A stretch of 64,000 bases of DNA from an uncultured bacterium (GTDB lineage Bacteria > Oederibacteriota > PGYV01 > Palsa-1178): NCBI GenBank assembly GCA_937889595.1, contig CALAOR010000010.1, forward strand, positions 1 to 64,000, in the 5' to 3' direction. A program made the translations under genes and the position numbers. Position 1 is the stretch's first letter. Each line of letters begins with the position of its first letter. The notes beneath the pieces are model-generated. The model did no database searches. It worked only from the letters and a program-made list of their open reading frames with translations, and was not told the DNA's origin. Positions 1 through 64,000 of the stretch are shown piece after piece.

Positions 1-1
1 G

Positions 2-85
2 GTTTCGCCTGGAATTTACTATTATATAATTTACCGGGATGACTGGAAAATGCTGGTTAGCGGCAAGATTTTTTTAACGAGATAG
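2..85 (+). CDS. C-terminal end of a secreted protein (partial, 5' end outside window)
   Basis: An open frame enters from the left edge and stops at TAG (83-85), giving about 27 residues: an SPGIYYYI stretch, a short polar turn, then GKIFLTR. This matches the last strands of the FlgD-like/type IX-like C-terminal domains ending other secreted proteins in this window, such as the GH5 protein (SGSYYYI ... SKLIILK). Inferred role: C-terminal sorting or Ig-like domain of a secreted protein. The fragment is short, so the call rests on resemblance only. Confidence 0.5.
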   Translation, partial: VSPGIYYYIIYRDDWKMLVSGKIFLTR

Positions 86-146
86 AAGCGCCATGCTGTT
101 GCGTATTGGATTCAAAAAAGGGATGGGGTCAATTCCCGATTTTTGA

Positions 147-175
147 TTGCCTTTAGCAGGATTCTGTTATAAAAT
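147..175 (+). promoter_or_regulatory. Weak candidate promoter before the glycosyltransferase
   Basis: TTGCCT at 147-152 and TAAAAT at 170-175 are separated by 17 bases, about 80 bases before the glycosyltransferase start. Both boxes are imperfect. The 86-254 gap holds nothing else recognisable. Confidence 0.3.
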
Positions 176-254
176 GATGTCAAGGGTTTGGTAAAGCGCA
201 AAAACAGGGGGAAGAATTGCGGCGGTATTTTTACAAAAATATGGAGGTGTTATC

Positions 255-1448
255 ATGAAGATCTTAATGGCAGCGGACACATACAGGCCCAGGGTTAACG
301 GCGTTGTGACATCCATAGATACTTTTTCGGCAGAATACAGAAAAATGGGGCATGAAGTCACCATCATCGCGCCCGAGTACCCGGAAACCCAAAAGGACGT
401 AAAATCAGCCGACAATGAGAAATTTGTCGTCAGGCTTCCTTCGCACTACATGTGGTTTGACCCGGAAGACAGGTTACCTTCGCTGAATAATCCCATTTCA
501 AAAAAGCGTATAAAAGAAAAGATAATAAACGGCGGGTTTGACATAATCCACACCCATGTAGCGGCCCGGCTCGGGGTCGCGGCTATTGACTGGGCGAAAA
601 AAATTGGCTGCCCCGTGATACACACTTACCACACCTTGTTCGAGCAGTATGTGCACTATCTTAAATTCATCCCGAGCGGCATCGCGAAGTGGATAGCGCG
701 TTACCTTTCAAAACTTTACTGCGATAGGATGGACCTTGTTATCGCGCCTTCCACGCAGATGAAGGACATCCTGAATACCTACGGAATCAAAAAGAGCGTG
801 CCCATAGTGGTGAACCCGACAGGCATAAAAATGGACAAGTTCAAGACCTTTTCCCGCGCTGATTTCAGGAAAAAACATGACATACCCGAATCCACCACGC
901 TCTTTCTTTTCATGGGCAGGATAGGCGCGGAGAAAAATATCCCGTTTCTTTTTAAAGTGTTAAAGAACGTCCTTGTAAAAAGGCCCGACACAAAACTGAT
1001 AGTGGCTGGGAAAGGCCCTGCCGAAGCCTCGGTACAGCAGGCGGCAAAGGATATAGGCGTTTTTGATAATGTGATATTCCTGGGATATTTCGAACCGCAG
1101 GACTGGGTAAACTGTTATGCCGCGGCCGACCTTTTCACATTTGCGTCAGTAACGGAAACACAGGGGCTGGTGGTAACGGAAGCCATGGCAGTAGGCACGC
1201 CGGTTGTGGCAGTCGGCAAGATGGGCGTAAAAGAAGTCATGGAAGGCAATAAAGGCGGAATTCTCGTCAATGAGGACGTAAACGAATTTACGGAAGCGGT
1301 ATTTAAGATACTTGAGGACAGGACCCTGTATGCAGCCAAGAAAAAAGAGGCCTTCGAATACGCCAGGGAATGGTCGGCGGAAGCCATGGCGAAAAAGATG
1401 ATAAAGAACTATGAGGAAGTTATAGCAAGGAAAAAGGCTGCGAAGTAG
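255..1448 (+). CDS. Family 4 glycosyltransferase (GT-B, MgtA/PimB-like)
   Basis: A 397-residue cytoplasmic or membrane-peripheral GT-B enzyme that should move a sugar from a nucleotide-sugar donor to a lipid or glycan acceptor. The N-terminal Rossmann half opens with MKILMAADTYRPRVNGVV, which has the PxxxGV loop of retaining GT4 enzymes. The HTHVAARLG segment near residue 95 is typical of diacylglycerol or phosphoinositol glycosyltransferases. The C-terminal half has FMGRIGAEKN and the donor-site E-x7-E motif (ETQGLVVTE, about residue 300). A GGAGGT ribosome site lies 6 bases before ATG. The gene stands alone. The acceptor cannot be told from sequence; a glycolipid synthase is the best guess. 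Confidence 0.88.
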   Translation: MKILMAADTYRPRVNGVVTSIDTFSAEYRKMGHEVTIIAPEYPETQKDVKSADNEKFVVRLPSHYMWFDPEDRLPSLNNPISKKRIKEKIINGGFDIIHTHVAARLGVAAIDWAKKIGCPVIHTYHTLFEQYVHYLKFIPSGIAKWIARYLSKLYCDRMDLVIAPSTQMKDILNTYGIKKSVPIVVNPTGIKMDKFKTFSRADFRKKHDIPESTTLFLFMGRIGAEKNIPFLFKVLKNVLVKRPDTKLIVAGKGPAEASVQQAAKDIGVFDNVIFLGYFEPQDWVNCYAAADLFTFASVTETQGLVVTEAMAVGTPVVAVGKMGVKEVMEGNKGGILVNEDVNEFTEAVFKILEDRTLYAAKKKEAFEYAREWSAEAMAKKMIKNYEEVIARKKAAK

Positions 1449-1803
1449 AGGGGGGCCGCCCTCTCACAGTTGAAGATATGTATTGGCCGAATACGAAGTC
1501 CGGCAACAAGTCCGCCGGAGCTTTAGCGAAGGCGGGCACACAAAGTGTGTTGACAGGATTATTCGGCCACGAAGTTGCCCGGCTGTTTACTTCTCCGTAA
1601 CAAACGTTTCGAAAGGTGAAACTCCACTTGTCTATACATTCGTATTTTTTACAAAAATAATCCTTTAAATCCTGTTTAGTTTGTTGTATATTAATATCTC
1701 AATTATTTATCCTACACAATGATTGCTTAAAATTGGTGAATAATTGCAATAACTGGCATTGTATTTACCGCATAATTATTATATATGATGGGAGATCTAA
1801 AAA
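1449..1803. repeat. Intergenic region with dispersed-repeat fragment and stem-loop
   Basis: No convincing gene is present. Directly after the glycosyltransferase stop is a short G/C hairpin (gaggg/ccctc, 1448-1465) without a T-tract. From 1482 to 1568, ggccgaata pairs with tattcggcc around an insert that contains gctttagcgaaggcggg. The block around 1514-1534 is identical to 46611-46631, so this is a dispersed repeat. The last 130 bases are AT-rich and contain GGGAG at 1790 as the ribosome site of the next gene; promoter boxes there are ambiguous. Confidence 0.5.
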
Positions 1804-4800
1804 ATGACTAAAACTGCGTTTGGTATTTGTCTCGGCGCGTCTACTATAAGCGCTGTGGAATTATCCAAAAAGGGCGATGATTTTAAGGTTGAAAGGGTTA
1901 TCAGGAAAGCGCACGACGGCAACCCCAAGGCCATATTTGCAGAAGTGGTGAAAGAGCTTAAGACCGGGGACAGCCATGTGCTTGTAACGGGCAGGCGTTT
2001 CAGGGAATTTGTGAATGTGCCTTCAATTACAGAGCCCGAGGCAGTGGAAGAGGCTTTGCAGCATTTATCCGTGAAAGATAAAAAATATGACGCGGTAGTG
2101 TCGGCCGGCGGCGAGACTTTTATAGTATATAGGCTTGACCACGAACAAAAGGTGTCGGGAATCTCAACCGGGAACAAATGCGCTTCAGGCACGGGGGATT
2201 TCTTCCTCCAGCAGATAAAAAGAATGAACATAAGCATAGATGAAGCCGTGGAGAAAGCCATGCAGGGCGACCCCTACAGCGTGTCGGGCAGGTGCTCCGT
2301 ATTCTGCAAGTCCGACTGCACGCACGCATTGAATAAAGGCGTTCCCATATCAAATGTAACCGCGGGGCTTTGCGCCATGATAGGCGAGAAAATAACGGAA
2401 CTCGTCATGAAAGTGCCGCATGAAAACGTGCTGATAACCGGCGGGACGACCTTAAACAAAGCCGTGATCGCAAGCGTCAAAAAATTCATTGATAACGTGA
2501 CTGTTCCGGTTGAGGCGCCTTATTTTGAGGCGCTCGGCGCGGCAATCGCCGCATTTTCCAAGGGAAAGAAAATCACCGGACAGCTTTTCAAAGAAGGCCA
2601 TTCAGGTTTCTCCGTGCTTCTGCCGCTTAAAGACGCTGAAAACCTCGTTACTTTCAATAAGTCCGAGAGGGGCACGCTGCGCCCGAACGACAAGTGCGTA
2701 ATCGGGCTTGACGTGGGTTCTACAACCACAAAAGCCGTCCTCATGCGAGTGTCCGATGACAAAATACTCTCGGATATTTACCTCCGTACAAACGGCAATC
2801 CCATAGAAGCCTCGCGAAAGTGTTATGAAAGTATTTTAAAGGACATAGGGGACACTCCTGTTGACATCGTGAATATAGGCGTTACAGGTTCGGGCAGGCA
2901 GATTGCCGGCTTATACTCCATCACCGACGGCGTGATAAATGAGATCATTGCGCATGCTTCAGCCGCGGTGTATTTTGACCCTGAAGTGGATACGATCTTT
3001 GAAATAGGCGGGCAGGACGCCAAGTACACGCATATTACCGCGGGCGTCGCGTCCGACTATGCCATGAACGAGGCATGCTCGGCCGGAACAGGTTCTTTCC
3101 TTGAAGAAGCGGCGTTCGAATCCCTCGGTGTTGATTACAAACAGATAGCGGACATGGCCATAACGGCAAAAAGACCGCCTAATTTCAATGACCAGTGCGC
3201 GGCATTCATATCTTCCGACATAAAAAACGCCAGCCACGAAGGCATATCAAAGGAAGACATACTTGCGGGACTGGTTTATTCGATTTGTTTTAATTATGTC
3301 AACAGGGTAAAAGGGCACAGGCCTGTCGGTGAAAAGGTATTCATGCAGGGCGGGGTTTGTTATAACAAAGCCGTGCCCCTTGCCATGGCTGCAATCACCG
3401 GCAAGCAGATCATAGTCCCGCCCGACCCGGGCCTCATGGGCGCATTTGGAGTGGCCCTGGAAGTCAAAAAGAGGCTGGACTTAAACCTTCTTGAAGAAGG
3501 AAAATACGACTTAAAGCGCATGATAGCAAGGCAGATAACAAATGAAAAATCGTTTGTGTGCCTGGGTGGAAAAGAAAAATGCGACAGAAAATGCGCAATA
3601 AATATGATAAGGATAGAAGGCAAAGTATATCCTTTTGGCGGCGCTTGCAACAAGTATTACAACCAGAGATATAATATAGACGTTGATGCGGAAAAACTCG
3701 ACTATGTCGCGGTGAGGAACCGGCTGGTTTTTGAGAGATTCGCGCCCGCCATGCCCATAAATGAAAATTCTCCTGTTATCGGGATAAACCGCTCATTTAT
3801 AGTCCTGCAAATGTTCCCGTTATACTATAATTTTTTCGCGAATTTAGGGTGCAGAGTCATACTTTCAAAGGAACTCGTGGAAGACGCGTCGCACCTGCAT
3901 ACGACATCATTTTGCTACCCTGCGCAGGTATCCATAGGCATGTTTGAGGATCTGCTAAAGTATGATCCGGACTATGTATTTATGCCGCATGTTGAGGAAA
4001 TGCACGTGGCAAATACCGAAGCCAGGAAAGAATTTTCGGCTACCTGCATATTTACCCAGGGCGAGGCATTTACCATGCGGCAGATATTTAAGGGCAGGGG
4101 CCTGGATAAAAAGATACTTGCCCCGACATTGAATTTCTCAAAGGGCGTTGAAGATGAGAAAAAGTCCTTTATCGCGCTCGGGGTTCAGATAGGATTTTCG
4201 GCTGAGGCCGCAGCCGCTGCTTTTGACAGGGCCGACGCGGTGCAAAACGAGTTCTATAAGGAAAAGAAAAAGGTGGGGCGAGAGTTCCTCCAGGAACTTC
4301 ACAAGGACCCGTCAAAAATAGCCGTGGTCCTGTTGGGCGCCCCGCATCATGCTTTTAACGAGGACACGAATAAAGGTGTGCCGCGGAAACTGACTTCGCG
4401 CGGTTATGCCGTGATACCTTTTGACATGCTGCCCATAGAACACGAACCTCTGGAGTCGCCGCATGACGATTACCTGCACTGGGAAATAGGACAGAAATTA
4501 ATAAGCGCTTCCCAGATAATTAAAAAAGACAACCAGCTTTACGGGTTATATATAACCAACTTTCTGTGCGCCATAGACTCCCTGACAGTGACATATTTCA
4601 GGCGTATTATGAAAAACAAGCCGTCACTAACGCTCGAACTTGACGGGCACACGGCCGACGCGGGCATTGATACCAGGGTTGAAGCTTTCATAGATGTTGT
4701 AAAGAACTATATTGAAGTGATGAAAAAAGTGCAGGAAACAAAACACTCCGGGTTTGTGCCGGCAAAAATGTCAATAGAGAACACGGGAATGTATTTTGTG

Positions 4801-6120
4801 GATTCAAGCGGCGCCAGGACAAAGATAACCGACCCGTCGGTCAAAGTGATAATGCCTTCCATGAACGACCTGTCAACGGAATTTATCGCCGCGGCATTCA
4901 GGAAAGCCGGGGTCAGGGCGGAGGCCATGAATGTTTCCGACACGGAGACGCTCAGGATAGGCCGGTCGGTCACCACGGGCAAAGAGTGTCTCCCGATGGT
5001 GTTAACGGTCGGCACAATGCTCAAGTATATACAAAGTAAAAGGGATATAAATGAGAAGCTCATAGTTTTCCAGCCGCGCGCCGCAGGCTACTGCAGGCTC
5101 GGGCAGTACCACGTATTCATGAATATGATAATCAGGGAAAAGAAATTAGAGAATGTGGCTGTCATATCGGTCGCGAACGAAGAGCGTTATACCGGATTCG
5201 GGCCGGGGCTGATGATAAATGCCTGGCGCGGGATGGTGGCGGCAGACATGCTTGACGACATAAGGAACGCGATCTGGACGATCGCAAAAGACCCGGATCT
5301 GGCGGAGGCAATATTTCACGAAGAACGTAAAAAGGTAATAGCGGCCATAGAAGGGTCGTCCGGCATTGATATTTACAAACAGCTAAAACGTACGGCGGCT
5401 GTGTTCAAAAAGATACCGCTGAAAATGAAACTGCATGAAACACCCACTGTTTCCGTAATGGGGGAAATTTTTGTACGCAGGGACGCTTTCTCCAATAAGA
5501 ACATAGCAAAGCGCCTGGCTGAAAAAGGTTTCATAGCGCGTACGGCGCACCTGTCAGAGTGGCTGTATTACCTGACTTACATGATCAACAACAAGCTGCA
5601 CATACCCGAATACACCATGCTGGGATGGCTTGAGTTCCTGGTCACCGATATGACGCAGAGGCACATAGAGATAAAAATAAAGAAGATACTCGCAAAATCC
5701 GGCCTGTGCGTAGTGGAAGCGGTCGACATAGACGACATAGTGAAGTATTCGGAGCACATACTGCCGAAAACCTTAAAAGGCGAACCGGGAATGATACTGG
5801 GAGTGACCATGAGGGATGTATTTAACAAGTACGCCGGCGTGGTGAATATAGGGCCGTTCTCCTGCATGCCCGTGCGCTACACCGAAGCTATCGCGGCAAA
5901 TAACCTGGACTTCAAGAGCCAGGTCGAAGCCTACGCGCAGGCGGGCGTGAAGCTAAAACAGACCGGTTACAGCGAAAACGACAGGATGCCGTTTTTGACC
6001 ATAGAAGCTGACGGAAACCCCTACCCGCAGCTGCTGGAAGCGCGGTTTGAAAGTTTCTGTCTGCAGGCTGGAAGAGTGGCGGAAAAACAGGGTAAGAAAG
6101 TGGCTGCAGGAAAGCTGTAA
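1804..6120 (+). CDS. Large 2-hydroxyacyl-CoA dehydratase activase-related protein (two BadF/HgdC domains + DUF2229 + HgdB-like region)
   Basis: A 1438-residue fusion. Residues 1-255 form an ASKHA-fold BadF/BcrA-type domain (CASGTGDFF, GRCSVFCKSDC). Residues 300-560 are a second, more canonical one with the phosphate loop IGLDVGSTTTKAV and cluster-type cysteines in NEACSAGTGSF and FNDQCAAF. A DUF2229 region follows (CLGGKEKCDRKC near residue 587, then GINRSFIVLQMFP). The C-terminal half resembles the dehydratase subunit fold (TGKECLPM, GPFSCMP). Smaller relatives use ATP and a 4Fe-4S cluster to inject an electron into 2-hydroxyacyl-CoA or benzoyl-CoA enzymes. Giant stand-alone versions like this are common in anaerobes, but their substrate is unknown. 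No dedicated dehydratase partner is adjacent. Confidence 0.85.
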   Translation: MTKTAFGICLGASTISAVELSKKGDDFKVERVIRKAHDGNPKAIFAEVVKELKTGDSHVLVTGRRFREFVNVPSITEPEAVEEALQHLSVKDKKYDAVVSAGGETFIVYRLDHEQKVSGISTGNKCASGTGDFFLQQIKRMNISIDEAVEKAMQGDPYSVSGRCSVFCKSDCTHALNKGVPISNVTAGLCAMIGEKITELVMKVPHENVLITGGTTLNKAVIASVKKFIDNVTVPVEAPYFEALGAAIAAFSKGKKITGQLFKEGHSGFSVLLPLKDAENLVTFNKSERGTLRPNDKCVIGLDVGSTTTKAVLMRVSDDKILSDIYLRTNGNPIEASRKCYESILKDIGDTPVDIVNIGVTGSGRQIAGLYSITDGVINEIIAHASAAVYFDPEVDTIFEIGGQDAKYTHITAGVASDYAMNEACSAGTGSFLEEAAFESLGVDYKQIADMAITAKRPPNFNDQCAAFISSDIKNASHEGISKEDILAGLVYSICFNYVNRVKGHRPVGEKVFMQGGVCYNKAVPLAMAAITGKQIIVPPDPGLMGAFGVALEVKKRLDLNLLEEGKYDLKRMIARQITNEKSFVCLGGKEKCDRKCAINMIRIEGKVYPFGGACNKYYNQRYNIDVDAEKLDYVAVRNRLVFERFAPAMPINENSPVIGINRSFIVLQMFPLYYNFFANLGCRVILSKELVEDASHLHTTSFCYPAQVSIGMFEDLLKYDPDYVFMPHVEEMHVANTEARKEFSATCIFTQGEAFTMRQIFKGRGLDKKILAPTLNFSKGVEDEKKSFIALGVQIGFSAEAAAAAFDRADAVQNEFYKEKKKVGREFLQELHKDPSKIAVVLLGAPHHAFNEDTNKGVPRKLTSRGYAVIPFDMLPIEHEPLESPHDDYLHWEIGQKLISASQIIKKDNQLYGLYITNFLCAIDSLTVTYFRRIMKNKPSLTLELDGHTADAGIDTRVEAFIDVVKNYIEVMKKVQETKHSGFVPAKMSIENTGMYFVDSSGARTKITDPSVKVIMPSMNDLSTEFIAAAFRKAGVRAEAMNVSDTETLRIGRSVTTGKECLPMVLTVGTMLKYIQSKRDINEKLIVFQPRAAGYCRLGQYHVFMNMIIREKKLENVAVISVANEERYTGFGPGLMINAWRGMVAADMLDDIRNAIWTIAKDPDLAEAIFHEERKKVIAAIEGSSGIDIYKQLKRTAAVFKKIPLKMKLHETPTVSVMGEIFVRRDAFSNKNIAKRLAEKGFIARTAHLSEWLYYLTYMINNKLHIPEYTMLGWLEFLVTDMTQRHIEIKIKKILAKSGLCVVEAVDIDDIVKYSEHILPKTLKGEPGMILGVTMRDVFNKYAGVVNIGPFSCMPVRYTEAIAANNLDFKSQVEAYAQAGVKLKQTGYSENDRMPFLTIEADGNPYPQLLEARFESFCLQAGRVAEKQGKKVAAGKL

Positions 6121-6140
6121 AGTCCGGATTGCGCTGCCAA

Positions 6141-6319
6141 TTACTGCGAATGGTAAATGGCCTTTATGATAGGTCGTGTCCGGCACGGATGAAATTCTTC
6201 CATGGATTGCGCGCTTGTATTATAAAGGGTTTTAGTGGCGCGCAGGCCATGGAAGAATTTCATCCGCACCGGACACGATAAAGAATTTCATGGATTTATA
6301 GGGTTTTCCGACAGTCTCC
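6141..6319. repeat. Palindromic repeat element, copy A
   Basis: Two 40-base arms, 6175-6214 and 6238-6277, pair with few mismatches around a 23-base loop. The element starts with actgcgaatggtaaatggcc and ends with ttttccgacagtctc (6304-6318), both shared with the copy at 13.9 kb. The left terminal sequence (ctgtcggaaaa) is mostly missing here. It lies between the activase stop and the PAS-GGDEF start and could act as a transcript-end structure, a mobile palindrome, or both. Confidence 0.75.
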
Positions 6320-6399
6320 AAATACCATCCAAAACTCTTTTAGTTGACCAGGTTGTATTTAGTGTATATACTGGTATGAGATTTGATGACAGGAGACCT

Positions 6400-7344
6400 A
6401 TGGCTGACGACAAGAATATAAAGAATGATCCGGGGGATCTTGAAACGGATTTCTACAAAAATATCCTTGATAATCTTTATGAAGGCGTGTATTTCTGCAG
6501 CTGGGAAAGAAAGATATCTTACTGGAACAAAGCTGCGGAAAAGCTGACGGGATATAAGGCTGAAGACATTGTCGGGCAGCATTGCTGGGACAATATCCTC
6601 ATGCACACAAATAATAAGGGCGAGAATCTCTGCAAAAATGAAAATTGTCCCGCAGTCAGGGCCATGAAGGAACAGCGGCTCGTGGAAGAGGAAGTTTTTT
6701 TAAAGCATAAGGACGGTTACCGCCTTCCCGTTATCACCAGGATTTCCCCCATGAAGGACTCAACCGGCAAGGTTATCGGGGCCGTGGAGATCTTCAGTGA
6801 CAACTCAAATAAAATATCAGCGTTCATGCAGATAGAAAAACTCGAACAGCTTGCTTTTATAGACGCTTTGACAGGTGTGGGAAACAGGCGTTATACGGAG
6901 ATTAAGATCAATACCAAGCTCGAGGAAATGAACCGGTATTCGTGGGCAAACCAGTTCGGGCTGCTTTTCATCGATATAGACCATTTCAAGGAAGTAAACG
7001 ACCAATACGGTCATGACGCCGGCGACAAGGTCTTAAAAGTCGTGACCAAGACATTCATGAACAACTTAAGGGAAGAAGATTTTGTAGGAAGGTGGGGCGG
7101 CGAAGAGTTCATACTTTTAATCGCAAATGTGGAAAAAAAAGACCTGTACACGATCGCGGAGAAAATAAGGGGTTTAATTGAGCATTCACATATTCCCCTG
7201 CCGGAAAAAGAAATAACAGTTACCGTTTCTATAGGCGCGACAACGGCAAAAAGGGATGATGATATAGATTCTGTCATAAAAAGGGCGGATAGGTTAATGT
7301 ATTACAGCAAGGGTGAAGGCAGGAATAACGTTACCATTGGCTGA
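6400..7344 (+). CDS. PAS domain-containing diguanylate cyclase (GGDEF)
   Basis: The 314-residue protein starts at ATG 6400 behind AGGAG (6391). The frame is open back to 6235, but that part only reads through the palindromic element. Residues 18-140 form a PAS domain (NLYEGVYFCSWERKISYWNK ... GYKAEDIVGQHCW) with CKNENCPAVRA after it, a Cys pair often seen in this PAS subtype. Residues 150-314 form the GGDEF domain with IDIDHFKEVND and the active-site GGEEF. It should make c-di-GMP from two GTP in response to a cytosolic cue; there is no transmembrane segment. The gene lies upstream of an HD-GYP protein that could degrade the product. Confidence 0.9.
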   Translation: MADDKNIKNDPGDLETDFYKNILDNLYEGVYFCSWERKISYWNKAAEKLTGYKAEDIVGQHCWDNILMHTNNKGENLCKNENCPAVRAMKEQRLVEEEVFLKHKDGYRLPVITRISPMKDSTGKVIGAVEIFSDNSNKISAFMQIEKLEQLAFIDALTGVGNRRYTEIKINTKLEEMNRYSWANQFGLLFIDIDHFKEVNDQYGHDAGDKVLKVVTKTFMNNLREEDFVGRWGGEEFILLIANVEKKDLYTIAEKIRGLIEHSHIPLPEKEITVTVSIGATTAKRDDDIDSVIKRADRLMYYSKGEGRNNVTIG

Positions 7345-7387
7345 CCCCGATTACCAAATATTTGATTAAAATGGGGTCTTACACCAT

Positions 7388-7426
7388 CCTAAAATCGCAT
7401 ATATTGACCTCTAATGCGATTTTAGG
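7388..7426. terminator. Perfect 13-bp stem-loop between the c-di-GMP genes
   Basis: cctaaaatcgcat (7388-7400) pairs exactly with atgcgattttagg (7414-7426) across a 13-base loop. A second possible pairing, gacccc at 7345-7350 with ggggtc at 7373-7378, precedes it. No strong T-tract follows, so it may be a terminator, an operator or an RNA element. Confidence 0.5.
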
Positions 7427-7440
7427 AATTAACAAAACAC

Positions 7441-7469
7441 TTTACAAAAGGCGCTTTATTCATTATAAT
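7441..7469 (+). promoter_or_regulatory. Sigma-70-type promoter for the HD-GYP gene
   Basis: TTTACA (7441-7446), a 17-base spacer and TATAAT (7464-7469) lie about 60 bases before the TTG start. Confidence 0.6.
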
Positions 7470-7535
7470 CCATATGAAAGCGTTATTTAACCGCAGTTTC
7501 ATGAATTACCCTTTATTTATAAAAGAGGTCAATCA

Positions 7536-9392
7536 TTGCATATCAAAAAAATTAAAAAGCCCGCTAAAAAAACAGGTGCAAAGAAAAACCGCCCCGGACA
7601 TAAAACCGGTCCAAAACGGGCAAAAATCCTTTTAAACAGGAAAAATTCAAGCGAAATCTACAAAAAACTCCTGATTACATCCTCTGATGCCGTGACGATC
7701 ACTGATCTGGACGGAAATATTATGTACGCTTCCGAGCGTGCGGCGCATATTTACGGGGCAGCAGGCGCTCAGGAACTCATCGGTAAAAGCTCATTTATCT
7801 TCATTGCGCCTGAAAATAGGGAGAAATTCCTGCTCAACATAAAGCGTACATTAAAAGAGGGGTTTTTAAGCGGCGTTGAATATACGTTCTTGCAGAAAGA
7901 CGGCAGCAGGTTTTTGGGAGCAATGAACATTTCGGCAATAAAAGACGCGAAAGGCAAAGCAGTGGCATTACTCGGGTCGATCAGGGACGTGACCAGGAAC
8001 AGGCAGATGGAGGGCCGCCTGAAGAAATCCGAGGAAAATTATAAAGCTATATTTAACGGCGTGAACGACGCTATCATGATCCTGGACCCCAGGACGGGCG
8101 GCATAATAGACGCAAATAAGAAAGCGGCTGAAATGAAGGGCTGTACTTATGATGAACTAAAGGCAAAAGGACTTAAGCTTTTTATGCCTGATGCGAAAGA
8201 GGAAGAATATGAAAGGGTCCTGGATGAATACAGAAAGGCAGTGGAAGACAAAGGGTATCACGTTTTTGAGTGGCGTAATTTAAAAAAAGACGGCTGCGAG
8301 CAGTGGGTTGAAATGAGCTTAAAGAAGGACAGGATAGACGGGGAAGATTACCTGCTGGCGATCGCCAGGGACATAACCGACAGGAAAAGGACCGAGAAAG
8401 AAATAAGGAATTCGGAAGAAATGTTTCGCAGCCTGATCGATGCTTCGCCTGACGCTGTCTTTGTGGCGGACAGCGCGGGCAGGATACTTTATGCTTCTGA
8501 TAAAGCGCTGGAACTTTACGGAGTGCCGAGGATGGACATGCTCGTGGGTAAGAACGCCGCTGATTTTTCGGCAAATGATGAAAAACCGAGGGTACTTGAG
8601 GCATTCGGCAAGGTAGTCAGGGAAGGCAATGCCCACAATTTTGAGGTGGTAATTATAAGGCACAATAATGAAAAAGTCACGGGTGAGGCGAACGCAACAC
8701 TGATAAAGACGCCCGACGGCGCCCCTAAAGCGGTCATGGTTACGATCAGGGACATAACCGAAAAGAAAAAAATGGAAATAGAGTTAAAACAGAGCTACAT
8801 GGCCGTCAAGAAAGTTATGGACGGCATAATCATCGCCATGGAAAAGCTTGTAGAAAAAAAGGATACATACACGGTGGGCCACCAGCACAGGACCGCCCAG
8901 TTGGCGCGCGCCATAGCCAAAGAAATGAGGTTGTCCCCGGAGCAGATGAACTGCGTATATATTTCAGCTTTGATCCACGACATAGGAAAGATATTTGTGT
9001 CGGGATCCATATTAAATAAGGTCGGCTCCTTAACGCCGGAAGAGTACGAAATAATTAAAAAACACTCCGAGGCGGGTTATGATGTCTTAAAGTCCATTGA
9101 TTTCCCGTGGCCCATAGCGGATATAATACTCCAGCACCATGAAAGGCTTGACGGGTCGGGTTATCCATACGGGCTCACCGGAGACAAGATATACCTTGAG
9201 TCCAGGATCATCAGCGTGGCTGACGTAGTGGAAGCCATAACCTTTGCCAGGCCTTACAGGCCCGCGTGTGGGATAGACGTGGCGCTTGGGGAAATAACGG
9301 CCAACAAGGGGAAACTTTTTGATGTGGAAGTGGTCGATATCTGCGTGAACCTCATGAAGGAACAGGGGTTTAAGTTTGAGCAGAACACTTGA
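7536..9392 (+). CDS. Triple-PAS HD-GYP domain protein, putative c-di-GMP phosphodiesterase
   Basis: A 618-residue soluble protein read from TTG at 7536, with GAGG about 9 bases upstream. After a basic N-terminal tail (about 40 residues rich in Lys) there are three PAS domains at roughly 45-155, 165-290 and 295-412. Their linker ends read GSIRDVTR, AIARDITDR and TIRDITEKKK. The C-terminal HD-GYP domain (about 430-610) has HRTAQLARAIA, the metal pair in HDIGK, ILQHHERLDGSGYPYG and ISVADVVEA. Members hydrolyse c-di-GMP to pGpG or GMP. The basic tail is unusual and could bind nucleic acid or membrane; that is a guess. Confidence 0.9.
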   Translation: MHIKKIKKPAKKTGAKKNRPGHKTGPKRAKILLNRKNSSEIYKKLLITSSDAVTITDLDGNIMYASERAAHIYGAAGAQELIGKSSFIFIAPENREKFLLNIKRTLKEGFLSGVEYTFLQKDGSRFLGAMNISAIKDAKGKAVALLGSIRDVTRNRQMEGRLKKSEENYKAIFNGVNDAIMILDPRTGGIIDANKKAAEMKGCTYDELKAKGLKLFMPDAKEEEYERVLDEYRKAVEDKGYHVFEWRNLKKDGCEQWVEMSLKKDRIDGEDYLLAIARDITDRKRTEKEIRNSEEMFRSLIDASPDAVFVADSAGRILYASDKALELYGVPRMDMLVGKNAADFSANDEKPRVLEAFGKVVREGNAHNFEVVIIRHNNEKVTGEANATLIKTPDGAPKAVMVTIRDITEKKKMEIELKQSYMAVKKVMDGIIIAMEKLVEKKDTYTVGHQHRTAQLARAIAKEMRLSPEQMNCVYISALIHDIGKIFVSGSILNKVGSLTPEEYEIIKKHSEAGYDVLKSIDFPWPIADIILQHHERLDGSGYPYGLTGDKIYLESRIISVADVVEAITFARPYRPACGIDVALGEITANKGKLFDVEVVDICVNLMKEQGFKFEQNT

Positions 9393-9401
9393 TTTCAAGC
9401 T

Positions 9402-9430
9402 TTGACAAAACAGCCGTCCGCATATATAAT
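9402..9430 (+). promoter_or_regulatory. Consensus promoter giving a leaderless or near-leaderless transcript
   Basis: TTGACA (9402-9407), exactly 17 bases, then TATAAT (9425-9430): a perfect consensus. ATG of the next gene begins at 9439, only 8 bases after the -10 box, so transcription should start at or next to the start codon. No ribosome site can be seen. Confidence 0.7.
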
Positions 9431-9438
9431 ATCCCATA

Positions 9439-10470
9439 ATGAAAAAAGCCATAACAGCATTTTTAGCCATCACAGCCGTGTTATCATGTTCAAAGATGTC
9501 GCAGCCGACGACTGCGTCCGCAACCGACCCCGCGTCCGCTTCCGCTTACGCCCTGCCTACGGCTACTCCGGGCATGAAAACCTGGGTACAAGGCGAGCGT
9601 TTTTGTGATTTTACCGCGAGGGCGTTTCAAGGCATGTATTCCATAAATGACCGTTTATATGTCGTGGCCGGCAGGGGCGTAAGCAAATGCAGCGGCGACA
9701 CATGGTGGACATCGGATTGTGAAACATGGGTCACATCTTCGGCTAAGGCGGAATTTGCGCCAAGGGATTCATTTGCAGGCGCAGTGTTCAATAATAAAAT
9801 GTGGGTTATTGGGGGATCGGACAAAAATATTTATTTCAAAGACGTGTGGTCATCATCAGACGGTGTAACATGGACGGCAGCTGCCATAACATGGACAGCT
9901 GCGGCATCGGTCCCGGGTTTCAGCGAAAGGGCGGGATTAAGCGCTGCCGTGCTTAAGGATGTTTTATATATTACTGCGGGTTCAAACGGCAAAAAGGAGC
10001 TTAATGATGTATGGTCGTCAAAGGATGGAAATAGCTGGACAAGGCTGAAGGAAGATAATGATAAAGGGTTCCCGCAGAGAACGGGCCATAAGCTGCTCTC
10101 TTACGCGGGGAAACTCTGGATAATAGGCGGGAAAAACGGGGCTGAAAATTTTCTTTCCGATGTGTGGTCATCGGAAAACGGGATTGACTGGAAAATAGCC
10201 ACGCCAAATGCCGGTTTTTCCGGCAGGTCGGACTTTGCGGCCCTTACATATAAGGAACGCATGTGGGTTATGGGCGGGATGGGGGCAAAAGGCGCGCAAA
10301 ATAACGACGTGTGGTGGACGGTTAACGGTTATTACTGGGTTTCAACAACCGCCAAGGCCGATTTTGAAGCAAGGTCGGGGTTTAATGCCGCGGAATATAA
10401 AGGCAGGGTATACCTGACCGGCGGCATATCGGGCGGCAAGTTAAAGAGGGACCTGTGGGTGTCCCAGTGA
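9439..10470 (+). CDS. Kelch-like beta-propeller lipoprotein
   Basis: A 343-residue protein. The N-terminus (MKKAITAFLAITAVLSC) is a lipoprotein signal peptide with lipobox AVLSC, so it should be lipid-anchored in an outer or inner membrane. A Thr/Ser/Ala linker follows. The body has about five repeats of roughly 55 residues with kelch-type patterns: MWVIGGSDKNIYFKDVW, LYITAGSNGKKELNDVW, LWIIGGKNGAENFLSDVW, MWVMGGMGAKGAQNNDVW, VYLTGGISGGKLKRDLW. A short duplication within one repeat repeats WTAA. It overlaps the next lipoprotein gene by four bases (GTGA). No ligand can be named; a surface binding scaffold is likely. Confidence 0.8.
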   Translation: MKKAITAFLAITAVLSCSKMSQPTTASATDPASASAYALPTATPGMKTWVQGERFCDFTARAFQGMYSINDRLYVVAGRGVSKCSGDTWWTSDCETWVTSSAKAEFAPRDSFAGAVFNNKMWVIGGSDKNIYFKDVWSSSDGVTWTAAAITWTAAASVPGFSERAGLSAAVLKDVLYITAGSNGKKELNDVWSSKDGNSWTRLKEDNDKGFPQRTGHKLLSYAGKLWIIGGKNGAENFLSDVWSSENGIDWKIATPNAGFSGRSDFAALTYKERMWVMGGMGAKGAQNNDVWWTVNGYYWVSTTAKADFEARSGFNAAEYKGRVYLTGGISGGKLKRDLWVSQ

Positions 10471-10943
10471 AAAACAAATTACAAATTACTAATTACAAAT
10501 TACTGATTAAAACAATTGCCGCAGTAACCCTGTTTTGTTTGCTCTCCGGATGCGGGGTTATATATTATCACAATCCAGAAAAGGCCAGGGAAACCGCAAG
10601 TGAGTTTTTGAGCTTTTTATATACTGAAAAAAATATTGACAAGGCTTATGCCATGACCAATAAATTTTACAAGGATAATTACGGGCGGCAGGACCTTGTA
10701 AAAGCATCCTCGTATTTCCTTTCTAAATTCGGCAAATTTGAAGGCACAAGGGCAAAGGAGTACTTTACTGAAGGCGGCTCAAAGGAAATAATCGTATTTT
10801 ATACGGCTGTGAGTGAAGGCGGCATGACGTACCAGAAAGTGATCTTAAATGACGAGGGAAAAGACGGATACAAGGTGTCGGGGCTGGTAATATCGGACAC
10901 GCCGTTCATAGGATACAGACTTATAAAGCCTTATAAGGATTAA
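10467..10943 (+). CDS. Small lipoprotein of unknown function
   Basis: A 158-residue protein from GTG at 10467, overlapping the kelch lipoprotein stop as GTGA, which implies translational coupling. The signal peptide ends in a lipobox (LLSGC, about residue 29). The mature part is a small alpha/beta domain (EFLSFLYTEKNIDKAYAM ... IIVFYTAV) resembling NTF2-like or DUF4019-type lipoproteins; this is a weak resemblance. The first codons lie on a tandem aaattac/taattac repeat (10484-10504), which makes the N-terminal KLQITNYKLL stretch low-complexity at DNA level. It probably acts at the membrane with the upstream propeller. Confidence 0.65.
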   Translation: MKNKLQITNYKLLIKTIAAVTLFCLLSGCGVIYYHNPEKARETASEFLSFLYTEKNIDKAYAMTNKFYKDNYGRQDLVKASSYFLSKFGKFEGTRAKEYFTEGGSKEIIVFYTAVSEGGMTYQKVILNDEGKDGYKVSGLVISDTPFIGYRLIKPYKD

Positions 10944-10944
10944 T

Positions 10945-11018
10945 TGATACTGCCGGGAAGTCCTTATGATAGGTCAAGAAAATCAGCCATAATAAAGAGG
11001 GTTTTCAGACAGTATCTG
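10945..11018. repeat. Short copy C of the palindromic repeat family
   Basis: The left end gatactgccgggaa (10945-10958) and right end ttttcagacagtatc (11003-11017) are inverted versions of the same terminal sequence. The centre keeps ccttatgataggtc, as in copies A and B, but the long arms are gone. It lies between the lipoprotein stop and the hemerythrin start. Confidence 0.65.
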
Positions 11019-11056
11019 ATAACCTGCGGGAACTATATAAATAACAGGAGAACAAT

Positions 11057-11464
11057 ATGTATACGGAATGGACGCCTGAAATGTCGGTCGGTATCGGTGA
11101 TATAGATGTGCAGCATAGGAAAATGATCCGCAAGATAAATGAAATATCCGAGGCTGTTGACGCTTCAAAATCAAAGGAAGAAATAACCGAAGCTATCAAG
11201 TTTTTTGAAGTCTATTCGGAAGAGCACTTTAATACCGAAGAAGGGTACATGCAGGTTTACAGGTATCCCGATTACATCGGCCATCAGAAAGAACATAAAC
11301 AGATCCTGGAGGACATGGCTCAAGTCAGGGAAAAATTCAATCGTGGCGAGATAACCGAAAAAGAAGTTTACGAAGGAAGCCGTAAAGTGGCCGAATGGTT
11401 TGTGGTGCACATGAAGACAACGGACAGCAGGATGGCGGTTTTTTTGAGGGGGAAGGTTAAGTAG
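11057..11464 (+). CDS. Bacteriohemerythrin
   Basis: A 135-residue four-helix protein that binds O2 (or senses it, or NO) at a non-haem di-iron site in the cytoplasm. All ligand motifs are visible: W-x-PEMSVGIGDIDVQH (first His), EEHFNTEEGYM (His and Glu), YPDYIGHQKEHKQIL (two His), and WFVVHMKTTDSRM (His and Asp). The length matches single-domain members. AGGAG lies 7 bases before ATG. In an anaerobe it most likely buffers or senses oxygen. It stands alone behind a repeat element. Confidence 0.93.
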   Translation: MYTEWTPEMSVGIGDIDVQHRKMIRKINEISEAVDASKSKEEITEAIKFFEVYSEEHFNTEEGYMQVYRYPDYIGHQKEHKQILEDMAQVREKFNRGEITEKEVYEGSRKVAEWFVVHMKTTDSRMAVFLRGKVK

Positions 11465-11560
11465 ATTGCGGATTTTGGATTGCGGATTGGCTTAGCGCGC
11501 AGTGCCGGGCGGGCAGTACGACAGCAGACTTTAAATCGTAAAAAGAAAAGAGGCGCATCA

Positions 11561-11878
11561 ATGAGCTTAAAATTCGGAACGTATGATTTTGAAGGGCCCT
11601 ATCCGTCAACGATGCAGATGTACGAAAAGCCAGGCGTTTATATAGTGTTATGCAAGGACTACAAGATTGACGCCAGGTATTACCTGCTCGACGTTCAGGA
11701 ATCGGATAAGGTCAGGACCCATGCTACTACCAGTCCGAATACGGTCTGCTGGACAAAAAACTGCCACGGCGTAGGCACTATAGCTGTGGCTGTTTGTTAC
11801 ATGGAAAAAGCTACAAAAGAAGAACGGGCAAAAGCGGCAAAATATTTGCGCGACCTCTACGATGTGCCGTGCAAGTGA
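11561..11878 (+). CDS. GIY-YIG-like small protein
   Basis: A 105-residue protein starting at ATG 11561; the frame is open upstream to 11480 but that part has no ribosome site. KPGVYIVLC followed 20 residues later by LLDVQESDKVRTHA matches the GIY-YIG fold layout, in which those positions read GVYxIY and xVGEsxdVkxRl. The expected second half is present as CWTKNCHGVGTIAVAV. Several nuclease residues differ: the YIG Gly and catalytic Arg are not in standard positions, and H is found where R is expected. It may therefore be a non-catalytic relative. The stop overlaps the next gene's longest possible start. The GIY-YIG placement is by resemblance. Confidence 0.55.
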   Translation: MSLKFGTYDFEGPYPSTMQMYEKPGVYIVLCKDYKIDARYYLLDVQESDKVRTHATTSPNTVCWTKNCHGVGTIAVAVCYMEKATKEERAKAAKYLRDLYDVPCK

Positions 11879-13865
11879 CATTCCCCGGTTAATGCCGCGC
11901 CTGGACCGCAGTTTATGCATGTTTTTACAGCAAATCGCTGTATCCGTATTTTTTTCAGTGTATATTTTAACATGCAGGGCCCTGTATTATTATGACCATT
12001 TAAAATACGCCGCATACCTAAAATCCCCCAATATCTGGTTTGAAGCCGCAGGTCTGGGCGCGGTCATCGCGTTTGTCCTTCATATGACTGCGGGCCGGTT
12101 GAACCGGGAAAATATGCCCGGGACCAGGCTTCAAATCGCCGGCGCGGCCGTGTTATTTGCCATGATTTCCGCGTCTTTCTTTCTTTTGAAATTTGAATTT
12201 TCGTATGACCGCTTGTTTATTTTGTGCCTGAATAATACGTTTGCCGCCGTTATAATATTTATGTCAAGCGGCATAACCCGGGACAGGCTTAAACATGCGC
12301 CGGGCCAAAAAACGGATAAAAAGGGCCCGGACCGGGCCGTTGTTGTTATTTTCCTAGCGGTGATCACAACCGTAATATTTCAAAAAACATTTTCTTTTCA
12401 CCAGGCCTTTTATACCCAGGCCAAAGATGCCGGGATATATTTTAACGCCATGTGGAATATCATAAATTCCCACAGTCAATTTACATGCGCGGACGGGTAT
12501 CTGGACCATAGGGGCGTTCATTTCCAGCCGATGATGTATTTGTTTGCGCCTTTAATGCTGTTAAAAGACGACGGAGCGATATTTTTCTTTTTGCAGGCGT
12601 TTTTTCTCGGACTTTCCGGTTTTTATATGTATCTGCTGTCCGTGAAACTTCTTAAGAACAAACACGCCGCATTTCTTATAATGCTGGCTTATTGTATAAG
12701 CCCCTATTTTTTCAGGATAACCGATTATAATTTTAAATTCTCGTCCATTTACGCCGCAGCCTTCCTGGCCATGTTGTACCACGCCGAGAGAGGAGAGTTC
12801 ATTCCCTCGGTAGCTGCCGTTATTGCCGCCATATGTGTAAAGGAGGAGGCTGCGCTATATACAGGGTTTATTCTGGTGTTCCTGGGTTTAAGAAAAAATG
12901 ACACGCGGTATTACCTATTGTCTGCCGCTATTTTTATTTATTTTGCCGTAGTGACTTTCCTTGTGATACCGGCATATAACCCCGGTAACTCGTATTTTTC
13001 AGGGTGGATTACAGACTCAATAATGAGCATCAAGCCGTTTTTTAACACTGCAATGCTGAAACAGCTTGTTTTTTTCCTTGCGGGGGTGCTGTTCCTGGCG
13101 CTGTATCCTTCCAGCGCGTTTGTTTTAATCCTTCTCCCGCCGCTTATAGTCCAGACCGCGGCTTACACGCCGGTTTTTCTTATTTTTTTCTTTTACCATT
13201 CGGCCATGGTCACCCCGGCATTGTTCGCAACTGCCATGTACAATTATGAAAAGATCAGCCGTGTTGTAAAGGAAAAGAACCCGGGAACACGGGTATTTGC
13301 CGCGTCATTTCTCATACTTATACTGCAAACCCAGTATCATATTGCGTATGCTCCGCTGTCATCAGTGACAGGCGCCGCGCTGGCCTGCGTGATGTTCCTG
13401 TCGTTCCCGTACATTTATTTACGCGTAAAAACACCAGTACTGCTGAAACAGTCTTTTATCGCTTTAAGCGTAATAATAATTTTTTTGGCCGGATATGCAG
13501 CTTTTTATAATGCCAGGCTGGATTTTATCCCGCCTGCGGACAGGGAAGCTATCCGGGAAGCCATGAAACTGCTGCCTGAAGACAAGAATATACCGGTCAT
13601 AGCGAATACAAACATAGTGCCGCATATATCAGACAGAAAATACGTGGATTTTATAGAAAGTGAGATCGCGTTCAGGGCGGTGACGATCAGCAAGTCCAGG
13701 GTCTTTTACCTGCTTGAGAATTTAAAGTCAAATACCTATAGCGGGATGAATTCGGCAATGCGGGACAGGGAATTTGCTGAAACCGCGGTAAAGAACGGGT
13801 TCAAAGGCGATCTGATATTCAGTAAGGACCTGGTCTGGCTCTATAAATTTGTAAAGGCAAATTGA
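11862..13865 (+). CDS. DUF2079 polytopic membrane protein
   Basis: Up to 667 residues. ATG 11862 overlaps the previous stop by 17 bases; ATG 11892 or 11919 are alternatives and none has a clear ribosome site. About 12 hydrophobic segments are visible. The segment from residue 180 has the DUF2079 hallmarks: an aromatic-rich FHQAFYTQAKDAGIYFNAMW, then DHRGVHFQPMMYLFAPL. The family resembles GT-C glycosyltransferases such as those that use polyprenyl-phosphate sugars, with a large C-terminal soluble part (here 555-667). Enzymatic activity is unproven for the family. Confidence 0.75.
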   Translation: MCRASDIPRLMPRLDRSLCMFLQQIAVSVFFSVYILTCRALYYYDHLKYAAYLKSPNIWFEAAGLGAVIAFVLHMTAGRLNRENMPGTRLQIAGAAVLFAMISASFFLLKFEFSYDRLFILCLNNTFAAVIIFMSSGITRDRLKHAPGQKTDKKGPDRAVVVIFLAVITTVIFQKTFSFHQAFYTQAKDAGIYFNAMWNIINSHSQFTCADGYLDHRGVHFQPMMYLFAPLMLLKDDGAIFFFLQAFFLGLSGFYMYLLSVKLLKNKHAAFLIMLAYCISPYFFRITDYNFKFSSIYAAAFLAMLYHAERGEFIPSVAAVIAAICVKEEAALYTGFILVFLGLRKNDTRYYLLSAAIFIYFAVVTFLVIPAYNPGNSYFSGWITDSIMSIKPFFNTAMLKQLVFFLAGVLFLALYPSSAFVLILLPPLIVQTAAYTPVFLIFFFYHSAMVTPALFATAMYNYEKISRVVKEKNPGTRVFAASFLILILQTQYHIAYAPLSSVTGAALACVMFLSFPYIYLRVKTPVLLKQSFIALSVIIIFLAGYAAFYNARLDFIPPADREAIREAMKLLPEDKNIPVIANTNIVPHISDRKYVDFIESEIAFRAVTISKSRVFYLLENLKSNTYSGMNSAMRDREFAETAVKNGFKGDLIFSKDLVWLYKFVKAN

Positions 13866-13900
13866 AATCCGGGATTTAAACCCGCAAAAACCCGCATTAG

Positions 13901-14111
13901 ATGCTGCCGGAAAAGCATGTCATGTACCTTAAGCTACTGCGAATGGTACATGGCCTTTATGATAAGTCGTGTGTGGTACGAACTTTAATTTTTCTATGGA
14001 TTTTGCGCTTATATTATATAGGGGAATCGCGCAAAGGCCATAGAAAAATTAAAGTTCGTACCGCACACGAAAGGAAACACGTCATATTAATGATGGTTTT
14101 CCGACAGTCTC
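13901..14111. repeat. Palindromic repeat element, copy B (complete)
   Basis: Terminal inverted repeats ctgccggaaaagc (13904-13916) and ttttccgacagtctc (14097-14111) bound a 210-base element. Inside are a small hairpin, catgtacc (13921-13928) with ggtacatg (13945-13952), and a long one with 41-base arms (13968-14008 and about 14028-14069). Arm sequence differs from copy A at many positions, yet the two arms still match each other. It fills the start of the 438-base gap before the hydrolase. Confidence 0.78.
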
Positions 14112-14179
14112 AAAAAAATACCATTACCCCGGCCTGTATTGACCCTGTTTATTGCGTACGTTCTGAAAATGCCTTTGTA

Positions 14180-14229
14180 TTGACTAATAGTAAGAATATA
14201 TTGACTAAAAGTAAGGCGCATATTGACTA
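14180..14229 (+). promoter_or_regulatory. Three phased TTGACTA direct repeats, likely operator or promoter region
   Basis: TTGACTA occurs at 14180, 14201 and 14223, spaced 21 and 22 bases (two helical turns). The first two continue as ...AGTAAG. The third could serve as -35 with TTATAT at 14244-14249. It lies 80-125 bases before the dienelactone hydrolase start. A regulator that binds direct repeats is inferred. Confidence 0.45.
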
Positions 14230-14303
14230 TAAGGATATAAATGTTATATATATTTCGTTCGGTAAAAATTTAAGCAAAATAATATTTTTAGAGGAGGAAA
14301 ACA

Positions 14304-15119
14304 GTGGATAAAAAATTTTTGATCCCGGTTTTAGCAGTGTTTTTATTGATCCTTGCCAATTCCATAGTGTTTGCGGAAGCCGAAATTGTGGCCAAAGACG
14401 TCGAGTACAGGGACGGGAATGCCGTGCTGGAAGGTTACGCAGTTTACGACAGCGCCAAGGCTGGAAAAGTGCCCGGCATTATCATAGTACATGAGTGGAA
14501 CGGGCTGGGTAAGTACGTCAAAGGCAGGGCCCGGCAACTTGCCTTAATGGGTTACTCGGTATTTTGCGCGGATATTTACGGCAAAGGCATAAGGCCCAAA
14601 AACCCGGAGGAGTCCGGAAAAGAGGCAGGCATATACAGGGCGGACAGGAAACTCATGCGCTCACGCGTCAATGCGGCCCTGGAAGAGATGAAGAAAATGA
14701 ACATATCTGACAATACAAGGATCGCGGCTATGGGGTACTGCTTCGGCGGCGGGGTAGTGCTTGAACTTGCCCGCAGCGGCGCGAATATTCCGGGTGTTGT
14801 GGTTTTTCACGGGAACCTGGACACGCCCGAGCCGGCAAAGCCGGGTGATATAAAGGCAAAAGTGCTTGTGTTGCACGGCGCGGATGACCCATATTCGCCT
14901 GCGGACAAGATAAAAATTTTCCAGGATGAAATGCGGGGGGCAAATGTGGACTGGCAGATGAATTTTTACGGCGGGGCCGTCCACGGGTTTACAAACCCTG
15001 ATAATGGCTCAAACACTTCGACAGGTGTTGCCTATAATAAAGAGGTTGACATGCGTTCGTGGGAAGCCATGAAGGCCTTCTTTAAGGAACTATTCGAAAA
15101 AAAGGAAGCAGTCAAATAA
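14304..15119 (+). CDS. Exported dienelactone hydrolase family protein
   Basis: A 271-residue alpha/beta hydrolase from GTG 14304 with GAGGAGG just upstream. Residues 1-24 are a signal peptide (VLAVFLLILANSIVFA), so it acts in the periplasm or outside. The Cys-Asp-His triad of the family is visible: MGYCFGGG (nucleophile Cys, about 148), HGADDPYS (Asp, about 193) and GAVHGFTN (His, about 225). The oxyanion region has HEWNGL. Relatives cleave dienelactones, but most exported homologues have unknown ester substrates. Pirin lies 58 bases downstream and may be co-transcribed. Confidence 0.88.
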   Translation: MDKKFLIPVLAVFLLILANSIVFAEAEIVAKDVEYRDGNAVLEGYAVYDSAKAGKVPGIIIVHEWNGLGKYVKGRARQLALMGYSVFCADIYGKGIRPKNPEESGKEAGIYRADRKLMRSRVNAALEEMKKMNISDNTRIAAMGYCFGGGVVLELARSGANIPGVVVFHGNLDTPEPAKPGDIKAKVLVLHGADDPYSPADKIKIFQDEMRGANVDWQMNFYGGAVHGFTNPDNGSNTSTGVAYNKEVDMRSWEAMKAFFKELFEKKEAVK

Positions 15120-15177
15120 AAAGGATCTTTATGTTGAGCCGGGGAGGAAAAGTCATGGAAAAAGAAACGGCTATATC

Positions 15178-16083
15178 ATGACGCGCCATAGAAAGAAAAG
15201 GATGGTCATTAAGGCGAGGCCCACCCTTGAGGGCGCAGGGGTGCATCTTAAACGGGCGATCGGGTTTTCCAGCACCAATATCGCGGACCCGTTCCTTCTT
15301 CTTGATCATTTTCATTCGGACGACCCTGGGGATTATATTGCGGGTTTTCCGTGGCATCCGCACCGCGGCATTGAAACAATAACATACATGCTGGAAGGAA
15401 TGATAGAGCATGGGGACTCAATGGGGAACAAAGGCGTTATAAATCCGGGTGATGTGCAGTGGATGACAGCGGGAAGCGGCATCATACACCAGGAAATGCC
15501 AAAAGGCTCAAAGAACGGGAGCATGCATGGTTTTCAACTATGGGCAAACCTTCCGGCAGCTGATAAAATGATGGAACCGAGATACAGGGAAGTTTTAAGC
15601 GGGGATATACCACATGTAAAAGAACCCGGCGCGCTTATAAGGGTCATAGCCGGCGCGGTGGGAAACGTTGCCGGGCCCGTGAGGGATATAGTGACGGACC
15701 CCGAGTATCTTGATGTTACAGTCGAACCAGGGGTGGTGTTTTCCAGGAATGTCAAGCCCGGGCATACGGTTATTGCATATGTTATCGAAGGTGATGGAAA
15801 TTTTGGAAAGCCGGTGAATGATATTGTGGAAGAACTGGAAAAACACACCGCAGGCAACAGCGTGGACAACAATACCGGCGCGGAAAATCTGATAATATAC
15901 GCAGACGGAGACAGCATAAGCGTCAAGGCGGGAAAAAATGGCACAAGGTTCCTGCTGATATCGGGAAAACCCATTAATGAGCCAATAGCATGGTCCGGGC
16001 CGATAGTGATGAACACGGAAGAAGAATTAAGGATTGCTTTTGAAGAATATGAGAACGGTACTTTCTTGAAGCACAAGGCATGA
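15178..16083 (+). CDS. Pirin family protein (bicupin)
   Basis: A 301-residue cytoplasmic bicupin. The N-terminal cupin has DPFLLLDHF, the metal-site HPHRGIETITYMLEG (His, His, later Glu) and GSGIIHQEMP, which together supply the iron ligands of pirins. The C-terminal cupin begins near residue 180 (VIAYVIEGDGNF). YhaK/PirA-type members oxidise quercetin; others regulate metabolic enzymes. The role here is unknown. The first ATG is 15178; there is no clear ribosome site, and translation may depend on the upstream short frame at 15154, which stops within this start region (ATCATGA). Confidence 0.88.
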   Translation: MTRHRKKRMVIKARPTLEGAGVHLKRAIGFSSTNIADPFLLLDHFHSDDPGDYIAGFPWHPHRGIETITYMLEGMIEHGDSMGNKGVINPGDVQWMTAGSGIIHQEMPKGSKNGSMHGFQLWANLPAADKMMEPRYREVLSGDIPHVKEPGALIRVIAGAVGNVAGPVRDIVTDPEYLDVTVEPGVVFSRNVKPGHTVIAYVIEGDGNFGKPVNDIVEELEKHTAGNSVDNNTGAENLIIYADGDSISVKAGKNGTRFLLISGKPINEPIAWSGPIVMNTEEELRIAFEEYENGTFLKHKA

Positions 16084-16119
16084 TAGACAAGTGTTTTTGT
16101 TAAAAACAGGGGGTAAAAA

Positions 16120-16263
16120 ATGGATTTGTTATTCCGGCTGTTTTTTTCATGTGCTGTGCTGCATTCCGGTTTTTCACTTTTGTCGTGTTATTGCGTGCGT
16201 TGGCCGGTTTTTGCCGGTAAAAAGCGGTTGACCGTCAGTTTTGTCAAAATAAAATACAGGTAA
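16120..16263 (+). CDS. Possible small Cys-containing hydrophobic peptide
   Basis: A 47-codon ORF starting at ATG 16120 behind GGGGG-taaaaa. The predicted peptide has a hydrophobic N-terminal stretch with Cys and ends KIKYR. No family is recognised. The evidence is only the ribosome site and an open frame, so it may be chance. Confidence 0.25.
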   Translation: MDLLFRLFFSCAVLHSGFSLLSCYCVRWPVFAGKKRLTVSFVKIKYR

Positions 16264-16280
16264 GTAATAGCGTAATAAAT

Positions 16281-16309
16281 TTGACGGAATAATCGCAATG
16301 ATATATAAT
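16281..16309 (+). promoter_or_regulatory. Promoter for response regulator 1
   Basis: TTGACG (16281-16286), 17 bases, TATAAT (16304-16309), 34 bases before ATG. The second regulator gene has the same arrangement. Confidence 0.62.
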
Positions 16310-16343
16310 ATTACCGGATGTACAAAAACCGGGGAGCTGATAA

Positions 16344-16730
16344 ATGCACATAATGGTTGTTGATGATGAAGATGATATCGTCAGGCTGACAAGCACAATT
16401 TTTGAGTTATATAATCATAAGGTCACAAGGACTAATTCCGGAAATGAATGCATGGAAAAATTAAATGCGGGGATCATTCCCGATGTCATACTGCTTGACC
16501 TGATGATGCCGGGATTATCCGGGTATGAAACATGCAGGATGATAAAAGCGGACCCAAGGTTCAATAAGATACCTGTAATAATATTTTCCGCAAAAACAGG
16601 CAAGGACGATATCGCTGAAGCGTATAAGCTCGGGATTGACGGTTATATTACAAAACCGTTTGACCCGCTTGACATGGTTAAGCAGATTGAAAAGAGCGTA
16701 AAACCGGCAGCCGGGCATGGATCTGTATGA
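16344..16730 (+). CDS. CheY-like single-domain response regulator (copy 1)
   Basis: A 128-residue receiver domain without an output domain. The acidic pocket (VVDDEDD), the phospho-acceptor Asp in VILLDLMMPG (about 54), Ser in IIFSAK and Lys-Pro in ITKPFDP are all present, so it should be phosphorylated by a sensor kinase encoded elsewhere. ATG at 16344 follows GGGGAGCTG. It is about 70 percent identical by eye to the protein at 17.3 kb, so the pair arose by duplication; repeats fill the gap between them. Confidence 0.92.
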   Translation: MHIMVVDDEDDIVRLTSTIFELYNHKVTRTNSGNECMEKLNAGIIPDVILLDLMMPGLSGYETCRMIKADPRFNKIPVIIFSAKTGKDDIAEAYKLGIDGYITKPFDPLDMVKQIEKSVKPAAGHGSV

Positions 16731-16800
16731 CATGAAAGTATCTGACCTGAAAAAGCCGGTTTTGATATCGCTGGAAAAATTTTATCAGTGCCGGACCCTA

Positions 16801-16907
16801 CTTATCATTAAGGCCATGTACCATTCGCAGTAGCTCAGGTACATGGCATGCCCGTGTACCATTCGCAGTAGCTTAAGGTACATGGCATGCTTTTCCGACA
16901 ATATCTA
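16801..16907. repeat. Palindromic repeat family, copy D1 (reverse orientation, hairpin unit duplicated)
   Basis: Read on the minus strand, this is the left half of copy B: terminal ttgtcggaaaagc (16890-16902), then catgccatgtacc ... ggtaca hairpins. The hairpin unit occurs twice, at 16813-16850 and 16853-16890. The long arms of the element are absent. Confidence 0.68.
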
Positions 16908-17182
16908 AATAGTTTTCTAAACCCATATTTGACATATTTTTGAGACTCCTTTTCAACGCTTACAATATTCGCGCCCAACAACTTTAACACCCATGTACCA
17001 CTCGCTATTGCTCGGGTGCATGGCATGTTTTCCGACAGTATCTAAATAGCTTTCTAAACCCATATTTGACATATTTTTGAGACTCCTTTTTAACGCTTAC
17101 AATATTCGCACCCAACAACTTTGACACCCATGTACCACTCGCTATTGCTCGGGTGCATGGCATGTTTTCCGACAGTATCTAA
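16891..17182. repeat. 137-bp tandem repeat, two copies plus partial third end
   Basis: ttttccgaca recurs at 16891, 17028 and 17165, exactly 137 bases apart. The units in between are nearly identical, with a handful of substitutions. Each carries tctaaacccatatttgaca, a central AT-rich part, and a hairpin (ccatgtacc with ggtgcatgg, one G-T pair). The family's terminal sequence closes each unit, so the elements have inserted or expanded head-to-tail. This occupies most of the 582-base gap between the two regulators. Confidence 0.78.
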
Positions 17183-17246
17183 ATAATTATCTAATCCCGT
17201 ATTCTTGCCATCAGTCTGTTTATGTTATTACATGCCTGTAATTAAT

Positions 17247-17275
17247 TTGACAAATCAACCGAAATGATATACAAT
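17247..17275 (+). promoter_or_regulatory. Promoter for response regulator 2
   Basis: TTGACA (17247-17252), 17 bases, TACAAT (17270-17275), 37 bases before ATG. Confidence 0.62.
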
Positions 17276-17312
17276 AGGCTCATTAGACATACATAAAATA
17301 AGGAGCCTATAT

Positions 17313-17699
17313 ATGCACATAATGGTTGTTGATGATGAAGATGACATCATCAGGCTGACAAGCGCGGTTCTTGAAATGAATAATCATAAGACAACCAGCG
17401 CCTGCTCGGGAAATGAATGCCTGGAAAAATTAAACGCGGGCATTGTGCCTGATATTATACTTCTTGACCTGATGATGCCCGGAATAAGCGGGTATGAAAC
17501 GTGCATGAAGATAAAAACGGACCAAAGGTTCAAAAGGATACCTGTAATAATCTTTTCCGCAAAATCAGGCAGGGATGATATTGAGTACGCATACAGGCTC
17601 GGGATTAACGGTTATATTACGAAACCTTTTGACCCGCAGGACCTGCTTAAGCAGGTTGAAAGGTATGCAAAAGCATTAACCGGGCATGTACCTGACTAA
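17313..17699 (+). CDS. CheY-like single-domain response regulator (copy 2)
   Basis: A 128-residue receiver domain paralogous to the one at 16.3 kb. It has VVDDEDD, the phospho-acceptor Asp in IILLDLMMPG, IIFSAKSG and ITKPFDP, so all switch residues are intact. Differences cluster in helix 1 (residues 18-32) and the last helix, the surfaces that choose kinase and target, which suggests that the two copies now serve different partners. AAGGAG lies 7 bases before ATG. Confidence 0.92.
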   Translation: MHIMVVDDEDDIIRLTSAVLEMNNHKTTSACSGNECLEKLNAGIVPDIILLDLMMPGISGYETCMKIKTDQRFKRIPVIIFSAKSGRDDIEYAYRLGINGYITKPFDPQDLLKQVERYAKALTGHVPD

Positions 17700-17726
17700 A
17701 AGGCACCCGGCCGGAAAGCGGTTTAT

Positions 17727-17936
17727 ATGGAAATAACTGAAGCAAAATTACTCGGGCGTCTGCACAATCGGGATAAGACCAGGGAAAATCTGTTTATATG
17801 TTCCTGCGGCGGAGCAAACTGGATAACGGATCTTAATGAAGGCAACAGGAAGGTTCAATGCAATAAATGCAATAAATCGTATAATCTTGTCAGGAATAAA
17901 AATCTTTATAAGATATTGCATCAGACCGTCAGGTAA
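17727..17936 (+). CDS. Small zinc-ribbon-like protein
   Basis: A 69-residue basic protein with CSCGGANWI and, 20 residues later, QCNKCNKSY. Two Cys pairs of this spacing can hold one Zn. It lies 27 bases after regulator 2 and may share its transcript. No family is recognised; nucleic-acid binding is the usual role of such ribbons. Confidence 0.55.
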   Translation: MEITEAKLLGRLHNRDKTRENLFICSCGGANWITDLNEGNRKVQCNKCNKSYNLVRNKNLYKILHQTVR

Positions 17937-18056
17937 AATTATTCCCGGGCAAAGATATTGGATATGGTTTTATGCCGTCCGGCACAATTAACCCGGCGGA
18001 ATCCGCCCGAAAGCCGGCGACAGGCGGGCATAGACTGCTTAAAACGGGTGGTTACA

Positions 18057-18608
18057 ATGTACAACCTTGAAGATTTGGATCAGGATACAAGACGATATAT
18101 GCTTGAAGTATTTGACAAAGAGGAGTCCGGGGGAAATCCTTACAGAAGCAAAAGTCTGACGCTGACAGGGCAAAAGCATTTTTACGGCTTGATGAAAAAT
18201 GCGATACTGGACGGCAATGAAACAACCTTGGCGCAAAGCCTGAACTATAAGCAATTTTGGAAACATGCGGATTTAAGGGGCAGAAAGATAAATATTTTAT
18301 TAAGCTCAAAAAAGCTTGCGTCTGTGGAATTCAATACCTGGTATGTCAGGGGTTTATCAAGAAGGCTGATAAATGACAAAGAAGAATATTGCGAGATTTA
18401 CAGCGCTGAGCCCGCTTATGTCCCGCGCGGGGACTGCGCGGCCTGCAACGGCAGCATAATAAAAGTCCGGGATGTATACTTTGGGCACCGCGCCAAATAC
18501 TGGCCCAAAAGCAATCCGTCGGCATTTTCAATACCGACGGGGCCTGATTGCCATTATACGATCAGGCGCATAAAAAAACCGGAATGTGTTGAAAATACAA
18601 TTATCTGA
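18057..18608 (+). CDS. Hypothetical protein with Cys pair
   Basis: A 183-residue protein if started at ATG 18057 (MYNLEDLDQ); the frame is open to 17958 but the extension looks non-coding. The N-terminal half is charged and helical. The C-terminal half has GDCAACNGSI and FGHRAKYWP, perhaps half of a metal site. I do not recognise a family. It lies between a zinc-ribbon protein and a methyltransferase, each with its own signals, so context says little. Confidence 0.55.
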   Translation: MYNLEDLDQDTRRYMLEVFDKEESGGNPYRSKSLTLTGQKHFYGLMKNAILDGNETTLAQSLNYKQFWKHADLRGRKINILLSSKKLASVEFNTWYVRGLSRRLINDKEEYCEIYSAEPAYVPRGDCAACNGSIIKVRDVYFGHRAKYWPKSNPSAFSIPTGPDCHYTIRRIKKPECVENTII

Positions 18609-18616
18609 TATATAAT
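18589..18616 (+). promoter_or_regulatory. Promoter for the methyltransferase
   Basis: TTGAAA (18589-18594), 16 bases, TATAAT (18611-18616). It overlaps the end of the preceding gene and lies 75 bases before the next start. Confidence 0.5.
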
Positions 18617-18690
18617 ATTGCCGGTATCCTGCAGGCCTGTTTTAATAAAAAGATCATTGCAGGTGATAACTATATGTTAAAGGATGAAAA

Positions 18691-19434
18691 ATGCTTAAAT
18701 CAAAAGACGCTTTTGGACAGGGCCTTCTGGAATATATGGTCAAGGGCAGTTGCAGCGAGATACTTGAACGTGATGACGGGTTGATGTTCCGTGTGAATAA
18801 AGGCGAGTACTTCACTTCTTATAAAAATTGGCCCATGTTTGAAAAAAACGCGATAAAATCCGCAAAAGGCAGGGTGCTGGATATAGGATGCGGCGCGGGA
18901 AGGCATGGTATTTACCTGCAGGAAAAAGGCCATGACGTGCTGGGCATAGACAACTCGCCTCTGGCGGTTTTCGTCAGCAAAAAGCGTGGTTTTAAAAAAG
19001 TCAGGGAATTGCCCATAGAGAAAATATCCGCCAAACTCGGGAAATTTGACACAATTTTATTGATGGGGCACAATTTCGGGCTTTTCCAGAGCGCGGATAA
19101 GCTGAAGAAGCTGCTTCATAAAATGGACCGGATCACGCCGGCTGACGGTATAATAATAGCGGAATCTTTGGATCCGCACAGGACTCACGGCAGGGATGAA
19201 CTTGAATACAGGAAACGGAATATCGGGGAAGGCAGACTGCCGGGGCATATGCGGATGCGTATTATGATAAAACAAACCATCGGATCCTGGTTTGATTACC
19301 TGTTTGTATCAAAACAGGAAATGGAATATCTGCTTGAAGATACCGGGTGGAGGGTAAGAAAATTTATCGGCGGCATCATGCCTACATATGTGGCGATCAT
19401 GGAAAAGCGGGCGGGATTTAAGATAAGCGGGTAA
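18691..19434 (+). CDS. Class I SAM-dependent methyltransferase
   Basis: A 247-residue Rossmann-fold enzyme. Motif I is VLDIGCGAGRHGIYL (about residue 64), motif II has the acidic GIDNSPLAV, and motif IV is FDTILLMGHNFGLF. It should transfer methyl from S-adenosylmethionine to a small molecule; the acceptor is not evident. AAAGGA lies 7 bases before ATG. It faces a minus-strand gene whose stop is 26 bases away, with no obvious shared terminator. Confidence 0.85.
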   Translation: MLKSKDAFGQGLLEYMVKGSCSEILERDDGLMFRVNKGEYFTSYKNWPMFEKNAIKSAKGRVLDIGCGAGRHGIYLQEKGHDVLGIDNSPLAVFVSKKRGFKKVRELPIEKISAKLGKFDTILLMGHNFGLFQSADKLKKLLHKMDRITPADGIIIAESLDPHRTHGRDELEYRKRNIGEGRLPGHMRMRIMIKQTIGSWFDYLFVSKQEMEYLLEDTGWRVRKFIGGIMPTYVAIMEKRAGFKISG

Positions 19435-19460
19435 AAGAAATTGACCGGGTTCAGGCATAT

Positions 19461-20537
19461 CTATTGAGGAACTGGAGTTGAAGTTCTTGAACCTGCCAAT
19501 ACCGGGGTTATTGCGGGTGGAATGACCGGTTTCATCATTGATATTTTGCGCACCATGCCGCTATAACCGTTACCCTCAGTGCCTGCTGAAACACTCCAAA
19601 CACTGCTGCCGTCAAACACAAGGTCGGATTGCCCTGCGCCTGCCAGGGTGCATAATATCTTACCCGTTTTTTTATCGTGAATATTTACGTTCAGGTCATC
19701 CCCGGCCGTCCATATATAATTGCCGTCATACATTATCGTATTGAGCCCTACGCCCGATGCCCACGTATCAACCAGCGCCCCGGTTGACAGATCATATTTA
19801 AAAATACGGTTGAAAGTCTCGCCGTGCCCGAAAGTATAATCAGATACAAATACAAATGCACCATCCGATACGATCCGGTATGCTGTATATGAATTTGGGG
19901 TTTTATAAGTTGTATACACACCTGTAGCCGTATTTATTTTTGACCAGAATCCCGAACAAGCCGCCAAAACATATTCCTGGCCGCCGCTGCCGGCAAATGT
20001 TAGGCCGTTTACATTTGTTTGCGCGGTTATGGTCATATTTATCCGCCCGGTCGAGGGGTTAAAACACAGGACGATCCCCCCGCTTGCCGGAAGCCCGCAC
20101 CATAGGCGGGCTCCATCCCATATAACTCCCTGTATTCCGCCGCTTCCTGAATTCGCCGGATTGAATATATATGATCTTATTATTTTGCCGGTTGCCGTAT
20201 CAAATTTATTTAATGTCCCGGAAACATCGTAGTTCCCGATCCATAAATAAGCCCCATCCCATGCCATTTGCAGGGTGGATCCATACCCATAGTCCGGCAA
20301 ACTGTATGTGTTAAGCAGTTTCCCGCTGCCCGCTATTTTATACAGATTGTTTTTCCCGCCTATCCAAAAATTATTGCCGTCCCAGCACCCGTAATTCGCC
20401 GCATAAGGAGCTGCCACCGTTGTTATCGGGACAGGACAGGATATAACCGCGCTGCTGTATTCAGTGCCTGCCATTAATCCGAGAACCGCGATAATCAGCG
20501 CAGGCAACTGCTTTTTATAACCGGAGTGTATGGTCAT
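19461..20537 (-). CDS. Secreted beta-propeller protein (NHL/YncE-like)
   Basis: A 358-residue protein. The N-terminus has a hydrophobic signal (LPALIIAVLGLMAG). The body repeats a W-D-G pattern about seven times at roughly 45-residue steps: CWDGNNFWIGGKNNLYK, AWDGAYLWIGNYD, IWDGARLWCGLPA, VSDGAFVFVSDY, MYDGNYIWTAGDD, VFDGSSVWSVS. This fits a six- or seven-bladed propeller. The C-terminus is a short Pro/Thr tail without a clear anchor. It is probably periplasmic or released; the ligand is unknown. Confidence 0.75.
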   Translation of the reverse strand: MTIHSGYKKQLPALIIAVLGLMAGTEYSSAVISCPVPITTVAAPYAANYGCWDGNNFWIGGKNNLYKIAGSGKLLNTYSLPDYGYGSTLQMAWDGAYLWIGNYDVSGTLNKFDTATGKIIRSYIFNPANSGSGGIQGVIWDGARLWCGLPASGGIVLCFNPSTGRINMTITAQTNVNGLTFAGSGGQEYVLAACSGFWSKINTATGVYTTYKTPNSYTAYRIVSDGAFVFVSDYTFGHGETFNRIFKYDLSTGALVDTWASGVGLNTIMYDGNYIWTAGDDLNVNIHDKKTGKILCTLAGAGQSDLVFDGSSVWSVSAGTEGNGYSGMVRKISMMKPVIPPAITPVLAGSRTSTPVPQ

Positions 20538-20584
20538 GCTTATTTTTTACCTTTCATTTGATTTTTAGGTCCCTGGACAACCAG

Positions 20585-20613
20585 ATTATATTATTATACA
20601 ACGTCCCTGTAAA
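20585..20613 (-). promoter_or_regulatory. Minus-strand promoter for the secreted propeller
   Basis: On the minus strand, TTTACA (20613-20608), 17 bases, TATAAT (20590-20585). A GAAAGG ribosome site lies nearer the start at 20537. Confidence 0.55.
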
Positions 20614-20776
20614 AAATGGAATATTTTTAAACATAAGCACATGCGGGCTGGAACAGACCCAACATTATCTTTCATTTTCCGGCCTTCTTTGGTATTATGC
20701 TATCAGGAAACAGGATAAAAAATAATAGGCTGTTTTGTTACGGAATAAGTCAACCTATCAAAGGGAGTATTTGCGC

Positions 20777-21619
20777 ATGGCCGTATATTTTTTCCTGCTT
20801 TGGATCCTGTTTATAATGATCTACGAGATAATCATGGGCGTTTTTGACCACCTCAAGGAAGGTTTTTGGGGCTATTATGACCGTATTACGGAGCGTATCG
20901 ACAGGTATACCGTTGATGCAGCCATATACGGGCAGGATGAGCTTCTGGTCAAGACGCTCAATAAGCAAAAGCAGGAACTTGAAGACATCATGAGTCAGTA
21001 TGTTTTTTACCGGTTCTGCGAGCGCATATCTGTTTACTTGACCCAGGTCGACACCGTCATTATATTCTGTGTTTCCATAGCAACCGTCATTTTTGTCCAT
21101 TCAGCGCTTATACTTAAGGAATACCTTTGGCTCGGCGTATGGCTTACGGCTTACGTCGTTTACATGTGGCAGGAAGTGTCGGGGTCTTTTATCAGGTTTG
21201 AAATATGGGCCACGAACCTGTTCTTGAAACAGTACAAAGTGCTTTCGCGCTCGGGAACGGCCGAGGCCATAGTTGATTCCAAGAAACACAATAAGATTAT
21301 TCTCCGGCAGATGTATCTGTTCCTGATACTGCCTGTTTCTTTGATCGCGCTTGCTTTAATGCAGCATTTCATCATATACCCACTGCTGCCAAAACTACCT
21401 TTTGAGCTTCAAAGCGAGATATTCATATCCTGGTTCGTGTTCATGCTCTGCGGAAGTATTTTTGTCGTCGTCATACCGATCTTTCTTGATCTGGTGTTAA
21501 ATGCCAGGCTTAAGATCAGGCTGGAAATGCTTTCCGACGTGCATTACGCGGTTTATATTTATCTATTCTTAACTCTGCTTCTGTCCACGATAATGTCGAT
21601 CGCGAAGTACACGATATAA
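20777..21619 (+). CDS. Polytopic membrane protein of unknown function
   Basis: A 280-residue protein starting at ATG 20777, chosen because AAGGGAG lies 9 bases upstream; TTG 20735 is open but lacks a ribosome site. There are about six membrane segments: FFLLWILFIMIYEII at the start, a long amphipathic cytoplasmic-like stretch (residues 25-85), then four to five segments from residue 90. I recognise no family. It is followed 36 bases later by an SdpI-like protein and may be co-transcribed with it. Confidence 0.65.
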   Translation: MAVYFFLLWILFIMIYEIIMGVFDHLKEGFWGYYDRITERIDRYTVDAAIYGQDELLVKTLNKQKQELEDIMSQYVFYRFCERISVYLTQVDTVIIFCVSIATVIFVHSALILKEYLWLGVWLTAYVVYMWQEVSGSFIRFEIWATNLFLKQYKVLSRSGTAEAIVDSKKHNKIILRQMYLFLILPVSLIALALMQHFIIYPLLPKLPFELQSEIFISWFVFMLCGSIFVVVIPIFLDLVLNARLKIRLEMLSDVHYAVYIYLFLTLLLSTIMSIAKYTI

Positions 21620-21655
21620 ATAGCGATTACAAATCAAACAAAAAGGGACGTATTC

Positions 21656-22291
21656 ATGAAACTCAGGAAAGGCGAAATAATATCAATTTTAATCCTGGCT
21701 GTATTTTATGCCGCGGTTTTTTATCTCATGCCAATTATGCCGGATAAGATGATCAGCCACTGGGGGATAAGCGGGCAGGCAAATGGGTGGATGCTCAAGG
21801 TGCCCGCCATGCTTATTATGCCCGTGCTCGGTACTATAATTGTTTTTTTATTCCTTGTGTTGACACGGCTTGAACCAGCCAAAACCGGCATAGAAAGTTT
21901 CGCGTCTGCTTTTGACGCGTTTGTAAATATATTACTTCTGTTCCTGGTGTATATTTCCGGGCTTATGGCGGCCGCAAACCTGAACGTGAAGTTTGATATG
22001 GCCGCGGCTTTTGCTCCCGCTTTTGCGGGATTATTATATGCGGTAAGCCTGATCATGGAAAGATCAAAGCCCAATTATATAATAGGAATAAGGACAAAAG
22101 AAACATTGAACGACCCTGAAGTCTGGGCAAAGGTACACGGCAAAGCCGGGGAACTTTTCAGGTACTGCGCGCTGATATCGCTTGGAGGCCTGTTTTTTCC
22201 CAGGCTGCTTGTGTTATTTATGGTTGTGCCTTTGTTCGTAACCACGGTTTACCTCGCGTCGTACGCGAAAAAGATATCAAAGCCGTTGTAG
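21656..22291 (+). CDS. SdpI/DUF1648-type membrane protein
   Basis: A 211-residue protein with six membrane segments. DUF1648 is visible near residues 20-60 (MPDKMISHWGISGQANGW), and the SdpI signature follows at 140-165 (GIRTKETLNDPEVWAKVH). In Bacillus SdpI gives immunity to the SdpC toxin and signals to a repressor; most homologues have unknown roles. No toxin or repressor gene lies beside it. AAAGGGA precedes ATG by 8 bases. Confidence 0.8.
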   Translation: MKLRKGEIISILILAVFYAAVFYLMPIMPDKMISHWGISGQANGWMLKVPAMLIMPVLGTIIVFLFLVLTRLEPAKTGIESFASAFDAFVNILLLFLVYISGLMAAANLNVKFDMAAAFAPAFAGLLYAVSLIMERSKPNYIIGIRTKETLNDPEVWAKVHGKAGELFRYCALISLGGLFFPRLLVLFMVVPLFVTTVYLASYAKKISKPL

Positions 22292-22317
22292 GCAAAATGT
22301 TTAATTAGTAATTATCC

Positions 22318-24537
22318 TTATTTAAGCCCTTCCAAGATCACAACCGCGCCCTGCTTGTCTATCGGGCTGTTGTTGTTCCCGCATTTGGGGCTGTAGACGC
22401 AGTATGGGCATCCGTCTTCGCATCCGCAGTTTTTTACAAGTTCATAAGTGTTTGTCACCAGTGCGGGAAATATGTCGAACAGTTTGTCCGCAATGCCTAT
22501 GCCTCCGGCATAACCGTCATATATGAATATTACAGGGTTGCCGTCGTCGTAAACTGGGTATGACCTGCCGCCTATGTCGTTCCTGTCGCACATGGCGAAT
22601 AACGGGGACAGCGCTATAAGCGCGTGTTCCGCTGCGTGGATGGCGCCGTCAAAATCAAGTTTTTTGTCCTTAACGGCCCTTATTGCCGATGACGGTAGCT
22701 CTATCCATACTGCCTGGGTGCTGAATGTGAGGGGAGGCAGGAATAAGTTGTCGTAAGACAATACTTTACCGGATTTTTTGGTTTTATACGATTTGTACAT
22801 CTCTGTTACGGTAACGTCGCCAAACCGCAGTTTAAAATTGTCATAGTCCTTCGATTTTCTGACTTTCAGGATCTTTACCTCCTCATCCTTCATTACCTCG
22901 GTATAATGTTCCACTTCTTCTTTGACCGCGTGAGCCACGCCTTCTTCAAGGTTCAGTTCTTTTATAACATAAGTTTCACCGTTATAAAGATGAACGGCTC
23001 CGGCATGGGCCTCGTTATAGGCCCGTGAAATTGAGATCTCCTCAAGTATCCTTCCGCCCACCTTTATCTTTATATTGCCGCCGCCTATGGAATCCAGGGC
23101 AACCACGTCCTGCGGACGCCTGCTGCCCGAGTAGATCAAACCGCGGGGCGTCCTGGTCACTATGCCCTGGTCTATAAAGGTTTCCACGAACGGTTCAGTG
23201 TCGATATCCCCGAATATCCTTGCGCTCTCTGCCATGGATTCTGATATGGCGCAGAGCACGTGGCCGGCGATTATTTCCGGATTTTCCGTTGATATGACCG
23301 CATTCTCGAAATTTCGCGACGTCAGTATCTGCGGGTTCCTCAGGATATATTTCTGCATGGCGTCCTCGTGCGGCAGGAAAAATATGGCCGCATCCTGCAT
23401 TTTCCTTCCGGCCCGGCCGGCCTGCTGCCAGAAAGACGAGATTGAACCGGGATAACCGGATAATATTATCACGTCAAGATTTCCTATGTCTATGCCGAGC
23501 TCAAGCGCGTTAGTGGAAACAACACCCTTGATGGTCCCGTTTTTAAGCCTGTTTTCTATATCGCGCCTTACCTCGGAGGGGTACCCGGCGCGGTATGAAA
23601 GTATTTCCACGGATTTATCCTCGGCATTGGCCCACTTGCGTATAAGCTCGCTCATCCTGCGCGACGCCACAAAGCCGAGCGTCTGGAACCCGTTTTTGGC
23701 GCAATATAAAAGTATATCTTTTGTCTGGGTGTGGACCGATTTTTCAGGAAAAAAAGATGAGTCCCACAGGACCAGGTGTTTTTCCGGGGAAGGGGAGCCG
23801 GACCGGCTTACGACGCTGAACTGCTCGCCTGTCAGTTTTTCTATGAATTCATCCGCGTTGGCGATCGATGCCGTGGACGCGATGAACTGCGGCGTGGCGC
23901 CGTATATTTTAAGGACCCGTTTTAAACGGCGCATCAAAAACGCTATGTTTGAACCGAAAATCCCCTTATACCTGTGGGCCTCGTCTATGATTATATATTT
24001 CAGGTTTTTATAAAATCTTTTCCATTTCGGGTGATAAGTCAGCACATGATGGAGTTCATACGGGTTCGTGATTATAATATTTGCTTTTTCCCTTAAGTGT
24101 TTTTTTAGGTCCGATTCGGTATCCCCGTCATATATGCCTGCTTCAAACTTTATGCCTGATTTTTGCTTCATTTCCTTTAATGTGTTTAATTGGTCATTGG
24201 ACAGGGCTTTGGCCGGGTATATGTAGAGCGCGGTCGCGTCTTTGTCTTCGGCGATCTTTTCCAGAACGGGGATGTTAAATCCAAGCGTCTTGCCTGACGC
24301 GGTGGGCGTGGTTATTATAACATTTTGACCCGCCCGGGCCAATGCTATTGCTTCCGCCTGGTGCGTATACAAGTGTTCAATGCCGCAAAGGCTGAGGTAT
24401 TTGCCTATGTCCGGGTTTAAAGGCGGGTCCGGGGCATAATCCGGCTCTATGGAAGGAATGCCTATTACCCCGGTTATTTGTTTGTTATAGAATCTTTGTT
24501 CCTGTATTTCCTTTATGAGTTCTTTTATACTATCCAT
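22318..24537 (-). CDS. mrfA: DEAD/DEAH helicase with C-terminal zinc cluster (MrfA/YprA-like)
   Basis: A 739-residue superfamily 2 helicase. Motif I is TPTASGKTLG (about residue 78), motif II is IIIDEAHRYKG, motif III is STASIAN and motif VI is QQAGRAGRK. The DUF1998-type C-terminus ends with four Cys in CGCEDGCPYCVYSPKCG. In Bacillus the partner pair MrfA-MrfB forms an excision pathway for mitomycin adducts. Here the start overlaps the stop of the exonuclease gene by 13 bases, the same pairing. Length matches the family. The symbol is by homology of domains and context. Confidence 0.82.
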   Translation of the reverse strand: MDSIKELIKEIQEQRFYNKQITGVIGIPSIEPDYAPDPPLNPDIGKYLSLCGIEHLYTHQAEAIALARAGQNVIITTPTASGKTLGFNIPVLEKIAEDKDATALYIYPAKALSNDQLNTLKEMKQKSGIKFEAGIYDGDTESDLKKHLREKANIIITNPYELHHVLTYHPKWKRFYKNLKYIIIDEAHRYKGIFGSNIAFLMRRLKRVLKIYGATPQFIASTASIANADEFIEKLTGEQFSVVSRSGSPSPEKHLVLWDSSFFPEKSVHTQTKDILLYCAKNGFQTLGFVASRRMSELIRKWANAEDKSVEILSYRAGYPSEVRRDIENRLKNGTIKGVVSTNALELGIDIGNLDVIILSGYPGSISSFWQQAGRAGRKMQDAAIFFLPHEDAMQKYILRNPQILTSRNFENAVISTENPEIIAGHVLCAISESMAESARIFGDIDTEPFVETFIDQGIVTRTPRGLIYSGSRRPQDVVALDSIGGGNIKIKVGGRILEEISISRAYNEAHAGAVHLYNGETYVIKELNLEEGVAHAVKEEVEHYTEVMKDEEVKILKVRKSKDYDNFKLRFGDVTVTEMYKSYKTKKSGKVLSYDNLFLPPLTFSTQAVWIELPSSAIRAVKDKKLDFDGAIHAAEHALIALSPLFAMCDRNDIGGRSYPVYDDGNPVIFIYDGYAGGIGIADKLFDIFPALVTNTYELVKNCGCEDGCPYCVYSPKCGNNNSPIDKQGAVVILEGLK

Positions 24538-25487
24538 CTTTCGGTTAAACGCTCCATCAGCATGACAAGCGCGTAAATATCCTCGCGGTTGTGGTAGATT
24601 ATAGGCTCTATATACTTGGGATCCAAAGTGCGCACGTAATTTTCAAAGTAAACCTGTATCTCCGACCCGTCTATATCGCCCTCGCGTTCCTTGCCTAAAA
24701 CCTGCGCTTCCATGGCCTTTAATCTGTAGGAATCAAACTCGCGTTTGTAACAGCACCTGGAAAAGTGAAGGAGGTCAAAGTTATGGAGCTCCAGGATGTC
24801 GTTGGCATAGCCGGTGTTGCCATGGTAGGAAATCCTGCCGTCAATAAAGGGGATATCAAAGCTACGTCCGTTATAGGTGACAAAGGCTTTTTTGCCGGGC
24901 AGGAGTTTGCCGAATTCTTCGAGTACCTCGTACTCGGCGGCGTCGGTTAAGCATGTGAATTGTTTTACCGTGAATTTGCTTCCTTCAAAATATCCCGCGC
25001 CTATTTCAATGATAGAGGTCTCAAAAAAAAGGGATTTGGTCTCTATGTCGACAAATAAAAGTTCTTCGGGCCTGAAAAAAGACAAAAGCAGGTAATAAAG
25101 CCTGTGTGAAGGGGAGAAACGCGATGAAAGGACTTCCTTTACAGCGTGTATGTCCTTATCCAGCGCCGACAGTATGAACCCGGCTTCTTCCCTGAACCTG
25201 TCATGCCGTACCGCGTCTTTCAGGTCTTTGATCCCGCAGGCGAGTATTTTTTCAGCTTTTTTATCGCGGATACCGTATAGAAGCTCCAGGGTTTTATTAT
25301 AAGCGTTGTTAAATATGTCCCGTTCTGGAAGGCCGAAACCCTTAAATTCCCTTGAGTTTGTGGTTATAAGGAACTTCACGTTATTCCTGGATATGACCTC
25401 TCCGGGCAGTTCGCGGGACTGTTTTTTTTCCTTCTGTTTGTCGGAGAAATCCTTGAATTTATTTAAAAATTTGTGGTCGATTTCCAT
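24525..25487 (-). CDS. mrfB: RNase H-fold 3'-5' exonuclease (MrfB/YprB-like)
   Basis: A 320-residue protein. A charged, helical N-terminal region (1-140) is followed by a DEDDh exonuclease domain: LLFVDIETKSL (Asp147, Glu149), TYNGRSFDIPFI (Asp) and HNREDIYAL (His and Asp four apart). This is the layout of YprB/MrfB, which acts with the MrfA helicase to remove DNA lesions. It is first in a two-gene minus-strand operon, with ATG 176 bases from rpsF reading the other way; the shared gap must hold both promoters. Confidence 0.78.
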   Translation of the reverse strand: MEIDHKFLNKFKDFSDKQKEKKQSRELPGEVISRNNVKFLITTNSREFKGFGLPERDIFNNAYNKTLELLYGIRDKKAEKILACGIKDLKDAVRHDRFREEAGFILSALDKDIHAVKEVLSSRFSPSHRLYYLLLSFFRPEELLFVDIETKSLFFETSIIEIGAGYFEGSKFTVKQFTCLTDAAEYEVLEEFGKLLPGKKAFVTYNGRSFDIPFIDGRISYHGNTGYANDILELHNFDLLHFSRCCYKREFDSYRLKAMEAQVLGKEREGDIDGSEIQVYFENYVRTLDPKYIEPIIYHNREDIYALVMLMERLTERWIV

Positions 25488-25539
25488 AGTGTGAGAATAG
25501 CATAATTAAAGGCGAAAAACAAATCATTTGGTCATAAAA

Positions 25540-25569
25540 TTGTTGTTGCATTAAAACTCTAATTATGAT
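25540..25569 (+). promoter_or_regulatory. Candidate promoter for the rpsF operon
   Basis: TTGTTG (25540-25545), 18 bases, TATGAT (25564-25569). The leader that follows holds a hairpin, tagggac (25600-25606) with gtcccta (25613-25619). S6-S18 autoregulation often uses such leaders, but its conserved CCG bulge was not seen. Confidence 0.35.
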
Positions 25570-25663
25570 ATTTTATTTCCTCACTGCTTATTTTGCAGGT
25601 AGGGACTTTGCTGTCCCTATGGTTGTTTAAAAAAGGCTAAGAATTGAAAGGAGATTCAGACTT

Positions 25664-26125
25664 ATGGTAAAAATGTATGAAGCTATTATTTTCCTGAAAC
25701 CCACTTTATCCGAGGCTGAAATTGCGGCAATTACCGCGAAGATAAAGACCTATATTTCAGAGGGTAAGGGCGAAATTCTTGAAGAAAAAAAGGCGGAAAA
25801 GAAACGCCTCCCTTTTATTGTAAAAAAGACAAGGGATGCTTTTCACTGCTATTTCAAATTCTCGGCGGATTCGACCGTAATTAACACTATCAAGGACAGG
25901 ATCAGGCTTATTGAGGGCATAAACAGGCTGACCGTGGCCAACGCGTCCTCGACCGTTAAGTTCCCGGAAAAGGCAAGAAAGAAAAAAGAAGCGCCCGCAT
26001 CCGCGGCCGCCGCACCTTCCGCACCCGCTGCTGCACCCGCGGTTGCACCAGTTGTTGCACCCGCTGCTCCTGCAGCGCCGGCAGCACCCGCGCCTGAAGC
26101 CGCTCCAAAAGAAACACGGGCTTAA
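25664..26125 (+). CDS. rpsF: 30S ribosomal protein S6
   Basis: A 153-residue protein. Residues 1-100 are the S6 fold (MYEAIIFLKPTLSEAEI, later KKRLPFIVKK and IRLIEGINRL). S6 binds 16S rRNA with S18, whose gene lies two downstream. Residues 108-153 are an Ala/Pro/Val-rich tail ending PKETRA, about 45 residues longer than usual, probably disordered. AAAGGAG lies 10 bases before ATG. It opens the S6-SSB-S18-L9-DnaB block, a conserved order in bacteria. Confidence 0.95.
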   Translation: MVKMYEAIIFLKPTLSEAEIAAITAKIKTYISEGKGEILEEKKAEKKRLPFIVKKTRDAFHCYFKFSADSTVINTIKDRIRLIEGINRLTVANASSTVKFPEKARKKKEAPASAAAAPSAPAAAPAVAPVVAPAAPAAPAAPAPEAAPKETRA

Positions 26126-26154
26126 GTAAATACATATAGGGGCAAAGACCAGTC

Positions 26155-26565
26155 ATGGCAAATTTAAACAGGGTACTGCTGATGGGCAACCTGACAAGGG
26201 ACTTAGAGATAAAATACGGAAAAAACGGACAGCCTGTCACCAATTTAAGGCTGGCTGTGAACAGAACATACATGACGCAGTCCGGTGAAAAGAAAGAGGA
26301 AGTCTGTTATGTGACGGTTGTTGTATGGGGCAAGCAGGCTGAGTCCTGCCATACCTACCTGAAAAAAGGTTCGGCAATATTTGTTGAAGGAAGGCTCCAG
26401 TACAGGCAGTGGGAAGCTGAAGGCGGAGAAAAGAAGAATGTCCTTGAGGTTGTAGCCGAGAGGGTGCAATTTCTTGATAAAAAGAAAAAAGAAGGCGAAG
26501 CGGCGCAGGAACATACGGATGAGTCCCCTGAAACGCCGCCGCCGGCTGATGAACAGCCATTTTGA
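26155..26565 (+). CDS. ssb: Single-stranded DNA-binding protein
   Basis: A 136-residue OB-fold protein (MANLNRVLLMGNLTRDLEI ... VEGRLQYRQWEAEGGEKKN) that coats single-stranded DNA. The short tail ends in acidic DEQPF, the docking peptide for repair and replication partners. It sits between rpsF and rpsR as in many bacteria. Confidence 0.95.
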   Translation: MANLNRVLLMGNLTRDLEIKYGKNGQPVTNLRLAVNRTYMTQSGEKKEEVCYVTVVVWGKQAESCHTYLKKGSAIFVEGRLQYRQWEAEGGEKKNVLEVVAERVQFLDKKKKEGEAAQEHTDESPETPPPADEQPF

Positions 26566-26579
26566 GGAGGATATAATTA

Positions 26580-26885
26580 ATGGAAAAACGTAGCGGAAGC
26601 AGCAGCCATGGAAGCCATGGCGGGCAGAGGAGTTCAGGCGGAGGCGAAGGCAGGTCCAAAGGCTTTGGCTTCAAGAGAATAAAGAAAAAAAGATGCAAAA
26701 TGTGCGTTAATAGGATCAAGACCCTTGATTTTAAGGATGAGGATTATCTGAAGAATTTCCTCACGGAAAGAAGCAAGATGATCCCGAGAAGAGTAACCGG
26801 AAACTGCGCGAAACACCAGCGGATGGTCACAAGGACCATTAGAAAAGCAAGGGAAGCGGCAATACTGCCTTTTTCCACGGAATAG
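26580..26885 (+). CDS. rpsR: 30S ribosomal protein S18
   Basis: A 101-residue protein. The S18 core (residues 30-101) includes KKRCKMCVNRI and MIPRRVTGNCAKHQR. The CxxC and later Cys/His residues suggest a zinc-type S18. Residues 1-30 form a Ser/Gly/His-rich extension (SSSHGSHGG) not found in most S18 proteins. GAGGA precedes ATG. Confidence 0.95.
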   Translation: MEKRSGSSSHGSHGGQRSSGGGEGRSKGFGFKRIKKKRCKMCVNRIKTLDFKDEDYLKNFLTERSKMIPRRVTGNCAKHQRMVTRTIRKAREAAILPFSTE

Positions 26886-26922
26886 TATTATTTTTTTAAA
26901 TAAATAAATAAGAAGGCGAAAT

Positions 26923-27687
26923 ATGCCGGAACCCATAGTTTCTTTTATCCTGACTTTTGCAGTTCTCCTGGCTTTTTTCGGGGTGCTGGATTTCATCATA
27001 ATGCTCCTGATCAGGAGAAACGTAAAGTGGCCCTTAATAATAACCGCGGGTGTCATCTACTTCGCGGTTATTTTTTTTGGTTTTTTCCTGATGGTCAGGC
27101 AGACAGCGGGCCAGGATGTGACACAGTACATAACGGCCGAACTTAACAGCAGCCTCGATATAATAGCCGCCCAGCAGAAGAAACTGGGGGCATCAGCGCA
27201 GGAAATCCAGGATCTAAGGATTAACTACGACCTTTTTGTCATCAAAACCTTTCCCGCATGGGCATTCATAAGCGTGCTGTTCATGGTATTCCTTAATTAT
27301 CTGGTTGTCAGGCTTTTTGTGTTCCGCAAGTACGGGATAAAAAGCGAAATGAAATCATTTGAACTCTGGTACCTGGATGAAAGCGTCATCTGGGTGCTTA
27401 TAATCGGCATCTCCGTCATACTGTTAAAAAAATACCTGCCCGGGGAGTGGATGTATTACGCGGGGCTTAATGTTGCTTTTGTGCTTGCCAACATTTATTT
27501 TTTTGCGGGAATGGGAATACTTTCCTTTATGCTGAAAAAACATAAGGTCCCGGCCCTGCTCCAGTTCCTGGCGTATATGGGCGTTATTTTTTTCATGTAC
27601 CTTACCCTGGCAATAGTGTTCGTGGGGGTATTTGACACCTGGTTTAACTTCAGGAAAATTGAAAAGGGAGGCAACATATGGAGGTAA
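26923..27687 (+). CDS. DUF2232/YybS-like membrane protein
   Basis: A 254-residue protein with about seven membrane segments. It lies between rpsR and rplI, where many bacteria carry YybS (DUF2232), and the segment layout fits (a segment pair, a soluble loop at residues 65-105, then FPAWAFISVLFMVFLNYLVV). The family's function is unknown; some members resemble ECF transporter S components. It overlaps rplI by 10 bases, so it is in the operon. Confidence 0.72.
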   Translation: MPEPIVSFILTFAVLLAFFGVLDFIIMLLIRRNVKWPLIITAGVIYFAVIFFGFFLMVRQTAGQDVTQYITAELNSSLDIIAAQQKKLGASAQEIQDLRINYDLFVIKTFPAWAFISVLFMVFLNYLVVRLFVFRKYGIKSEMKSFELWYLDESVIWVLIIGISVILLKKYLPGEWMYYAGLNVAFVLANIYFFAGMGILSFMLKKHKVPALLQFLAYMGVIFFMYLTLAIVFVGVFDTWFNFRKIEKGGNIWR

Positions 27688-28124
27688 TGCTTAAAACCGA
27701 CGTGAAAGGCATAGGAAGGGCGGGGCAGGTGATAAATGTATCGGAAGGATACGCGAGAAATTTCCTATTCCCCTCAAACAAAGCCGTCATAGCGACGCCC
27801 GGCGTTATAAAAGAATTACAGGCGAAACTCGCGCGCAATAAGGAAAAGGTCAGCGATGAAGAGGCTCATTTAAGGGACTTATCCGGCAGGCTTGCCGGGG
27901 TAGAGATAACCATAAAGAAAAAAGCGCATGACGACGGGAAACTCTTCGGGTCGGTCACGGAAGCTGAAATGGCGGACGAGTTGTCAAGGCAGGGGTATAA
28001 AGTGGACAAACATGACGTAGTTTTGGAAGGCCACATAAAGGAACTTGGCATGAAAATGGTAAACCTTAAATTCAAGTACGATATCCCCGCAAAAATAAAA
28101 TTATGGGTGGTTAAGGAAAAATAA
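27678..28124 (+). CDS. rplI: 50S ribosomal protein L9
   Basis: A 148-residue protein of typical length. The N-terminal rRNA-binding domain reads GIGRAGQVINVSEGYARNFL, followed by the long central helix and the C-terminal domain (GKLFGSVTEAEMADEL). It overlaps both neighbours; dnaB starts on the last base of its stop. Confidence 0.96.
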   Translation: MEVMLKTDVKGIGRAGQVINVSEGYARNFLFPSNKAVIATPGVIKELQAKLARNKEKVSDEEAHLRDLSGRLAGVEITIKKKAHDDGKLFGSVTEAEMADELSRQGYKVDKHDVVLEGHIKELGMKMVNLKFKYDIPAKIKLWVVKEK

Positions 28125-29584
28125 TGGCGGCGAAAAGAGCCTTCACAAACAAGCTGGAAGCGTACAAGACCGAACCCAAAGGCAAGGTCCCGCCGAACAA
28201 CATGGAAGCGGAGCAGTGCCTGCTTGGCAGCGTATTGTTAAAGCACGAGGTTTTTGACTCTGTCGCGGCCATAGTCAACCCGCCGGATTTTTACGAACCC
28301 AGGCATATAATCATATTTGAGACCATGAAAGAACTTTACTCGCAAAGCAGGTCCATAGATTCGCTGACGGTTGCGGAGAGCCTGGCTACCAAGGGTCAGC
28401 TCGAACAGGTCGGAGGCGTCTCTTATGTTTCCTCGCTGGCCGACTCGGTGCCCACTTACGCCCATGCAACGGAATACGCGGAAATAGTCCGCAATAAAGC
28501 CATGCTGCGCAACATGATAGACATGTCAACGGCCATTGTCGAGGCCGCGTACAGGGAAGAGATGACCACAACTGACATCATACAAAGCGCGGACGAAATG
28601 CTTTTCAGGGTTTCAAAGCGCACCCAGACGGAATCCGTCGAGGAGGTGCGCGAAAAGGTGTCGGGTGTTTTTGAAAGCATAATAGAAAGGTCAAAGAACC
28701 CCGACGCTATAGACGGGCTCCAGACAGGTTTCAGGAAGATAGACGAATGCACGACCGGTTTGAAAAACGGACAGCTTGTCATCATAGCGGCAAGGCCGGG
28801 CATCGGGAAAACATCCCTCGCCATCAATATCGCCTACAGCCTGGCTGTAAAGCACCAGAAGAACATACTTATATTCTCCTTCGAAATGAGCTCGGACGAC
28901 CTGATACGCAGGATGCTCGCTGTCGGCTCCAGGGTGCACCTGCAAAATATCAGGATGGGACGTATTGACTCAAAAGACAAGGCACAGCTCATGCACGCGG
29001 CCGGCGCCCTCTCAGAGACAAACATATTCATTGATACGGCTGACAATAATGTTTATGAAATGCGCGCGAAAACAAGGGCAAAGAAGAGCGAGCTGGAAAA
29101 ACAGGGCAAAACGCTTGACCTTGTAGTCATAGACTATATGCAGCTCGTAAAACCAAATGACAGCGTGCCGCGCGAGCAGCAGATATCGCAGATATCCAGG
29201 GGCTTTAAGACCATGGCCATGGAGCTTAAGATGCCTGTCATCGCGCTCTCGCAGCTGAACCGCGAAGTTGAAAAAAGGGAAAAATCCGCGGACAAAACCT
29301 CCCCGCCTAGGCTGTCGGATTTAAGGGAGTCGGGCGCCATAGAACAGGACGCCGACCTTGTGATATTTATCCACAGGGACGGCAAGGACGCGTCGACCAC
29401 CACCGAGACTTACGAATCGGGGGAAAGCGTAAACAGGCAGGTGATGAAATGCAAGCTGATAATAGCCAAAAATAGGAACGGCCCTGTCTCTGAACAGGGC
29501 GTGTGGTTCATTCCCGAACTTACTTTATTCCAGGAAATGTCATCACAGGATTCAGACGAGGCCGGCTATGGCAGCGCGATCTAA
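28124..29584 (+). CDS. dnaB: Replicative DNA helicase DnaB
   Basis: A 486-residue hexameric 5'-3' helicase. The N-terminal primase-binding domain starts PPNNMEAEQCLLGSVL. The RecA-like domain (about 195-470) has Walker A ARPGIGKTS, H1a EMSSDDL, Walker B VVIDYMQL and the arginine-finger region KNRNGP. No intein is present. It overlaps alr by 17 bases. Confidence 0.96.
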   Translation: MAAKRAFTNKLEAYKTEPKGKVPPNNMEAEQCLLGSVLLKHEVFDSVAAIVNPPDFYEPRHIIIFETMKELYSQSRSIDSLTVAESLATKGQLEQVGGVSYVSSLADSVPTYAHATEYAEIVRNKAMLRNMIDMSTAIVEAAYREEMTTTDIIQSADEMLFRVSKRTQTESVEEVREKVSGVFESIIERSKNPDAIDGLQTGFRKIDECTTGLKNGQLVIIAARPGIGKTSLAINIAYSLAVKHQKNILIFSFEMSSDDLIRRMLAVGSRVHLQNIRMGRIDSKDKAQLMHAAGALSETNIFIDTADNNVYEMRAKTRAKKSELEKQGKTLDLVVIDYMQLVKPNDSVPREQQISQISRGFKTMAMELKMPVIALSQLNREVEKREKSADKTSPPRLSDLRESGAIEQDADLVIFIHRDGKDASTTTETYESGESVNRQVMKCKLIIAKNRNGPVSEQGVWFIPELTLFQEMSSQDSDEAGYGSAI

Positions 29585-30689
29585 AACATCAGGGCTTATG
29601 GTCAGGGCGGAGATTGACATGGCCGCGCTGCGCCATAATTTCCTGCAGATAAGGAAAAAAGCCGGCGGCAGCGAGATAATCCCGGTGATAAAGGCAAATG
29701 CATACGGCCATGGCGCCGTGGAATTCTGCAAATTTCTTTCATCAGAACTTGAAGTTAATAATTTCGGCGTAGCGCGCGTTGCCGAAGGCGCGCACATAAG
29801 GCTCTCGGGGATTAACGGCGTATCCCTCATAGTGCTGGGCGGATTTTTCAAGGGTGAAACAGCGGACATCATAAAATATTCGCTTGAACCCTCGGTGTTC
29901 TCAAAAGACGAGCTTAAATATTTGAATGCGCAGGCGCAGGCGGCGGGAAAGATCATCCCTGTGCACCTGAAAATAAATACGGGCATGAACCGCCTGGGGA
30001 TCAAGCCGGAAGAATCGCGGGACTTCATAAAATACATAGGTTCATTAAAAAACATAACATTAAGGTCCGTTTATACGCATTTTGCGAACGCCGACATGGA
30101 CAGGGAAACATTTACCCGCTCTCAGACTAAAAATTTGGCGGCTGTAAAAGCACACGCGCCTGCCGGCATATTTTTCCATGCGGCGAACTCTGCGGCTGTC
30201 GCGAAGTATTCCTTTGTTTCCTTTGACGCGGTAAGGCCGGGCATAGCTCTTTACGGCTCGTTTGCGGACAAAAAAATGAAAAAACTCCTCAACTTAAAAC
30301 CTGTCATGACCTTAAAGAGCAGGGTCATCAATACGTTAACGCTTGAACGCGGCGAAGGCGTGAGTTACGCGGGTCTGTACAGGTCGCCAAAAAAGGAAAA
30401 TATAGCGGTTGTCAGCATAGGTTACGGCGACGGCTTCCGCAGGGAACTTTCAAATAAATGGTATGTCATGATAAACGGCAAAAAAGCGCCGGTGATCGGC
30501 AGGGTTTGCATGGATTTGATAGCGGTAAAGCCCGCGGGCAAAGTAAGGATAGGCGATGAGGTACTGATATTCGGCAAAGACAAAAAAGGGGAAATTCCCG
30601 TGGAAGACATGGCAAGCGCGGCGGGGACAATATCGTATGAGATATTTACGGGGATAACGGACAGGGTAAAACGGGTGTATAAGTACTAA
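29568..30689 (+). CDS. alr: Alanine racemase
   Basis: A 373-residue PLP enzyme making D-alanine for peptidoglycan. The PLP-lysine is in VIKANAYGHGA (about residue 40), the PLP-phosphate region is in SIGYGDGFRR, and the second-subunit catalytic Tyr lies in GVSYAGLYR. GRVCMDLIAV is also typical. It ends the replication/ribosome block. The 362-base gap that follows is full of palindromes. Confidence 0.95.
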   Translation: MAARSKTSGLMVRAEIDMAALRHNFLQIRKKAGGSEIIPVIKANAYGHGAVEFCKFLSSELEVNNFGVARVAEGAHIRLSGINGVSLIVLGGFFKGETADIIKYSLEPSVFSKDELKYLNAQAQAAGKIIPVHLKINTGMNRLGIKPEESRDFIKYIGSLKNITLRSVYTHFANADMDRETFTRSQTKNLAAVKAHAPAGIFFHAANSAAVAKYSFVSFDAVRPGIALYGSFADKKMKKLLNLKPVMTLKSRVINTLTLERGEGVSYAGLYRSPKKENIAVVSIGYGDGFRRELSNKWYVMINGKKAPVIGRVCMDLIAVKPAGKVRIGDEVLIFGKDKKGEIPVEDMASAAGTISYEIFTGITDRVKRVYKY

Positions 30690-30709
30690 ATAGCGAGGAA
30701 GAACGGTCT

Positions 30710-30942
30710 ATGTAGGCGCAACCTTGACTTCGGCTGAGCTCAGTCGAAGCCTAGGTTGCGGATTTTGTTCTAACGCGGCTTAAATCAAATGATACTGTCG
30801 GAAAACCCCTAAAAACCATCGTTGTGGGTCGAATAATATTCGACCCCTACAAATATCTGCCTGTATTTGTAGGGGCAGCATATCATGCTGCCCGCCCTTG
30901 CAGGCTTTTCCTACTCAGCCGAAGTCAAGGTTGCGCCTACAT
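30710..30942. repeat. Nested intergenic palindromes (TGTAG...CTACA type)
   Basis: A perfect 29-base inverted repeat (30710-30738 and 30914-30942) encloses further palindromes: gggtcgaataat/attcgaccc (30826-30847), cctacaaata/tatttgtagg (about 30846-30875) and gggcagcat/atgctgccc (30874-30895). One end of the GATACTGTCGGAAAA family lies inside at 30790-30804. The outer arms begin and end in tgtag/ctaca, as does the hairpin at 41.4 kb. The rest of the 30690-31051 gap holds nothing else recognisable. Confidence 0.75.
30790..30804 (-). repeat. Solitary end of the palindromic repeat family
   Basis: gatactgtcggaaaa at 30790-30804 is the cleanest copy of the terminal sequence of the elements at 6-17 kb. 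No partner end was found within 300 bases, so this is a remnant or a solo end. Confidence 0.55.
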
Positions 30943-31051
30943 AAACAAATTCCAAATTAAATTCCAGATCATCAAAACTACCTTTGAATTCAACCAGACT
31001 AAATGTTATAATATCACCAATTTGAAACACTAAACTCCGAGGTGGCTGTTC

Positions 31052-31567
31052 CTGATCATACTTGGCATCGACCCCGGCACCGCAAGATGCGGGCTGGGAA
31101 TTATTGAAAAAAAAGGCAATAACTTAAAAACGGTTTCATACGGACTTATTGAAAGCGACAAGGACAGGCCGCATCCGGAACGGCTTGAAGTTATTTTTTT
31201 GGAAGTTACAAGGTCCATAAAAAGGCATAAGCCGGATATAGTGGCAGTGGAAAAACTTTTTTTCAGCAGGAACGTAAAGACCGCCATGTCTGTCGGCGAG
31301 GCGCGCGGGGTCATACTTTTGGCCGCCCAGCTCGCAGGAGTTGAAATACGCGAGTACTCGCCCATGGAAGTTAAACTGGCGCTCACAGGATACGGCATGG
31401 CCGATAAGAACCAGGTTTTGCAGATGACAAAGGCGATATTGGGGCTGAAAGAAACACCCAAACCCGACGATGTGGCCGATGCGCTGGCGATTGCGGTTTG
31501 CTGTGCGAGCAGTTCTAAAATGCAGGGGATAAAGGATAAACATACCAAAGGAGTTATTAAACCATGA
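31052..31567 (+). CDS. ruvC: Holliday junction resolvase RuvC, apparent CTG start
   Basis: The RuvC fold begins at once with ILGIDPGTARCGLGII, and homologues normally start MIILGIDPG or similar. In this frame no ATG, GTG or TTG exists between the upstream stop (31031) and this motif; the codons read CTG-ATC-ATA-CTT-GGC. GAGGTGG (31039-31045) lies 6 bases before CTG 31052, so CTG is the most likely start, giving 171 residues. The catalytic acids are visible: Asp in GIDPG, Glu in VAVEKLFF and the Asp pair in DDVADALAIA. The enzyme cuts Holliday junctions with RuvAB. It overlaps ruvA by ATGA. Confidence 0.9.
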   Translation: MIILGIDPGTARCGLGIIEKKGNNLKTVSYGLIESDKDRPHPERLEVIFLEVTRSIKRHKPDIVAVEKLFFSRNVKTAMSVGEARGVILLAAQLAGVEIREYSPMEVKLALTGYGMADKNQVLQMTKAILGLKETPKPDDVADALAIAVCCASSSKMQGIKDKHTKGVIKP

Positions 31568-32142
31568 TTGATTTCCTGGAAGGCACTATCGAGGAATTAA
31601 CCGAAAAGTACCTCCTCCTCAACGTCAACGGTACCGGCTACGGTCTTACCATAACCGCGGCTGCGACCGATCATCTGCGCAAACAATCGGGCATTGCCCG
31701 CGTTTACACCTACATGAGCGTATCCGAGAACGGCGTGGCATTATACGGGTTTTCAAGCAGGGAGGAAAAGGAAATATTCCTTGCTTTGATAAGCGTCGAG
31801 GGCATAGGGCCGAAAGCCGGTACGAACATATTATCAAATATAAATCCCGACGCTTTGAGAAAAGCAATTGCTTCGGGCGATGAGGCGGGCCTGACCCGTG
31901 TTCCAGGATTGGGGCCAAAAAAAGCGCAGCGCATGATAGTTGAACTAAAGGATAAGTTTAAAATATACGCGTCGGCCCAGGATGAGTTTACGCCCGATGA
32001 AGAGTATCTGCAGGCGCTTTTGGCGCTTGGCTTTAATTATCAAAAAGCAAGGGAAGCGCTCCGCCAGGCCATGATATCGGCAAAGGATAATACTGGGAAA
32101 GAAGATATATTAAAGGAAGCGTTAAAAAGGCTGGGTAAATAA
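31564..32142 (+). CDS. ruvA: Holliday junction branch migration protein RuvA
   Basis: A 192-residue protein. The OB-like domain I begins [11 protein letters not shown], and domain II has two helix-hairpin-helix motifs ([13 protein letters not shown] and [13 protein letters not shown]). The C-terminal domain III, which touches RuvB, starts near residue 145 ([13 protein letters not shown]). It binds four-way junctions and loads RuvB. It overlaps ruvC and ends 1 base before ruvB. Confidence 0.95.
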
Positions 32143-32143
32143 C

Positions 32144-33178
32144 ATGGAAGAAAAAAACAAGAAAGAGCGCGTGGTCGACCCTGTTTTCATGAGGCCGGAT
32201 TTCATGGAGGAAAAATCACTGCGCCCGAAAATGCTCGTTGATTACATAGGCCAGGAAAAGGTAAAGGAAAAACTGAAGATATTAATTGACGCCGCAAAGC
32301 AGAGAAAAGAAGCGCCGGAGCATATTTTATTCTACGGGCCGCCGGGGTTAGGCAAGACAACGCTTGCAAATATCATAGCCAATGAAATGGGCGTTAACAT
32401 AAAAGTGACGGCAGGGCCCGTCATAGAAAAGGCCGGGGATCTGGCTGCCATAATTACAAACCTTGAAGAAAATGATATATTGTTTATAGACGAAATCCAC
32501 CGTTTAAATAGGGCGGTAGAGGAAATAATGTACCCGGCCCTGGAAGATTACGCGCTGGATATAATGATAGGGAAAGGCCCGTCAGCTAAAACTTTCAGGA
32601 TTGATCTCCCAAAATTTACGCTCATAGGAGCCACGACGCGCGTCGGCATGATTGCGGCACCGCTGCGTGACCGTTTCGGAGCGACGTACAGGGTTGATTT
32701 TTATGAAGTAAAGGATCTGGAGGAAATCCTGACGCGTTCCGCAAAAATACTCGGTGTAATAGCCGATGTTGGCGGCATACATGAGATAGCCAGGCGCTCC
32801 CGCGGGACCCCGAGGATAGCGAACAGGCTCTTAAAGCGGGTCCGCGATTTTGCCCAGGTAAAAGGCAACGGAAATATCAACAGGGAAAGCGCCATAGAGG
32901 CCCTGACAATGCTTGAAGTGGACGAGCTGGGCCTGGATAACATGGACAAGAAGATCATAACCACCATCATAGAAAAGTTCAAGGGCGGCCCGGTGGGCAT
33001 AGATACCATAGCCACCGCTGTTTCGGAGGAACCTGATACCATAGAGGACGTTTACGAGCCGTTCCTGATACAGACAGGCTTCATACAGCGCACCCCGTCG
33101 GGCAGGAAAGTGACGGATAAGGCGTATGAATACTTTAAGATAAAGAACGTGAGGAAGAACCAGGAAGAGATGTTTTAA
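32144..33178 (+). CDS. ruvB: Holliday junction branch migration ATPase RuvB
   Basis: A 344-residue AAA+ motor. Walker A is [11 protein letters not shown] (about residue 65), Walker B is LFIDEIHRL, sensor 1 is TLIGATTR and the arginine-finger region is PLRDRFG. A winged-helix C-terminus has [15 protein letters not shown]. It pumps DNA through RuvA-bound junctions. It is last in ruvCAB. Confidence 0.96.
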
Positions 33179-33519
33179 GCATTGCGGATTTCGGAATGAC
33201 AGATAAACCGTGAGCGGCTGAAAACACAAAAGATTATTATAGAGAAAAAAAGCGTGGAATTTGTTTAACGTAAAAGGTATATTTACCGTTGACAAACACT
33301 TACATGGTTGACCCCAGACAAAACAAGAAACAAAAAGACAAAGAAACAAAAAGACATTGAATAAGTCCGCTCTTTGATGTATTATCCACATTGGATTATG
33401 CTTTGGCAGGTAAGTTGTCTTCTTGGCCGGAATATATGGTATTTTTCAAACGGAAACAGTGGTCCTTTTGACCGAAATGTGCAGTTATATTAGAAACATA
33501 ACATCTGGGGAGGATATTA
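33179..33519. other. Intergenic region with low-complexity tract and possible insertion scar
   Basis: It contains the tandem agaaacaaaaagac (33327-33356) and, at 33444-33483, a 40-base block centred on acagtggtcctttt that closely resembles 50111-50150 before the NACHT gene. No convincing promoter was placed. GGGGAGG at 33507 is the ribosome site of the next gene. Confidence 0.4.
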
Positions 33520-36456
33520 ATGCTTAAAAGGGCGATTATATCCATTACAATCTTCTTTACCTCATATATTGTAGTATCTGCTGCAGGACTAATGCCTACG
33601 CCAACTTTTACACCTACTCCTGGAGGGATAGGAAGTCTTTATAATGAATTAACAACGGATGGCAATATAGAAACGATAATATCAAATGGTAATGATTTGT
33701 ATTTAGGCGGGGATTTTAATTGGATTGGACCACGTACCGGTTTGGGGGTGACTATAGATCCTGCAAACGGACTTATACTTCCCGGATTTCCTATGTTTGC
33801 AGCCGCAGTTCAAAATATTTCAGTCGGAGTTCATTGCGTGGTTTCGGATGGAACCGGCGGATGGTTCGTGGGTGGTTGTTATGATTACGTAGCCGGCATA
33901 TTGTCAGGCAATCTTGTGCATATTTATGCAAATGGTTCGCTGGATCCCAATTTTAGACTCGACGCTCTTTATAATTCAAGCGAAGCTGAAATTACCTCGA
34001 TTATTTACGACGGAAGCAACATATACTATTCTTATCGTCAAATCAATGGGACGTACGGAGGAATAAAAAAAATAAATTCTATAACTGGTGCTGACATTTC
34101 GGCTTTTGCTCCAAATATTGGCCCAAATGTGTATTCTCTTGCGTATGACGGAAGTTATATTTATGCAGGCGGATATTTTTCCAGCGCGGGGGGAATAACA
34201 AGAAATAATATTGCTCGATTTGATGCTACGACTGGCGGTATAGATTCAACTTTCAATCCAAATGTAAATTCAGCTGTATATTCTATGTTCCTTTCTGCGG
34301 GGAATTTATTTATTGGAGGTTACTTCACGCGAGTAAGTGGTATTGCATGTAACAGGTTGGCAAAAATAAATACATCAACAGGGGCTCTGGATACGATGTT
34401 TATAACAAATGTTGACAATAATGTTGATACTATTTTTTTTGATGGCGCATCTTTTTTATATCTTGGAGGGTGGTTTACCACTGTTAATGGTACGGCCAGA
34501 AATCATGCGGCAAAAGTCAATGTAATAGACGGTGCGCTTGATATGATGTTTAACCCGGATGTAGATAATAACGTTGAAGCGTTTGCTTCTGATGGCACAA
34601 ATATTTTTATAGGCGGATATTTTTCTGCTGTAGGTGGACAAGCTGTTTCTAGAGTGGCTAAAGTTGATTCGACCTACGGGAACATAGATGTATTATTTAA
34701 TTTTAAGCCATCTGGTGTAATTTTGGCGCTTGCATGCGATGGGACGAATTTGTTTGCTGGCGGCGGATTTGCCGGAGCAAACGGGTATTGGAAAAATAAT
34801 GTCGCAAAAATTAATGCACTAACGGGCTTAGTTGATCCGACGTTTGGTATCAGTTTTGAAAATGGTTCAAAAGTTAAAGCCATGACATGCGATGGTACAA
34901 ACTTGTATCTGGGAGGAGATTTCACTACGCTAAATAATCAACCTCGAAATAGTACGGCCAAAGTGGATGCAAGCACAGGGGCGCTGGATATGCTTTACGA
35001 TCCGAATAATTCTATGATTGTATTTTCCATTGAGCATGACAGTACAAGCGTGTATTTGGGCGGGATGTTTACCGAGTTTGCCGGTCATCCTGTTTCCAAT
35101 GTGGCAAAAGTAGATAAAATCACAGGGGCTCTGGACCTGGCGTTTAATCCATGTCCAAATTCTGTAGTGTATGATATTTGTCGTGTAAATCAGGATTTAT
35201 ATTTATGCGGATCGTTTGATAAAATTGGCGGACAATCTTTGAATTTTTTGGCGAAAGTAAATAGCATTACAGGCGTAGTAGACCCTATTTTTCGGCCGAC
35301 ACCAAATGCTTGGGTGGGAGATATGGAATTTGATGGTACCGACCTGTTTGCAGTAGGAACCTTTACTCTCATCGGTGGACTTGAGCGGCATTATATCGCT
35401 AAAATCAATACGCTAACTGGCGATTGTGTGTCCGGATTCAATGCGATGGCTAATGGAACTGGTTTGGGATGTCTTGAATATGGAAGATCTAATGTATATT
35501 TTGGCGGTAATCTTAGTTTTTTAAATTACTTAACTCGTTATAATATTGGGGCATCAATTGAAACGAACGGAACGCCGGATTTGAATTTTATGCCTCAATT
35601 TGATAGTGGCGTAAAGAAAATAATCCTTGCAAATTCTGATACAGTGCTTCATGTGACCGGATCTTTCGGGGCCGTCGGTGGACTGCCGGCAGTAGGTTAT
35701 GCTGCAATATATCTAGGGCCAGTACCCAGCCCTACCGGTACAGGTTCGTCGTCACCAACATGTTCAGCTACGTTTACTATAACAGGAACGTATACACAAT
35801 CATTTACTCAGACCCCCACTTTCACCATAACACCTACAAAATCTTTTACTCAAATATATACCGACAGCGAAACGCCTACAATAACAGAAACGTATTCGAT
35901 TACTGAAACGCATACTATATCTCCGACTTTTACCGATTCGCCTACGATTACAGAAACAAATACTATAACTGAAACGCATACTATCTCTCCGCCCCCGACA
36001 AATACACGCACATGGACGAATACATGTGCTGCGACCTTAAGTTTTACCCTGACGCTTAATCTAACTTCTACCCTGACACCCACACTGACGTTTACGCCGA
36101 CAATAACATATACAGATACAATAACCCCGACTTTTATTATAACCCCTGTTTCTTTTCCGACAAACACGCCGCTGCCTTATGCCCTCATAGAACAGGTGCT
36201 TACATATCCGAACCCGACAAAAGACACATTGAATGTCATTTTCAGGGATGGAATGGGTGCGGATGCTGCTGAGATTATGGTCTATACACTCGATTTCAGG
36301 CTTATAAGAAAGTTGCGTATAAATACGAATATTCAAAATCAGTATTCAATTGACGTCTCAAAATTATCAAATGGTACTTACATTTTAAAAACCAGCCTGC
36401 TTAAAGACAGCAAGGAAATTTTTAAAAACGTTCAGCCGATTATTGTATTAAGATAA
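33520..36456 (+). CDS. Large secreted DUF5122-type beta-propeller protein with Thr-rich linker and C-terminal sorting-like domain
   Basis: A 978-residue protein. Residues 1-22 are a signal peptide (SITIFFTSYIVVSAAG), followed by a TPTFTPTPG linker. From about 45 to 740 there are some fifteen repeats of about 45 residues with the pattern YxGGxF...N(I/V)A(K/R)(I/V)...TGxxDxxFNP, which fits the delta-60/DUF5122 propeller repeat. Residues 745-885 are Thr/Pro/Ser-rich (TETHTISPT). Residues 890-978 are a FlgD-like or type IX-like domain (LTYPNPTKDTLNVIF ... LSNGTYILK). Codons are more AT-rich than in both flanks, hinting at transfer. It is probably surface-exposed; the ligand is unknown. Confidence 0.8.
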   Translation: MLKRAIISITIFFTSYIVVSAAGLMPTPTFTPTPGGIGSLYNELTTDGNIETIISNGNDLYLGGDFNWIGPRTGLGVTIDPANGLILPGFPMFAAAVQNISVGVHCVVSDGTGGWFVGGCYDYVAGILSGNLVHIYANGSLDPNFRLDALYNSSEAEITSIIYDGSNIYYSYRQINGTYGGIKKINSITGADISAFAPNIGPNVYSLAYDGSYIYAGGYFSSAGGITRNNIARFDATTGGIDSTFNPNVNSAVYSMFLSAGNLFIGGYFTRVSGIACNRLAKINTSTGALDTMFITNVDNNVDTIFFDGASFLYLGGWFTTVNGTARNHAAKVNVIDGALDMMFNPDVDNNVEAFASDGTNIFIGGYFSAVGGQAVSRVAKVDSTYGNIDVLFNFKPSGVILALACDGTNLFAGGGFAGANGYWKNNVAKINALTGLVDPTFGISFENGSKVKAMTCDGTNLYLGGDFTTLNNQPRNSTAKVDASTGALDMLYDPNNSMIVFSIEHDSTSVYLGGMFTEFAGHPVSNVAKVDKITGALDLAFNPCPNSVVYDICRVNQDLYLCGSFDKIGGQSLNFLAKVNSITGVVDPIFRPTPNAWVGDMEFDGTDLFAVGTFTLIGGLERHYIAKINTLTGDCVSGFNAMANGTGLGCLEYGRSNVYFGGNLSFLNYLTRYNIGASIETNGTPDLNFMPQFDSGVKKIILANSDTVLHVTGSFGAVGGLPAVGYAAIYLGPVPSPTGTGSSSPTCSATFTITGTYTQSFTQTPTFTITPTKSFTQIYTDSETPTITETYSITETHTISPTFTDSPTITETNTITETHTISPPPTNTRTWTNTCAATLSFTLTLNLTSTLTPTLTFTPTITYTDTITPTFIITPVSFPTNTPLPYALIEQVLTYPNPTKDTLNVIFRDGMGADAAEIMVYTLDFRLIRKLRINTNIQNQYSIDVSKLSNGTYILKTSLLKDSKEIFKNVQPIIVLR

Positions 36457-36671
36457 ATTTGTGATTATATGTTATGTTTGGTTATGTTTGGGGTCACCCA
36501 TTTAAGTACTTGTCAATAATAAATATACGTATTACGTAAGCGGTTTCCAAACCATCTGTTAATCCATTATTCAGTCGTCCATTTTTTTATCTCTTGAAAC
36601 CCGGAATAATCCGGTTTTTCGTTTTTGCTAAAGCTTCAACGGACATGGCAGTCACCCATCAACAGCGGCCC

Positions 36672-36727
36672 GCCTGCATGATAATTTTGGGCCCGGATAT
36701 CCGCTAATCAGACCCTCGAAGCCGCGT
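36672..36727 (+). repeat. 56-bp direct repeat, left copy
   Basis: gcctgcatgataattttg and gctaatcagaccctc recur in the same order and spacing at 44868-44923, with a few substitutions. The pair brackets the C25 peptidase and GH5 genes. The rest of the 36457-36852 gap holds the promoter below and no gene. Confidence 0.75.
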
Positions 36728-36750
36728 GTACCTCTAAATGTACATATATG

Positions 36751-36779
36751 TTGACATTAAAAAGACATTATGATATAAA
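36751..36779 (+). promoter_or_regulatory. Promoter for the C25 peptidase
   Basis: TTGACA (36751-36756), 17 bases, TATAAA (36774-36779), leaving a leader of about 67 bases. GGAGGGG lies before ATG. Confidence 0.65.
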
Positions 36780-36852
36780 TATAAAAATACAACGCCAATA
36801 GACTAAATATATCTGACTAAATTGGGCACAACACAAAATATGGAGGGGTGTT

Positions 36853-39800
36853 ATGCGAAATTTCCTGTCTATTTTTTCCAGGTCCTTTTTAACTCTTAAA
36901 CTGTTTTTCGTTTTTTTATTGGTTTCCTTTTCCACGGGACTTTATGCCGGGCAGAATTTGTCATTTACATACGATGTAGATACTTCTGCTTTCAAATCCG
37001 GGAAAGCGGACAACTATGACGTTATTTCGGCGCCTGATTGTTTTATGAATAATGAACCCGGTAAACCGGCGCTTCCCATAAGGACGCTGAAAATAATTAT
37101 ACCTGAAAACACAAAAGTAAAGGAAGTTGTAATTAACAGCGTATCATACGAACCAATGGCCGGTAAATATAAGATATATCCGGCGCAGAAACCCGTGCCC
37201 GTGGGTTCAAAACGCCAATTCACGCAGCCGGAAGAAAAAATTTATTCCTCAAACGACCCCTATCCTGCGTCAATGATCCAGCCTGCGGGAAGCAAATACG
37301 AAAACGGCAGTTTCAATGTGTGTTATCTGCGGCTCTGGCTCGCGCAGTATCTGCCGGCAGAGGGGAAAGTATCGGCTGTAAAGCAGGTTTCTTTCACGCT
37401 GGTTCTTGATACGGGCCTGGGAATAAAGAAAATAAGGTCCAGGGCAAAGAACGAGCAGGATAATTTCGAGAAAAGAATAAAAAAACAGTTAATAAACCCG
37501 CAGGATTTGGACAGGTACAAGATACTTCCGGAAAAAATAAAGGACAGGAGCAGGGAAAAGACAAGGGATTATTTTTATAAAAGCGCCGGCAATCAGTATT
37601 ATTCCCTGGGTGTTGCAGGCACGGTCGGCGCGCAGGCCGCAGTTCAGCAGGCCGGAGTATCCGGGATCCTTATGCCGCCGCTTGCGGCCCAGATAAACCC
37701 GGGTGTAACGCAGGCCGGCGACATAGATTACGTCATAATCACAGGCGATTCACTGACGGGCGAATTCCAGCGCCTCGCCGAGTGGAGGCAGAAAGAAGGG
37801 ATAACTACCGCAATATATACGGTAAATTACATTGCAGCCAATTACTCCGGCGACGGAGTTGCTGCCGATATCCAGGGAAAGATAAGGAGTTTCATGAAAG
37901 ATATGTGGAGGAACCATGGCACCGAATACGCTCTTATAGGGGGGGATGTATCGGTGGTCGCACCCAGATATACGACATCCACGGTCGGCCCGACAACGCT
38001 GCCGACGGATTATTATTATTGCTCGGGTTTGAACCAGTATATGAACGGCAGTACGCCTGTGGAGCTTTGCTGGCAGCTCCAGCAGGCAGGCGTTCATGAC
38101 GACATAACCGGGCTTAACGTTGACTGCTACGCGCCTGTGACGTCCGATGCGCAGGGCGACTCCAATGTCCTGGCATTTTTCGACACAAATATAAAGTTAG
38201 GAAGGGCACCGGTCGACACGGCTGACGAGGCGGGTGTTTTCGTGGACAAGACAATAAGTTACGAAAAGAACCAGTTCAACGATTATATGAACAAGATGAC
38301 CGCGGTCAACATGGATAATTACGCTGCAGGCGAACAATGGCAGACCGACTGTATGGAATACGGCTTTCTGGGAACGATAGAATCCGGTGGCGTTGTCATA
38401 ACATGGAACCCGAACATAGCAGGTTATGTGAACTTAAAGAAACTTTACGCGGATCGTACATTTAAGCTTGAGGATACGGATACTGCGCCTGTTTATTATG
38501 CGGACGACTGGTGCACCGATTATACGATAAAGAATTATTTCAATGATTTCAGGCCGAATATAATCGCCCATATGGGCCATGGATGGACGGCTGGATGGTC
38601 CACCTTTAAATTTGAAGGCAGTTTTTTGGCCGACGACGCTTATGCGTTAAACAGCGCCGGCAGATTTGCCGGTGTTGACCTTGAATCGAGCTGCGATACG
38701 CTGGCGTACGACACGGATGAAAGCGTTTGCGAAAATCTGGTAAAAGCGCCTGCCGGAGGCGCCATAACATCGATAGGCGGTTCCAGGACCATGTACGGTG
38801 GCGTGTACGAGCCTGCGCACGCGAAATACCTGCAGAGTCTGTACGCGGACGGCGGGCAGTTCTCGGACTACGCGGCAGGCACCTTGTTCAACGACGGTAA
38901 AAAACTTTATATAAACAACGGCAGTATATGGCTGAACTATCCCGGCTCGATGGAGCGCTATACGGCATTTTTAATGAACATGATCGGCGACCCGGCGGCA
39001 AACATTTACTCAAACACGGCAGTCAGGTTCAATGTGAGCTGCCCGCTGTCAATACCCGCAAATACGGCGCAGAATATAACTGTGAACGTCAGCGCCGCAG
39101 GCGCGCCAATATCCGGGGCGGTCATTACACTTTTCAAGGAGGGGGACGGCAGCATGACCGCCAATACGGACGCGGCAGGTTCGGCTGCGTTTTCCAGCCC
39201 GGGTTGGAGTCAGGGATACATGTACGTCACGGCGAGAAAGCACAATGCCCTGCCCTTTGAGGGCGTGATATACGTCGGCGCCGTGCCGACTTTTACCGTA
39301 ACGCCGACTTATACGGATTTGCCGACGGTCACGGTTTCACCGACGATTTCCCCGACTTTCACCAATACGGACACTTATACGCCGACGCCCATACCTAAAC
39401 TTAACCTGCAGATAAAAGCGAGCCAGAATTCGTGCTCGGCAAATATATTTGACCTGTTCCCCAAAATAGCGAACGTGGACAACACGACGAGCTTAGTGTC
39501 GATGGATGTATTGACGATAAAAATGTGGTTTTACACGCCCGGGAGCATAAATATAAACGGCTGCTGGGGCGGCTCGATCAAGGACCAGACAGGCCAATAC
39601 ATAGGAAATGTAACGGGCAATGCCTATATAAATGATTATACGGCGGCATGCACGGATACCACCGGCAGGCGGGCGAACAAGGAACTGACGGTATCGTTCT
39701 CCTCCGGGTTGACGCTTGCGCCGGGACAGTATATGGACAATATGGAGCTTCAGTTTAACAGGGACAATTGGGCATCGCCTTTTGACGACAATTGCGACGA

Positions 39801-41343
39801 TTATTCCAAATCCGGGGCGAACGCCTACCATGAGGACAGGCATTTTGCCCTGTATATGAACGGACAGCTTGTGAGGGAATGGACGAACGCGAGCGCCATG
39901 GACGCAGAAACCGGTGTGGAGCCGTGCGCCGTCAGGCTGACGCCGGCAAGTACGGGAACGTCCACAAATTCGCCGACATTTACGGTTACGGCCAGCGTTA
40001 CAATAACCGCAACGGGTACACGCACATGTACTTTGACACGTTCGGGAACAATAACTGCGTCGTATACCGCGACATTTACGGCAACCAGCACGGCCGGGAA
40101 CAGCGCGACAACTACGGCATCAGCCACAGGAACGCCGGCGCCGTCCATATCCGGGACACCGACACGCACGCCTGTACTTTCAACGCCTACAAGGACAAGA
40201 ACGGCAACGTACACGGCAACATATACCGTTCCGGCAAGCACTTCTACGCCGACAAGGACGCAGACAACGGGCACGATACTCACGTATACGCGCACGCCTG
40301 CTGTTACGCCGACATATTCGCCGACACGCACGCGCACGGCTGCGGGAACGCCGACGCGTACGCGCACAATTGCGGGCACACCGACACGAACGCGCACTTA
40401 CACAAGGACACCTGCGCCGACAAGGACGGGTACTACGGGAGTAATATATACGTATACTGCCACCCAAACGCGTACTATTGCAGTTACGCCGACGGCAACC
40501 TTTGTATTAACGCCTACGGTTACTCCGACAAGCGGGCAGGCCATACTGAGGGTACAATATTACACGTCAAATACTTCGGCGGACAGCAACACACTTTATG
40601 TTAATGCGAGGGTATATAATGATTCTGCGTCGCCTATGGATCTGCTGCCTGTATCGGTAAAATACTGGTATACGTTTGAAGGCGCGGGAAATACCGAAAC
40701 AGCCGAGCTGGATTACGCGGGCATACAGCCCGGAGGGCAGAATATCGTGCCGTATGTGAACAGGAACATACAGACGATAAGCCAGGGCGGACAGACCAGA
40801 GTGGAAACAACGTCTTTCTCTTCGGCGGCAGGGAGCATACCTGCCGGAGGTTATGTTGAGCTGCGTCTCAGGATACATAAAAATGACTGGACAAATTACA
40901 CGCAGACGAACGATTATTCTTTCGGCACGCAGACCACGTACCAGGACTGGTTAAACGTCACGGCGTATATAAGCGGCGCAAAAGTGTGGGGGACCGAGCC
41001 GGGCGCGGTTTCCGCCTTAGCTATATCAAAAATAACTGAAACGCCCGATGACGCGGCATTCGACGCGGGAAATGTTTACGCGTTCCCGAATCCGGCAAGT
41101 TCCGGTGTGACGATAAGGTTCTATACCGACGGCACTGCGGAGGTACGGATACTCGTGATAGATTTGAACGGCAGGAAAATACAGGAAATGGACATAAATC
41201 CGGGCGGATTAAAATCCGGTAAGAATTATATCAAATGGAATCTAAAGAACCAGGCCGGGGCCGATGTTTCAAACGGGGTTTATCTGCTGTACATCAAGTC
41301 CGGCACGGCATTGGTTGTAAAAAAGCTGGCGGTAGTAAGATGA
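36853..41343 (+). CDS. Gingipain-like C25 cysteine peptidase with two CBM3-like modules
   Basis: A 1496-residue secreted protein. Residues 1-32 are a signal peptide ending LYA. Residues 35-230 resemble the C25 propeptide. The peptidase (about 290-720) starts YVIITGDSL and carries the catalytic pair His576 (AHMGHGW) and Cys614 (ESSCDTL). An Ig-like domain follows (about 725-815). After a Thr/Pro linker comes a CBM3-like domain (about 850-1030), then a long Thr/Arg-rich tract (1035-1225) and a second CBM3-like domain (1232-1390: NARVYNDSASPMDLLPVSVK, RIHKNDWTNYTQTNDYSF). The end (1405-1496) is a FlgD/type IX-like domain (YAFPNPASSG). It should bind cellulose and cleave proteins there. An own promoter precedes it. 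Confidence 0.85.
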   Translation: MRNFLSIFSRSFLTLKLFFVFLLVSFSTGLYAGQNLSFTYDVDTSAFKSGKADNYDVISAPDCFMNNEPGKPALPIRTLKIIIPENTKVKEVVINSVSYEPMAGKYKIYPAQKPVPVGSKRQFTQPEEKIYSSNDPYPASMIQPAGSKYENGSFNVCYLRLWLAQYLPAEGKVSAVKQVSFTLVLDTGLGIKKIRSRAKNEQDNFEKRIKKQLINPQDLDRYKILPEKIKDRSREKTRDYFYKSAGNQYYSLGVAGTVGAQAAVQQAGVSGILMPPLAAQINPGVTQAGDIDYVIITGDSLTGEFQRLAEWRQKEGITTAIYTVNYIAANYSGDGVAADIQGKIRSFMKDMWRNHGTEYALIGGDVSVVAPRYTTSTVGPTTLPTDYYYCSGLNQYMNGSTPVELCWQLQQAGVHDDITGLNVDCYAPVTSDAQGDSNVLAFFDTNIKLGRAPVDTADEAGVFVDKTISYEKNQFNDYMNKMTAVNMDNYAAGEQWQTDCMEYGFLGTIESGGVVITWNPNIAGYVNLKKLYADRTFKLEDTDTAPVYYADDWCTDYTIKNYFNDFRPNIIAHMGHGWTAGWSTFKFEGSFLADDAYALNSAGRFAGVDLESSCDTLAYDTDESVCENLVKAPAGGAITSIGGSRTMYGGVYEPAHAKYLQSLYADGGQFSDYAAGTLFNDGKKLYINNGSIWLNYPGSMERYTAFLMNMIGDPAANIYSNTAVRFNVSCPLSIPANTAQNITVNVSAAGAPISGAVITLFKEGDGSMTANTDAAGSAAFSSPGWSQGYMYVTARKHNALPFEGVIYVGAVPTFTVTPTYTDLPTVTVSPTISPTFTNTDTYTPTPIPKLNLQIKASQNSCSANIFDLFPKIANVDNTTSLVSMDVLTIKMWFYTPGSININGCWGGSIKDQTGQYIGNVTGNAYINDYTAACTDTTGRRANKELTVSFSSGLTLAPGQYMDNMELQFNRDNWASPFDDNCDDYSKSGANAYHEDRHFALYMNGQLVREWTNASAMDAETGVEPCAVRLTPASTGTSTNSPTFTVTASVTITATGTRTCTLTRSGTITASYTATFTATSTAGNSATTTASATGTPAPSISGTPTRTPVLSTPTRTRTATYTATYTVPASTSTPTRTQTTGTILTYTRTPAVTPTYSPTRTRTAAGTPTRTRTIAGTPTRTRTYTRTPAPTRTGTTGVIYTYTATQTRTIAVTPTATFVLTPTVTPTSGQAILRVQYYTSNTSADSNTLYVNARVYNDSASPMDLLPVSVKYWYTFEGAGNTETAELDYAGIQPGGQNIVPYVNRNIQTISQGGQTRVETTSFSSAAGSIPAGGYVELRLRIHKNDWTNYTQTNDYSFGTQTTYQDWLNVTAYISGAKVWGTEPGAVSALAISKITETPDDAAFDAGNVYAFPNPASSGVTIRFYTDGTAEVRILVIDLNGRKIQEMDINPGGLKSGKNYIKWNLKNQAGADVSNGVYLLYIKSGTALVVKKLAVVR

Positions 41344-41414
41344 GCGCCGGAAACCGCGCCGCTGTAGAAAATCTGTCGTAAAAACTCCGTTTAAGTCATT
41401 TCCACTTTAGATTT

Positions 41415-41443
41415 TGTAGAGAGGGGTCTTGCCCCTCTCTACA
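41415..41443. terminator. Perfect 12-bp stem-loop after the peptidase gene
   Basis: tgtagagagggg (41415-41426) pairs exactly with cccctctctaca (41432-41443) across a 5-base loop. The T-tract is missing, and its tgtag/ctaca ends match the palindromes at 30.7 kb, so it may be a dispersed palindrome that also stops transcription. Confidence 0.55.
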
Positions 41444-41476
41444 GGGACGGGGGATGAACAATAGCTGAATAAGTCC

Positions 41477-41505
41477 TTGACATAGCGCTATTTAATGATT
41501 ATATT
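41477..41505 (+). promoter_or_regulatory. Promoter for the GH5 gene
   Basis: TTGACA (41477-41482), 17 bases, TATATT (41500-41505), about 80 bases before ATG. The gene can thus be expressed separately from the peptidase. Confidence 0.6.
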
Positions 41506-41590
41506 GTTATTAGGGACAAAAGAAATTTTTTTTTGGCGAAAATTTAAACGCTTAACAAATAAAAACGCTATAACTCTCAAGGGGTGTTAA

Positions 41591-44500
41591 ATGACCAGAA
41601 TCGGCCGCTCCGGAAAATTAAGAATACACTTTCAGCTTTCCGTTATATTAATTGCGCTTGTGTTACCCTTCTATATTTCCGCATCTCCTTTTTCGGTCAA
41701 CGGCCAATTACATGTTTCCGGGAATCAGCTTGTGAATGAATGCGGGTCTCCGGTACAGCTCCGCGGCATTTCCAGCCACGGTCTGCAGTGGTACGGGCTG
41801 AACAACTGCTTTGATTTTTGCTGCATAAGCGCATCAGCGCTCGATTACATGGCTAATACCGTCGGCATAGACGTGTTCAGGATAGCGATGTATCCGGAAC
41901 CCGACGGGTATATAGCCAACCCGAGCAGATTTACACAGCAGGTAAATAACATCGTGCAGATGTGCGAAGACAGGGGCATTTACGCGCTCATAGACTGGCA
42001 CGTACTTACACCCGGCGACCCGAACGCCGATATTGTTTACGCAAGGACGTTTTGGGAGTCCATGGCGACCGCGCACAAGGACAGCCGAAACGTAATATAT
42101 GAAATATGCAATGAACCCAACGGCGTTTCCTGGAGCCAGGTTGTAACATACGCAAATGATATCATACCGAGGATCCGCGCCATTGATCCCGACGCCGTCA
42201 TAATAGTAGGAACGCCAAACTGGTCGCAGCTTGGATCGGATGTGGTCAACAACAAGCTTTCATATTCGAACATAATGTATACATTCCACTTTTACGCGGC
42301 AACTCATAACACAGGCATGCTTACCAGTTTTGTAGGGCAGCTGCCTATATTTGTGACCGAATGGGCCGCGACAGAGGCAAGCGGACTGGGAGCTACAAAC
42401 TATACCGTGGCGGATTCGTTTATAAGCATAATGGCCACTAACAAAATAAGCTGGTGCGCGTGGAACTGGTCCGAGTCTACGGATACATCGGGTATGCTGA
42501 ATGTAGGCGCGTGCGATGCGGCGAATTGGTCGAGTTATAAGCCGACCGGAAGCTATGTCGTGGGAAAGGTGTCGAACCCTGCCGACAGCTTTACCGCGTG
42601 CAACATAGCGACGAACACGCCTACTCCAAATATAGTACCCACGGAAGTTATTCTGGCAACAGATCTCCGCCTGGACAGCATGACCGACGGCGATTATGTG
42701 AGCAATATCTGCAGTAACTGGTACGCATATGACGACAGCAATGACTGCACTGACAAGAACTGTACTATAAATGCTCACGGGACCTCGCTTATCGTCCCGT
42801 GGTCAAAGGACCACTGGCAGGACCTCGGGCGGCCCGTGCAGAATTTTTACATGCAGCAGCCCGGGCACAACGGCGCGGCAGATTACGCGGCGCGGATTAC
42901 AGGAGTGGTTACAACGACATTTTTATACGGATTTGCCGGTTTGGGGTTCCCGCTGAAAGAACCCGAGGGCCCGGTCGACATACACACGGCCACCGGCTTA
43001 AGTTTCTGGTGCAAAAGCAACGAGTCAAGGACTTACAGGCTGAAAATAAATGCCCCGCAGGCATTCGCCGGGCGCCTGGACGAGGACATGTACGGTTATG
43101 TGTTCACCGCGACCACATCGTGGCAAAAGGTGTCGATTGACTTTGCCAGCATCCTTTTCTCGCAGGAAGGATGGGGCAATACGCTGGTGACAAGGGCCAT
43201 GGCGCTGGCCCAGGTGGATACGATACAGTGGCAGACACAGGGGCAGACAGGAGCGCCGTACAATTTTGATCTATGGATAGACGATGTTGTTCTTATGAAC
43301 GCGCCGGCGGCATTAAAAACCATAGCGACCGCAGGCTGCGGATCGGCAAATACATTCACGGTCACGCCTTCAAGAACACCGACAGCCACATATACCCGCA
43401 CTGTCACGTGTACAGCAACCAGTACAGCTACACGGACAAATACGCCGGCAAACACTTTCACATTTACAAACACCGCGACCAACACGGCCACCAGGACCTA
43501 TACTCCGCTGCCTACATTCACAAATACTATCGTTGATACGCCTACCTTTACACGGACAGCCACGCCGCCGACAGCCACGAATACCCCTACAATGACGCGG
43601 ACATGGGCTGATTCGCCGACATTTACGCATACACGCACGGATACGGCTACACTCACATACACTGTTACTATTGCACAAACAGATACCTATACGCCCGCGT
43701 TTACGGCAACAATGACGCCTACAATAACGCGGACATGGACTGAATCGCCGACATTTACGCATACGCCCGCGTTTACGGCAACAATAACGCCTACAATAAC
43801 GCGGACATGGACTGAATCGCCGACATTTACGCATACACGCGCGTATACGGCAACAATGACTCCTACAATAACGCCAAGCCTGACTCTGACTCTGACTCTT
43901 ACTCTTACTTTTACCGGCACGCCGACTTTAACGGATACTCCGGTAAATACACCGACAAAAACAGCCACATCAGGAGCTTACCTGACGGTCCAGATAATCG
44001 GGACACCGAATGCGGGAGACACCATAACGGTCATAATGATAGTAACAAATATAGGGGACACGGCTGCTGACAATGTATTGCCTTCAGGTCTTGCGATTGC
44101 GGGTACAGGAGGCGTTTCTGCTCTGACAAGCCCGTCTTCAATGGTTTCCATACCGGCGGAAGGAACTGTTGCGTTCACCTGGACATATAATGCTGATTCT
44201 TCAGGTGTTGTGACGTTCCAGGGAAGCGCAAGCGGTATTGATGCTGTAGGAGCATGGGTGGTAACCAGCGGACTTGTTACAAGCAACGAGGTAGCATTCG
44301 GTGTTTCGCTGCCGACAATTACATTCACAGACACACCGTCGGCAACGCATACACCGGCAAATACATTCACAGGTACCCCGACAGCAATGGATACACCGAC
44401 AGTTTTATACACACCGACAAATGTATTTACTGCTACACCTACACGAACACCAGTACCCGTGGATGCGAAAGATTTAAAAATTACGGATGAATTGGTATAC

Positions 44501-44782
44501 CCGAACCCGTATAATCCGGGACTTGGAATACCTATGGGAATAAGGGCTGATTTCAGCCAGAAACATAGAAATACGATGGTTGAGATATACACATCAGCAT
44601 TACGGCATATAAAAGAATTTAAATTCCCTGATTCGCCATGGGCAGGCGAAAGAACGCTGAGTATTCCGGATTCTTCGTTTGTCGGACTCGCAAGCGGAAG
44701 TTATTATTATATTATAACAACAGAGAATGAAAACGGTGAGAAAGCAAAAAGCGCGATATCAAAACTTATAATACTTAAATAA
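41591..44782 (+). CDS. Secreted GH5 endoglucanase with CBM11-like module
   Basis: A 1063-residue protein. Residues 1-33 are a signal peptide. The GH5 barrel (about 35-335) begins [20 protein letters not shown] and [11 protein letters not shown]; the acid/base is Glu175 (EICNEPNG) and the nucleophile Glu257 (VTEWAA), as in subfamily 2 cellulases. Residues 350-575 resemble CBM11/CIA30-type beta-sandwiches ([17 protein letters not shown] ... LWIDDVVLM). A Thr-rich linker (585-795) contains 24-residue repeats. A CARDB/DUF11-like domain (797-915) and a second linker follow. The end (955-1063) has [13 protein letters not shown], a FlgD-like domain. It should cut internal beta-1,4 bonds of cellulose outside the cell. 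Confidence 0.9.
43694..43875 (+). repeat. 72-bp in-frame tandem repeat in the GH5 linker
   Basis: Units at 43694-43765 and 43766-43837 are almost identical, and a partial third starts at 43838. Each codes 24 residues beginning PAFTAT and ending TFTHT. A ctgact hexamer array (43878-43900) follows directly. Confidence 0.8.
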
Positions 44783-44799
44783 TAAGTTCCCGGATAGAG

Positions 44800-44837
44800 A
44801 AAGGGTCAGGTCATAACCTATGACCTGACCCTTTTTT
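44800..44837 (+). terminator. Rho-independent terminator after GH5
   Basis: A perfect 16-bp stem, aaagggtcaggtcata (44800-44815) with tatgacctgacccttt (44819-44834), a 3-base loop and a run of six T (44832-44837). Confidence 0.85.
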
Positions 44838-44867
44838 CACCTTTTTCAAAGCGCAGGACTTAAGCCT

Positions 44868-44923
44868 GCCTGCATGATAATTTTGGACACGGATGTCCGC
44901 TAATCAGACCCTCAAAGCCGCGT
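44868..44923 (+). repeat. 56-bp direct repeat, right copy
   Basis: Partner of 36672-36727, in the same orientation, lying just after the GH5 terminator. Confidence 0.75.
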
Positions 44924-45033
44924 TAAAAATGCACTTTAGATACCATGGAGCGCACATCCGCCGCAGACCGACCGACCCAAACAAAACACATGTGGTTAAT
45001 AGAACACGAAAAAAAGTCCTGACAAAAGCCTAA

Positions 45034-45074
45034 CCTCCGACTAATATAATATATGATATTATATTAGTCGGAGG
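45034..45074. repeat. Perfect 18-bp stem-loop
   Basis: cctccgactaatataata (45034-45051) pairs fully with tattatattagtcggagg (45057-45074). It abuts the left BRO-region repeat and could be an insertion end or a terminator. Confidence 0.6.
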
Positions 45075-45240
45075 TCTTGACCTGATACATGATGATTGTT
45101 GTATGTAAACAAAGTGGGTTTGTCAGGTAGCAGTTCAAGACGTGGCCCCGGATTGCGGACAACAAAGGGTGAGGAACCGGCGGGTTGGACAAGAATAATT
45201 CTAAAAGCTCAATCCGAGTTCTGACCCCAGCCACACCAGC
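45074..45240 (+). repeat. BRO-region repeat, left copy
   Basis: Starts gtcttgacctgatacatgat and ends ctgaccccagcca. Compared with the copy at 47.1 kb it lacks a central insert. Within it gtcttga and tcaagac can pair. With the stem-loop above it fills most of the 44783-45341 gap. Confidence 0.72.
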
Positions 45241-45256
45241 CACATAAAAAATCAAA

Positions 45257-45285
45257 TTGACGAGTGTTTTAAATGGATGTAGTAT
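45257..45285 (+). promoter_or_regulatory. Candidate promoter for the BRO-N gene
   Basis: TTGACG (45257-45262), 17 bases, TAGTAT (45280-45285), 57 bases before ATG. Confidence 0.42.
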
Positions 45286-45341
45286 GTAATTAAATTGAGG
45301 GAACCAAATAATCCGTACAAGGCGGGAGAAGAGGGCGCACT

Positions 45342-46178
45342 ATGGTAAAAAAAACTGTTACCGGAAGTCAAATAGCGGTCTTTAAGGGTAAAAAAGTCAG
45401 AAAAGTACTTTATAATAATGAATGGTGGTTTGTAATCATCGATATTGTTTCGGTATTGACGGATTCCGTCCAGCCGGATGGGTACATAAAAGATATGCGA
45501 AGGCGCGATCCTGAACTTGCAAAAGGGTGGGGGCATATTGCCACCCCCCTTGTGGTGCCTACGGAAGGCGGGCCGCAAAAGCTAAACTGCGCCGACACAG
45601 AGGGTATATTCCGTATAATACAGTCAATCCCATCATCCAAAGCAGAACCGTTAAAACGCTGGCTGGCTAAGGTCGGTTACGAGAGGGTTCAGGAAGTGGA
45701 AAATCCGGAACTTGCGGCCAAACGCACGAGGATGCTCTATAAACTGAAAGGATACAGCGAAGATTGGATTGAAAAGAGGATGAGGGGCATAGCCATCCGG
45801 GAAGAGTTAACCGATGAATGGCAGAAACGGGGAGCGCAGGAGGAAAAGGATTATGAGATTTTAACGGCAGAAATATCAAAAGCGACTTTTGGCGTAACGC
45901 CAAGCGAGTATAAAAAGCTTAAAGGAATAAAAAGGGAAAACCTGCGCGATCATATGGATGATTTTGAACTGATTTTTACAATGCTTGGTGACAGGTCAAC
46001 CACCGAAATACACCGCAATGAAGATTCAAAAGGCGTAAAAAAACTTAAAGCCGACGCCCAAGCTGGCGGAGGGATAGCCGGAAACGCTCGAAAAGAATTG
46101 GAAAAAAAGTTGGGAAGATCTGTTGTGTCAGAAAAAAACTATCTGCCTAAGACGAAAAAAAATAAATTGGCGGATTAA
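45342..46178 (+). CDS. BRO-N domain protein (phage antirepressor type)
   Basis: A 278-residue protein. Residues 8-115 are a BRO-N domain (IAVFKGKKVRKVLYNNEWWF ... VSVLTDSVQ ... YIKDMRRRD ... CADTEGIFRIIQSIPSSKAE), found in phage antirepressors and baculovirus BRO proteins that bind DNA. Residues 120-278 are Lys/Arg/Glu-rich helices, with TPSEYKKLKG and RKELEKKLGR, a tail seen in bacterial DinD-like and BRO proteins. GAGGG lies before ATG. It is flanked by direct repeats, which suggests a mobile or phage origin. The target is unknown. Confidence 0.8.
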   Translation: MVKKTVTGSQIAVFKGKKVRKVLYNNEWWFVIIDIVSVLTDSVQPDGYIKDMRRRDPELAKGWGHIATPLVVPTEGGPQKLNCADTEGIFRIIQSIPSSKAEPLKRWLAKVGYERVQEVENPELAAKRTRMLYKLKGYSEDWIEKRMRGIAIREELTDEWQKRGAQEEKDYEILTAEISKATFGVTPSEYKKLKGIKRENLRDHMDDFELIFTMLGDRSTTEIHRNEDSKGVKKLKADAQAGGGIAGNARKELEKKLGRSVVSEKNYLPKTKKNKLAD

Positions 46179-46290
46179 TGTTTGATGAAGTCTGTAACCG
46201 GATACTGTCTTGCACATAAGAAAAAAGATACTGAAAGGTTATACACAAATAAAGAAAAAAGCTGTGAGCAGGATGAAGCAAAAGGACAAT

Positions 46291-46479
46291 ATGTATATAT
46301 GGGATAATATGAAGCAGGAACACAGGGATTTGGTCCTGAAAAAAGTATACTGCGGCGGGTGCTGCCGGGCGGTGGAGATTGCGGATTATAGGTTTGAATC
46401 ATCAGGCACAAGCCTGGTGCTTAGAGGCAAATGCAAAAAATGCGGTCATGAAGCGGCGCGGGTGCTGGAGGGTTGTTGA
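46291..46479 (+). CDS. Small zinc-ribbon protein
   Basis: A 62-residue protein starting at ATG 46291, chosen for AAAGGA 6 bases upstream; the frame is open back to 46210. CGGCC and, 23 residues later, KCKKCGHEA give a four-Cys ribbon. No family is recognised. It lies 112 bases after the BRO-N gene in the same orientation and may belong to the same mobile unit. Confidence 0.5.
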   Translation: MYIWDNMKQEHRDLVLKKVYCGGCCRAVEIADYRFESSGTSLVLRGKCKKCGHEAARVLEGC

Positions 46480-46640
46480 AATAAATAGGATATCGCAAAT
46501 ATAGGGTCTGGCCCTAAATTTGCGTTATCAAAGGCGTAGCTAGCACGCCGGCTAGTCCGCCGAAGCGAACTTGCGAAGGCGGGAAGCTTTAGCGAAGGAG
46601 TGTCTCGCACGCCGGAGCTTTAGCGAAGGCGTGTTCCACG
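46480..46640. repeat. agctttagcgaagg-containing dispersed repeat
   Basis: After an imperfect palindrome (tagggtctggcccta, 46502-46516), the segment 46546-46635 has three variants of gaagctttagcgaaggcg. Positions 46611-46631 are identical to 1514-1534. No gene is seen. Confidence 0.6.
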
Positions 46641-46759
46641 ATGCAGGAACGAAATGCGGCGAGGGATTTCATTTTTTGGGGAATCGGAGTAGAATGGAAA
46701 GACGATAAACAATGGGACTCACAACATGAAAAGCGGGGCGGGAACTTCGGGTGATTGAC

Positions 46760-46858
46760 GGCAATTAAAACTCCCCTACAGGGAACTATAATTGCCGCTG
46801 AACAGCGGGTTGGATAAGAACACTTCTAAACGCTCAATTCGAGTTCTGACCCCAGCCA
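46760..46858. repeat. BRO-region repeat, middle (partial) copy
   Basis: From 46774 to 46858 it matches the insert and right half of the 47.1 kb copy (gggaactataattgccgctg, ending ctgaccccagcca). cggcaatta (46759-46767) can pair with taattgccg (46790-46798). Confidence 0.68.
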
Positions 46859-46892
46859 ACTGGAATTGGGGAATAAAAAGGATGGTGGAGAT

Positions 46893-47069
46893 ATGCCGTA
46901 TGTAAGCAAGGCACAGGAAGCTTATTTTAATGTTCACAGGAAAAAGCTGGAAGCTAAAGGGGTTGATGTGGATGAGTGGAACGCAGCGAGCAAAGGGAAA
47001 AAACTTCCGGCAAAGGTAAAAAAAGGCAAGGCAATAAAGACAGGAAAAAAGCCGGGCAAAGGAAAATGA
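46893..47069 (+). CDS. Small basic protein resembling phage-associated YSKAQ-type peptides
   Basis: A 58-residue protein from ATG 46893 with GGTGGAG upstream; the frame opens at 46866. It starts MPYVSKAQEAYFNVHRK, has VDEWNAASKGKKLP, and ends in a Lys/Gly tail. Similar short proteins with PYVSKAQ...F and a later D/E-W-x-x-A/S-K occur near phage and plasmid genes, function unknown; this is from memory of the pattern. The tail suggests nucleic-acid contact. Confidence 0.6.
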   Translation: MPYVSKAQEAYFNVHRKKLEAKGVDVDEWNAASKGKKLPAKVKKGKAIKTGKKPGKGK

Positions 47070-47110
47070 CGGAAGAAAAGGGTCAGGTGTAAGAAGAAAA
47101 AAGGGGTCGT

Positions 47111-47363
47111 GTCTTGACCTGATACATGATGATTGTTGTAAATAATCAAAGTAGGTTTGTCAGGTATCAGTTCAAGACGTGACCCCGGATTCACCCTGCA
47201 GGGAACTATAATTGCCGCTGAACAGCGGGGGATGATACCATATATTTTGTTCTTTTAAAGGCGGATGAAATATTTGCGGACAACAAAGGGTGAGGAACCG
47301 GCGGGCAGCGGGTTGGACAAGAACAATTCTAAACGCTCAACCCGAGGGCTGACCCCAGCCACC
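47111..47363 (+). repeat. BRO-region repeat, right (full) copy
   Basis: The longest version: the left part equals 45074-45240's start, then an insert shared with 46774-46858, then ggacaacaaagggtgagg and the end ctgaccccagcca. The other two copies look like deletion derivatives. With the left copy it brackets the BRO-N gene set. Confidence 0.75.
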
Positions 47364-48134
47364 CGTTTTGTTTATAATTTCGTTGGATAAAGAGACCGCT
47401 GCGACAGAGCTTGCCGATGAACAAAAAAGTCAAAAGAAAGTGGATTTTGGTAGTGTGTTTTAGGCATTTACGGGTCTATAATTGATTAATGCAGCTAAAT
47501 CAGTAGTGGATAAACGTAACAAAGGCGATTTGTCTATTGAGAAAACAATATTTTTTAATTTTTAGAAAGGGCGAATTGTTATGATTACACATTTGATGAT
47601 TTATAACAATGAAATTGCATGAATTCAGATTTAACTTGTTTATAAACTTAGATATGGTATAATTATTTTGTAAGGTTTAGTGTACCGGTTCTATACCGAA
47701 AATGCTATATAATTGGCGATCTTTGACAGCTTCAATAATTTAGATAAGCTATGGTCGTGGCGCGGCCGACGTGGCAGGGTATTCAAGTCATGAAATATTT
47801 TATATTGGGCATTGATATTTTGTTGGTATTTTGATACAATCATTCAAATAAAAAAAGTAGCTAAATCTTCTAAAATATCGATATAAGCGCCCCGGAGGCC
47901 AAAAGAAATGAAGTGCAGAAAGTGAAACTGAATTGATTATAAACAATCTCGGGAAGTATCAATTATATTTTAATCGGCGAATCCCTGCGCGGAACAATCC
48001 AAAAGCATTTATATGTTTTGTATTCTTACATTATTAAACGTAAATATATCAGTAGAAAAGAATCAAGTCAAACTGTTTTGAAAAGTTTGCTGAAATTGCG
48101 AGTTAACTGTTAATTGGGAAAGGGGTAATTTTCT
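47364..48134. other. Long AT-rich intergenic region upstream of the cyclase-like gene
   Basis: No gene above about 26 codons is convincing; a short frame at 47383-47463 reads ELADEQKSQKKVDFGSVF and may be a gene remnant. TTGTTT (47636-47641), 16 bases, TATAAT (47658-47663) is a plausible promoter facing right, about 470 bases before the next ATG. A lone GC-rich patch (gtggcgcggccgacgtggca, near 47757) stands out. Decayed DNA, a long leader or a noncoding RNA are all possible. Confidence 0.4.
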
Positions 48135-48866
48135 ATGCGTAGCAAGGTTGGGGCTATTAAAAGGCCAGAAATTGAAACGAGCGAATTCATTTATATAACA
48201 TTCGATATAGTCGGTAGCTCAAAATTATTTGATGACAAGGATGCTTATCGGATTGTCGAATTTGTTCACGAGTTTCAGAAATTAGGTAAGATTTGTTTTT
48301 GTAAAAATAATGACGGTATACCAAGTGCAATAATTATCTCAAATGCTTTAGATGGAATAACAATGGCAATATGTATGAAGCAACTTTACGCGACTACTGT
48401 TTTTCAAAGTCTTTTAAAAAAAATAAAAGATTTCAAAAAGAGAATCAAAATATTGCAAACTGAAAAATTTAGTGATTACAACATGGATCCAATAAAAATG
48501 AGAATTTCAATTGACAAATCAAATGGATATTTTTATCAAATTAAACAAAAACAAGCCAAGTATATAAACGCAATATTGAGTTTATTTAAGGATGTTCAAG
48601 AATATAATCCTCATACTGGTTCGTTTTATTCTAAAAATCTTTCTTATTTAATGAAAAACGAAAGAAACATTAGTGATGTAGAGTGTATCGCAGTATCGGG
48701 ATTACTTAAAGGTGAAGTTGGCGAAAAAGTGATAAAAAATGAATTAAATGAGGTTAATATACCTGGTAAAGATTCAAAGTTTTTTAGATATAAATTTAAG
48801 GATAACGACGCTGATATTGATTCAATTGAAGTGGTTCTACGTGCTGTCTCAACTGTAATAGCATAA
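48135..48866 (+). CDS. Divergent class III nucleotide cyclase-like protein
   Basis: A 243-residue soluble protein. Its order of motifs follows class III cyclases: YITFDIVGSSKL (first metal Asp, residue 24; compare FxDIxGST), NNDGIPSAII (Asp60; compare GDGxxAxF) leading into a helix ALDGITMAICMKQ, then MRISIDKSNGYF (compare VRIGIHTGxV), a helix AKYINAILSL, and SGLLKGEVGEKV near the end. The Asp spacing (36) is shorter than usual (about 44). If active it would make a cyclic nucleotide. Pycsar phage defence uses such cyclases. The type I dehydroquinase-like gene follows 33 bases later. AT-rich codons. Family by resemblance only. Confidence 0.45.
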   Translation: MRSKVGAIKRPEIETSEFIYITFDIVGSSKLFDDKDAYRIVEFVHEFQKLGKICFCKNNDGIPSAIIISNALDGITMAICMKQLYATTVFQSLLKKIKDFKKRIKILQTEKFSDYNMDPIKMRISIDKSNGYFYQIKQKQAKYINAILSLFKDVQEYNPHTGSFYSKNLSYLMKNERNISDVECIAVSGLLKGEVGEKVIKNELNEVNIPGKDSKFFRYKFKDNDADIDSIEVVLRAVSTVIA

Positions 48867-48899
48867 GGTTTAAAAATATCATTAATTAAAGGAGGAAAT

Positions 48900-49766
48900 A
48901 TGGATAAGGTTATCAGATACGGTCATCCGAAAATAACGGTGGTTGTGGGTGCTGATAGTGATAACGAGTTAGAAAAGCAAATTAATTACATACAATCACT
49001 TAACAAACAGTATGAATCTTTCAATTATAAAATAGGCGTGATTGAATTAAGACTTGATATGCTCAAGAATAAAATACATACATGTAGCAAACTCTATGCA
49101 GAACGTATAAAACAAAGATTGGGATTGCCGGTTTTAGTTTCGTGTAGGCGAGAAGGGGAAATTGGAGTTTATAAAATTGAAGAAAATGAACGAATAAATA
49201 TATTAGAAGGAATGATAGACAAGAAATATTCTGATATAATTGATATTGAGTATACTACCGAGCCAAAGGAACGAATCACATCAATAGTAAATAGATGTAA
49301 AGAAATAGGAATTGAGAGTGTTATTTCTATACATAGCCATAAAAACATGCTTCCTGTGGATTATATGTATAAAGTTTATAGTGATTCTTTTGCGAATTTC
49401 AAAGCTGATGCAGTTAAAATATGTACTACACCTAGAAATAATAGTGATGTTTTTAATTTGTTGAGATTTTGTCAATATAATTCGGGACAGCTTTCACCAA
49501 CTATAGTAATAGGCATGGGCAAGAAAGGTCAACTTACACGCATTTTGAGCCCATATATTGGGTCGCCTTTGACGTATGCATCTATTTCGGATGATACGGG
49601 TATTCCGGGCATCATACGTGCTGATAAAATGCTTAAGATGTTTAATGAAATGAAACCAACTGAGACTATTATTCATAATTTTGTACTTCCTGAAGATCAA
49701 ATAACTTCTATATTAAACAAAAAAAAATTAAAAAAATATGAAGATCATGTGCTTTCTGCAAGCTAA
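48900..49766 (+). CDS. Type I 3-dehydroquinate dehydratase-like protein (AroD-like)
   Basis: A 288-residue TIM-barrel protein; the family dehydrates 3-dehydroquinate through a Lys Schiff base. Visible: IELRLDML (Glu), SCRREGE (Arg), IDIEYT (Glu), SIHSHKN (general-base His, about 161), ADAVKICT (Schiff-base Lys, about 182) and KGQLTRI with GSPLTYASI. The last loop reads DTGIPGII where the family has APGQ, so the substrate-binding Gln is Ile. It is about 40 residues longer than most. Strong AGGAGG before ATG. Lying between a cyclase-like gene and a nuclease-NACHT gene in AT-rich DNA, it may not serve the shikimate pathway. Confidence 0.78.
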   Translation: MDKVIRYGHPKITVVVGADSDNELEKQINYIQSLNKQYESFNYKIGVIELRLDMLKNKIHTCSKLYAERIKQRLGLPVLVSCRREGEIGVYKIEENERINILEGMIDKKYSDIIDIEYTTEPKERITSIVNRCKEIGIESVISIHSHKNMLPVDYMYKVYSDSFANFKADAVKICTTPRNNSDVFNLLRFCQYNSGQLSPTIVIGMGKKGQLTRILSPYIGSPLTYASISDDTGIPGIIRADKMLKMFNEMKPTETIIHNFVLPEDQITSILNKKKLKKYEDHVLSAS

Positions 49767-49799
49767 AACAATTGACAATTTAAGTAATAAGGGTCCTTA

Positions 49800-50010
49800 T
49801 TGTAGACAGATGATGGCGTAAAATAGTCTCAGCAACTGATGAGGCTGCTCATCGTTGTCTTCACGGAAAATTTTGCAAGCTCAGCCTCGCATTCGAATAA
49901 AGTTTCATAACACATAATGTAAATGTTATTATACTTCACCGTACGCCAAAGTTTTTCGATAAAAATATTATCAAAAAAAATTGTTCACGGCCGTCCATGC
50001 TGATTTTTTA
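49800..50010 (-). pseudogene. IS3-family transposase (orfB, rve domain) remnant
   Basis: Read on the minus strand, ISMDGRE (about 50009) and, in another frame, DNIFIEKLWRTVKYNNIYI (49973 downward) then DEQPHQL in a third frame match the end of IS3 orfB (typically SMDGRGRxxDNIFIERLWRSVKYE ... NxERPHQ). Two frameshifts and lost flanks show that it is dead. It marks past transposition inside the AT-rich island. The rest of the 49767-50249 gap has an IS-end-like block (50111-50150). Confidence 0.72.
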
Positions 50011-50181
50011 CGATTTGACGAGGGGACGCAGGAAATAGGGCAACTGTTGTGGGCCTGTGTTCTACTCTACTGATACAGGTTTCTCCGTTGGTAGTGAAAT
50101 GTGCGGGCCTTTTCAATTGAAAACAGTGGTCTTTTTTAGCGGAATTTGCAAATAAGTGCAACATTAGTATAAGAATAAATA

Positions 50182-50209
50182 TTGAATTACTCTATTGATA
50201 TAGTATAAT
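50182..50209 (+). promoter_or_regulatory. Promoter for the nuclease-NACHT gene
   Basis: TTGAAT (50182-50187), 16 bases, TATAAT (50204-50209), 40 bases before the GTG start. Confidence 0.55.
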
Positions 50210-50249
50210 TATGTCATAAATAAATGTATCATATTTTTGGAGGTTTATC

Positions 50250-52664
50250 GTGGATTATGAATCAAATGAAACAAAAAAGGTAAAATTATTATCAAATGAT
50301 AAGAAAATTGATATTCTAATGAATTATAAAGAAGTTGAAATACACAAAGTATTAAAGACTTTGTTTTCTAAAATGCAACAGGAATATGTTGTTGAAATAA
50401 CACATGGTTCGAACGAGTTTGGGAAAGACTTAATTTTGATAAAAAGTGACCGGTTATTAAGACATGTAACAGCAGTAATTGTTAAAGTTGGGCATGTTGG
50501 TGGTAAAACAGCAGATGACGTAGATGAAATTGAAAACAAAATAAATAAAGCTTGCAAAGAAACTGATAAATTAACAAGAATAGAAGAAGAATTGATCAGT
50601 CAAATTAGACAAGCTTCTGATGTCCCTGCAGAAAGTAAGTTTATTTTCAATAAATTACCAATTGACAGAATTTTCGTTGTTATAGTCGGAACGATTAGTG
50701 GAAATGCAAGAAAGCGATTAGAGGCTTTTGTTGACAAAGATTGCAAAATTCGCGTTGAAATGAAAGATATTATTTGGTTAATAGATGAACTTACTCAGTA
50801 TTACCCTGAAATTTTCATTGTGGAGGCGACGGATAATGTAATAAACGATAAAATAATCGAACTAGAAAGCGCGAATTCCTTAGGACATAAAAATATTTAT
50901 TTATCTAAATACTTTGTTGATCCATTGGTTGCTACAATAGATATTCCGGTAAAATTTGACGAAGAAAAAATATCACTAATATTACGCGAAAAAAAAATTC
51001 AATTTATTGATTTGGAGGCTTTAATAAAAGAAAACAAAAGAATAATTATTGTAGGCGATCCTGGTACCGGCAAATCAAGCGCGCTAGCAAAAATTGCAGT
51101 TGACAAATTAAAAAAGGTATTAAAAAAAGGAGAACGAGCAGAAGAAAAAATTAAAACGCCGGTATTTATTCAAGCAAAAGATATTCTTAATATAAATAAT
51201 GGCGAGGAGCTTCTTAGCTATTTTTTCAAAGACATACATGCTAGTGAAAAATTCCTTGTAGACAACTTAATTTTAGATGCATTAGACGAAGTACCCATTG
51301 AAGATAGAGCAAATGTTATAGAACGAGCAAAAAAGATGGCTTTAGAACACGCATGTTCATTGATTATATCGAGTAGAAAGATTGACATTGTGAAGGAAAC
51401 ACCCCAGGGTTTTGAAAAATATGAAATACTTCCTTTTGAATTTAAGCAGGCTATGAAATTTTTTGAAAACATTATCTCGGATAAAACAAAATTGACAACA
51501 TTAAAAGATGGATTGGAAAAAATAAAAAATACAATTCCATTATTGCCTTTATCTTTAGTCCTTTTAATCGAAATAATAGAAGAACGTCAAGAAATTCCAG
51601 CATCAATAACTGAATTGTTTCAAAGATATTTTGATGTTGTGTTAGGAAGATTCGACGATAAAAAAGGTATAAAACAACTTTTTGAATATCAAATAAAGAA
51701 AAAATTTCTGTCAGAGTTAGCATTTACTGAATTTTTATCAAAAGAAAAACTTGAAATACAAGTTGAAGACTTTAAAGTCTTTTTGAATATTTTTAAACAA
51801 AAATTTGAATACGATGATGAAACTATTAAAAGTTTTATTAATGAGATCGAAAGAGCAGGCATAATCGATATTAAATCAAAAGTATTTTTTAAACATAGAT
51901 CATTTTTGGATTACTTTGCTGGCCTATATATATATGATAAGCAAGATGAAATAATTGATTTGCAAAACAAAATAGTTGACATTTTTTATAATGACATATG
52001 GGGAGACTCTTCATTTTTTTATATAGGTCTTAAGAGAGAGGTAAGCAGTTCTTTACTTGAAAAGATATTATTAAAAGATACAACTAACCTTTCTTCAATG
52101 TTTCAAAAATTTATGGTCGGAAAAATTATTCAAGCAGGATGGAATACCGATTCGGCAACTAAAATGATAGGGATAGAAAAGGCTTCAGAAACAGCGTCGA
52201 TATTAAGAGATAAATTTATGGAAGTTATGTCAACTGCAGATAAGAAAACTCCACAAATTTATGCTGATTTTTGGTTATTAGCTATTTCTGAAATTTCTTT
52301 CGGAAGTACTTTTCTTTTCAAAGAAGTAAATAAGTTATTATTAAATATTAACAAAGCAGATAATTATGAAAAAATTTATCAATTACTAGTTTTAAGTTGG
52401 GCAATGAAGAGATTTTTATTACCCCAGGAGAAAGCTAAAATCAGCGAAGCCATTTTAGAACAAATAAGTAAAGTAATTAATAATAAATTGCAGGAGTCAA
52501 GACTATTTTTAATCCTAGAACTATTAGAAAAGGATGATAAAAAAGTTATAAAAAAAATTGAAAAAAAATTGAATAAACTTAAGGCTAAACAAAACTACAT
52601 TTTCGGAAAATTATTACCACATGCAAAAAAAGGATTCAGAGCAAAAAAGCACCCAAAAAAATAA
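50250..52664 (+). CDS. Mrr-like nuclease-NACHT STAND ATPase, likely antiphage protein
   Basis: An 804-residue protein from GTG 50250 with GGAGGT upstream. Residues 30-200 resemble a PD-(D/E)xK nuclease: EITHGSNEFGKDLILI (Glu49, Asp60) and AVIVKVG (Lys79). The NACHT domain follows: Walker A GDPGTGKSS (269-277), Walker B LILDALDEV (340-348) and an SSRK sensor-like motif near 375. Residues 420-800 are helical (KHRSFLDYFAGLYI is typical of NACHT winged-helix ends), serving as sensor. STAND proteins with nuclease effectors (Avs, bNACHT) sense phage parts and degrade DNA. No signal peptide. AT-rich codons and an IS3 remnant next to it support horizontal gain. Confidence 0.8.
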   Translation: MDYESNETKKVKLLSNDKKIDILMNYKEVEIHKVLKTLFSKMQQEYVVEITHGSNEFGKDLILIKSDRLLRHVTAVIVKVGHVGGKTADDVDEIENKINKACKETDKLTRIEEELISQIRQASDVPAESKFIFNKLPIDRIFVVIVGTISGNARKRLEAFVDKDCKIRVEMKDIIWLIDELTQYYPEIFIVEATDNVINDKIIELESANSLGHKNIYLSKYFVDPLVATIDIPVKFDEEKISLILREKKIQFIDLEALIKENKRIIIVGDPGTGKSSALAKIAVDKLKKVLKKGERAEEKIKTPVFIQAKDILNINNGEELLSYFFKDIHASEKFLVDNLILDALDEVPIEDRANVIERAKKMALEHACSLIISSRKIDIVKETPQGFEKYEILPFEFKQAMKFFENIISDKTKLTTLKDGLEKIKNTIPLLPLSLVLLIEIIEERQEIPASITELFQRYFDVVLGRFDDKKGIKQLFEYQIKKKFLSELAFTEFLSKEKLEIQVEDFKVFLNIFKQKFEYDDETIKSFINEIERAGIIDIKSKVFFKHRSFLDYFAGLYIYDKQDEIIDLQNKIVDIFYNDIWGDSSFFYIGLKREVSSSLLEKILLKDTTNLSSMFQKFMVGKIIQAGWNTDSATKMIGIEKASETASILRDKFMEVMSTADKKTPQIYADFWLLAISEISFGSTFLFKEVNKLLLNINKADNYEKIYQLLVLSWAMKRFLLPQEKAKISEAILEQISKVINNKLQESRLFLILELLEKDDKKVIKKIEKKLNKLKAKQNYIFGKLLPHAKKGFRAKKHPKK

Positions 52665-52837
52665 ATTTACCTACCAAAATAGTTGTGTTGAGTAACCGTT
52701 AAGCGAACGTTGATTGAATCATGATAACCGGATAGGTATTAAACCAGACAGCGCTCCGGGTTCCCCAACCCATTAACCCCTAAACCCGGTATGTTCTTAT
52801 TATGCTGTTATACTGAAAAACAGAAGGAGAATTCGAT

Positions 52838-53317
52838 ATGAAACCGATTGTAAAAAACATGGAAAACAAGAACATCCGCGTACGCGTTGCCGGCATACTG
52901 CTTAACGGCAAGAACGAGCTGCTGCTTGTCAACCACCAGAAGAACGGCAAATCCTACTGGCTGCTTCCCGGCGGGGGGGTGGAGTTTGGTGAGAGCTTTC
53001 ATGAGGCACTGAAACGGGAATTTATGGAGGAATTATCGATGGAGATCGGGGCTGTGGGGGAACTGTTCCTTGTCCATGACACTGTATATCCGGACAAAAA
53101 ACGGCACATAGTCAACCTGTACTTCACGGTAAAGGCGGTAAAAAACCATGTTTTAAAGGTGAATCCTGACGGGGTTTTGGCAGGCGCAAAGTTTGTTTCC
53201 ATTAAAGATTTCAAAAAATTGTTGTTTTATCCTGACATAAAAGGTGATATAATAATCAAGTGGAAAAAGCGCTTTAGACAGCCATTAGGATATATGAAAA
53301 TAAAATGGAAAGAATGA
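52838..53317 (+). CDS. NUDIX hydrolase
   Basis: A 159-residue protein that cleaves nucleoside diphosphates linked to another moiety. The Nudix box is intact from GGGVEFGES through REFMEELSM (about residues 45-68), with Glu ligands for Mg. The substrate cannot be assigned. AAGGAG precedes ATG. A STAS gene follows 19 bases later, so the two may be co-transcribed. GC content returns to that of the chromosome here. Confidence 0.9.
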   Translation: MKPIVKNMENKNIRVRVAGILLNGKNELLLVNHQKNGKSYWLLPGGGVEFGESFHEALKREFMEELSMEIGAVGELFLVHDTVYPDKKRHIVNLYFTVKAVKNHVLKVNPDGVLAGAKFVSIKDFKKLLFYPDIKGDIIIKWKKRFRQPLGYMKIKWKE

Positions 53318-53336
53318 ATTATCGGAGGTGTTTTTT

Positions 53337-53687
53337 ATGGCAGGAGAAGGCTTAAATGTAAGCATAGTTGACAAGGGCCCTATAAAAGTTGTCCAGTGCA
53401 CGGGATACATAGATACGACCACTTCGGGGCTGCTTGAAAATACTATGGGAGAACTTCTTTCCGGGAAAAACTTCAAGATCATCATGGACCTGGTGGGCGT
53501 GGACTATATTTCCAGTGCGGGCTGGGGCATATTCATCAGCGAGATTAAGAACATAAGGAAGAACAAGGGCGATCTGAAGCTTGTCAACATGAAGCCCGAA
53601 GTCATGGAAATATTCGAGCTGCTTGATTTTACGAACATCCTTGAATACTATAAAAGCGTTGATGAAGCGGTAAAAAAGTTTAAATAA
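53337..53687 (+). CDS. STAS domain protein (anti-sigma factor antagonist-like)
   Basis: A 116-residue protein from ATG 53337 (CGGAGGTG upstream). It has the SpoIIAA/RsbV-type STAS fold: LNVSIVDKGPIKVVQCTGYI, then VDYISSAGWGIFISEIK, where the Ser pair includes the usual phosphorylation site, and FDLLDFTNI-like MEIFELLDFTNI. It would bind an anti-sigma kinase or act in signalling. The next gene, a GGDEF protein, starts 2 bases after its stop, so partner switching may control c-di-GMP synthesis. Confidence 0.88.
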   Translation: MAGEGLNVSIVDKGPIKVVQCTGYIDTTTSGLLENTMGELLSGKNFKIIMDLVGVDYISSAGWGIFISEIKNIRKNKGDLKLVNMKPEVMEIFELLDFTNILEYYKSVDEAVKKFK

Positions 53688-53689
53688 AC

Positions 53690-55732
53690 ATGAAGCGCAG
53701 CCCTTATGTAAGGTTTGCTTCGAGAAATAAAGGGGAAGAAAAACCTTTCAGGTTCGACCTAAAAATAGTAATATTTTCAATCGCCCTCGTAATCCTTGCC
53801 GCCGATATTTTCGGTCTTTATCCGCACGCCGAATTCAACTACATCACAAACTTTATCCTGTTCACGGTATTCTTTACGGCTGTATATTTTATTGACCTGA
53901 AAAAAACCACCCTTGGCGGGCGCGCCGTTAACAGGATGAACTACGGGCTCGGGCTGATGTTTTTGACCTTGGCCTGCGTCTCCGGCGGCATATCGTCACC
54001 GTTAAAATGGCTGGTAATGGTACTTATCATAATGATCCTTACAGCCAGGGATTTCAAGGCGGGCATGATCATGGCTGCGGCAATGCTCGCGGTATTTATA
54101 AAAGACCGGGATAAATTCACACAGCAGGACGTTTTTATGTTCGCGGTCATCGCCGGTTTTGCCGCAGTCACTTATTTCAGGAACGTCAAAAGCGGGAACA
54201 TCCCCGGCGCGGAAACGCTTAAACTTGTCGAAACAGACAAGGACAGCAGGCACTTTAAGACGGTGATATATAACCTCCTTGAAAGCCTCCTGCTGCTTTA
54301 TCATGATATATTGAAACCAGTGTCGCTGCTTTACTTCATCAGGGATGAGCAGCGCGGCGGTATATTTGCGCTGACCATGTCGGTTTCCACGAAAGAATCA
54401 GAAGTGATAAAAGACTACAGCTTTGACATCAAGGAGGGGCTCCTCGGCGCGGCGCTGAATAAGAATATGTTCTTCCCGTTCGACGCAAAAGGCGCAAGGA
54501 TGCCGTATTACAGTGAAAAAGTGGAGGTAAAAACGGCCGCCACAATACCGGTTGTTTTAAACAGGACCATAGGAGCCGTAGTCATTGATTTTGACCGGGA
54601 GATCAATGATGAAAAGGAGAATATCAAGGAAAAGCTCAAGGACCTATGCGGCGAGATCGTAAGCATAATGGAGCTTTATGATATAAACTATAAGGTGATA
54701 ACAAAAGAACAGCGTGTCAGCCGTATGTACGAGATAAACGAGAAATTAAACCTCATGGAAGGCAAAAGCGGCCTTATGAGGGATTTCCTGAATGAGATTA
54801 GGTCCTTTGACATATACAGCGGTTATCTCGCGGAATATAACCCCGAGGATAATACCTTTGAGGTGTCGGAGAGTTTTAACTACCCTTCAACTGTCAAAGG
54901 AACAAAGTTTAATGCCCGTGAAAACGAGTTCCTGCGCTACCTGATGCATACGGGCAAGAGTATTGTCATAGACAATGCCGCAAAGAAAAACATACCGCTG
55001 AATTTTAACAGGCTCAACCTGGATAAAAACCTTATAAGCCTCTTAAAACACGGCGACTCCGTTTACGGGTTCATGAAACTTGACAAGGAAAAAGGCTATG
55101 TTTTCCCGGAATTTGAGATCAGGACCCTGGAAATGATGCTCTCGCGCATCACCGTGATGCTTGAGAATGCGGCACTATACGAAAAGATAAAAAAACAGGC
55201 ATACCACGACGGCCTGACAGGGCTTTTAAACCACCTGACTTTCCAGGAAAAGCTCAGGGAGAGCCTGGAAAAAAAGAATAAAGGCGAGATACGGTGCGTA
55301 TCGCTGTGCGTTCTGGATATCGATTTTTTCAAGAAATTCAACGACAGTTTCGGGCACGAGGAAGGCGACAGGGTCCTTAAAAAAATGGCCGTGATGCTGG
55401 CGGATTTTGAAAAGCGGTACGAACGCACATACTGTGCCCGTTACGGCGGCGAGGAGTTTGTTTTTGTCCTTGAAAACTACGACATATACAGCGCGATAAA
55501 AATAGCCGATGATATGCGGAAATATTCCGAGGCAAACCTGAAGGGCGGCAATGAAAAGGAAAAGCGGCCGATATACGTAAGCATAGGCGTCACGTCCTAC
55601 CCGGAATTCGCCCGCGACCCCAGGGAACTTTTCAAGAACGCGGATGAGGCGCTGTACCTGGCCAAAGAAGAGGGCAGGAACCGGGTCAAGTCGACGCTGG
55701 ATATGAAAAAAGTGGAAAGAAGGAAACGGTAG
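53690..55732 (+). CDS. Membrane diguanylate cyclase with GAF-like regions
   Basis: A 680-residue protein. Residues 25-165 hold about five to six membrane helices (IVIFSIALVILAADIFGLY and later). Two GAF-like regions occupy about 190-330 and 345-500. The GGDEF domain (505-670) has HDGLTGLLNH, LDIDFFKKFND, the active-site GGEEF and SIGVTSYPE. It should make c-di-GMP under control of membrane or ligand signals, perhaps via the STAS protein encoded just before it. The last residues are basic (KKVERRKR). Confidence 0.88.
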   Translation: MKRSPYVRFASRNKGEEKPFRFDLKIVIFSIALVILAADIFGLYPHAEFNYITNFILFTVFFTAVYFIDLKKTTLGGRAVNRMNYGLGLMFLTLACVSGGISSPLKWLVMVLIIMILTARDFKAGMIMAAAMLAVFIKDRDKFTQQDVFMFAVIAGFAAVTYFRNVKSGNIPGAETLKLVETDKDSRHFKTVIYNLLESLLLLYHDILKPVSLLYFIRDEQRGGIFALTMSVSTKESEVIKDYSFDIKEGLLGAALNKNMFFPFDAKGARMPYYSEKVEVKTAATIPVVLNRTIGAVVIDFDREINDEKENIKEKLKDLCGEIVSIMELYDINYKVITKEQRVSRMYEINEKLNLMEGKSGLMRDFLNEIRSFDIYSGYLAEYNPEDNTFEVSESFNYPSTVKGTKFNARENEFLRYLMHTGKSIVIDNAAKKNIPLNFNRLNLDKNLISLLKHGDSVYGFMKLDKEKGYVFPEFEIRTLEMMLSRITVMLENAALYEKIKKQAYHDGLTGLLNHLTFQEKLRESLEKKNKGEIRCVSLCVLDIDFFKKFNDSFGHEEGDRVLKKMAVMLADFEKRYERTYCARYGGEEFVFVLENYDIYSAIKIADDMRKYSEANLKGGNEKEKRPIYVSIGVTSYPEFARDPRELFKNADEALYLAKEEGRNRVKSTLDMKKVERRKR

Positions 55733-55863
55733 TTGGCGGGGGAGGCTGGGTGGGGAAGTTCGGAATTCGGAGTTGTGCAGGGCGTAAGTCAGGCTTTTTG
55801 GACATACGGATCGGGTTAATTATTACTTACGAATTTGGGCCTGCAACATACCTTAATTCTTCC

Positions 55864-55892
55864 TTGTAATATCCCACGCAATATCTTATAAT
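55864..55892 (+). promoter_or_regulatory. Candidate promoter for the 2-oxoacid oxidoreductase operon
   Basis: TTGTAA (55864-55869), 17 bases, TATAAT (55887-55892), leaving a leader of about 100 bases. Confidence 0.5.
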
Positions 55893-55997
55893 AATCTCAC
55901 TTGTTTTGTATTGTATGGTGAAATTGGAATGGGTTGTAATTGTTTCATTTTATTACATATTTTCATGCCAAAAGGGCATGCTTAAAACGGAGATTTC

Positions 55998-56228
55998 ATG
56001 AGAAAAGGCAGAATAATAATAGAAGTTGACAGGTGCAAGGGATGCCTTTTGTGCATTGCGGCCTGCAAGCCCAAACAGATAAAGATAAGCAAGAAAATGA
56101 ATAAAACAGGTTATAATATTGTGGAATTCTGCGATGAAGGCAAGTGTAATGCCTGTACGCTTTGCGGCATAATCTGTCCTGACGCGGCCATAGAAGTCAT
56201 AGAGATAATAGAAACGGAGAAAAAATGA
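55998..56228 (+). CDS. korD: 2-oxoacid:ferredoxin oxidoreductase, ferredoxin-like delta subunit
   Basis: A 76-residue 2[4Fe-4S] protein. Eight Cys lie in CKGCLLCIAACKP and CNACTLCGIICPD, the standard pattern. It passes electrons from the TPP site to external ferredoxin. It overlaps the alpha subunit by ATGA. The kor label follows the D-A-B-C order; vor-type specificity is equally possible. Confidence 0.88.
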   Translation: MRKGRIIIEVDRCKGCLLCIAACKPKQIKISKKMNKTGYNIVEFCDEGKCNACTLCGIICPDAAIEVIEIIETEKK

Positions 56229-57292
56229 CATCTGACAATAAAAAAGCTTTTATAAAAGGAAATCACGCGGTTGTTGAAGCGGCCCTTGACGCGGGATGCA
56301 GGTTTTACGCGGGGTACCCCATCACGCCCCAAAACGAGATACCTGAATTCATGTCAAAACGCATGCCTGAGGTTGGCGGCACGTTCATACAGGCTGAAAG
56401 CGAACTCATATCGGTTAACATGGTTTTTGGTGCGGTTGCCGCAGGGGCCAGGGCCATGACCACTTCGTCCTCGCCCGGCATATCGCTTATGCAGGAAGGC
56501 ATATCATACATGGCTGGCTGTGAGTTGCCCGGCGTGCTGGTTAATGTAATGCGCGGCGGGCCGGGACTCGGGAACATACAGCCGTCGCAGAGCGATTATT
56601 TCCAGGCTGTAAAACCGGGGCACGGCGATTTCAGGATGATAACGCTCGCGCCAAGCAGCATCCAGGAAATGTATGATCTTACTTTTGACGCTTTTGACCT
56701 TGCCGACAAATACAGGAACCCGGTCATGATACTCGCGGACGGGCTTTTGGGCCAGCTCATGGAAAACGTTGAGCTGAAAAGGGACAGGAAACCATTATAT
56801 TTAAACACGCCAAAGCCGTGGGCATTGACAGGGGCGAAGGGACGCGACGGGCAGAGGATACTTTCCCTCCTGATGCAGCCGGGCGTGCTTGAAAAACATA
56901 ATTTCAAGCTTAAGGAAAAATACGACCTTATAACAAAAACCGAGAAACGTTTTGAATTGTCGGGCATGGAAAATAACCCGGATTACCTGATAGCGGCGTT
57001 CGGGACCGTGGGCAGGATTTCAAAAGGAACGATCAGGCTTTTAAAACAGGACGGAATAAACACGGGGCTTTTCAGGCCCATCACCGTGTGGCCATACCCG
57101 TATGAAGCCTTAAAAGAAGCCGCTAAAAATGTGAAAAAGATATTCGTGTTTGAGATGAACCTGGGGCAGATGGTCGAGGACGTCAGGCTTGCCGTCGAAG
57201 ACTCGTCAAAGATCGAATTTTACGGAAGGCCGGGCGGCGGCGTACCCACTGCCGAGGAACTTTACAACTTCATAAAAGGGAAGGTCGGATAA
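56225..57292 (+). CDS. korA: 2-oxoacid:ferredoxin oxidoreductase, alpha subunit
   Basis: A 355-residue subunit. The pyrimidine-binding domain I begins GNHAVVEAALDAGCRFYAGYPITPQNEI; the YPITP motif is diagnostic. MTTSSSPGISLM and GPGLGNIQPSQSDYFQAVK follow, and the C-terminal domain has TVWPYPYEALKEA. The complex converts a 2-oxoacid and CoA to acyl-CoA, CO2 and reduced ferredoxin. It is second in the operon. Confidence 0.92.
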   Translation: MTSDNKKAFIKGNHAVVEAALDAGCRFYAGYPITPQNEIPEFMSKRMPEVGGTFIQAESELISVNMVFGAVAAGARAMTTSSSPGISLMQEGISYMAGCELPGVLVNVMRGGPGLGNIQPSQSDYFQAVKPGHGDFRMITLAPSSIQEMYDLTFDAFDLADKYRNPVMILADGLLGQLMENVELKRDRKPLYLNTPKPWALTGAKGRDGQRILSLLMQPGVLEKHNFKLKEKYDLITKTEKRFELSGMENNPDYLIAAFGTVGRISKGTIRLLKQDGINTGLFRPITVWPYPYEALKEAAKNVKKIFVFEMNLGQMVEDVRLAVEDSSKIEFYGRPGGGVPTAEELYNFIKGKVG

Positions 57293-57293
57293 T

Positions 57294-58040
57294 ATGTCAA
57301 CCGAAAAAACAATATACAAAAAGCCAACGTCGCTGACGGACAGGCCCTTCACGTACTGCTGGGGCTGCGGGCATTCCACAATTCACAAGCTCATTGCCGA
57401 GATAGTGGACGAGCTTGGCATACGGGAAACCATAATCGGCGTCGCGCCCGTGGGCTGCGCTGTGTTTGCCTATGATTTCTGGAACTTTGACGTAACCGAA
57501 GCCGCGCATGGAAGGGCTCCTGTGGTCGCGACCGCCATCAAAAGGGTGCATCCCGGTAAGACTGTTTTCTGTTACCAGGGGGACGGGGACCTGGCATCCA
57601 TAGGCATGGCGGAGATAATACATACCGCGAACCGCGGGGAAAACATAACAGTGATATTCATAAACAATACCAATTACGGCATGACAGGCGGGCAACTTGC
57701 GCCTACTTCGCTTATCGGCCAGGTGACAACCACTTCGCCCAACGGCAGGGATGTCAAGAACTACGGATATCCGATAAGGGTCTCCGAGCTCCTGGCCCAG
57801 TTCGAGGGCGTAAAATACCTGGAACGCGTGAAAGTAACCGATGCTGTGTCCGTGATAAAGGCAAAAAAGGTAATTAAAAAAGCATTCATGAACCAGATAA
57901 ACGGCGTGGGATTTTCCATGGTTGAAGTACTGGCGTCCTGCCCGGCAAACTGGCGGAAAGACCCGATAGAGTCAAACGAGATGATAGACGGGGAGATAAG
58001 CAAGTATTATCAAGTCGGGGTTATAAAGGACGTGAAGTAA
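57294..58040 (+). CDS. korB: 2-oxoacid:ferredoxin oxidoreductase, beta (TPP-binding) subunit
   Basis: A 248-residue subunit. The TPP motif is visible as GDGDLASIGMAEIIH ... NNTNYGMTGGQ, and the N-terminal FTYCWGCGHSTIHKL is typical of korB/vorA. It begins 1 base after the alpha stop. GRAPVVATAIKRVHP also fits the family. Confidence 0.92.
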   Translation: MSTEKTIYKKPTSLTDRPFTYCWGCGHSTIHKLIAEIVDELGIRETIIGVAPVGCAVFAYDFWNFDVTEAAHGRAPVVATAIKRVHPGKTVFCYQGDGDLASIGMAEIIHTANRGENITVIFINNTNYGMTGGQLAPTSLIGQVTTTSPNGRDVKNYGYPIRVSELLAQFEGVKYLERVKVTDAVSVIKAKKVIKKAFMNQINGVGFSMVEVLASCPANWRKDPIESNEMIDGEISKYYQVGVIKDVK

Positions 58041-58101
58041 GGCGGGGGCGGAAGGCGAGTTCGGAGTTCGGAGTTAGTATAAAATTACTGAAGGAGTTTT
58101 C

Positions 58102-58638
58102 ATGAAAGAACAGATAATAATCGCCGGGTCCGGCGGGCAGGGGGTTTTGACCCTCGGTATTTTTATAGCACGCGTGGCCGTATATGAAAACAAGAATGCC
58201 GCCTGGCTGCCGTCATACGGCGCGGAAAAACGCGGCGGATTTTCGTTTTGCTCCCTGGTCATATCCGACGAGGAAATATTTTCGCCTGTCGTGGAGACCG
58301 CCGACACCCTGATCGCTTTTGACCAGCGCGCCCTTGATTCTTACGTCCAGAGAACATCAAAAAAAACCCTTGTGATTGAAAACAGCTCCCTTATCCTGCA
58401 TGACAATATAAACGCGGACAAAAAAATATTGATCCCGGCCAGCGATATGGCCAAGAACCTTGATGCCTCCAAGGTGGCGAACATAATCATGGCGGGGGCG
58501 TACATTGGCATAAGGAAGTTATTCTCTCAGGAAAGCGCCAGGGTTGTCATACAGGATATGCTCGGCAGCAAAGCCGGAAAACTCATAGAAAAAAACCTGT
58601 CGGCTTTTGAGCAGGGTTTTGATTTCGCGGGAAAGTAA
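58102..58638 (+). CDS. korC: 2-oxoacid:ferredoxin oxidoreductase, gamma subunit
   Basis: A 178-residue subunit. It opens IIIAGSGGQGVLTLG, the family signature, with WLPSYGAEKRGGFSFC near residue 35. AAGGAG precedes ATG. Together with D, A and B it completes a four-subunit enzyme. Branched-chain, oxoglutarate or generic oxoacid use cannot be told apart here. Confidence 0.92.
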   Translation: MKEQIIIAGSGGQGVLTLGIFIARVAVYENKNAAWLPSYGAEKRGGFSFCSLVISDEEIFSPVVETADTLIAFDQRALDSYVQRTSKKTLVIENSSLILHDNINADKKILIPASDMAKNLDASKVANIIMAGAYIGIRKLFSQESARVVIQDMLGSKAGKLIEKNLSAFEQGFDFAGK

Positions 58639-58681
58639 GGCTTCATATCCATAATACGCCAAGGAGCAAAGCGCAGACAAA

Positions 58682-59146
58682 ATGAGAATCAGGAAAGCAC
58701 ATATTAAGGACGCGTACAGGATACAGGCCCTGCTGAAAAAATACTCGGCTGAAGGCGAACTCATAATAAGGCCCATGGGCGATATTTTCGCGCAAATAAG
58801 GGATTTTTTCATCCTGGACAAAAAAGGCCGGCCCGCGGGCATGATCGCGCTCCATGTTTACTGGGAGGACCTTGGCGAGGTAAGGTCCCTGATAATAGAG
58901 AAAAGCCTGCGGAGCAAAGGGATGGGGGAAAAACTCCTCGGACATGCCGTCAAAGAAGCAAAGTTGATCGGAATAAAAAAAATATTTGCCCTGACAAAAA
59001 TCCCGGATTTTTTCTTAAAGTACGGTTTCAAAAAAATATCACGTTCAAAACTGCCCCATAAGATATGGCGGGACTGCTTTAACTGCCCGAAGTACCCGAA
59101 ACACTGCGATGAGACGGCGGTTATTTACAGGATAAGGGAAAGTTAA
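58682..59146 (+). CDS. GNAT N-acetyltransferase, ArgA-like
   Basis: A 154-residue GNAT protein: RIRKAHIKDAYRIQALLKKY, EVRSLIIEKSLRSKGMGEKL (acetyl-CoA loop) and FALTKIPDFFLKYGFKKI. The C-terminus LPHKIWRDCFNCPK with CDETAVIY is the signature of short N-acetylglutamate synthases, which start arginine synthesis. Three Cys in this tail may bind metal. There are no arginine genes nearby, so the substrate is likely but unproven. Confidence 0.78.
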   Translation: MRIRKAHIKDAYRIQALLKKYSAEGELIIRPMGDIFAQIRDFFILDKKGRPAGMIALHVYWEDLGEVRSLIIEKSLRSKGMGEKLLGHAVKEAKLIGIKKIFALTKIPDFFLKYGFKKISRSKLPHKIWRDCFNCPKYPKHCDETAVIYRIRES

Positions 59147-59193
59147 AGGGCTCAAATCCCGTGGTTCAGTTTGGCCCATGGAAAAGGACAAAA

Positions 59194-62100
59194 ATGAAGG
59201 ACGACTACAAGGCAATCACAGTCAACTTTGAGATCACCATAAAAGAGGACCGCGGAAAATTCATCGGCCAGTGCCGCGACCTTCCCGGGCTTGTGGTCAG
59301 CGGGTCCGGTAAAAGCGAAGTTATCAAGAATATCAGGGCCGCCATACCGCTTTATCTGCGTTACGTGCCCAAGGAAAGCTTCATACCTGTTTTTGAAAAC
59401 GGGTTTTCCCAGATCATATATGATTTCGAGGAATTTAACGGGCAGTTGTACGCCTGCACAAATAAGGACTCGGTGGTCAGGACCACGACCGGCGACTCGG
59501 GCGCCTGGGAAACTGTAAGCATAGCCAATATTTTCTCGCCTTATTTTAACCCGCCTGTCGGTCATACCAAAACTTTTGACCAGGAAACCCTCGGCGATTA
59601 CACGCCCCAGGTTTACTGCATGAAGACGTTTTCCGACATGGGCACACCAAAGCTTTTCTGCGGCACTAACGCAAACGGCGGCATATATGAGACACTGGAC
59701 GGAAAGAACTGGTCGCTTTCATTCAACAGCGGCGAGGCCAGGATACACTGCCTGGAAGCGTTCCGCGGCCGGCTTTTCGCCGGAACCTCAACGGAAGGGA
59801 AAATATACACATATAACGGGACAAACTGGGTTGTGTCGCTTAATACCGCGGAACTTGCCGTATCATGCTTCGGGTTATACCGCGATTATCTTTACGCCGG
59901 CACATACCCGAACGGCCTTGTTTACAGGACGGCGGACGGCATAAACTGGCAGAAAATATTCGACACAAACCAGAGTTTTGTAAATGATTTTTTTGTTTTC
60001 AAGAACAGGCTTTACGCGTCCACGGCAAAGGCCGGCGGCGGGCTCATATACATGACGGAAGACGGCACAAACTGGATCGAAAATTTTTTCTCGGAAAAAG
60101 ACGTCAACTTCTACAGGTTCGAGGCTTTCGGGAACGGTATGTATGTGGGCAGCGGGGATAACGGCAGGGTGTACAAGACTTTAGACGGCAAATCCTGGAT
60201 ACTGGCTTTCCAGACGGACGAGGAGGACATCAGGGCGCTTCATTTGTTTAACGGCTACCTTTACTTCGGCTCCTCGGCCAAAGGCAGGATATTCAGGACC
60301 ACAATATCAAACACACCTCCGCCGGGATTATTTGACGCAATGGTTTCCGAGATAACGTCGCACAGCGCGGTTATTACATGGTCCACCGACAGGGAGGCCC
60401 GGACCATAGTGGAGTACGGCAAAGACACAACTTACGGTAATAACATAATAAATGAAACCCTGACCACAAAACATAAGATCACACTTAATAACTTAAAGTC
60501 CTTAAATGAGTATCATTTCAGGATACTGACTTATTCGGACGTGGGGAGTTTTTCGGGGATACTGTCCGATTACAGTTTTACCACATCGGCTGCGGTCACT
60601 CCGAAGCTGTCGTCAAAGTCGCACCCCGAACAGGAACTCTGGTACAACAGGTCCGACGCGACCATAGAGTGGGGGATGCACCCTGACGTAAAACAGTACT
60701 TATATTTCATGGACAGGAACCCGGATACAGTACCGGACACGGCCAAATGCACGGCCACGGTAAAGGAAAACGTCACGGTTAAAAATCTCGATGACGGGAT
60801 CTGGTATTTCCACGTCTTAATCGAGGATAAGGCGGGCAATATAAGCCCGGAAGTTTCGCATTTTACGGTAAAGATCGACACTGTGGCCCTGTCACCCGAG
60901 CCGGTTTCCACGACGCATCCCGAGGGAGAAAAATGGTATTCCAATAACATGCCGGTCTTCCAGTGGCAGCCGCCGCATGATCTGTCGGGGATTGAAGGAT
61001 ACTACTATCTCGTGGATGAAATGCCTAATACCCTGCCTACCGATAAGGCGGGAATTTTCACGGACACCAACATGGTAAAAATAAAATCACTGGAAGACGG
61101 GATAAAATATTTTCACATAGTGTCAAAGGATAAGGCCGGAAATACCGGGACAAAGGCGGCCCACCTGAGGGTCAATATAGACACACACTCGCTGCCGCCG
61201 GTTGTAGGTTCGCGCACGCATCCGGATGAAAAATCCTGGTATAACACAAAACGCGTCGAGATACACATGGCAAAGCCGCATGACCTGTCCGGTATTGAGG
61301 GTTTTTATTACCTTGTTGACCAGCGCCCGGATACCGAACCGTTTGAAAATGACTGCATTTATAAGACTACAAGCGATACGGAACTGCCGGATAAACAGGA
61401 CGGCACCTGGTACATACACGTGAAATCGAAGGATATGGCCGGCAATATCTCAAAAGAAACGACGCATTTCAGGTTTAATGTGGACACGCAGGCCCTGCCG
61501 CCGCATATATCGTCGGTGACCCACCCCGACCCGCACAAGTGGTATAACATCAGGAAAGCGCAGTTCAGGATATCAAAGCCCGAAGACATGTCGGGCATAG
61601 AAGGTTTTTATTATTGCATAGATAACGCGGAAAAAACAGTGCCGCAGCTGAACGCCACCTGGACCGACAAAGATACGATATTTTCCGTGGATTTAAAGGA
61701 CGGCGAGTGGTATCTGCACGTGGTTTCAAAGGATAAGGCGGGGAACACCGGATTTATGGCGTCGCATTACCGTTTTAATATAGACACTGTGGCAAAGCCG
61801 CCGAAAATATTCTCCAGGACGCATCCTGACCAGGAAATATGGTACAACAATTCCATCCCGGAACTTCACTGGGACACGTCCGAGGATATGTCGGGCATAG
61901 AAGGATATTATTATGTTCTCGATGAAAAACATAATACCGTCCCGTCAAAGGACCTGGGTGAGTGGATGCCGTCAAACCAGATAACCCTCCCGCAGTTAAA
62001 GGACGGCATATGGTATTTCCACGTGATATCAAAGGATAATGCCGGCAATTACGGCTGGGAAGCGTCACATTACAGGATGAAAATAGACACCATAGTGGAG

Positions 62101-64000
62101 CAGCCGAAAGTGTCATCCCCGACGCATGTGTCCGAGGATACATGGTATAATTTGCCGGTCGTCAAGCTTGCCTGGACAGTGCCGCCGGATTTGTCAAAGA
62201 TAAAGCAGTTTTACTGCCTGTTCGCGAAGGAAAAGCACCTGAAGATATCTCCCGAAATAGCGGCGGCCACCGACAAGCGCGAAGCAGAGTATACGGTGGA
62301 CAGGGAAGGCGTGTATTATTTCCACATAACAGCCGAAGATAACGCGGGGAATATAGGCGAGGATCCGTTCATATTCCGGGTAAATATTGATTTAAAAGCG
62401 GATCCGCCCGACGTGTCTTCATCGACCCATCCGAATCCGGAAAGGTATTACTCCACCGTAAACCCGGTATTTGTAGTGGAGCGCGTGGAGGATCTATCCG
62501 GGGCCGAAGGTTTTTACTACATGGTGGACCGCACCCCCGATACCATGCCGGACAGGAAAACAGCGAAGTTTACAAAAGAGACAACCATTAAAATAATAGA
62601 GAACCTGGATGACGGTGAATGGTACTTCCATATAACCTTAAAAGACAAAGCCGGCAACACAGGCACCAAGGCGAGCCACTATAAATTCAAGATCGAGACA
62701 AACCCGCCTGAGGTGTCAATAAAGGACCTAAAACAGCACCAGAATTCCGAAACTTTTGACGTGGAATGGACGGGCGAAGACAAGGAATCCGGGGTTTACA
62801 GTTTTGACGTCGAGTATAAGGAAGGCGAGAAAGGCAAATGGAAGATATGGCTGAAGGAAACAAAGAGCAGGGCCACATCCTTTAAGGGCGAGGACGGCAT
62901 CACGTATTACTTCAGGGCAAAGGCGCGGGATAATGCCGGCAACTGGTCCGAGTATTTTGAGCAGGATTCCATACATACCACCATTGACGTATCGCCTCCC
63001 TCCCAGATAACGCAGCTGGTCGCAAAACCCGTCAGGGAGGGGAAAATAAACATAGAGTGGTCAAAGGCCGTGGATTCCATAGCGGGCCTTGATTATTACA
63101 GGATATACCGCTCATCTGTTTCAGGGCAGCTGGGAATGCAGATCAATTACGACGCCGCTACTTTTGAAACAAAGTTCACGGACGATTCAAAGGATCTCGA
63201 AGATGGCATAATTTACTACTATACAGTACGCGCCGTGGATAAAGTGGGCAATGAAAGGGAAAGCGGCAACAAGCAGGTTTTGGCCATATGCGACAGGTTT
63301 TCCATGCCGCCGGTCGTGCGTTCGATGACGCATCCCATGCAGCAGGACTGGTATAATAATAAAAACATCAAGCTTACCTGGGATACGCCCCAGGATGCCA
63401 CGAAGATCACCGGATATTATTTTATATTTGATCAGATGGCCACGACGGTCCCCGGCGTTAAAGACGGGACATGGTACACGGACAATGAAATTGATTTTAA
63501 TAACGCGGCTGACGGCACCTGGTATTTCCACATAATATCAAAGGACGAGGCGGGCAATGTGTCGGAGGAAGCGACGCATTACGCCATAAACATAGATTCC
63601 ACAAAGCCGAAACCGCCCGTGACAACATCGATCACGCACGGGGATTTTAACCAGTGGTACAACAATAACTCGCCGTCTTTTTCGTGGACAACGCCGTCAG
63701 ATCCGGCCGGCGTTGAAGGTTACTACTATATATTCAACCAGATCAAGAACACGGTCCCTGACATAACAACCGCCAGCTGGACACGCGGCACCATGGCTTC
63801 CTTTGTCGATGTGCCTGACGGTATCTGGTACCTGCATGTAATTGCCAAAGACAGCGCGGGCAACATATCGGACGACGCGTCGCACATGCAGATCAATGTC
63901 GCCATGACGCCGCCCCCGCCGCTTGTTTTCTCGCAGTCGCACCAGGACCAGGAAAAGTGGTACAGGGAGACAAATGTCAAGCTGCAGTGGAAACCGATGG
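59194..64000 (+). CDS. Very large repeat protein: HicB-like N-terminus, beta-propeller, FN3/Ig-like repeats (3' end outside window)
   Basis: The frame is open from ATG 59194 to the window end (1602 codons, no stop). Residues 1-60 look like a HicB-type domain (ITVNFEITIKEDRGKFIGQC, RDLPGLVVSG, IRAAIPLYL). Residues 65-370 are propeller-type repeats (YETLDGKNW, YTYNGTNW, YRTADGINW, YMTEDGTNW, YKTLDGKSW). An FN3-like domain (375-465) follows. Then come at least ten Ig-like units of about 95 residues, each with a (T/S)HP...WYN start, SGIEG(F/Y)YY, DG(I/E/T)WYFH and KDKAGN; two different FN3 domains interrupt them (about 1165-1365). No signal peptide is visible, which is odd for such an extracellular-looking protein. 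Confidence 0.82.
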   Translation, partial: MKDDYKAITVNFEITIKEDRGKFIGQCRDLPGLVVSGSGKSEVIKNIRAAIPLYLRYVPKESFIPVFENGFSQIIYDFEEFNGQLYACTNKDSVVRTTTGDSGAWETVSIANIFSPYFNPPVGHTKTFDQETLGDYTPQVYCMKTFSDMGTPKLFCGTNANGGIYETLDGKNWSLSFNSGEARIHCLEAFRGRLFAGTSTEGKIYTYNGTNWVVSLNTAELAVSCFGLYRDYLYAGTYPNGLVYRTADGINWQKIFDTNQSFVNDFFVFKNRLYASTAKAGGGLIYMTEDGTNWIENFFSEKDVNFYRFEAFGNGMYVGSGDNGRVYKTLDGKSWILAFQTDEEDIRALHLFNGYLYFGSSAKGRIFRTTISNTPPPGLFDAMVSEITSHSAVITWSTDREARTIVEYGKDTTYGNNIINETLTTKHKITLNNLKSLNEYHFRILTYSDVGSFSGILSDYSFTTSAAVTPKLSSKSHPEQELWYNRSDATIEWGMHPDVKQYLYFMDRNPDTVPDTAKCTATVKENVTVKNLDDGIWYFHVLIEDKAGNISPEVSHFTVKIDTVALSPEPVSTTHPEGEKWYSNNMPVFQWQPPHDLSGIEGYYYLVDEMPNTLPTDKAGIFTDTNMVKIKSLEDGIKYFHIVSKDKAGNTGTKAAHLRVNIDTHSLPPVVGSRTHPDEKSWYNTKRVEIHMAKPHDLSGIEGFYYLVDQRPDTEPFENDCIYKTTSDTELPDKQDGTWYIHVKSKDMAGNISKETTHFRFNVDTQALPPHISSVTHPDPHKWYNIRKAQFRISKPEDMSGIEGFYYCIDNAEKTVPQLNATWTDKDTIFSVDLKDGEWYLHVVSKDKAGNTGFMASHYRFNIDTVAKPPKIFSRTHPDQEIWYNNSIPELHWDTSEDMSGIEGYYYVLDEKHNTVPSKDLGEWMPSNQITLPQLKDGIWYFHVISKDNAGNYGWEASHYRMKIDTIVEQPKVSSPTHVSEDTWYNLPVVKLAWTVPPDLSKIKQFYCLFAKEKHLKISPEIAAATDKREAEYTVDREGVYYFHITAEDNAGNIGEDPFIFRVNIDLKADPPDVSSSTHPNPERYYSTVNPVFVVERVEDLSGAEGFYYMVDRTPDTMPDRKTAKFTKETTIKIIENLDDGEWYFHITLKDKAGNTGTKASHYKFKIETNPPEVSIKDLKQHQNSETFDVEWTGEDKESGVYSFDVEYKEGEKGKWKIWLKETKSRATSFKGEDGITYYFRAKARDNAGNWSEYFEQDSIHTTIDVSPPSQITQLVAKPVREGKINIEWSKAVDSIAGLDYYRIYRSSVSGQLGMQINYDAATFETKFTDDSKDLEDGIIYYYTVRAVDKVGNERESGNKQVLAICDRFSMPPVVRSMTHPMQQDWYNNKNIKLTWDTPQDATKITGYYFIFDQMATTVPGVKDGTWYTDNEIDFNNAADGTWYFHIISKDEAGNVSEEATHYAINIDSTKPKPPVTTSITHGDFNQWYNNNSPSFSWTTPSDPAGVEGYYYIFNQIKNTVPDITTASWTRGTMASFVDVPDGIWYLHVIAKDSAGNISDDASHMQINVAMTPPPPLVFSQSHQDQEKWYRETNVKLQWKPM

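Follow-up and report, generated by a model that had tools for sequence, protein, structure and literature searches.

The palindromes in the window, the whole 64,000-nucleotide stretch of DNA analysed here, are MITEs of a newly described family, because they have terminal repeats, 5-bp target duplications and empty orthologous sites and contain no gene. The family has two notable features: the concerted evolution of the two palindrome arms, which is best explained by arm copying, and a strong bias in orientation relative to transcription, the latter a new finding. We consider it likely that these are non-autonomous MITEs moved in trans, that their arms are kept complementary by template switching, and that copies are retained according to their orientation in the transcript. 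The host bacterium lies near candidate division FCPU426.

A family of palindromic MITEs

An earlier note on this DNA had described two diverged palindromes, here copies A and B (Table 1), with common flanks and with arms pairing over about 40 bases. The common flanks are real, as is the T-G pair reported for copy B; the paired arms measure 41-42 nt, with 90% pairing in copy A and 93% in copy B. Copy B is complete and spans 13900-14111, and copy A has no left terminal repeat. The canonical "F" orientation of copy A is the minus strand, so that a plus-strand transcript carries the "R" strand. Copy B does not have an intact target duplication, and neither copy contains a promoter or intrinsic terminator clearly beyond chance. 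With up to 3 mismatches, the terminal sequence matched 13 times in the window where 1.9 matches were expected. Further ends or partial copies had been placed at 10945 and 16801-17182; they are present, and we redrew them as a copy that has lost its palindrome and as a truncated copy in reverse orientation followed by a duplication. The end noted at 30790 shares the terminal repeat but belongs to a sister (type-2) element with a different interior, which is enclosed by a 33-nt inverted repeat (30706-30738 and 30914-30946).

Table 1. Elements of the family and their parts in the window
Feature	Position	Strand	Details
Copy A, type-1 MITE, 5' end truncated	6142..6318	-	half of the small stem-loop and the left terminal repeat gone
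Copy A, long palindrome	6174..6278	-	arms 6174-6214 and 6238-6278, conserved apex between
Copy A, terminal inverted repeat GAGACTGTCGGAAAA	6304..6318	-	
Deletion derivative, 71 nt	10946..11016	+	long palindrome lost; both spacers and both terminal repeats remain
Copy B, complete type-1 MITE, 212 nt	13900..14111	-	terminal repeats 13900-13914 and 14097-14111
REP-like small stem-loop CATGTACC-N16-GGTACATG	13921..13952	.	separates a copy B terminal repeat from the long palindrome
Copy B, long palindrome	13967..14070	-	arms 13967-14008 and 14029-14070; 2x2 mismatch adjoining the apex
Truncated type-1 copy, opposite orientation	16767..16905	+	one-arm remnant, two small stem-loops, terminal repeat 16891-16905
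Tandem duplication of a 137-nt unit (terminal repeat, flank, small stem-loop)	16891..17179	.	end terminal repeats 17028-17042 and 17165-17179
Type-2 element	30791..30912	+	left terminal repeat 30791-30805; interior of GTAG-REP-like palindromes; right end decayed

Across the 3.42-Mb genome, the terminal repeat matched 220 times with up to 2 mismatches, compared to 29 times for a reversed control pattern, and a BLAST search with copy B as the query returned 113 matches. The family amounts to about a hundred copies of a small non-autonomous transposon. An intact type-1 element consists of the terminal repeat GAKACTGTCGGAAAA, a spacer, a long palindrome of ~104 nt, a second spacer, one or two optional small stem-loops (CATGTACC-N16-GGTACATG) and the end terminal repeat; in several copies (L029, L035, L042, L044, L047, L114 and L121) a stem-loop of this kind has been inserted close to the palindrome's apex. 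Type-2 elements (L016, L023, L025, L030 and the element at 30791) have identical terminal repeats around the GTAG-REP-like interior. The palindrome is cleanly lost and the remainder kept in two copies, the deletion derivative of Table 1 and L011, which retains its TACAT duplication. Most elements are 130-285 nt long and have no conserved open frame; frames are open in 9/30 copies on the R strand and 2/30 on the F strand, ruling out an in-frame coding element of the kind found in Rickettsia.

A paired-repeat pattern search of named genomes, a collection from which the records of the window's own genome were possibly left out, identified the family in two FCPU426 metagenome assemblies, PMTB01 (G001, same genus) and PLPI01 (G003, sister genus). 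In the sister genus the design of the element is equal and the arm sequences are different. Terminal inverted repeats of ~15 bp were present at both ends of 77 elements in three genomes, the window's own and these two. The 5-bp flanks matched exactly at 19/49 elements of the window's genome (G000; 1.2 expected), 3/8 in G001 (0.6 expected) and 8/19 in G003 (0.4 expected), where expected counts come from shuffled pairings of left and right flanks; other flank lengths gave no signal in the three genomes. Empty orthologous sites, which the earlier note had proposed looking for in related genomes, were continuous in both G001 and G003 for L012 and for L008. One of the two readings that it offered, a palindromic mobile element, was borne out by terminal repeats, target duplications and empty sites alike.

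Other identities were considered. An attC recombination site or a retron was judged on anatomy and rejected: conserved attC core motifs are absent, and the target duplications favor DDE transposition. The earlier note gave no named family for the terminal sequence, and this agrees with what we found as far as the searches reach: at gathering thresholds, no Rfam covariance model matched within the window, and a literature search on the terminal sequence retrieved unrelated papers only. The family is not a known Rfam RNA. In IMG/VR there was no viral contig with paired terminal repeats at the spacing of the family.

Placement and orientation relative to genes

The insertions fall mostly just 3' of genes, and many elements start between -2 and +3 nt from the upstream stop codon, where the terminal GA is able to complete a TGA. 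We counted orientations against genes called simply as long ORFs, after removing one double count and including copies overlapped solely by spurious ORFs. On these calls, in gaps between co-directional genes, the R strand was in the transcript for 25/26 copies in G000 and G001 and for 11/12 in the sister genus, or 36/38 over three genomes of two genera (p=5e-9). Type-2 elements lean alike toward R, by about 8 to 2. The small number of convergent and divergent gaps gave no orientation preference.

ERIC elements of enterobacteria are co-transcribed with neighboring genes, and their orientation decides the effect on the upstream mRNA (PMC2229807). By analogy, we infer that selection acts on the transcript reading through the element, and that it either favors the hairpin or disfavors the opposite orientation. 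The bias might instead be set at insertion, for example by one-directional targeting of gene 3' ends or terminator hairpins, with no part played by later selection. Starts within a few nucleotides of stop codons and the equal strength of the bias in two genera fit such targeting. However, the terminal repeats are nearly symmetric, the convergent and divergent gaps do not share the preference, and AT-rich duplications at stop codons fit the survival of harmless insertions, leaving targeting a possible but unlikely source of the bias.

Concerted change of the palindrome arms

The claim that the arms covary was true genome-wide. Over the outer 29 pairs of 41 extracted palindromes, three of which are unrelated hairpins, we counted 1134 Watson-Crick pairs, 32 G.T, 8 A.C and 15 others. 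In an alignment of 17 complete elements, 97.8% of stem cells were paired and two-sided changes occurred at 16/35 pairs; there were 64 two-sided cells, where shuffling gave 15 and sliding the partners gave no more than 9. Full arms were also present in 39/46 copies found by the apex alone, a search in which arm pairing was not required. The earlier note would have counted its claim refuted if the arms did not covary beyond the rate of simple inversion or gene conversion. This applies in part: the arms do covary, but probably through a conversion-like process.

To score arm changes between nearest-neighbor copies, we used the 27 short edges of a minimum spanning tree. These edges held 18 two-sided and 22 one-sided changes, where calculation from the counts gives ~1 two-sided change if the arms were independent. 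Six of the two-sided changes are strand swaps between near-identical copies, namely A-T to T-A (L032/L033, L033/L051 and L047/L049) and C-G to G-C (L033/L002, L010/L108 and L026/L049); one A-T/T-A pair is the sole difference between L032 and L033. One-sided mismatches on the untranscribed F strand comprised 12 G.T and 4 A.C (p=0.08), or 7 and 4 once two hot positions were removed. Read on the transcribed R strand they are 12 A.C and 4 G.U, and a wobble excess is absent. Because strand swaps are impossible via G.U, and because the transcribed strand has no wobble excess, arm copying by template switching explains the two-sided changes better than stepwise RNA compensation does. Template switching between hairpin arms has been proposed for RNA genes, where it yields multi-base compensatory changes and perfect stems (PMC8794818). 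The mechanism would be the same here, with replication copying arm from arm, but in a dispersed bacterial transposon with many parallel copies.

The earlier note had also suggested selection for a structured RNA, that is, a functional transcribed hairpin whose pairing is maintained by stepwise compensatory substitutions. Beyond the two-sided changes and the 36:2 orientation with transcription, the more stable fold of the two strands belongs to the transcribed one in 25/30 copies, which favors such an RNA. However, the six swaps cannot traverse G.U, the mismatches on the transcribed strand run opposite to what wobble intermediates would leave, and no Rfam model matched in the window. We therefore regard this reading as unlikely. 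In this family, covariation by itself is no proof that an RNA is under selection, while the orientation bias separately suggests an effect at the level of the transcript. It is quite improbable that recent spread alone accounts for the pairing, with young copies whose differences reflect recombination among a few ancestral subfamilies: arm blocks (GATGAAATT, GAACTTTAATT and AGGTCAAATT) are common to several subfamilies and chimeric copies such as L022 exist, but the private two-sided single-pair changes in L032, L044, L047 and L051 require a new event in both arms, and terminal repeats have decayed in many copies whose arms remain paired.

Essentially every copy retains a 2x2 mismatch adjoining the apex (CC opposite AT), and neighboring pairs change two-sidedly. 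Its retention does not follow from template switching. Because blind arm copying should erase the mismatch, something selects or protects it.

Parent transposase, related elements and significance

The core of the terminal repeat recurs with unrelated interiors in Methanolobus, Methanosarcinaceae, Clostridiales, Lachnospiraceae, Planctomycetota, Deltaproteobacteria and others, where we estimate ~one chance match. This spread over unrelated interiors and taxa indicates that the core marks a widespread transposase class. Lone terminal-repeat matches in six genomes that are not among the FCPU426 ones (G010, G013, G015, G018, G034 and G045) were set aside as unpaired, mostly within ORFs and near chance. 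At one locus of another genome (L262), an IS with terminal repeats GGGTCTGTCTGAAAA and GGGAGTGTCGAAAAA and a 5-bp duplication (ACTTG) encodes a DUF772+DDE_Tnp_1 transposase, and the same genome has MITEs with GGGTCTGTCGGAAAA and an ACAAT duplication. The L262 transposase resembles the IS1182 and IS5 families at scores below the NCBIfam cut-offs. From these sequence resemblances, the parent transposase of the family is probably IS1182/IS5-like.

An intact parent with the exact terminal repeat was not found in G000, G001 or G003, and a transposase of the IS1182/IS5 class with the terminal-repeat class of the family was found at L262 and not in the FCPU426 genomes. In G000 the parent search used DDE_Tnp_1 and DDE_5 profiles and covered other transposase families less than exhaustively. 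The DDE_Tnp_1 profile retrieved one IS, IS1182-like, whose terminal repeat (GAGTCTGTCTCAAAA) is related to that of the family without being the same and whose duplication appears to be 4 bp, in contrast to the 5 bp of the family. DDE_5 genes were absent from six genomes, on which count an IS701/DDE_5 parent was set aside, and a candidate autonomous copy at C20:43415-46356 had ordinary genes only between its repeats. The parent IS may have been lost from G000 or may be unassembled there.

Several known elements resemble the family in part. ERIC/IRU elements are likewise palindromic, intergenic and MITE-like, about 127 bp long, but their sequence is different and their terminal repeats are 7 bp with TA termini (PMC2229807), compared to ~15 bp and 5-bp duplications here. 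Concerted arm divergence and the 36:2 orientation bias are measurements on our family. Correia/NEMIS elements of Neisseria are also MITEs with terminal repeats, and their transcript forms a hairpin for which RNase III processing has been proposed; those repeats are 24 bp with TA termini and the sequence is unrelated (PMC2229807). As a candidate transcript element, the family is comparable to NEMIS and ERIC on its placement and orientation bias. RUP of Streptococcus pneumoniae is a MITE whose mobilisation in trans has been attributed to IS630-Spn1, an IS with similar terminal repeats (PMC2229807), but it belongs to the IS630 class with a TA target, whereas our family has a 5-bp duplication and a suspected IS1182/IS5-like parent. 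The GTAG-headed palindromes of type-2 interiors and the small stem-loops nested in type-1 elements recall GTAG-type REP/RAYT systems (PMC3733652). Mobilisation as a REP by a RAYT, which would involve a single GTAG-tagged stem-loop of 20-40 bp flanking a RAYT gene, was ruled out, as the elements are larger (170-250 nt) and have terminal repeats and target duplications. The Y1 transposase (RAYT) genes of G000 are not flanked by stem-loops of the family, leaving a RAYT origin of the small stem-loops unsupported.

In the reading that we favor, an IS1182/IS5-like DDE transposase would move, or would once have moved, the elements in trans. Within the hairpin, replication would occasionally switch templates and copy one arm from its partner, and a mutation in one arm would thereby be transferred to the other arm or erased, so that the arms remain complementary. 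Most of the copies retained would be those that place one and the same strand in the mRNA. There the transcript hairpin may be harmless between genes or useful, perhaps in processing or stability in the manner of ERIC or NEMIS; the opposite orientation would harm expression. We think it rather unlikely that the transcribed-strand hairpin with its apex mismatch has been recruited at dozens of genes in this phylum as an mRNA 3'-end or intercistronic processing module. The sequence of such a module could drift, since template switching would hold its arms in register, and only shape and apex would be under selection.

Covariation is commonly taken to prove that an RNA is under selection, and a family whose two-sided changes are better explained by arm copying is a caution for covariation tests. 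Its dozens of parallel copies are a natural data set for measuring arm copying in bacteria. With an orientation bias of 36:2, it becomes directly testable whether a MITE from an uncultured phylum acts at the level of the transcript.

Insertions in palindromes, and remnants in gene tips

In element copies L029, L035, L042, L044, L047, L114 and L121, the long palindrome carries a 36-nt stem-loop unit (GCCATGAACC...GGTTCATGGC) close to its apex, at a position identical among them. Either a single insertion later spread, or the unit inserted recurrently into the loop. The loop of a GAGAGGGGGCAAGCCCCCTCTC palindrome, a type abundant in the same-genus genome, holds an inserted IS1182-like element in locus L165, with an apparent duplication of CAAG. 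In the sister genus (L166/L185 and L167/L186), IS1182-like transposase genes adjoin the tips of RHS-like genes, and these tips contain terminal-repeat remnants.

Other repeats and genes of the window

Coordinates of the features (window unless a locus is named)
Feature	Position	Property
Response-regulator genes	16321-16620; 17290-17589	80% identity across 300 nt
Long runs encoding Pro/Thr-rich repeats of large proteins	35868-36147; 39286-40529; 43343-44395	
60-nt repeat	36668-36727; 44864-44923	92% identity
Families D17 and D19	45074-47362	repeated segments of 55-81 nt, 89-93% identity
Low-GC stretch	48001-52000	GC 0.30 vs ~0.46 in rest
Array of 303-nt repeats	60793-63728	
IS1182-like element	L165, approx. 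729-2366	
Match to 60-nt repeat	L295, about 3100-3170	close

The two response-regulator genes bracket the tandem stem-loop array and probably represent a local duplication. In locus L295, the gene for an IS110-like transposase is followed directly downstream by a sequence highly similar to the 60-nt repeats, so these repeats may be ends of IS110-family insertions. D17 and D19 are apparently a further non-coding repeat family, and the low-GC stretch is possibly an acquired island. The runs encoding Pro/Thr-rich repeats and the array of 303-nt repeats probably belong to surface proteins.

Follow-up and report, generated by a model that had tools for sequence, protein, structure and literature searches.

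The window (the whole 64,000-nt stretch of DNA analysed here) belongs to contig C10 of the source genome G000, a draft of 3.42 Mb in 93 contigs. Among the relatives used for comparison, G001 is of the same genus, G002 and G003 are of the same family, and G004 and G009 of the same order. Two CheY-like single-domain response regulator genes of 128 aa each lie on the forward strand, copy A at 16344–16730 (Pfam Response_reg, E 5e-27) and copy B at 17313–17699 (E 3e-27), and a spacer of 582 bp (16731–17312) separates them. The initial annotation described them, from the sequence, as duplicated receiver genes of about 70 percent identity with matching promoters and a 582-base gap, and all of this is borne out. 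The copies share 89 of 128 amino acids and 310 of 387 nucleotides, with dN 0.18, dS 0.45 and changes at 10 of 30 four-fold sites. By sequence, the catalytic residues of the receiver motif look intact in both. A sigma-70-like promoter precedes each gene on the same strand, TTGACG-17-TATAAT at 16281–16309 for copy A and TTGACA-17-TACAAT at 17247–17275 for copy B. Both are consensus matches only, which alone are weak, the region having 10 promoter-like sites versus 6.5 in shuffles. The upstream regions of the two copies align with a score of 56, compared with a maximum of 41 in 200 shuffles, and the downstream regions score 24, not above shuffles (34). The alignable duplicated segment extends from the promoter region through the stop codon. 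Among four other neighbouring products checked with Pfam, three have domains (pirin, dienelactone hydrolase and methyltransferase) and none is a chemotaxis protein.

In 59 genomes searched, the closest gene outside G000 is in G003, with 59% identity over 121 matched positions. G002 comes next with 48%, and the best gene of G001, a genome only 86% complete, has 47%. G003 has one copy at this level, with no adjacent repeats and with different neighbour genes. Its upstream region scores 36 against the promoter region of copy B (shuffles 40) and 31 against that of copy A (shuffles 46), no better than shuffled sequence, and synteny with G003 is rejected on these two grounds. No relative among the 58 searched carries both CheY genes. 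In named contigs, the nearest CheY matches are in bins labelled Spirochaetia bacterium, candidate division FCPU426 and Candidatus Goldiibacteriota. Over the full length of 128 residues, copies A and B share 89 identities, more than either shares with the G003 protein (64 for A and 71 for B), suggesting that the gene duplication is probably younger than the split of G000 and G003. Alternatively, gene conversion or a faster evolution of the G003 gene may account for this difference.

The spacer was initially described as almost entirely repeats. It is mostly repeats, but their share is about 75%, or about 437 of 582 bp (16767–17203). All of its elements lie on the forward strand, in the order of a MITE palindrome remnant, two hairpins, a terminal repeat, then twice an 85-bp body, a hairpin and a terminal repeat, and finally a body fragment. 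The right-hand remnant of a palindromic MITE (16767–16813) matches the reverse complement of 6142–6207 and 13932–13979, and its copies in the genome begin at query position 6–8. The small hairpin that follows is duplicated, as first annotated. REP-like hairpin unit 1 (16814–16850) has a 9-bp stem, a 15-nt loop and the tag CATG, and unit 2 (16852–16889) is its direct tandem copy; a similar double unit is found inside a MITE on contig C33 (locus L017). The first MITE right terminal repeat, TTTTCCGACAATATC, is an end-pattern match at 16891–16905.

The exact 137-bp period claimed for the next part also holds. Unit 1 (16891–17027) is composed of the terminal repeat, the 85-bp body and a hairpin, unit 2 (17028–17164) differs from it at 5 of 137 bases, and a truncated third unit (17165–17203) retains the terminal repeat (17165–17179) and 24 bp of the body. 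TTTTCCGACA opens each of these three units, and a longer pattern has 12 matches in the window versus 1.33 expected. All three terminal repeats in the spacer point in the same direction, as right ends only. Hairpin units 3 (16991–17027) and 4 (17128–17164) are identical, with the GGTGCATGG arm and one T-G pair. This is the stem said to keep pairing through a G-T change; the pair is present, but it is the same in both 137-bp units, and it therefore counts as one copied change and not as independent support.

The genome has four copies of the whole 137-bp unit, two of them in this spacer and one each on C89 (93%) and C90 (90%). The 137-mer has 15 matches in its own genome and the hairpin region has 49. 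The whole unit is absent from 20 relatives, of which G001 has six partial and G018 two short matches over the hairpin. The array has no match in plasmids, and a search for an orthologous empty site of it found none. A loose-threshold Rfam scan of 16600–17400 gave two sub-threshold snoRNA matches only. Elsewhere in the window, another repeat cluster at 45074–47362 has segments of 32–81 bp repeated 0.4–2.1 kb apart with 89–100% identity. The G+C content falls to 29–31% at 48001–52000; elsewhere in the window, it is mostly 40 to 52% per 2-kb step. Tandem repeats with periods divisible by three, at 43689–43874 (72 bp) and 60793–63599 (about 303 nt), may be part of repeat-rich proteins.

The MITE family

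The MITE is bounded by terminal inverted repeats of about 15 bp, GATACTGTCGGAAAA and TTTTCCGACAGTATC, and 20 of 30 inverted pairs span 131–212 bp. Sites of TTTTCCGACAGTATC with at most two mismatches are above the reversed-pattern control in G000 (200 vs 22), G001 (51 vs 18) and G003 (124 vs 18). The other 18 genomes have 0–27 sites; several of these are above the control, with small numbers of sites (for example 14 vs 3 in G004, 24 vs 12 in G015), others are not (for example 20 vs 27 in G002). Exact 5-bp target duplications flank 10 of the 30 inverted pairs in the fetched loci, compared with a mean of 0.57 and a maximum of 4 in 1000 shuffles, and duplications of 4 bp or 6 bp flank none of the 30. 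Of the 20 pairs with no exact 5-bp duplication, some have one end in common with another pair or seem to be truncated.

Several members lie in the window. The complete copy at 13900–14111 (forward strand) has both terminal repeats, an internal palindrome and one insertion of a 38-nt hairpin, and shows no exact 5-bp duplication. A 136-aa ORF at 13901–14311 overlaps it and is probably not a gene. The partial copy at 6142–6318, also forward, retains the palindrome and the right terminal repeat, with its hairpin truncated. A short MITE-like pair of terminal repeats at 10946–11016 (forward) spans 71 bp with no duplication, and an exact match of the terminal repeat is present on the reverse strand at 30791–30805.

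With terminal inverted repeats, a target duplication of fixed length and many non-coding copies of at most a few hundred bp, this family fits a known kind. Like other bacterial MITEs, its members are short, non-coding and multi-copy, have terminal inverted repeats and short target duplications, and are nested with other repeats. Unlike them, it shows no parent insertion sequence in one candidate region, and the array in the window consists of direct-oriented right ends only. That candidate is the one wide inverted pair examined (C20, about 2.9 kb), where no autonomous transposase with MITE ends is found; by Pfam, its ORFs are NlpC/P60, RecO, a methyltransferase, a LemA-type protein and two with no match.

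The hairpin unit and its insertion sites

The hairpin unit has a 9-bp stem, an interrupted inner stem and a 4-nt tag, 36–38 nt in all. In 27 aligned copies of the own genome, the gap between the 9-bp arms is 14–16 nt, inner 2-bp stem included, and the tag is CATG in 15, CAAG in three, CACG in two and one of seven others in the rest (one of them cut by a gap). The covariance model R1, built from these 27 copies, matches at least 70 sites in G000, at least 42 in G001, at least 42 in G018 and at least 26 in G032. Altogether at least 274 matches are distributed over 20 of 44 phylum genomes, and the remaining 24 have none. These counts are lower bounds, as at most 148 candidates were scored per genome, under stricter filters and with a single-genome model; R1 also skips the adjacent second unit at 16852. 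Hairpins in the own genome occur as direct pairs with 7-nt gaps and also as inverted pairs, and the copies at the window locus are intergenic. Two stem-loop patterns have no exact match in viral contigs.

Pairing of the stem is maintained through two-sided changes, at four pairs in 26 distinct own-genome rows and at eight pairs in 47 distinct rows of the relatives. Both counts are inflated: the own-genome alignment was selected for pairing (at least 8 of 9 pairs required), and that of the relatives comes from the covariance model and includes both strands of some hairpins and repeats of overlapping loci. Comparison of filled and empty MITE sites, which are paralogous, offers evidence for the hairpin that is independent of these pairing counts. 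The loop site ...GCG^CTT... is found in 16 distinct contexts, nine empty and seven with exactly 36 nt, and these seven filled copies may all go back to a single insertion that multiplied along with the MITE. At the site AAGG^(C)TTTTCC, seven of 13 contexts hold 0–2 nt, four hold 37–38 nt and two hold 75–76 nt (two units). These lengths define the insertion unit as the hairpin plus its 4-nt tag. No target duplication is seen at the MITE-internal sites beyond one ambiguous base.

A second kind of site is at the end of tRNA genes. In eight loci of eight genomes (L197, L198, L200, L205, L208, L214, L221 and L010), the hairpin starts at the tRNA-encoded CCA, as identified by ARAGORN and direct reading; ARAGORN was run on 58 loci, 28 of relatives and 30 of the own genome. 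The tRNAs are Val(CAC) in three, Asn(GTT) in two, Glu(CTC) in two (one of them L010, in the own genome) and Gln(CTG) in one. The Val(CAC) cases are at orthologous positions in three genomes that belong to one genus. In a ninth case, L300 of G029, the tRNA is seen by pattern only. A second CCA follows the hairpin unit in seven of the eight loci. These loci came from the best matches per genome and are not a random sample; over all listed matches in three genomes, hairpins flush with a tRNA are few, with one of 70 in G000, none of 42 in G018 and one of 15 in G041. For G000, about 0.005 flush hairpins are expected and one is seen. The tRNA-Asn gene carries the hairpin in G029, while two copies in G041 and one in G042 are hairpin-free and followed by other sequence, which makes insertion the simplest reading. 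The downstream flanks of these loci do not align, and the empty site is not an exact one. Entry before the CCA and entry behind it would leave identical sequences. As a separate observation, two of the four genomes compared within one genus have about 5 kb of extra sequence separating tRNA-Asn from the conserved stretch that follows (G041:C4 2251–7420 and G042:C260 20724–25436, vs G029:C21), possibly an island integrated at tRNA-Asn.

We tentatively propose, with somewhat less than even odds, that the hairpin is a self-contained mobile unit of 36–38 nt which starts with CCA and repeatedly enters tRNA genes precisely at their CCA end, replacing the CCA with its own so that the tRNA survives. 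This would be tRNA-safe targeting by a REP-like element with a new tag and a putative mobilising enzyme, spread through a candidate phylum. The open-access literature searched holds no account of this hairpin family, nor of a REP-like element inserted at the CCA end of a tRNA.

The maintained pairing and the flush position at tRNA 3' ends in eight genomes could also suggest that the hairpins are kept for a function, for example to terminate transcription, to stabilise mRNA or to signal tRNA 3' processing, with their spread being secondary. In G002, G007 and G008, which have one or two hairpin matches each, the best match or its locus is indeed flush with a tRNA. However, an enzyme that reads the structure in order to mobilise it would likewise conserve the pairing, the copy number is patchy among the genomes, and hairpins are nested inside MITEs. 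The tRNA-Asn copies in G041 and G042 are followed by an unrelated hairpin-plus-T-run-like sequence (by eye). No terminator-like site was found in 16100–17900, and a terminator role of the spacer was rejected on this ground. Retention for function is thus an unlikely explanation, and the array can be accounted for with no appeal to regulation.

A mobilising enzyme and relation to REP systems

Matches to Y1_Tnp number nine in G000 (E 0.01) and 117 in 44 genomes (E 0.001). We scanned 58 Y1_Tnp loci with R1, nine of the own genome and 49 of relatives; 57 of these come from the 117, and one is a weaker own-genome match. At none of the 58 loci, several of which are cut by contig ends, do hairpins lie on both sides of the Y1 gene. 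The only neighbour of this kind is a weak hairpin at L259 of G018 (2367–2407, 23 bits), which lies on one side of a Y1 ORF (2450–3268) cut by the contig end, with 43 nt between the hairpin and the ORF end. The R1 match at L248 is at chance level (E 0.56). Clustering of the Y1 ORFs (57 of 58 loci) gives no cluster that covers, and is confined to, the hairpin-rich genomes: the largest cluster also takes in hairpin-poor genomes, and a five-member cluster holds G000, G001 and G032 but also G002. An association of the hairpin with a RAYT was set aside, with nothing convincing in the 58 scanned loci.

Some Y1 genes are bounded on both sides by other shared hairpins, as seen in a simple stem search of 13 loci, for example L080 and L081 (C90 and C76 of the own genome), L084, and L229, L233 and L235 of relatives. 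The hairpin in L229 and L233 is of the GTGTGACAGTCAC type. The hairpins that bound these genes look like separate REP- or TIR-type systems.

The hairpin family resembles the REP, REPIN and BIME elements with RAYT (TnpA-REP) of PMC8266576, PMC3733652 and PMC3116915. Shared features are an imperfect palindrome of 20–40 nt whose stem is interrupted, copy numbers in the tens, a tetranucleotide at one end that varies little, inverted and direct pairs, and mosaic clusters; the maintained pairing of the palindrome also fits, in alignments that are biased by selection. The differences are a CATG-like tag instead of GTAG or CGTC, no RAYT gene flanked on both sides in the 58 loci, and some hairpins flush with a tRNA CCA. 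According to PMC3733652, CGTC-tagged REPs have stems of 8–9 bp, a tetranucleotide tag and no associated transposase gene, all of which are comparable here, the last in the loci scanned. However, their loops are 4–5 nt, compared with arms 14–16 nt apart in our hairpin, and their CCA tail is at the untagged end, while the CCA of the hairpin opens the stem. With respect to IS200/IS605-type mobilisation, the hairpin sites inside MITEs show no duplication of more than one base. Since no two-sided hairpins are found at the Y1 loci and the tag is neither GTAG nor CGTC, we do not claim REP membership. PMC3733652 also mentions untagged REP-like families, and the hairpin family is therefore not a new category. 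Judged from the sequences, the hairpin appears to work like a REP. We infer a Y1/HuH-type mobiliser from the style of insertion only.

Order of events at the locus

The initial annotation suggested that the repeats may have mediated or followed the gene duplication. The nearest other family sites in the window are those of the MITE at 13900–14111, more than 2 kb before copy A and with two genes between; after copy B, the nearest other family ends or hairpins are at 28 kb or beyond. With neighbouring sites this distant, the genes are not flanked in the order repeat-gene-repeat, and this part of the suggestion, mediation, finds no support. The 137-bp units, with their few differences, have diverged from each other much less than the two genes have and seem to be of far more recent origin, and the repeats are dispersed in the genome. 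From the lack of flanking and the difference in divergence, the repeats most likely followed the duplication and landed after it.

We explain the spacer, with a probability of about 0.8, by a build-up of non-autonomous mobile repeats into a mosaic once the CheY-like gene had been duplicated in tandem. A MITE with 15-bp terminal inverted repeats, of the family that makes 5-bp target duplications, would have landed in the spacer; only the right half of this MITE is left, carrying the double REP-like hairpin. A second MITE-like right end, with the 85-bp body, hairpin and terminal repeat, would have come to lie directly behind it in the same direction, and unequal recombination or slippage would then probably have doubled the 137-bp block in tandem. 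As a mobile unit in its own right, the hairpin would enter with no target duplication, and the simplest way for it to move would be as single-stranded DNA on which a Y1/HuH-type enzyme acts.

The tandem array could be an artefact of draft assembly, and the hairpin family does break assembly, as at least 11 of 70 own-genome hairpins have a contig end no more than about 250 nt away, where 0.86 would be expected. However, the array is internal to a contig of 88 kb, its units differ at five bases, and the junction of terminal repeat and TAAATAG recurs independently at L003 (reverse strand), making an artefact very improbable. Least probable of all is that the repeats caused the duplication by unequal recombination between repeats flanking a single ancestral regulator gene: repeats do occupy the space between the copies, and near-identical dispersed repeats can recombine, but at the mismatch limits used no family terminal repeat or hairpin lies within 2 kb upstream of A or 10 kb downstream of B, the duplicated segment does not run from repeat to repeat, and the 137-bp units are much less diverged than the genes.

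The locus is an ordinary one, a mosaic of mobile repeats next to a gene duplication that is older than they are. Of more interest is the hairpin family, which families of an uncultured phylum have in common and whose tag belongs to neither the GTAG nor the CGTC class. Filled and empty sites show exactly what is inserted, and REP mobilisation becomes testable in deep-branching bacteria. Some copies are flush with the tRNA acceptor end, which suggests how such tiny repeats can find safe targets.
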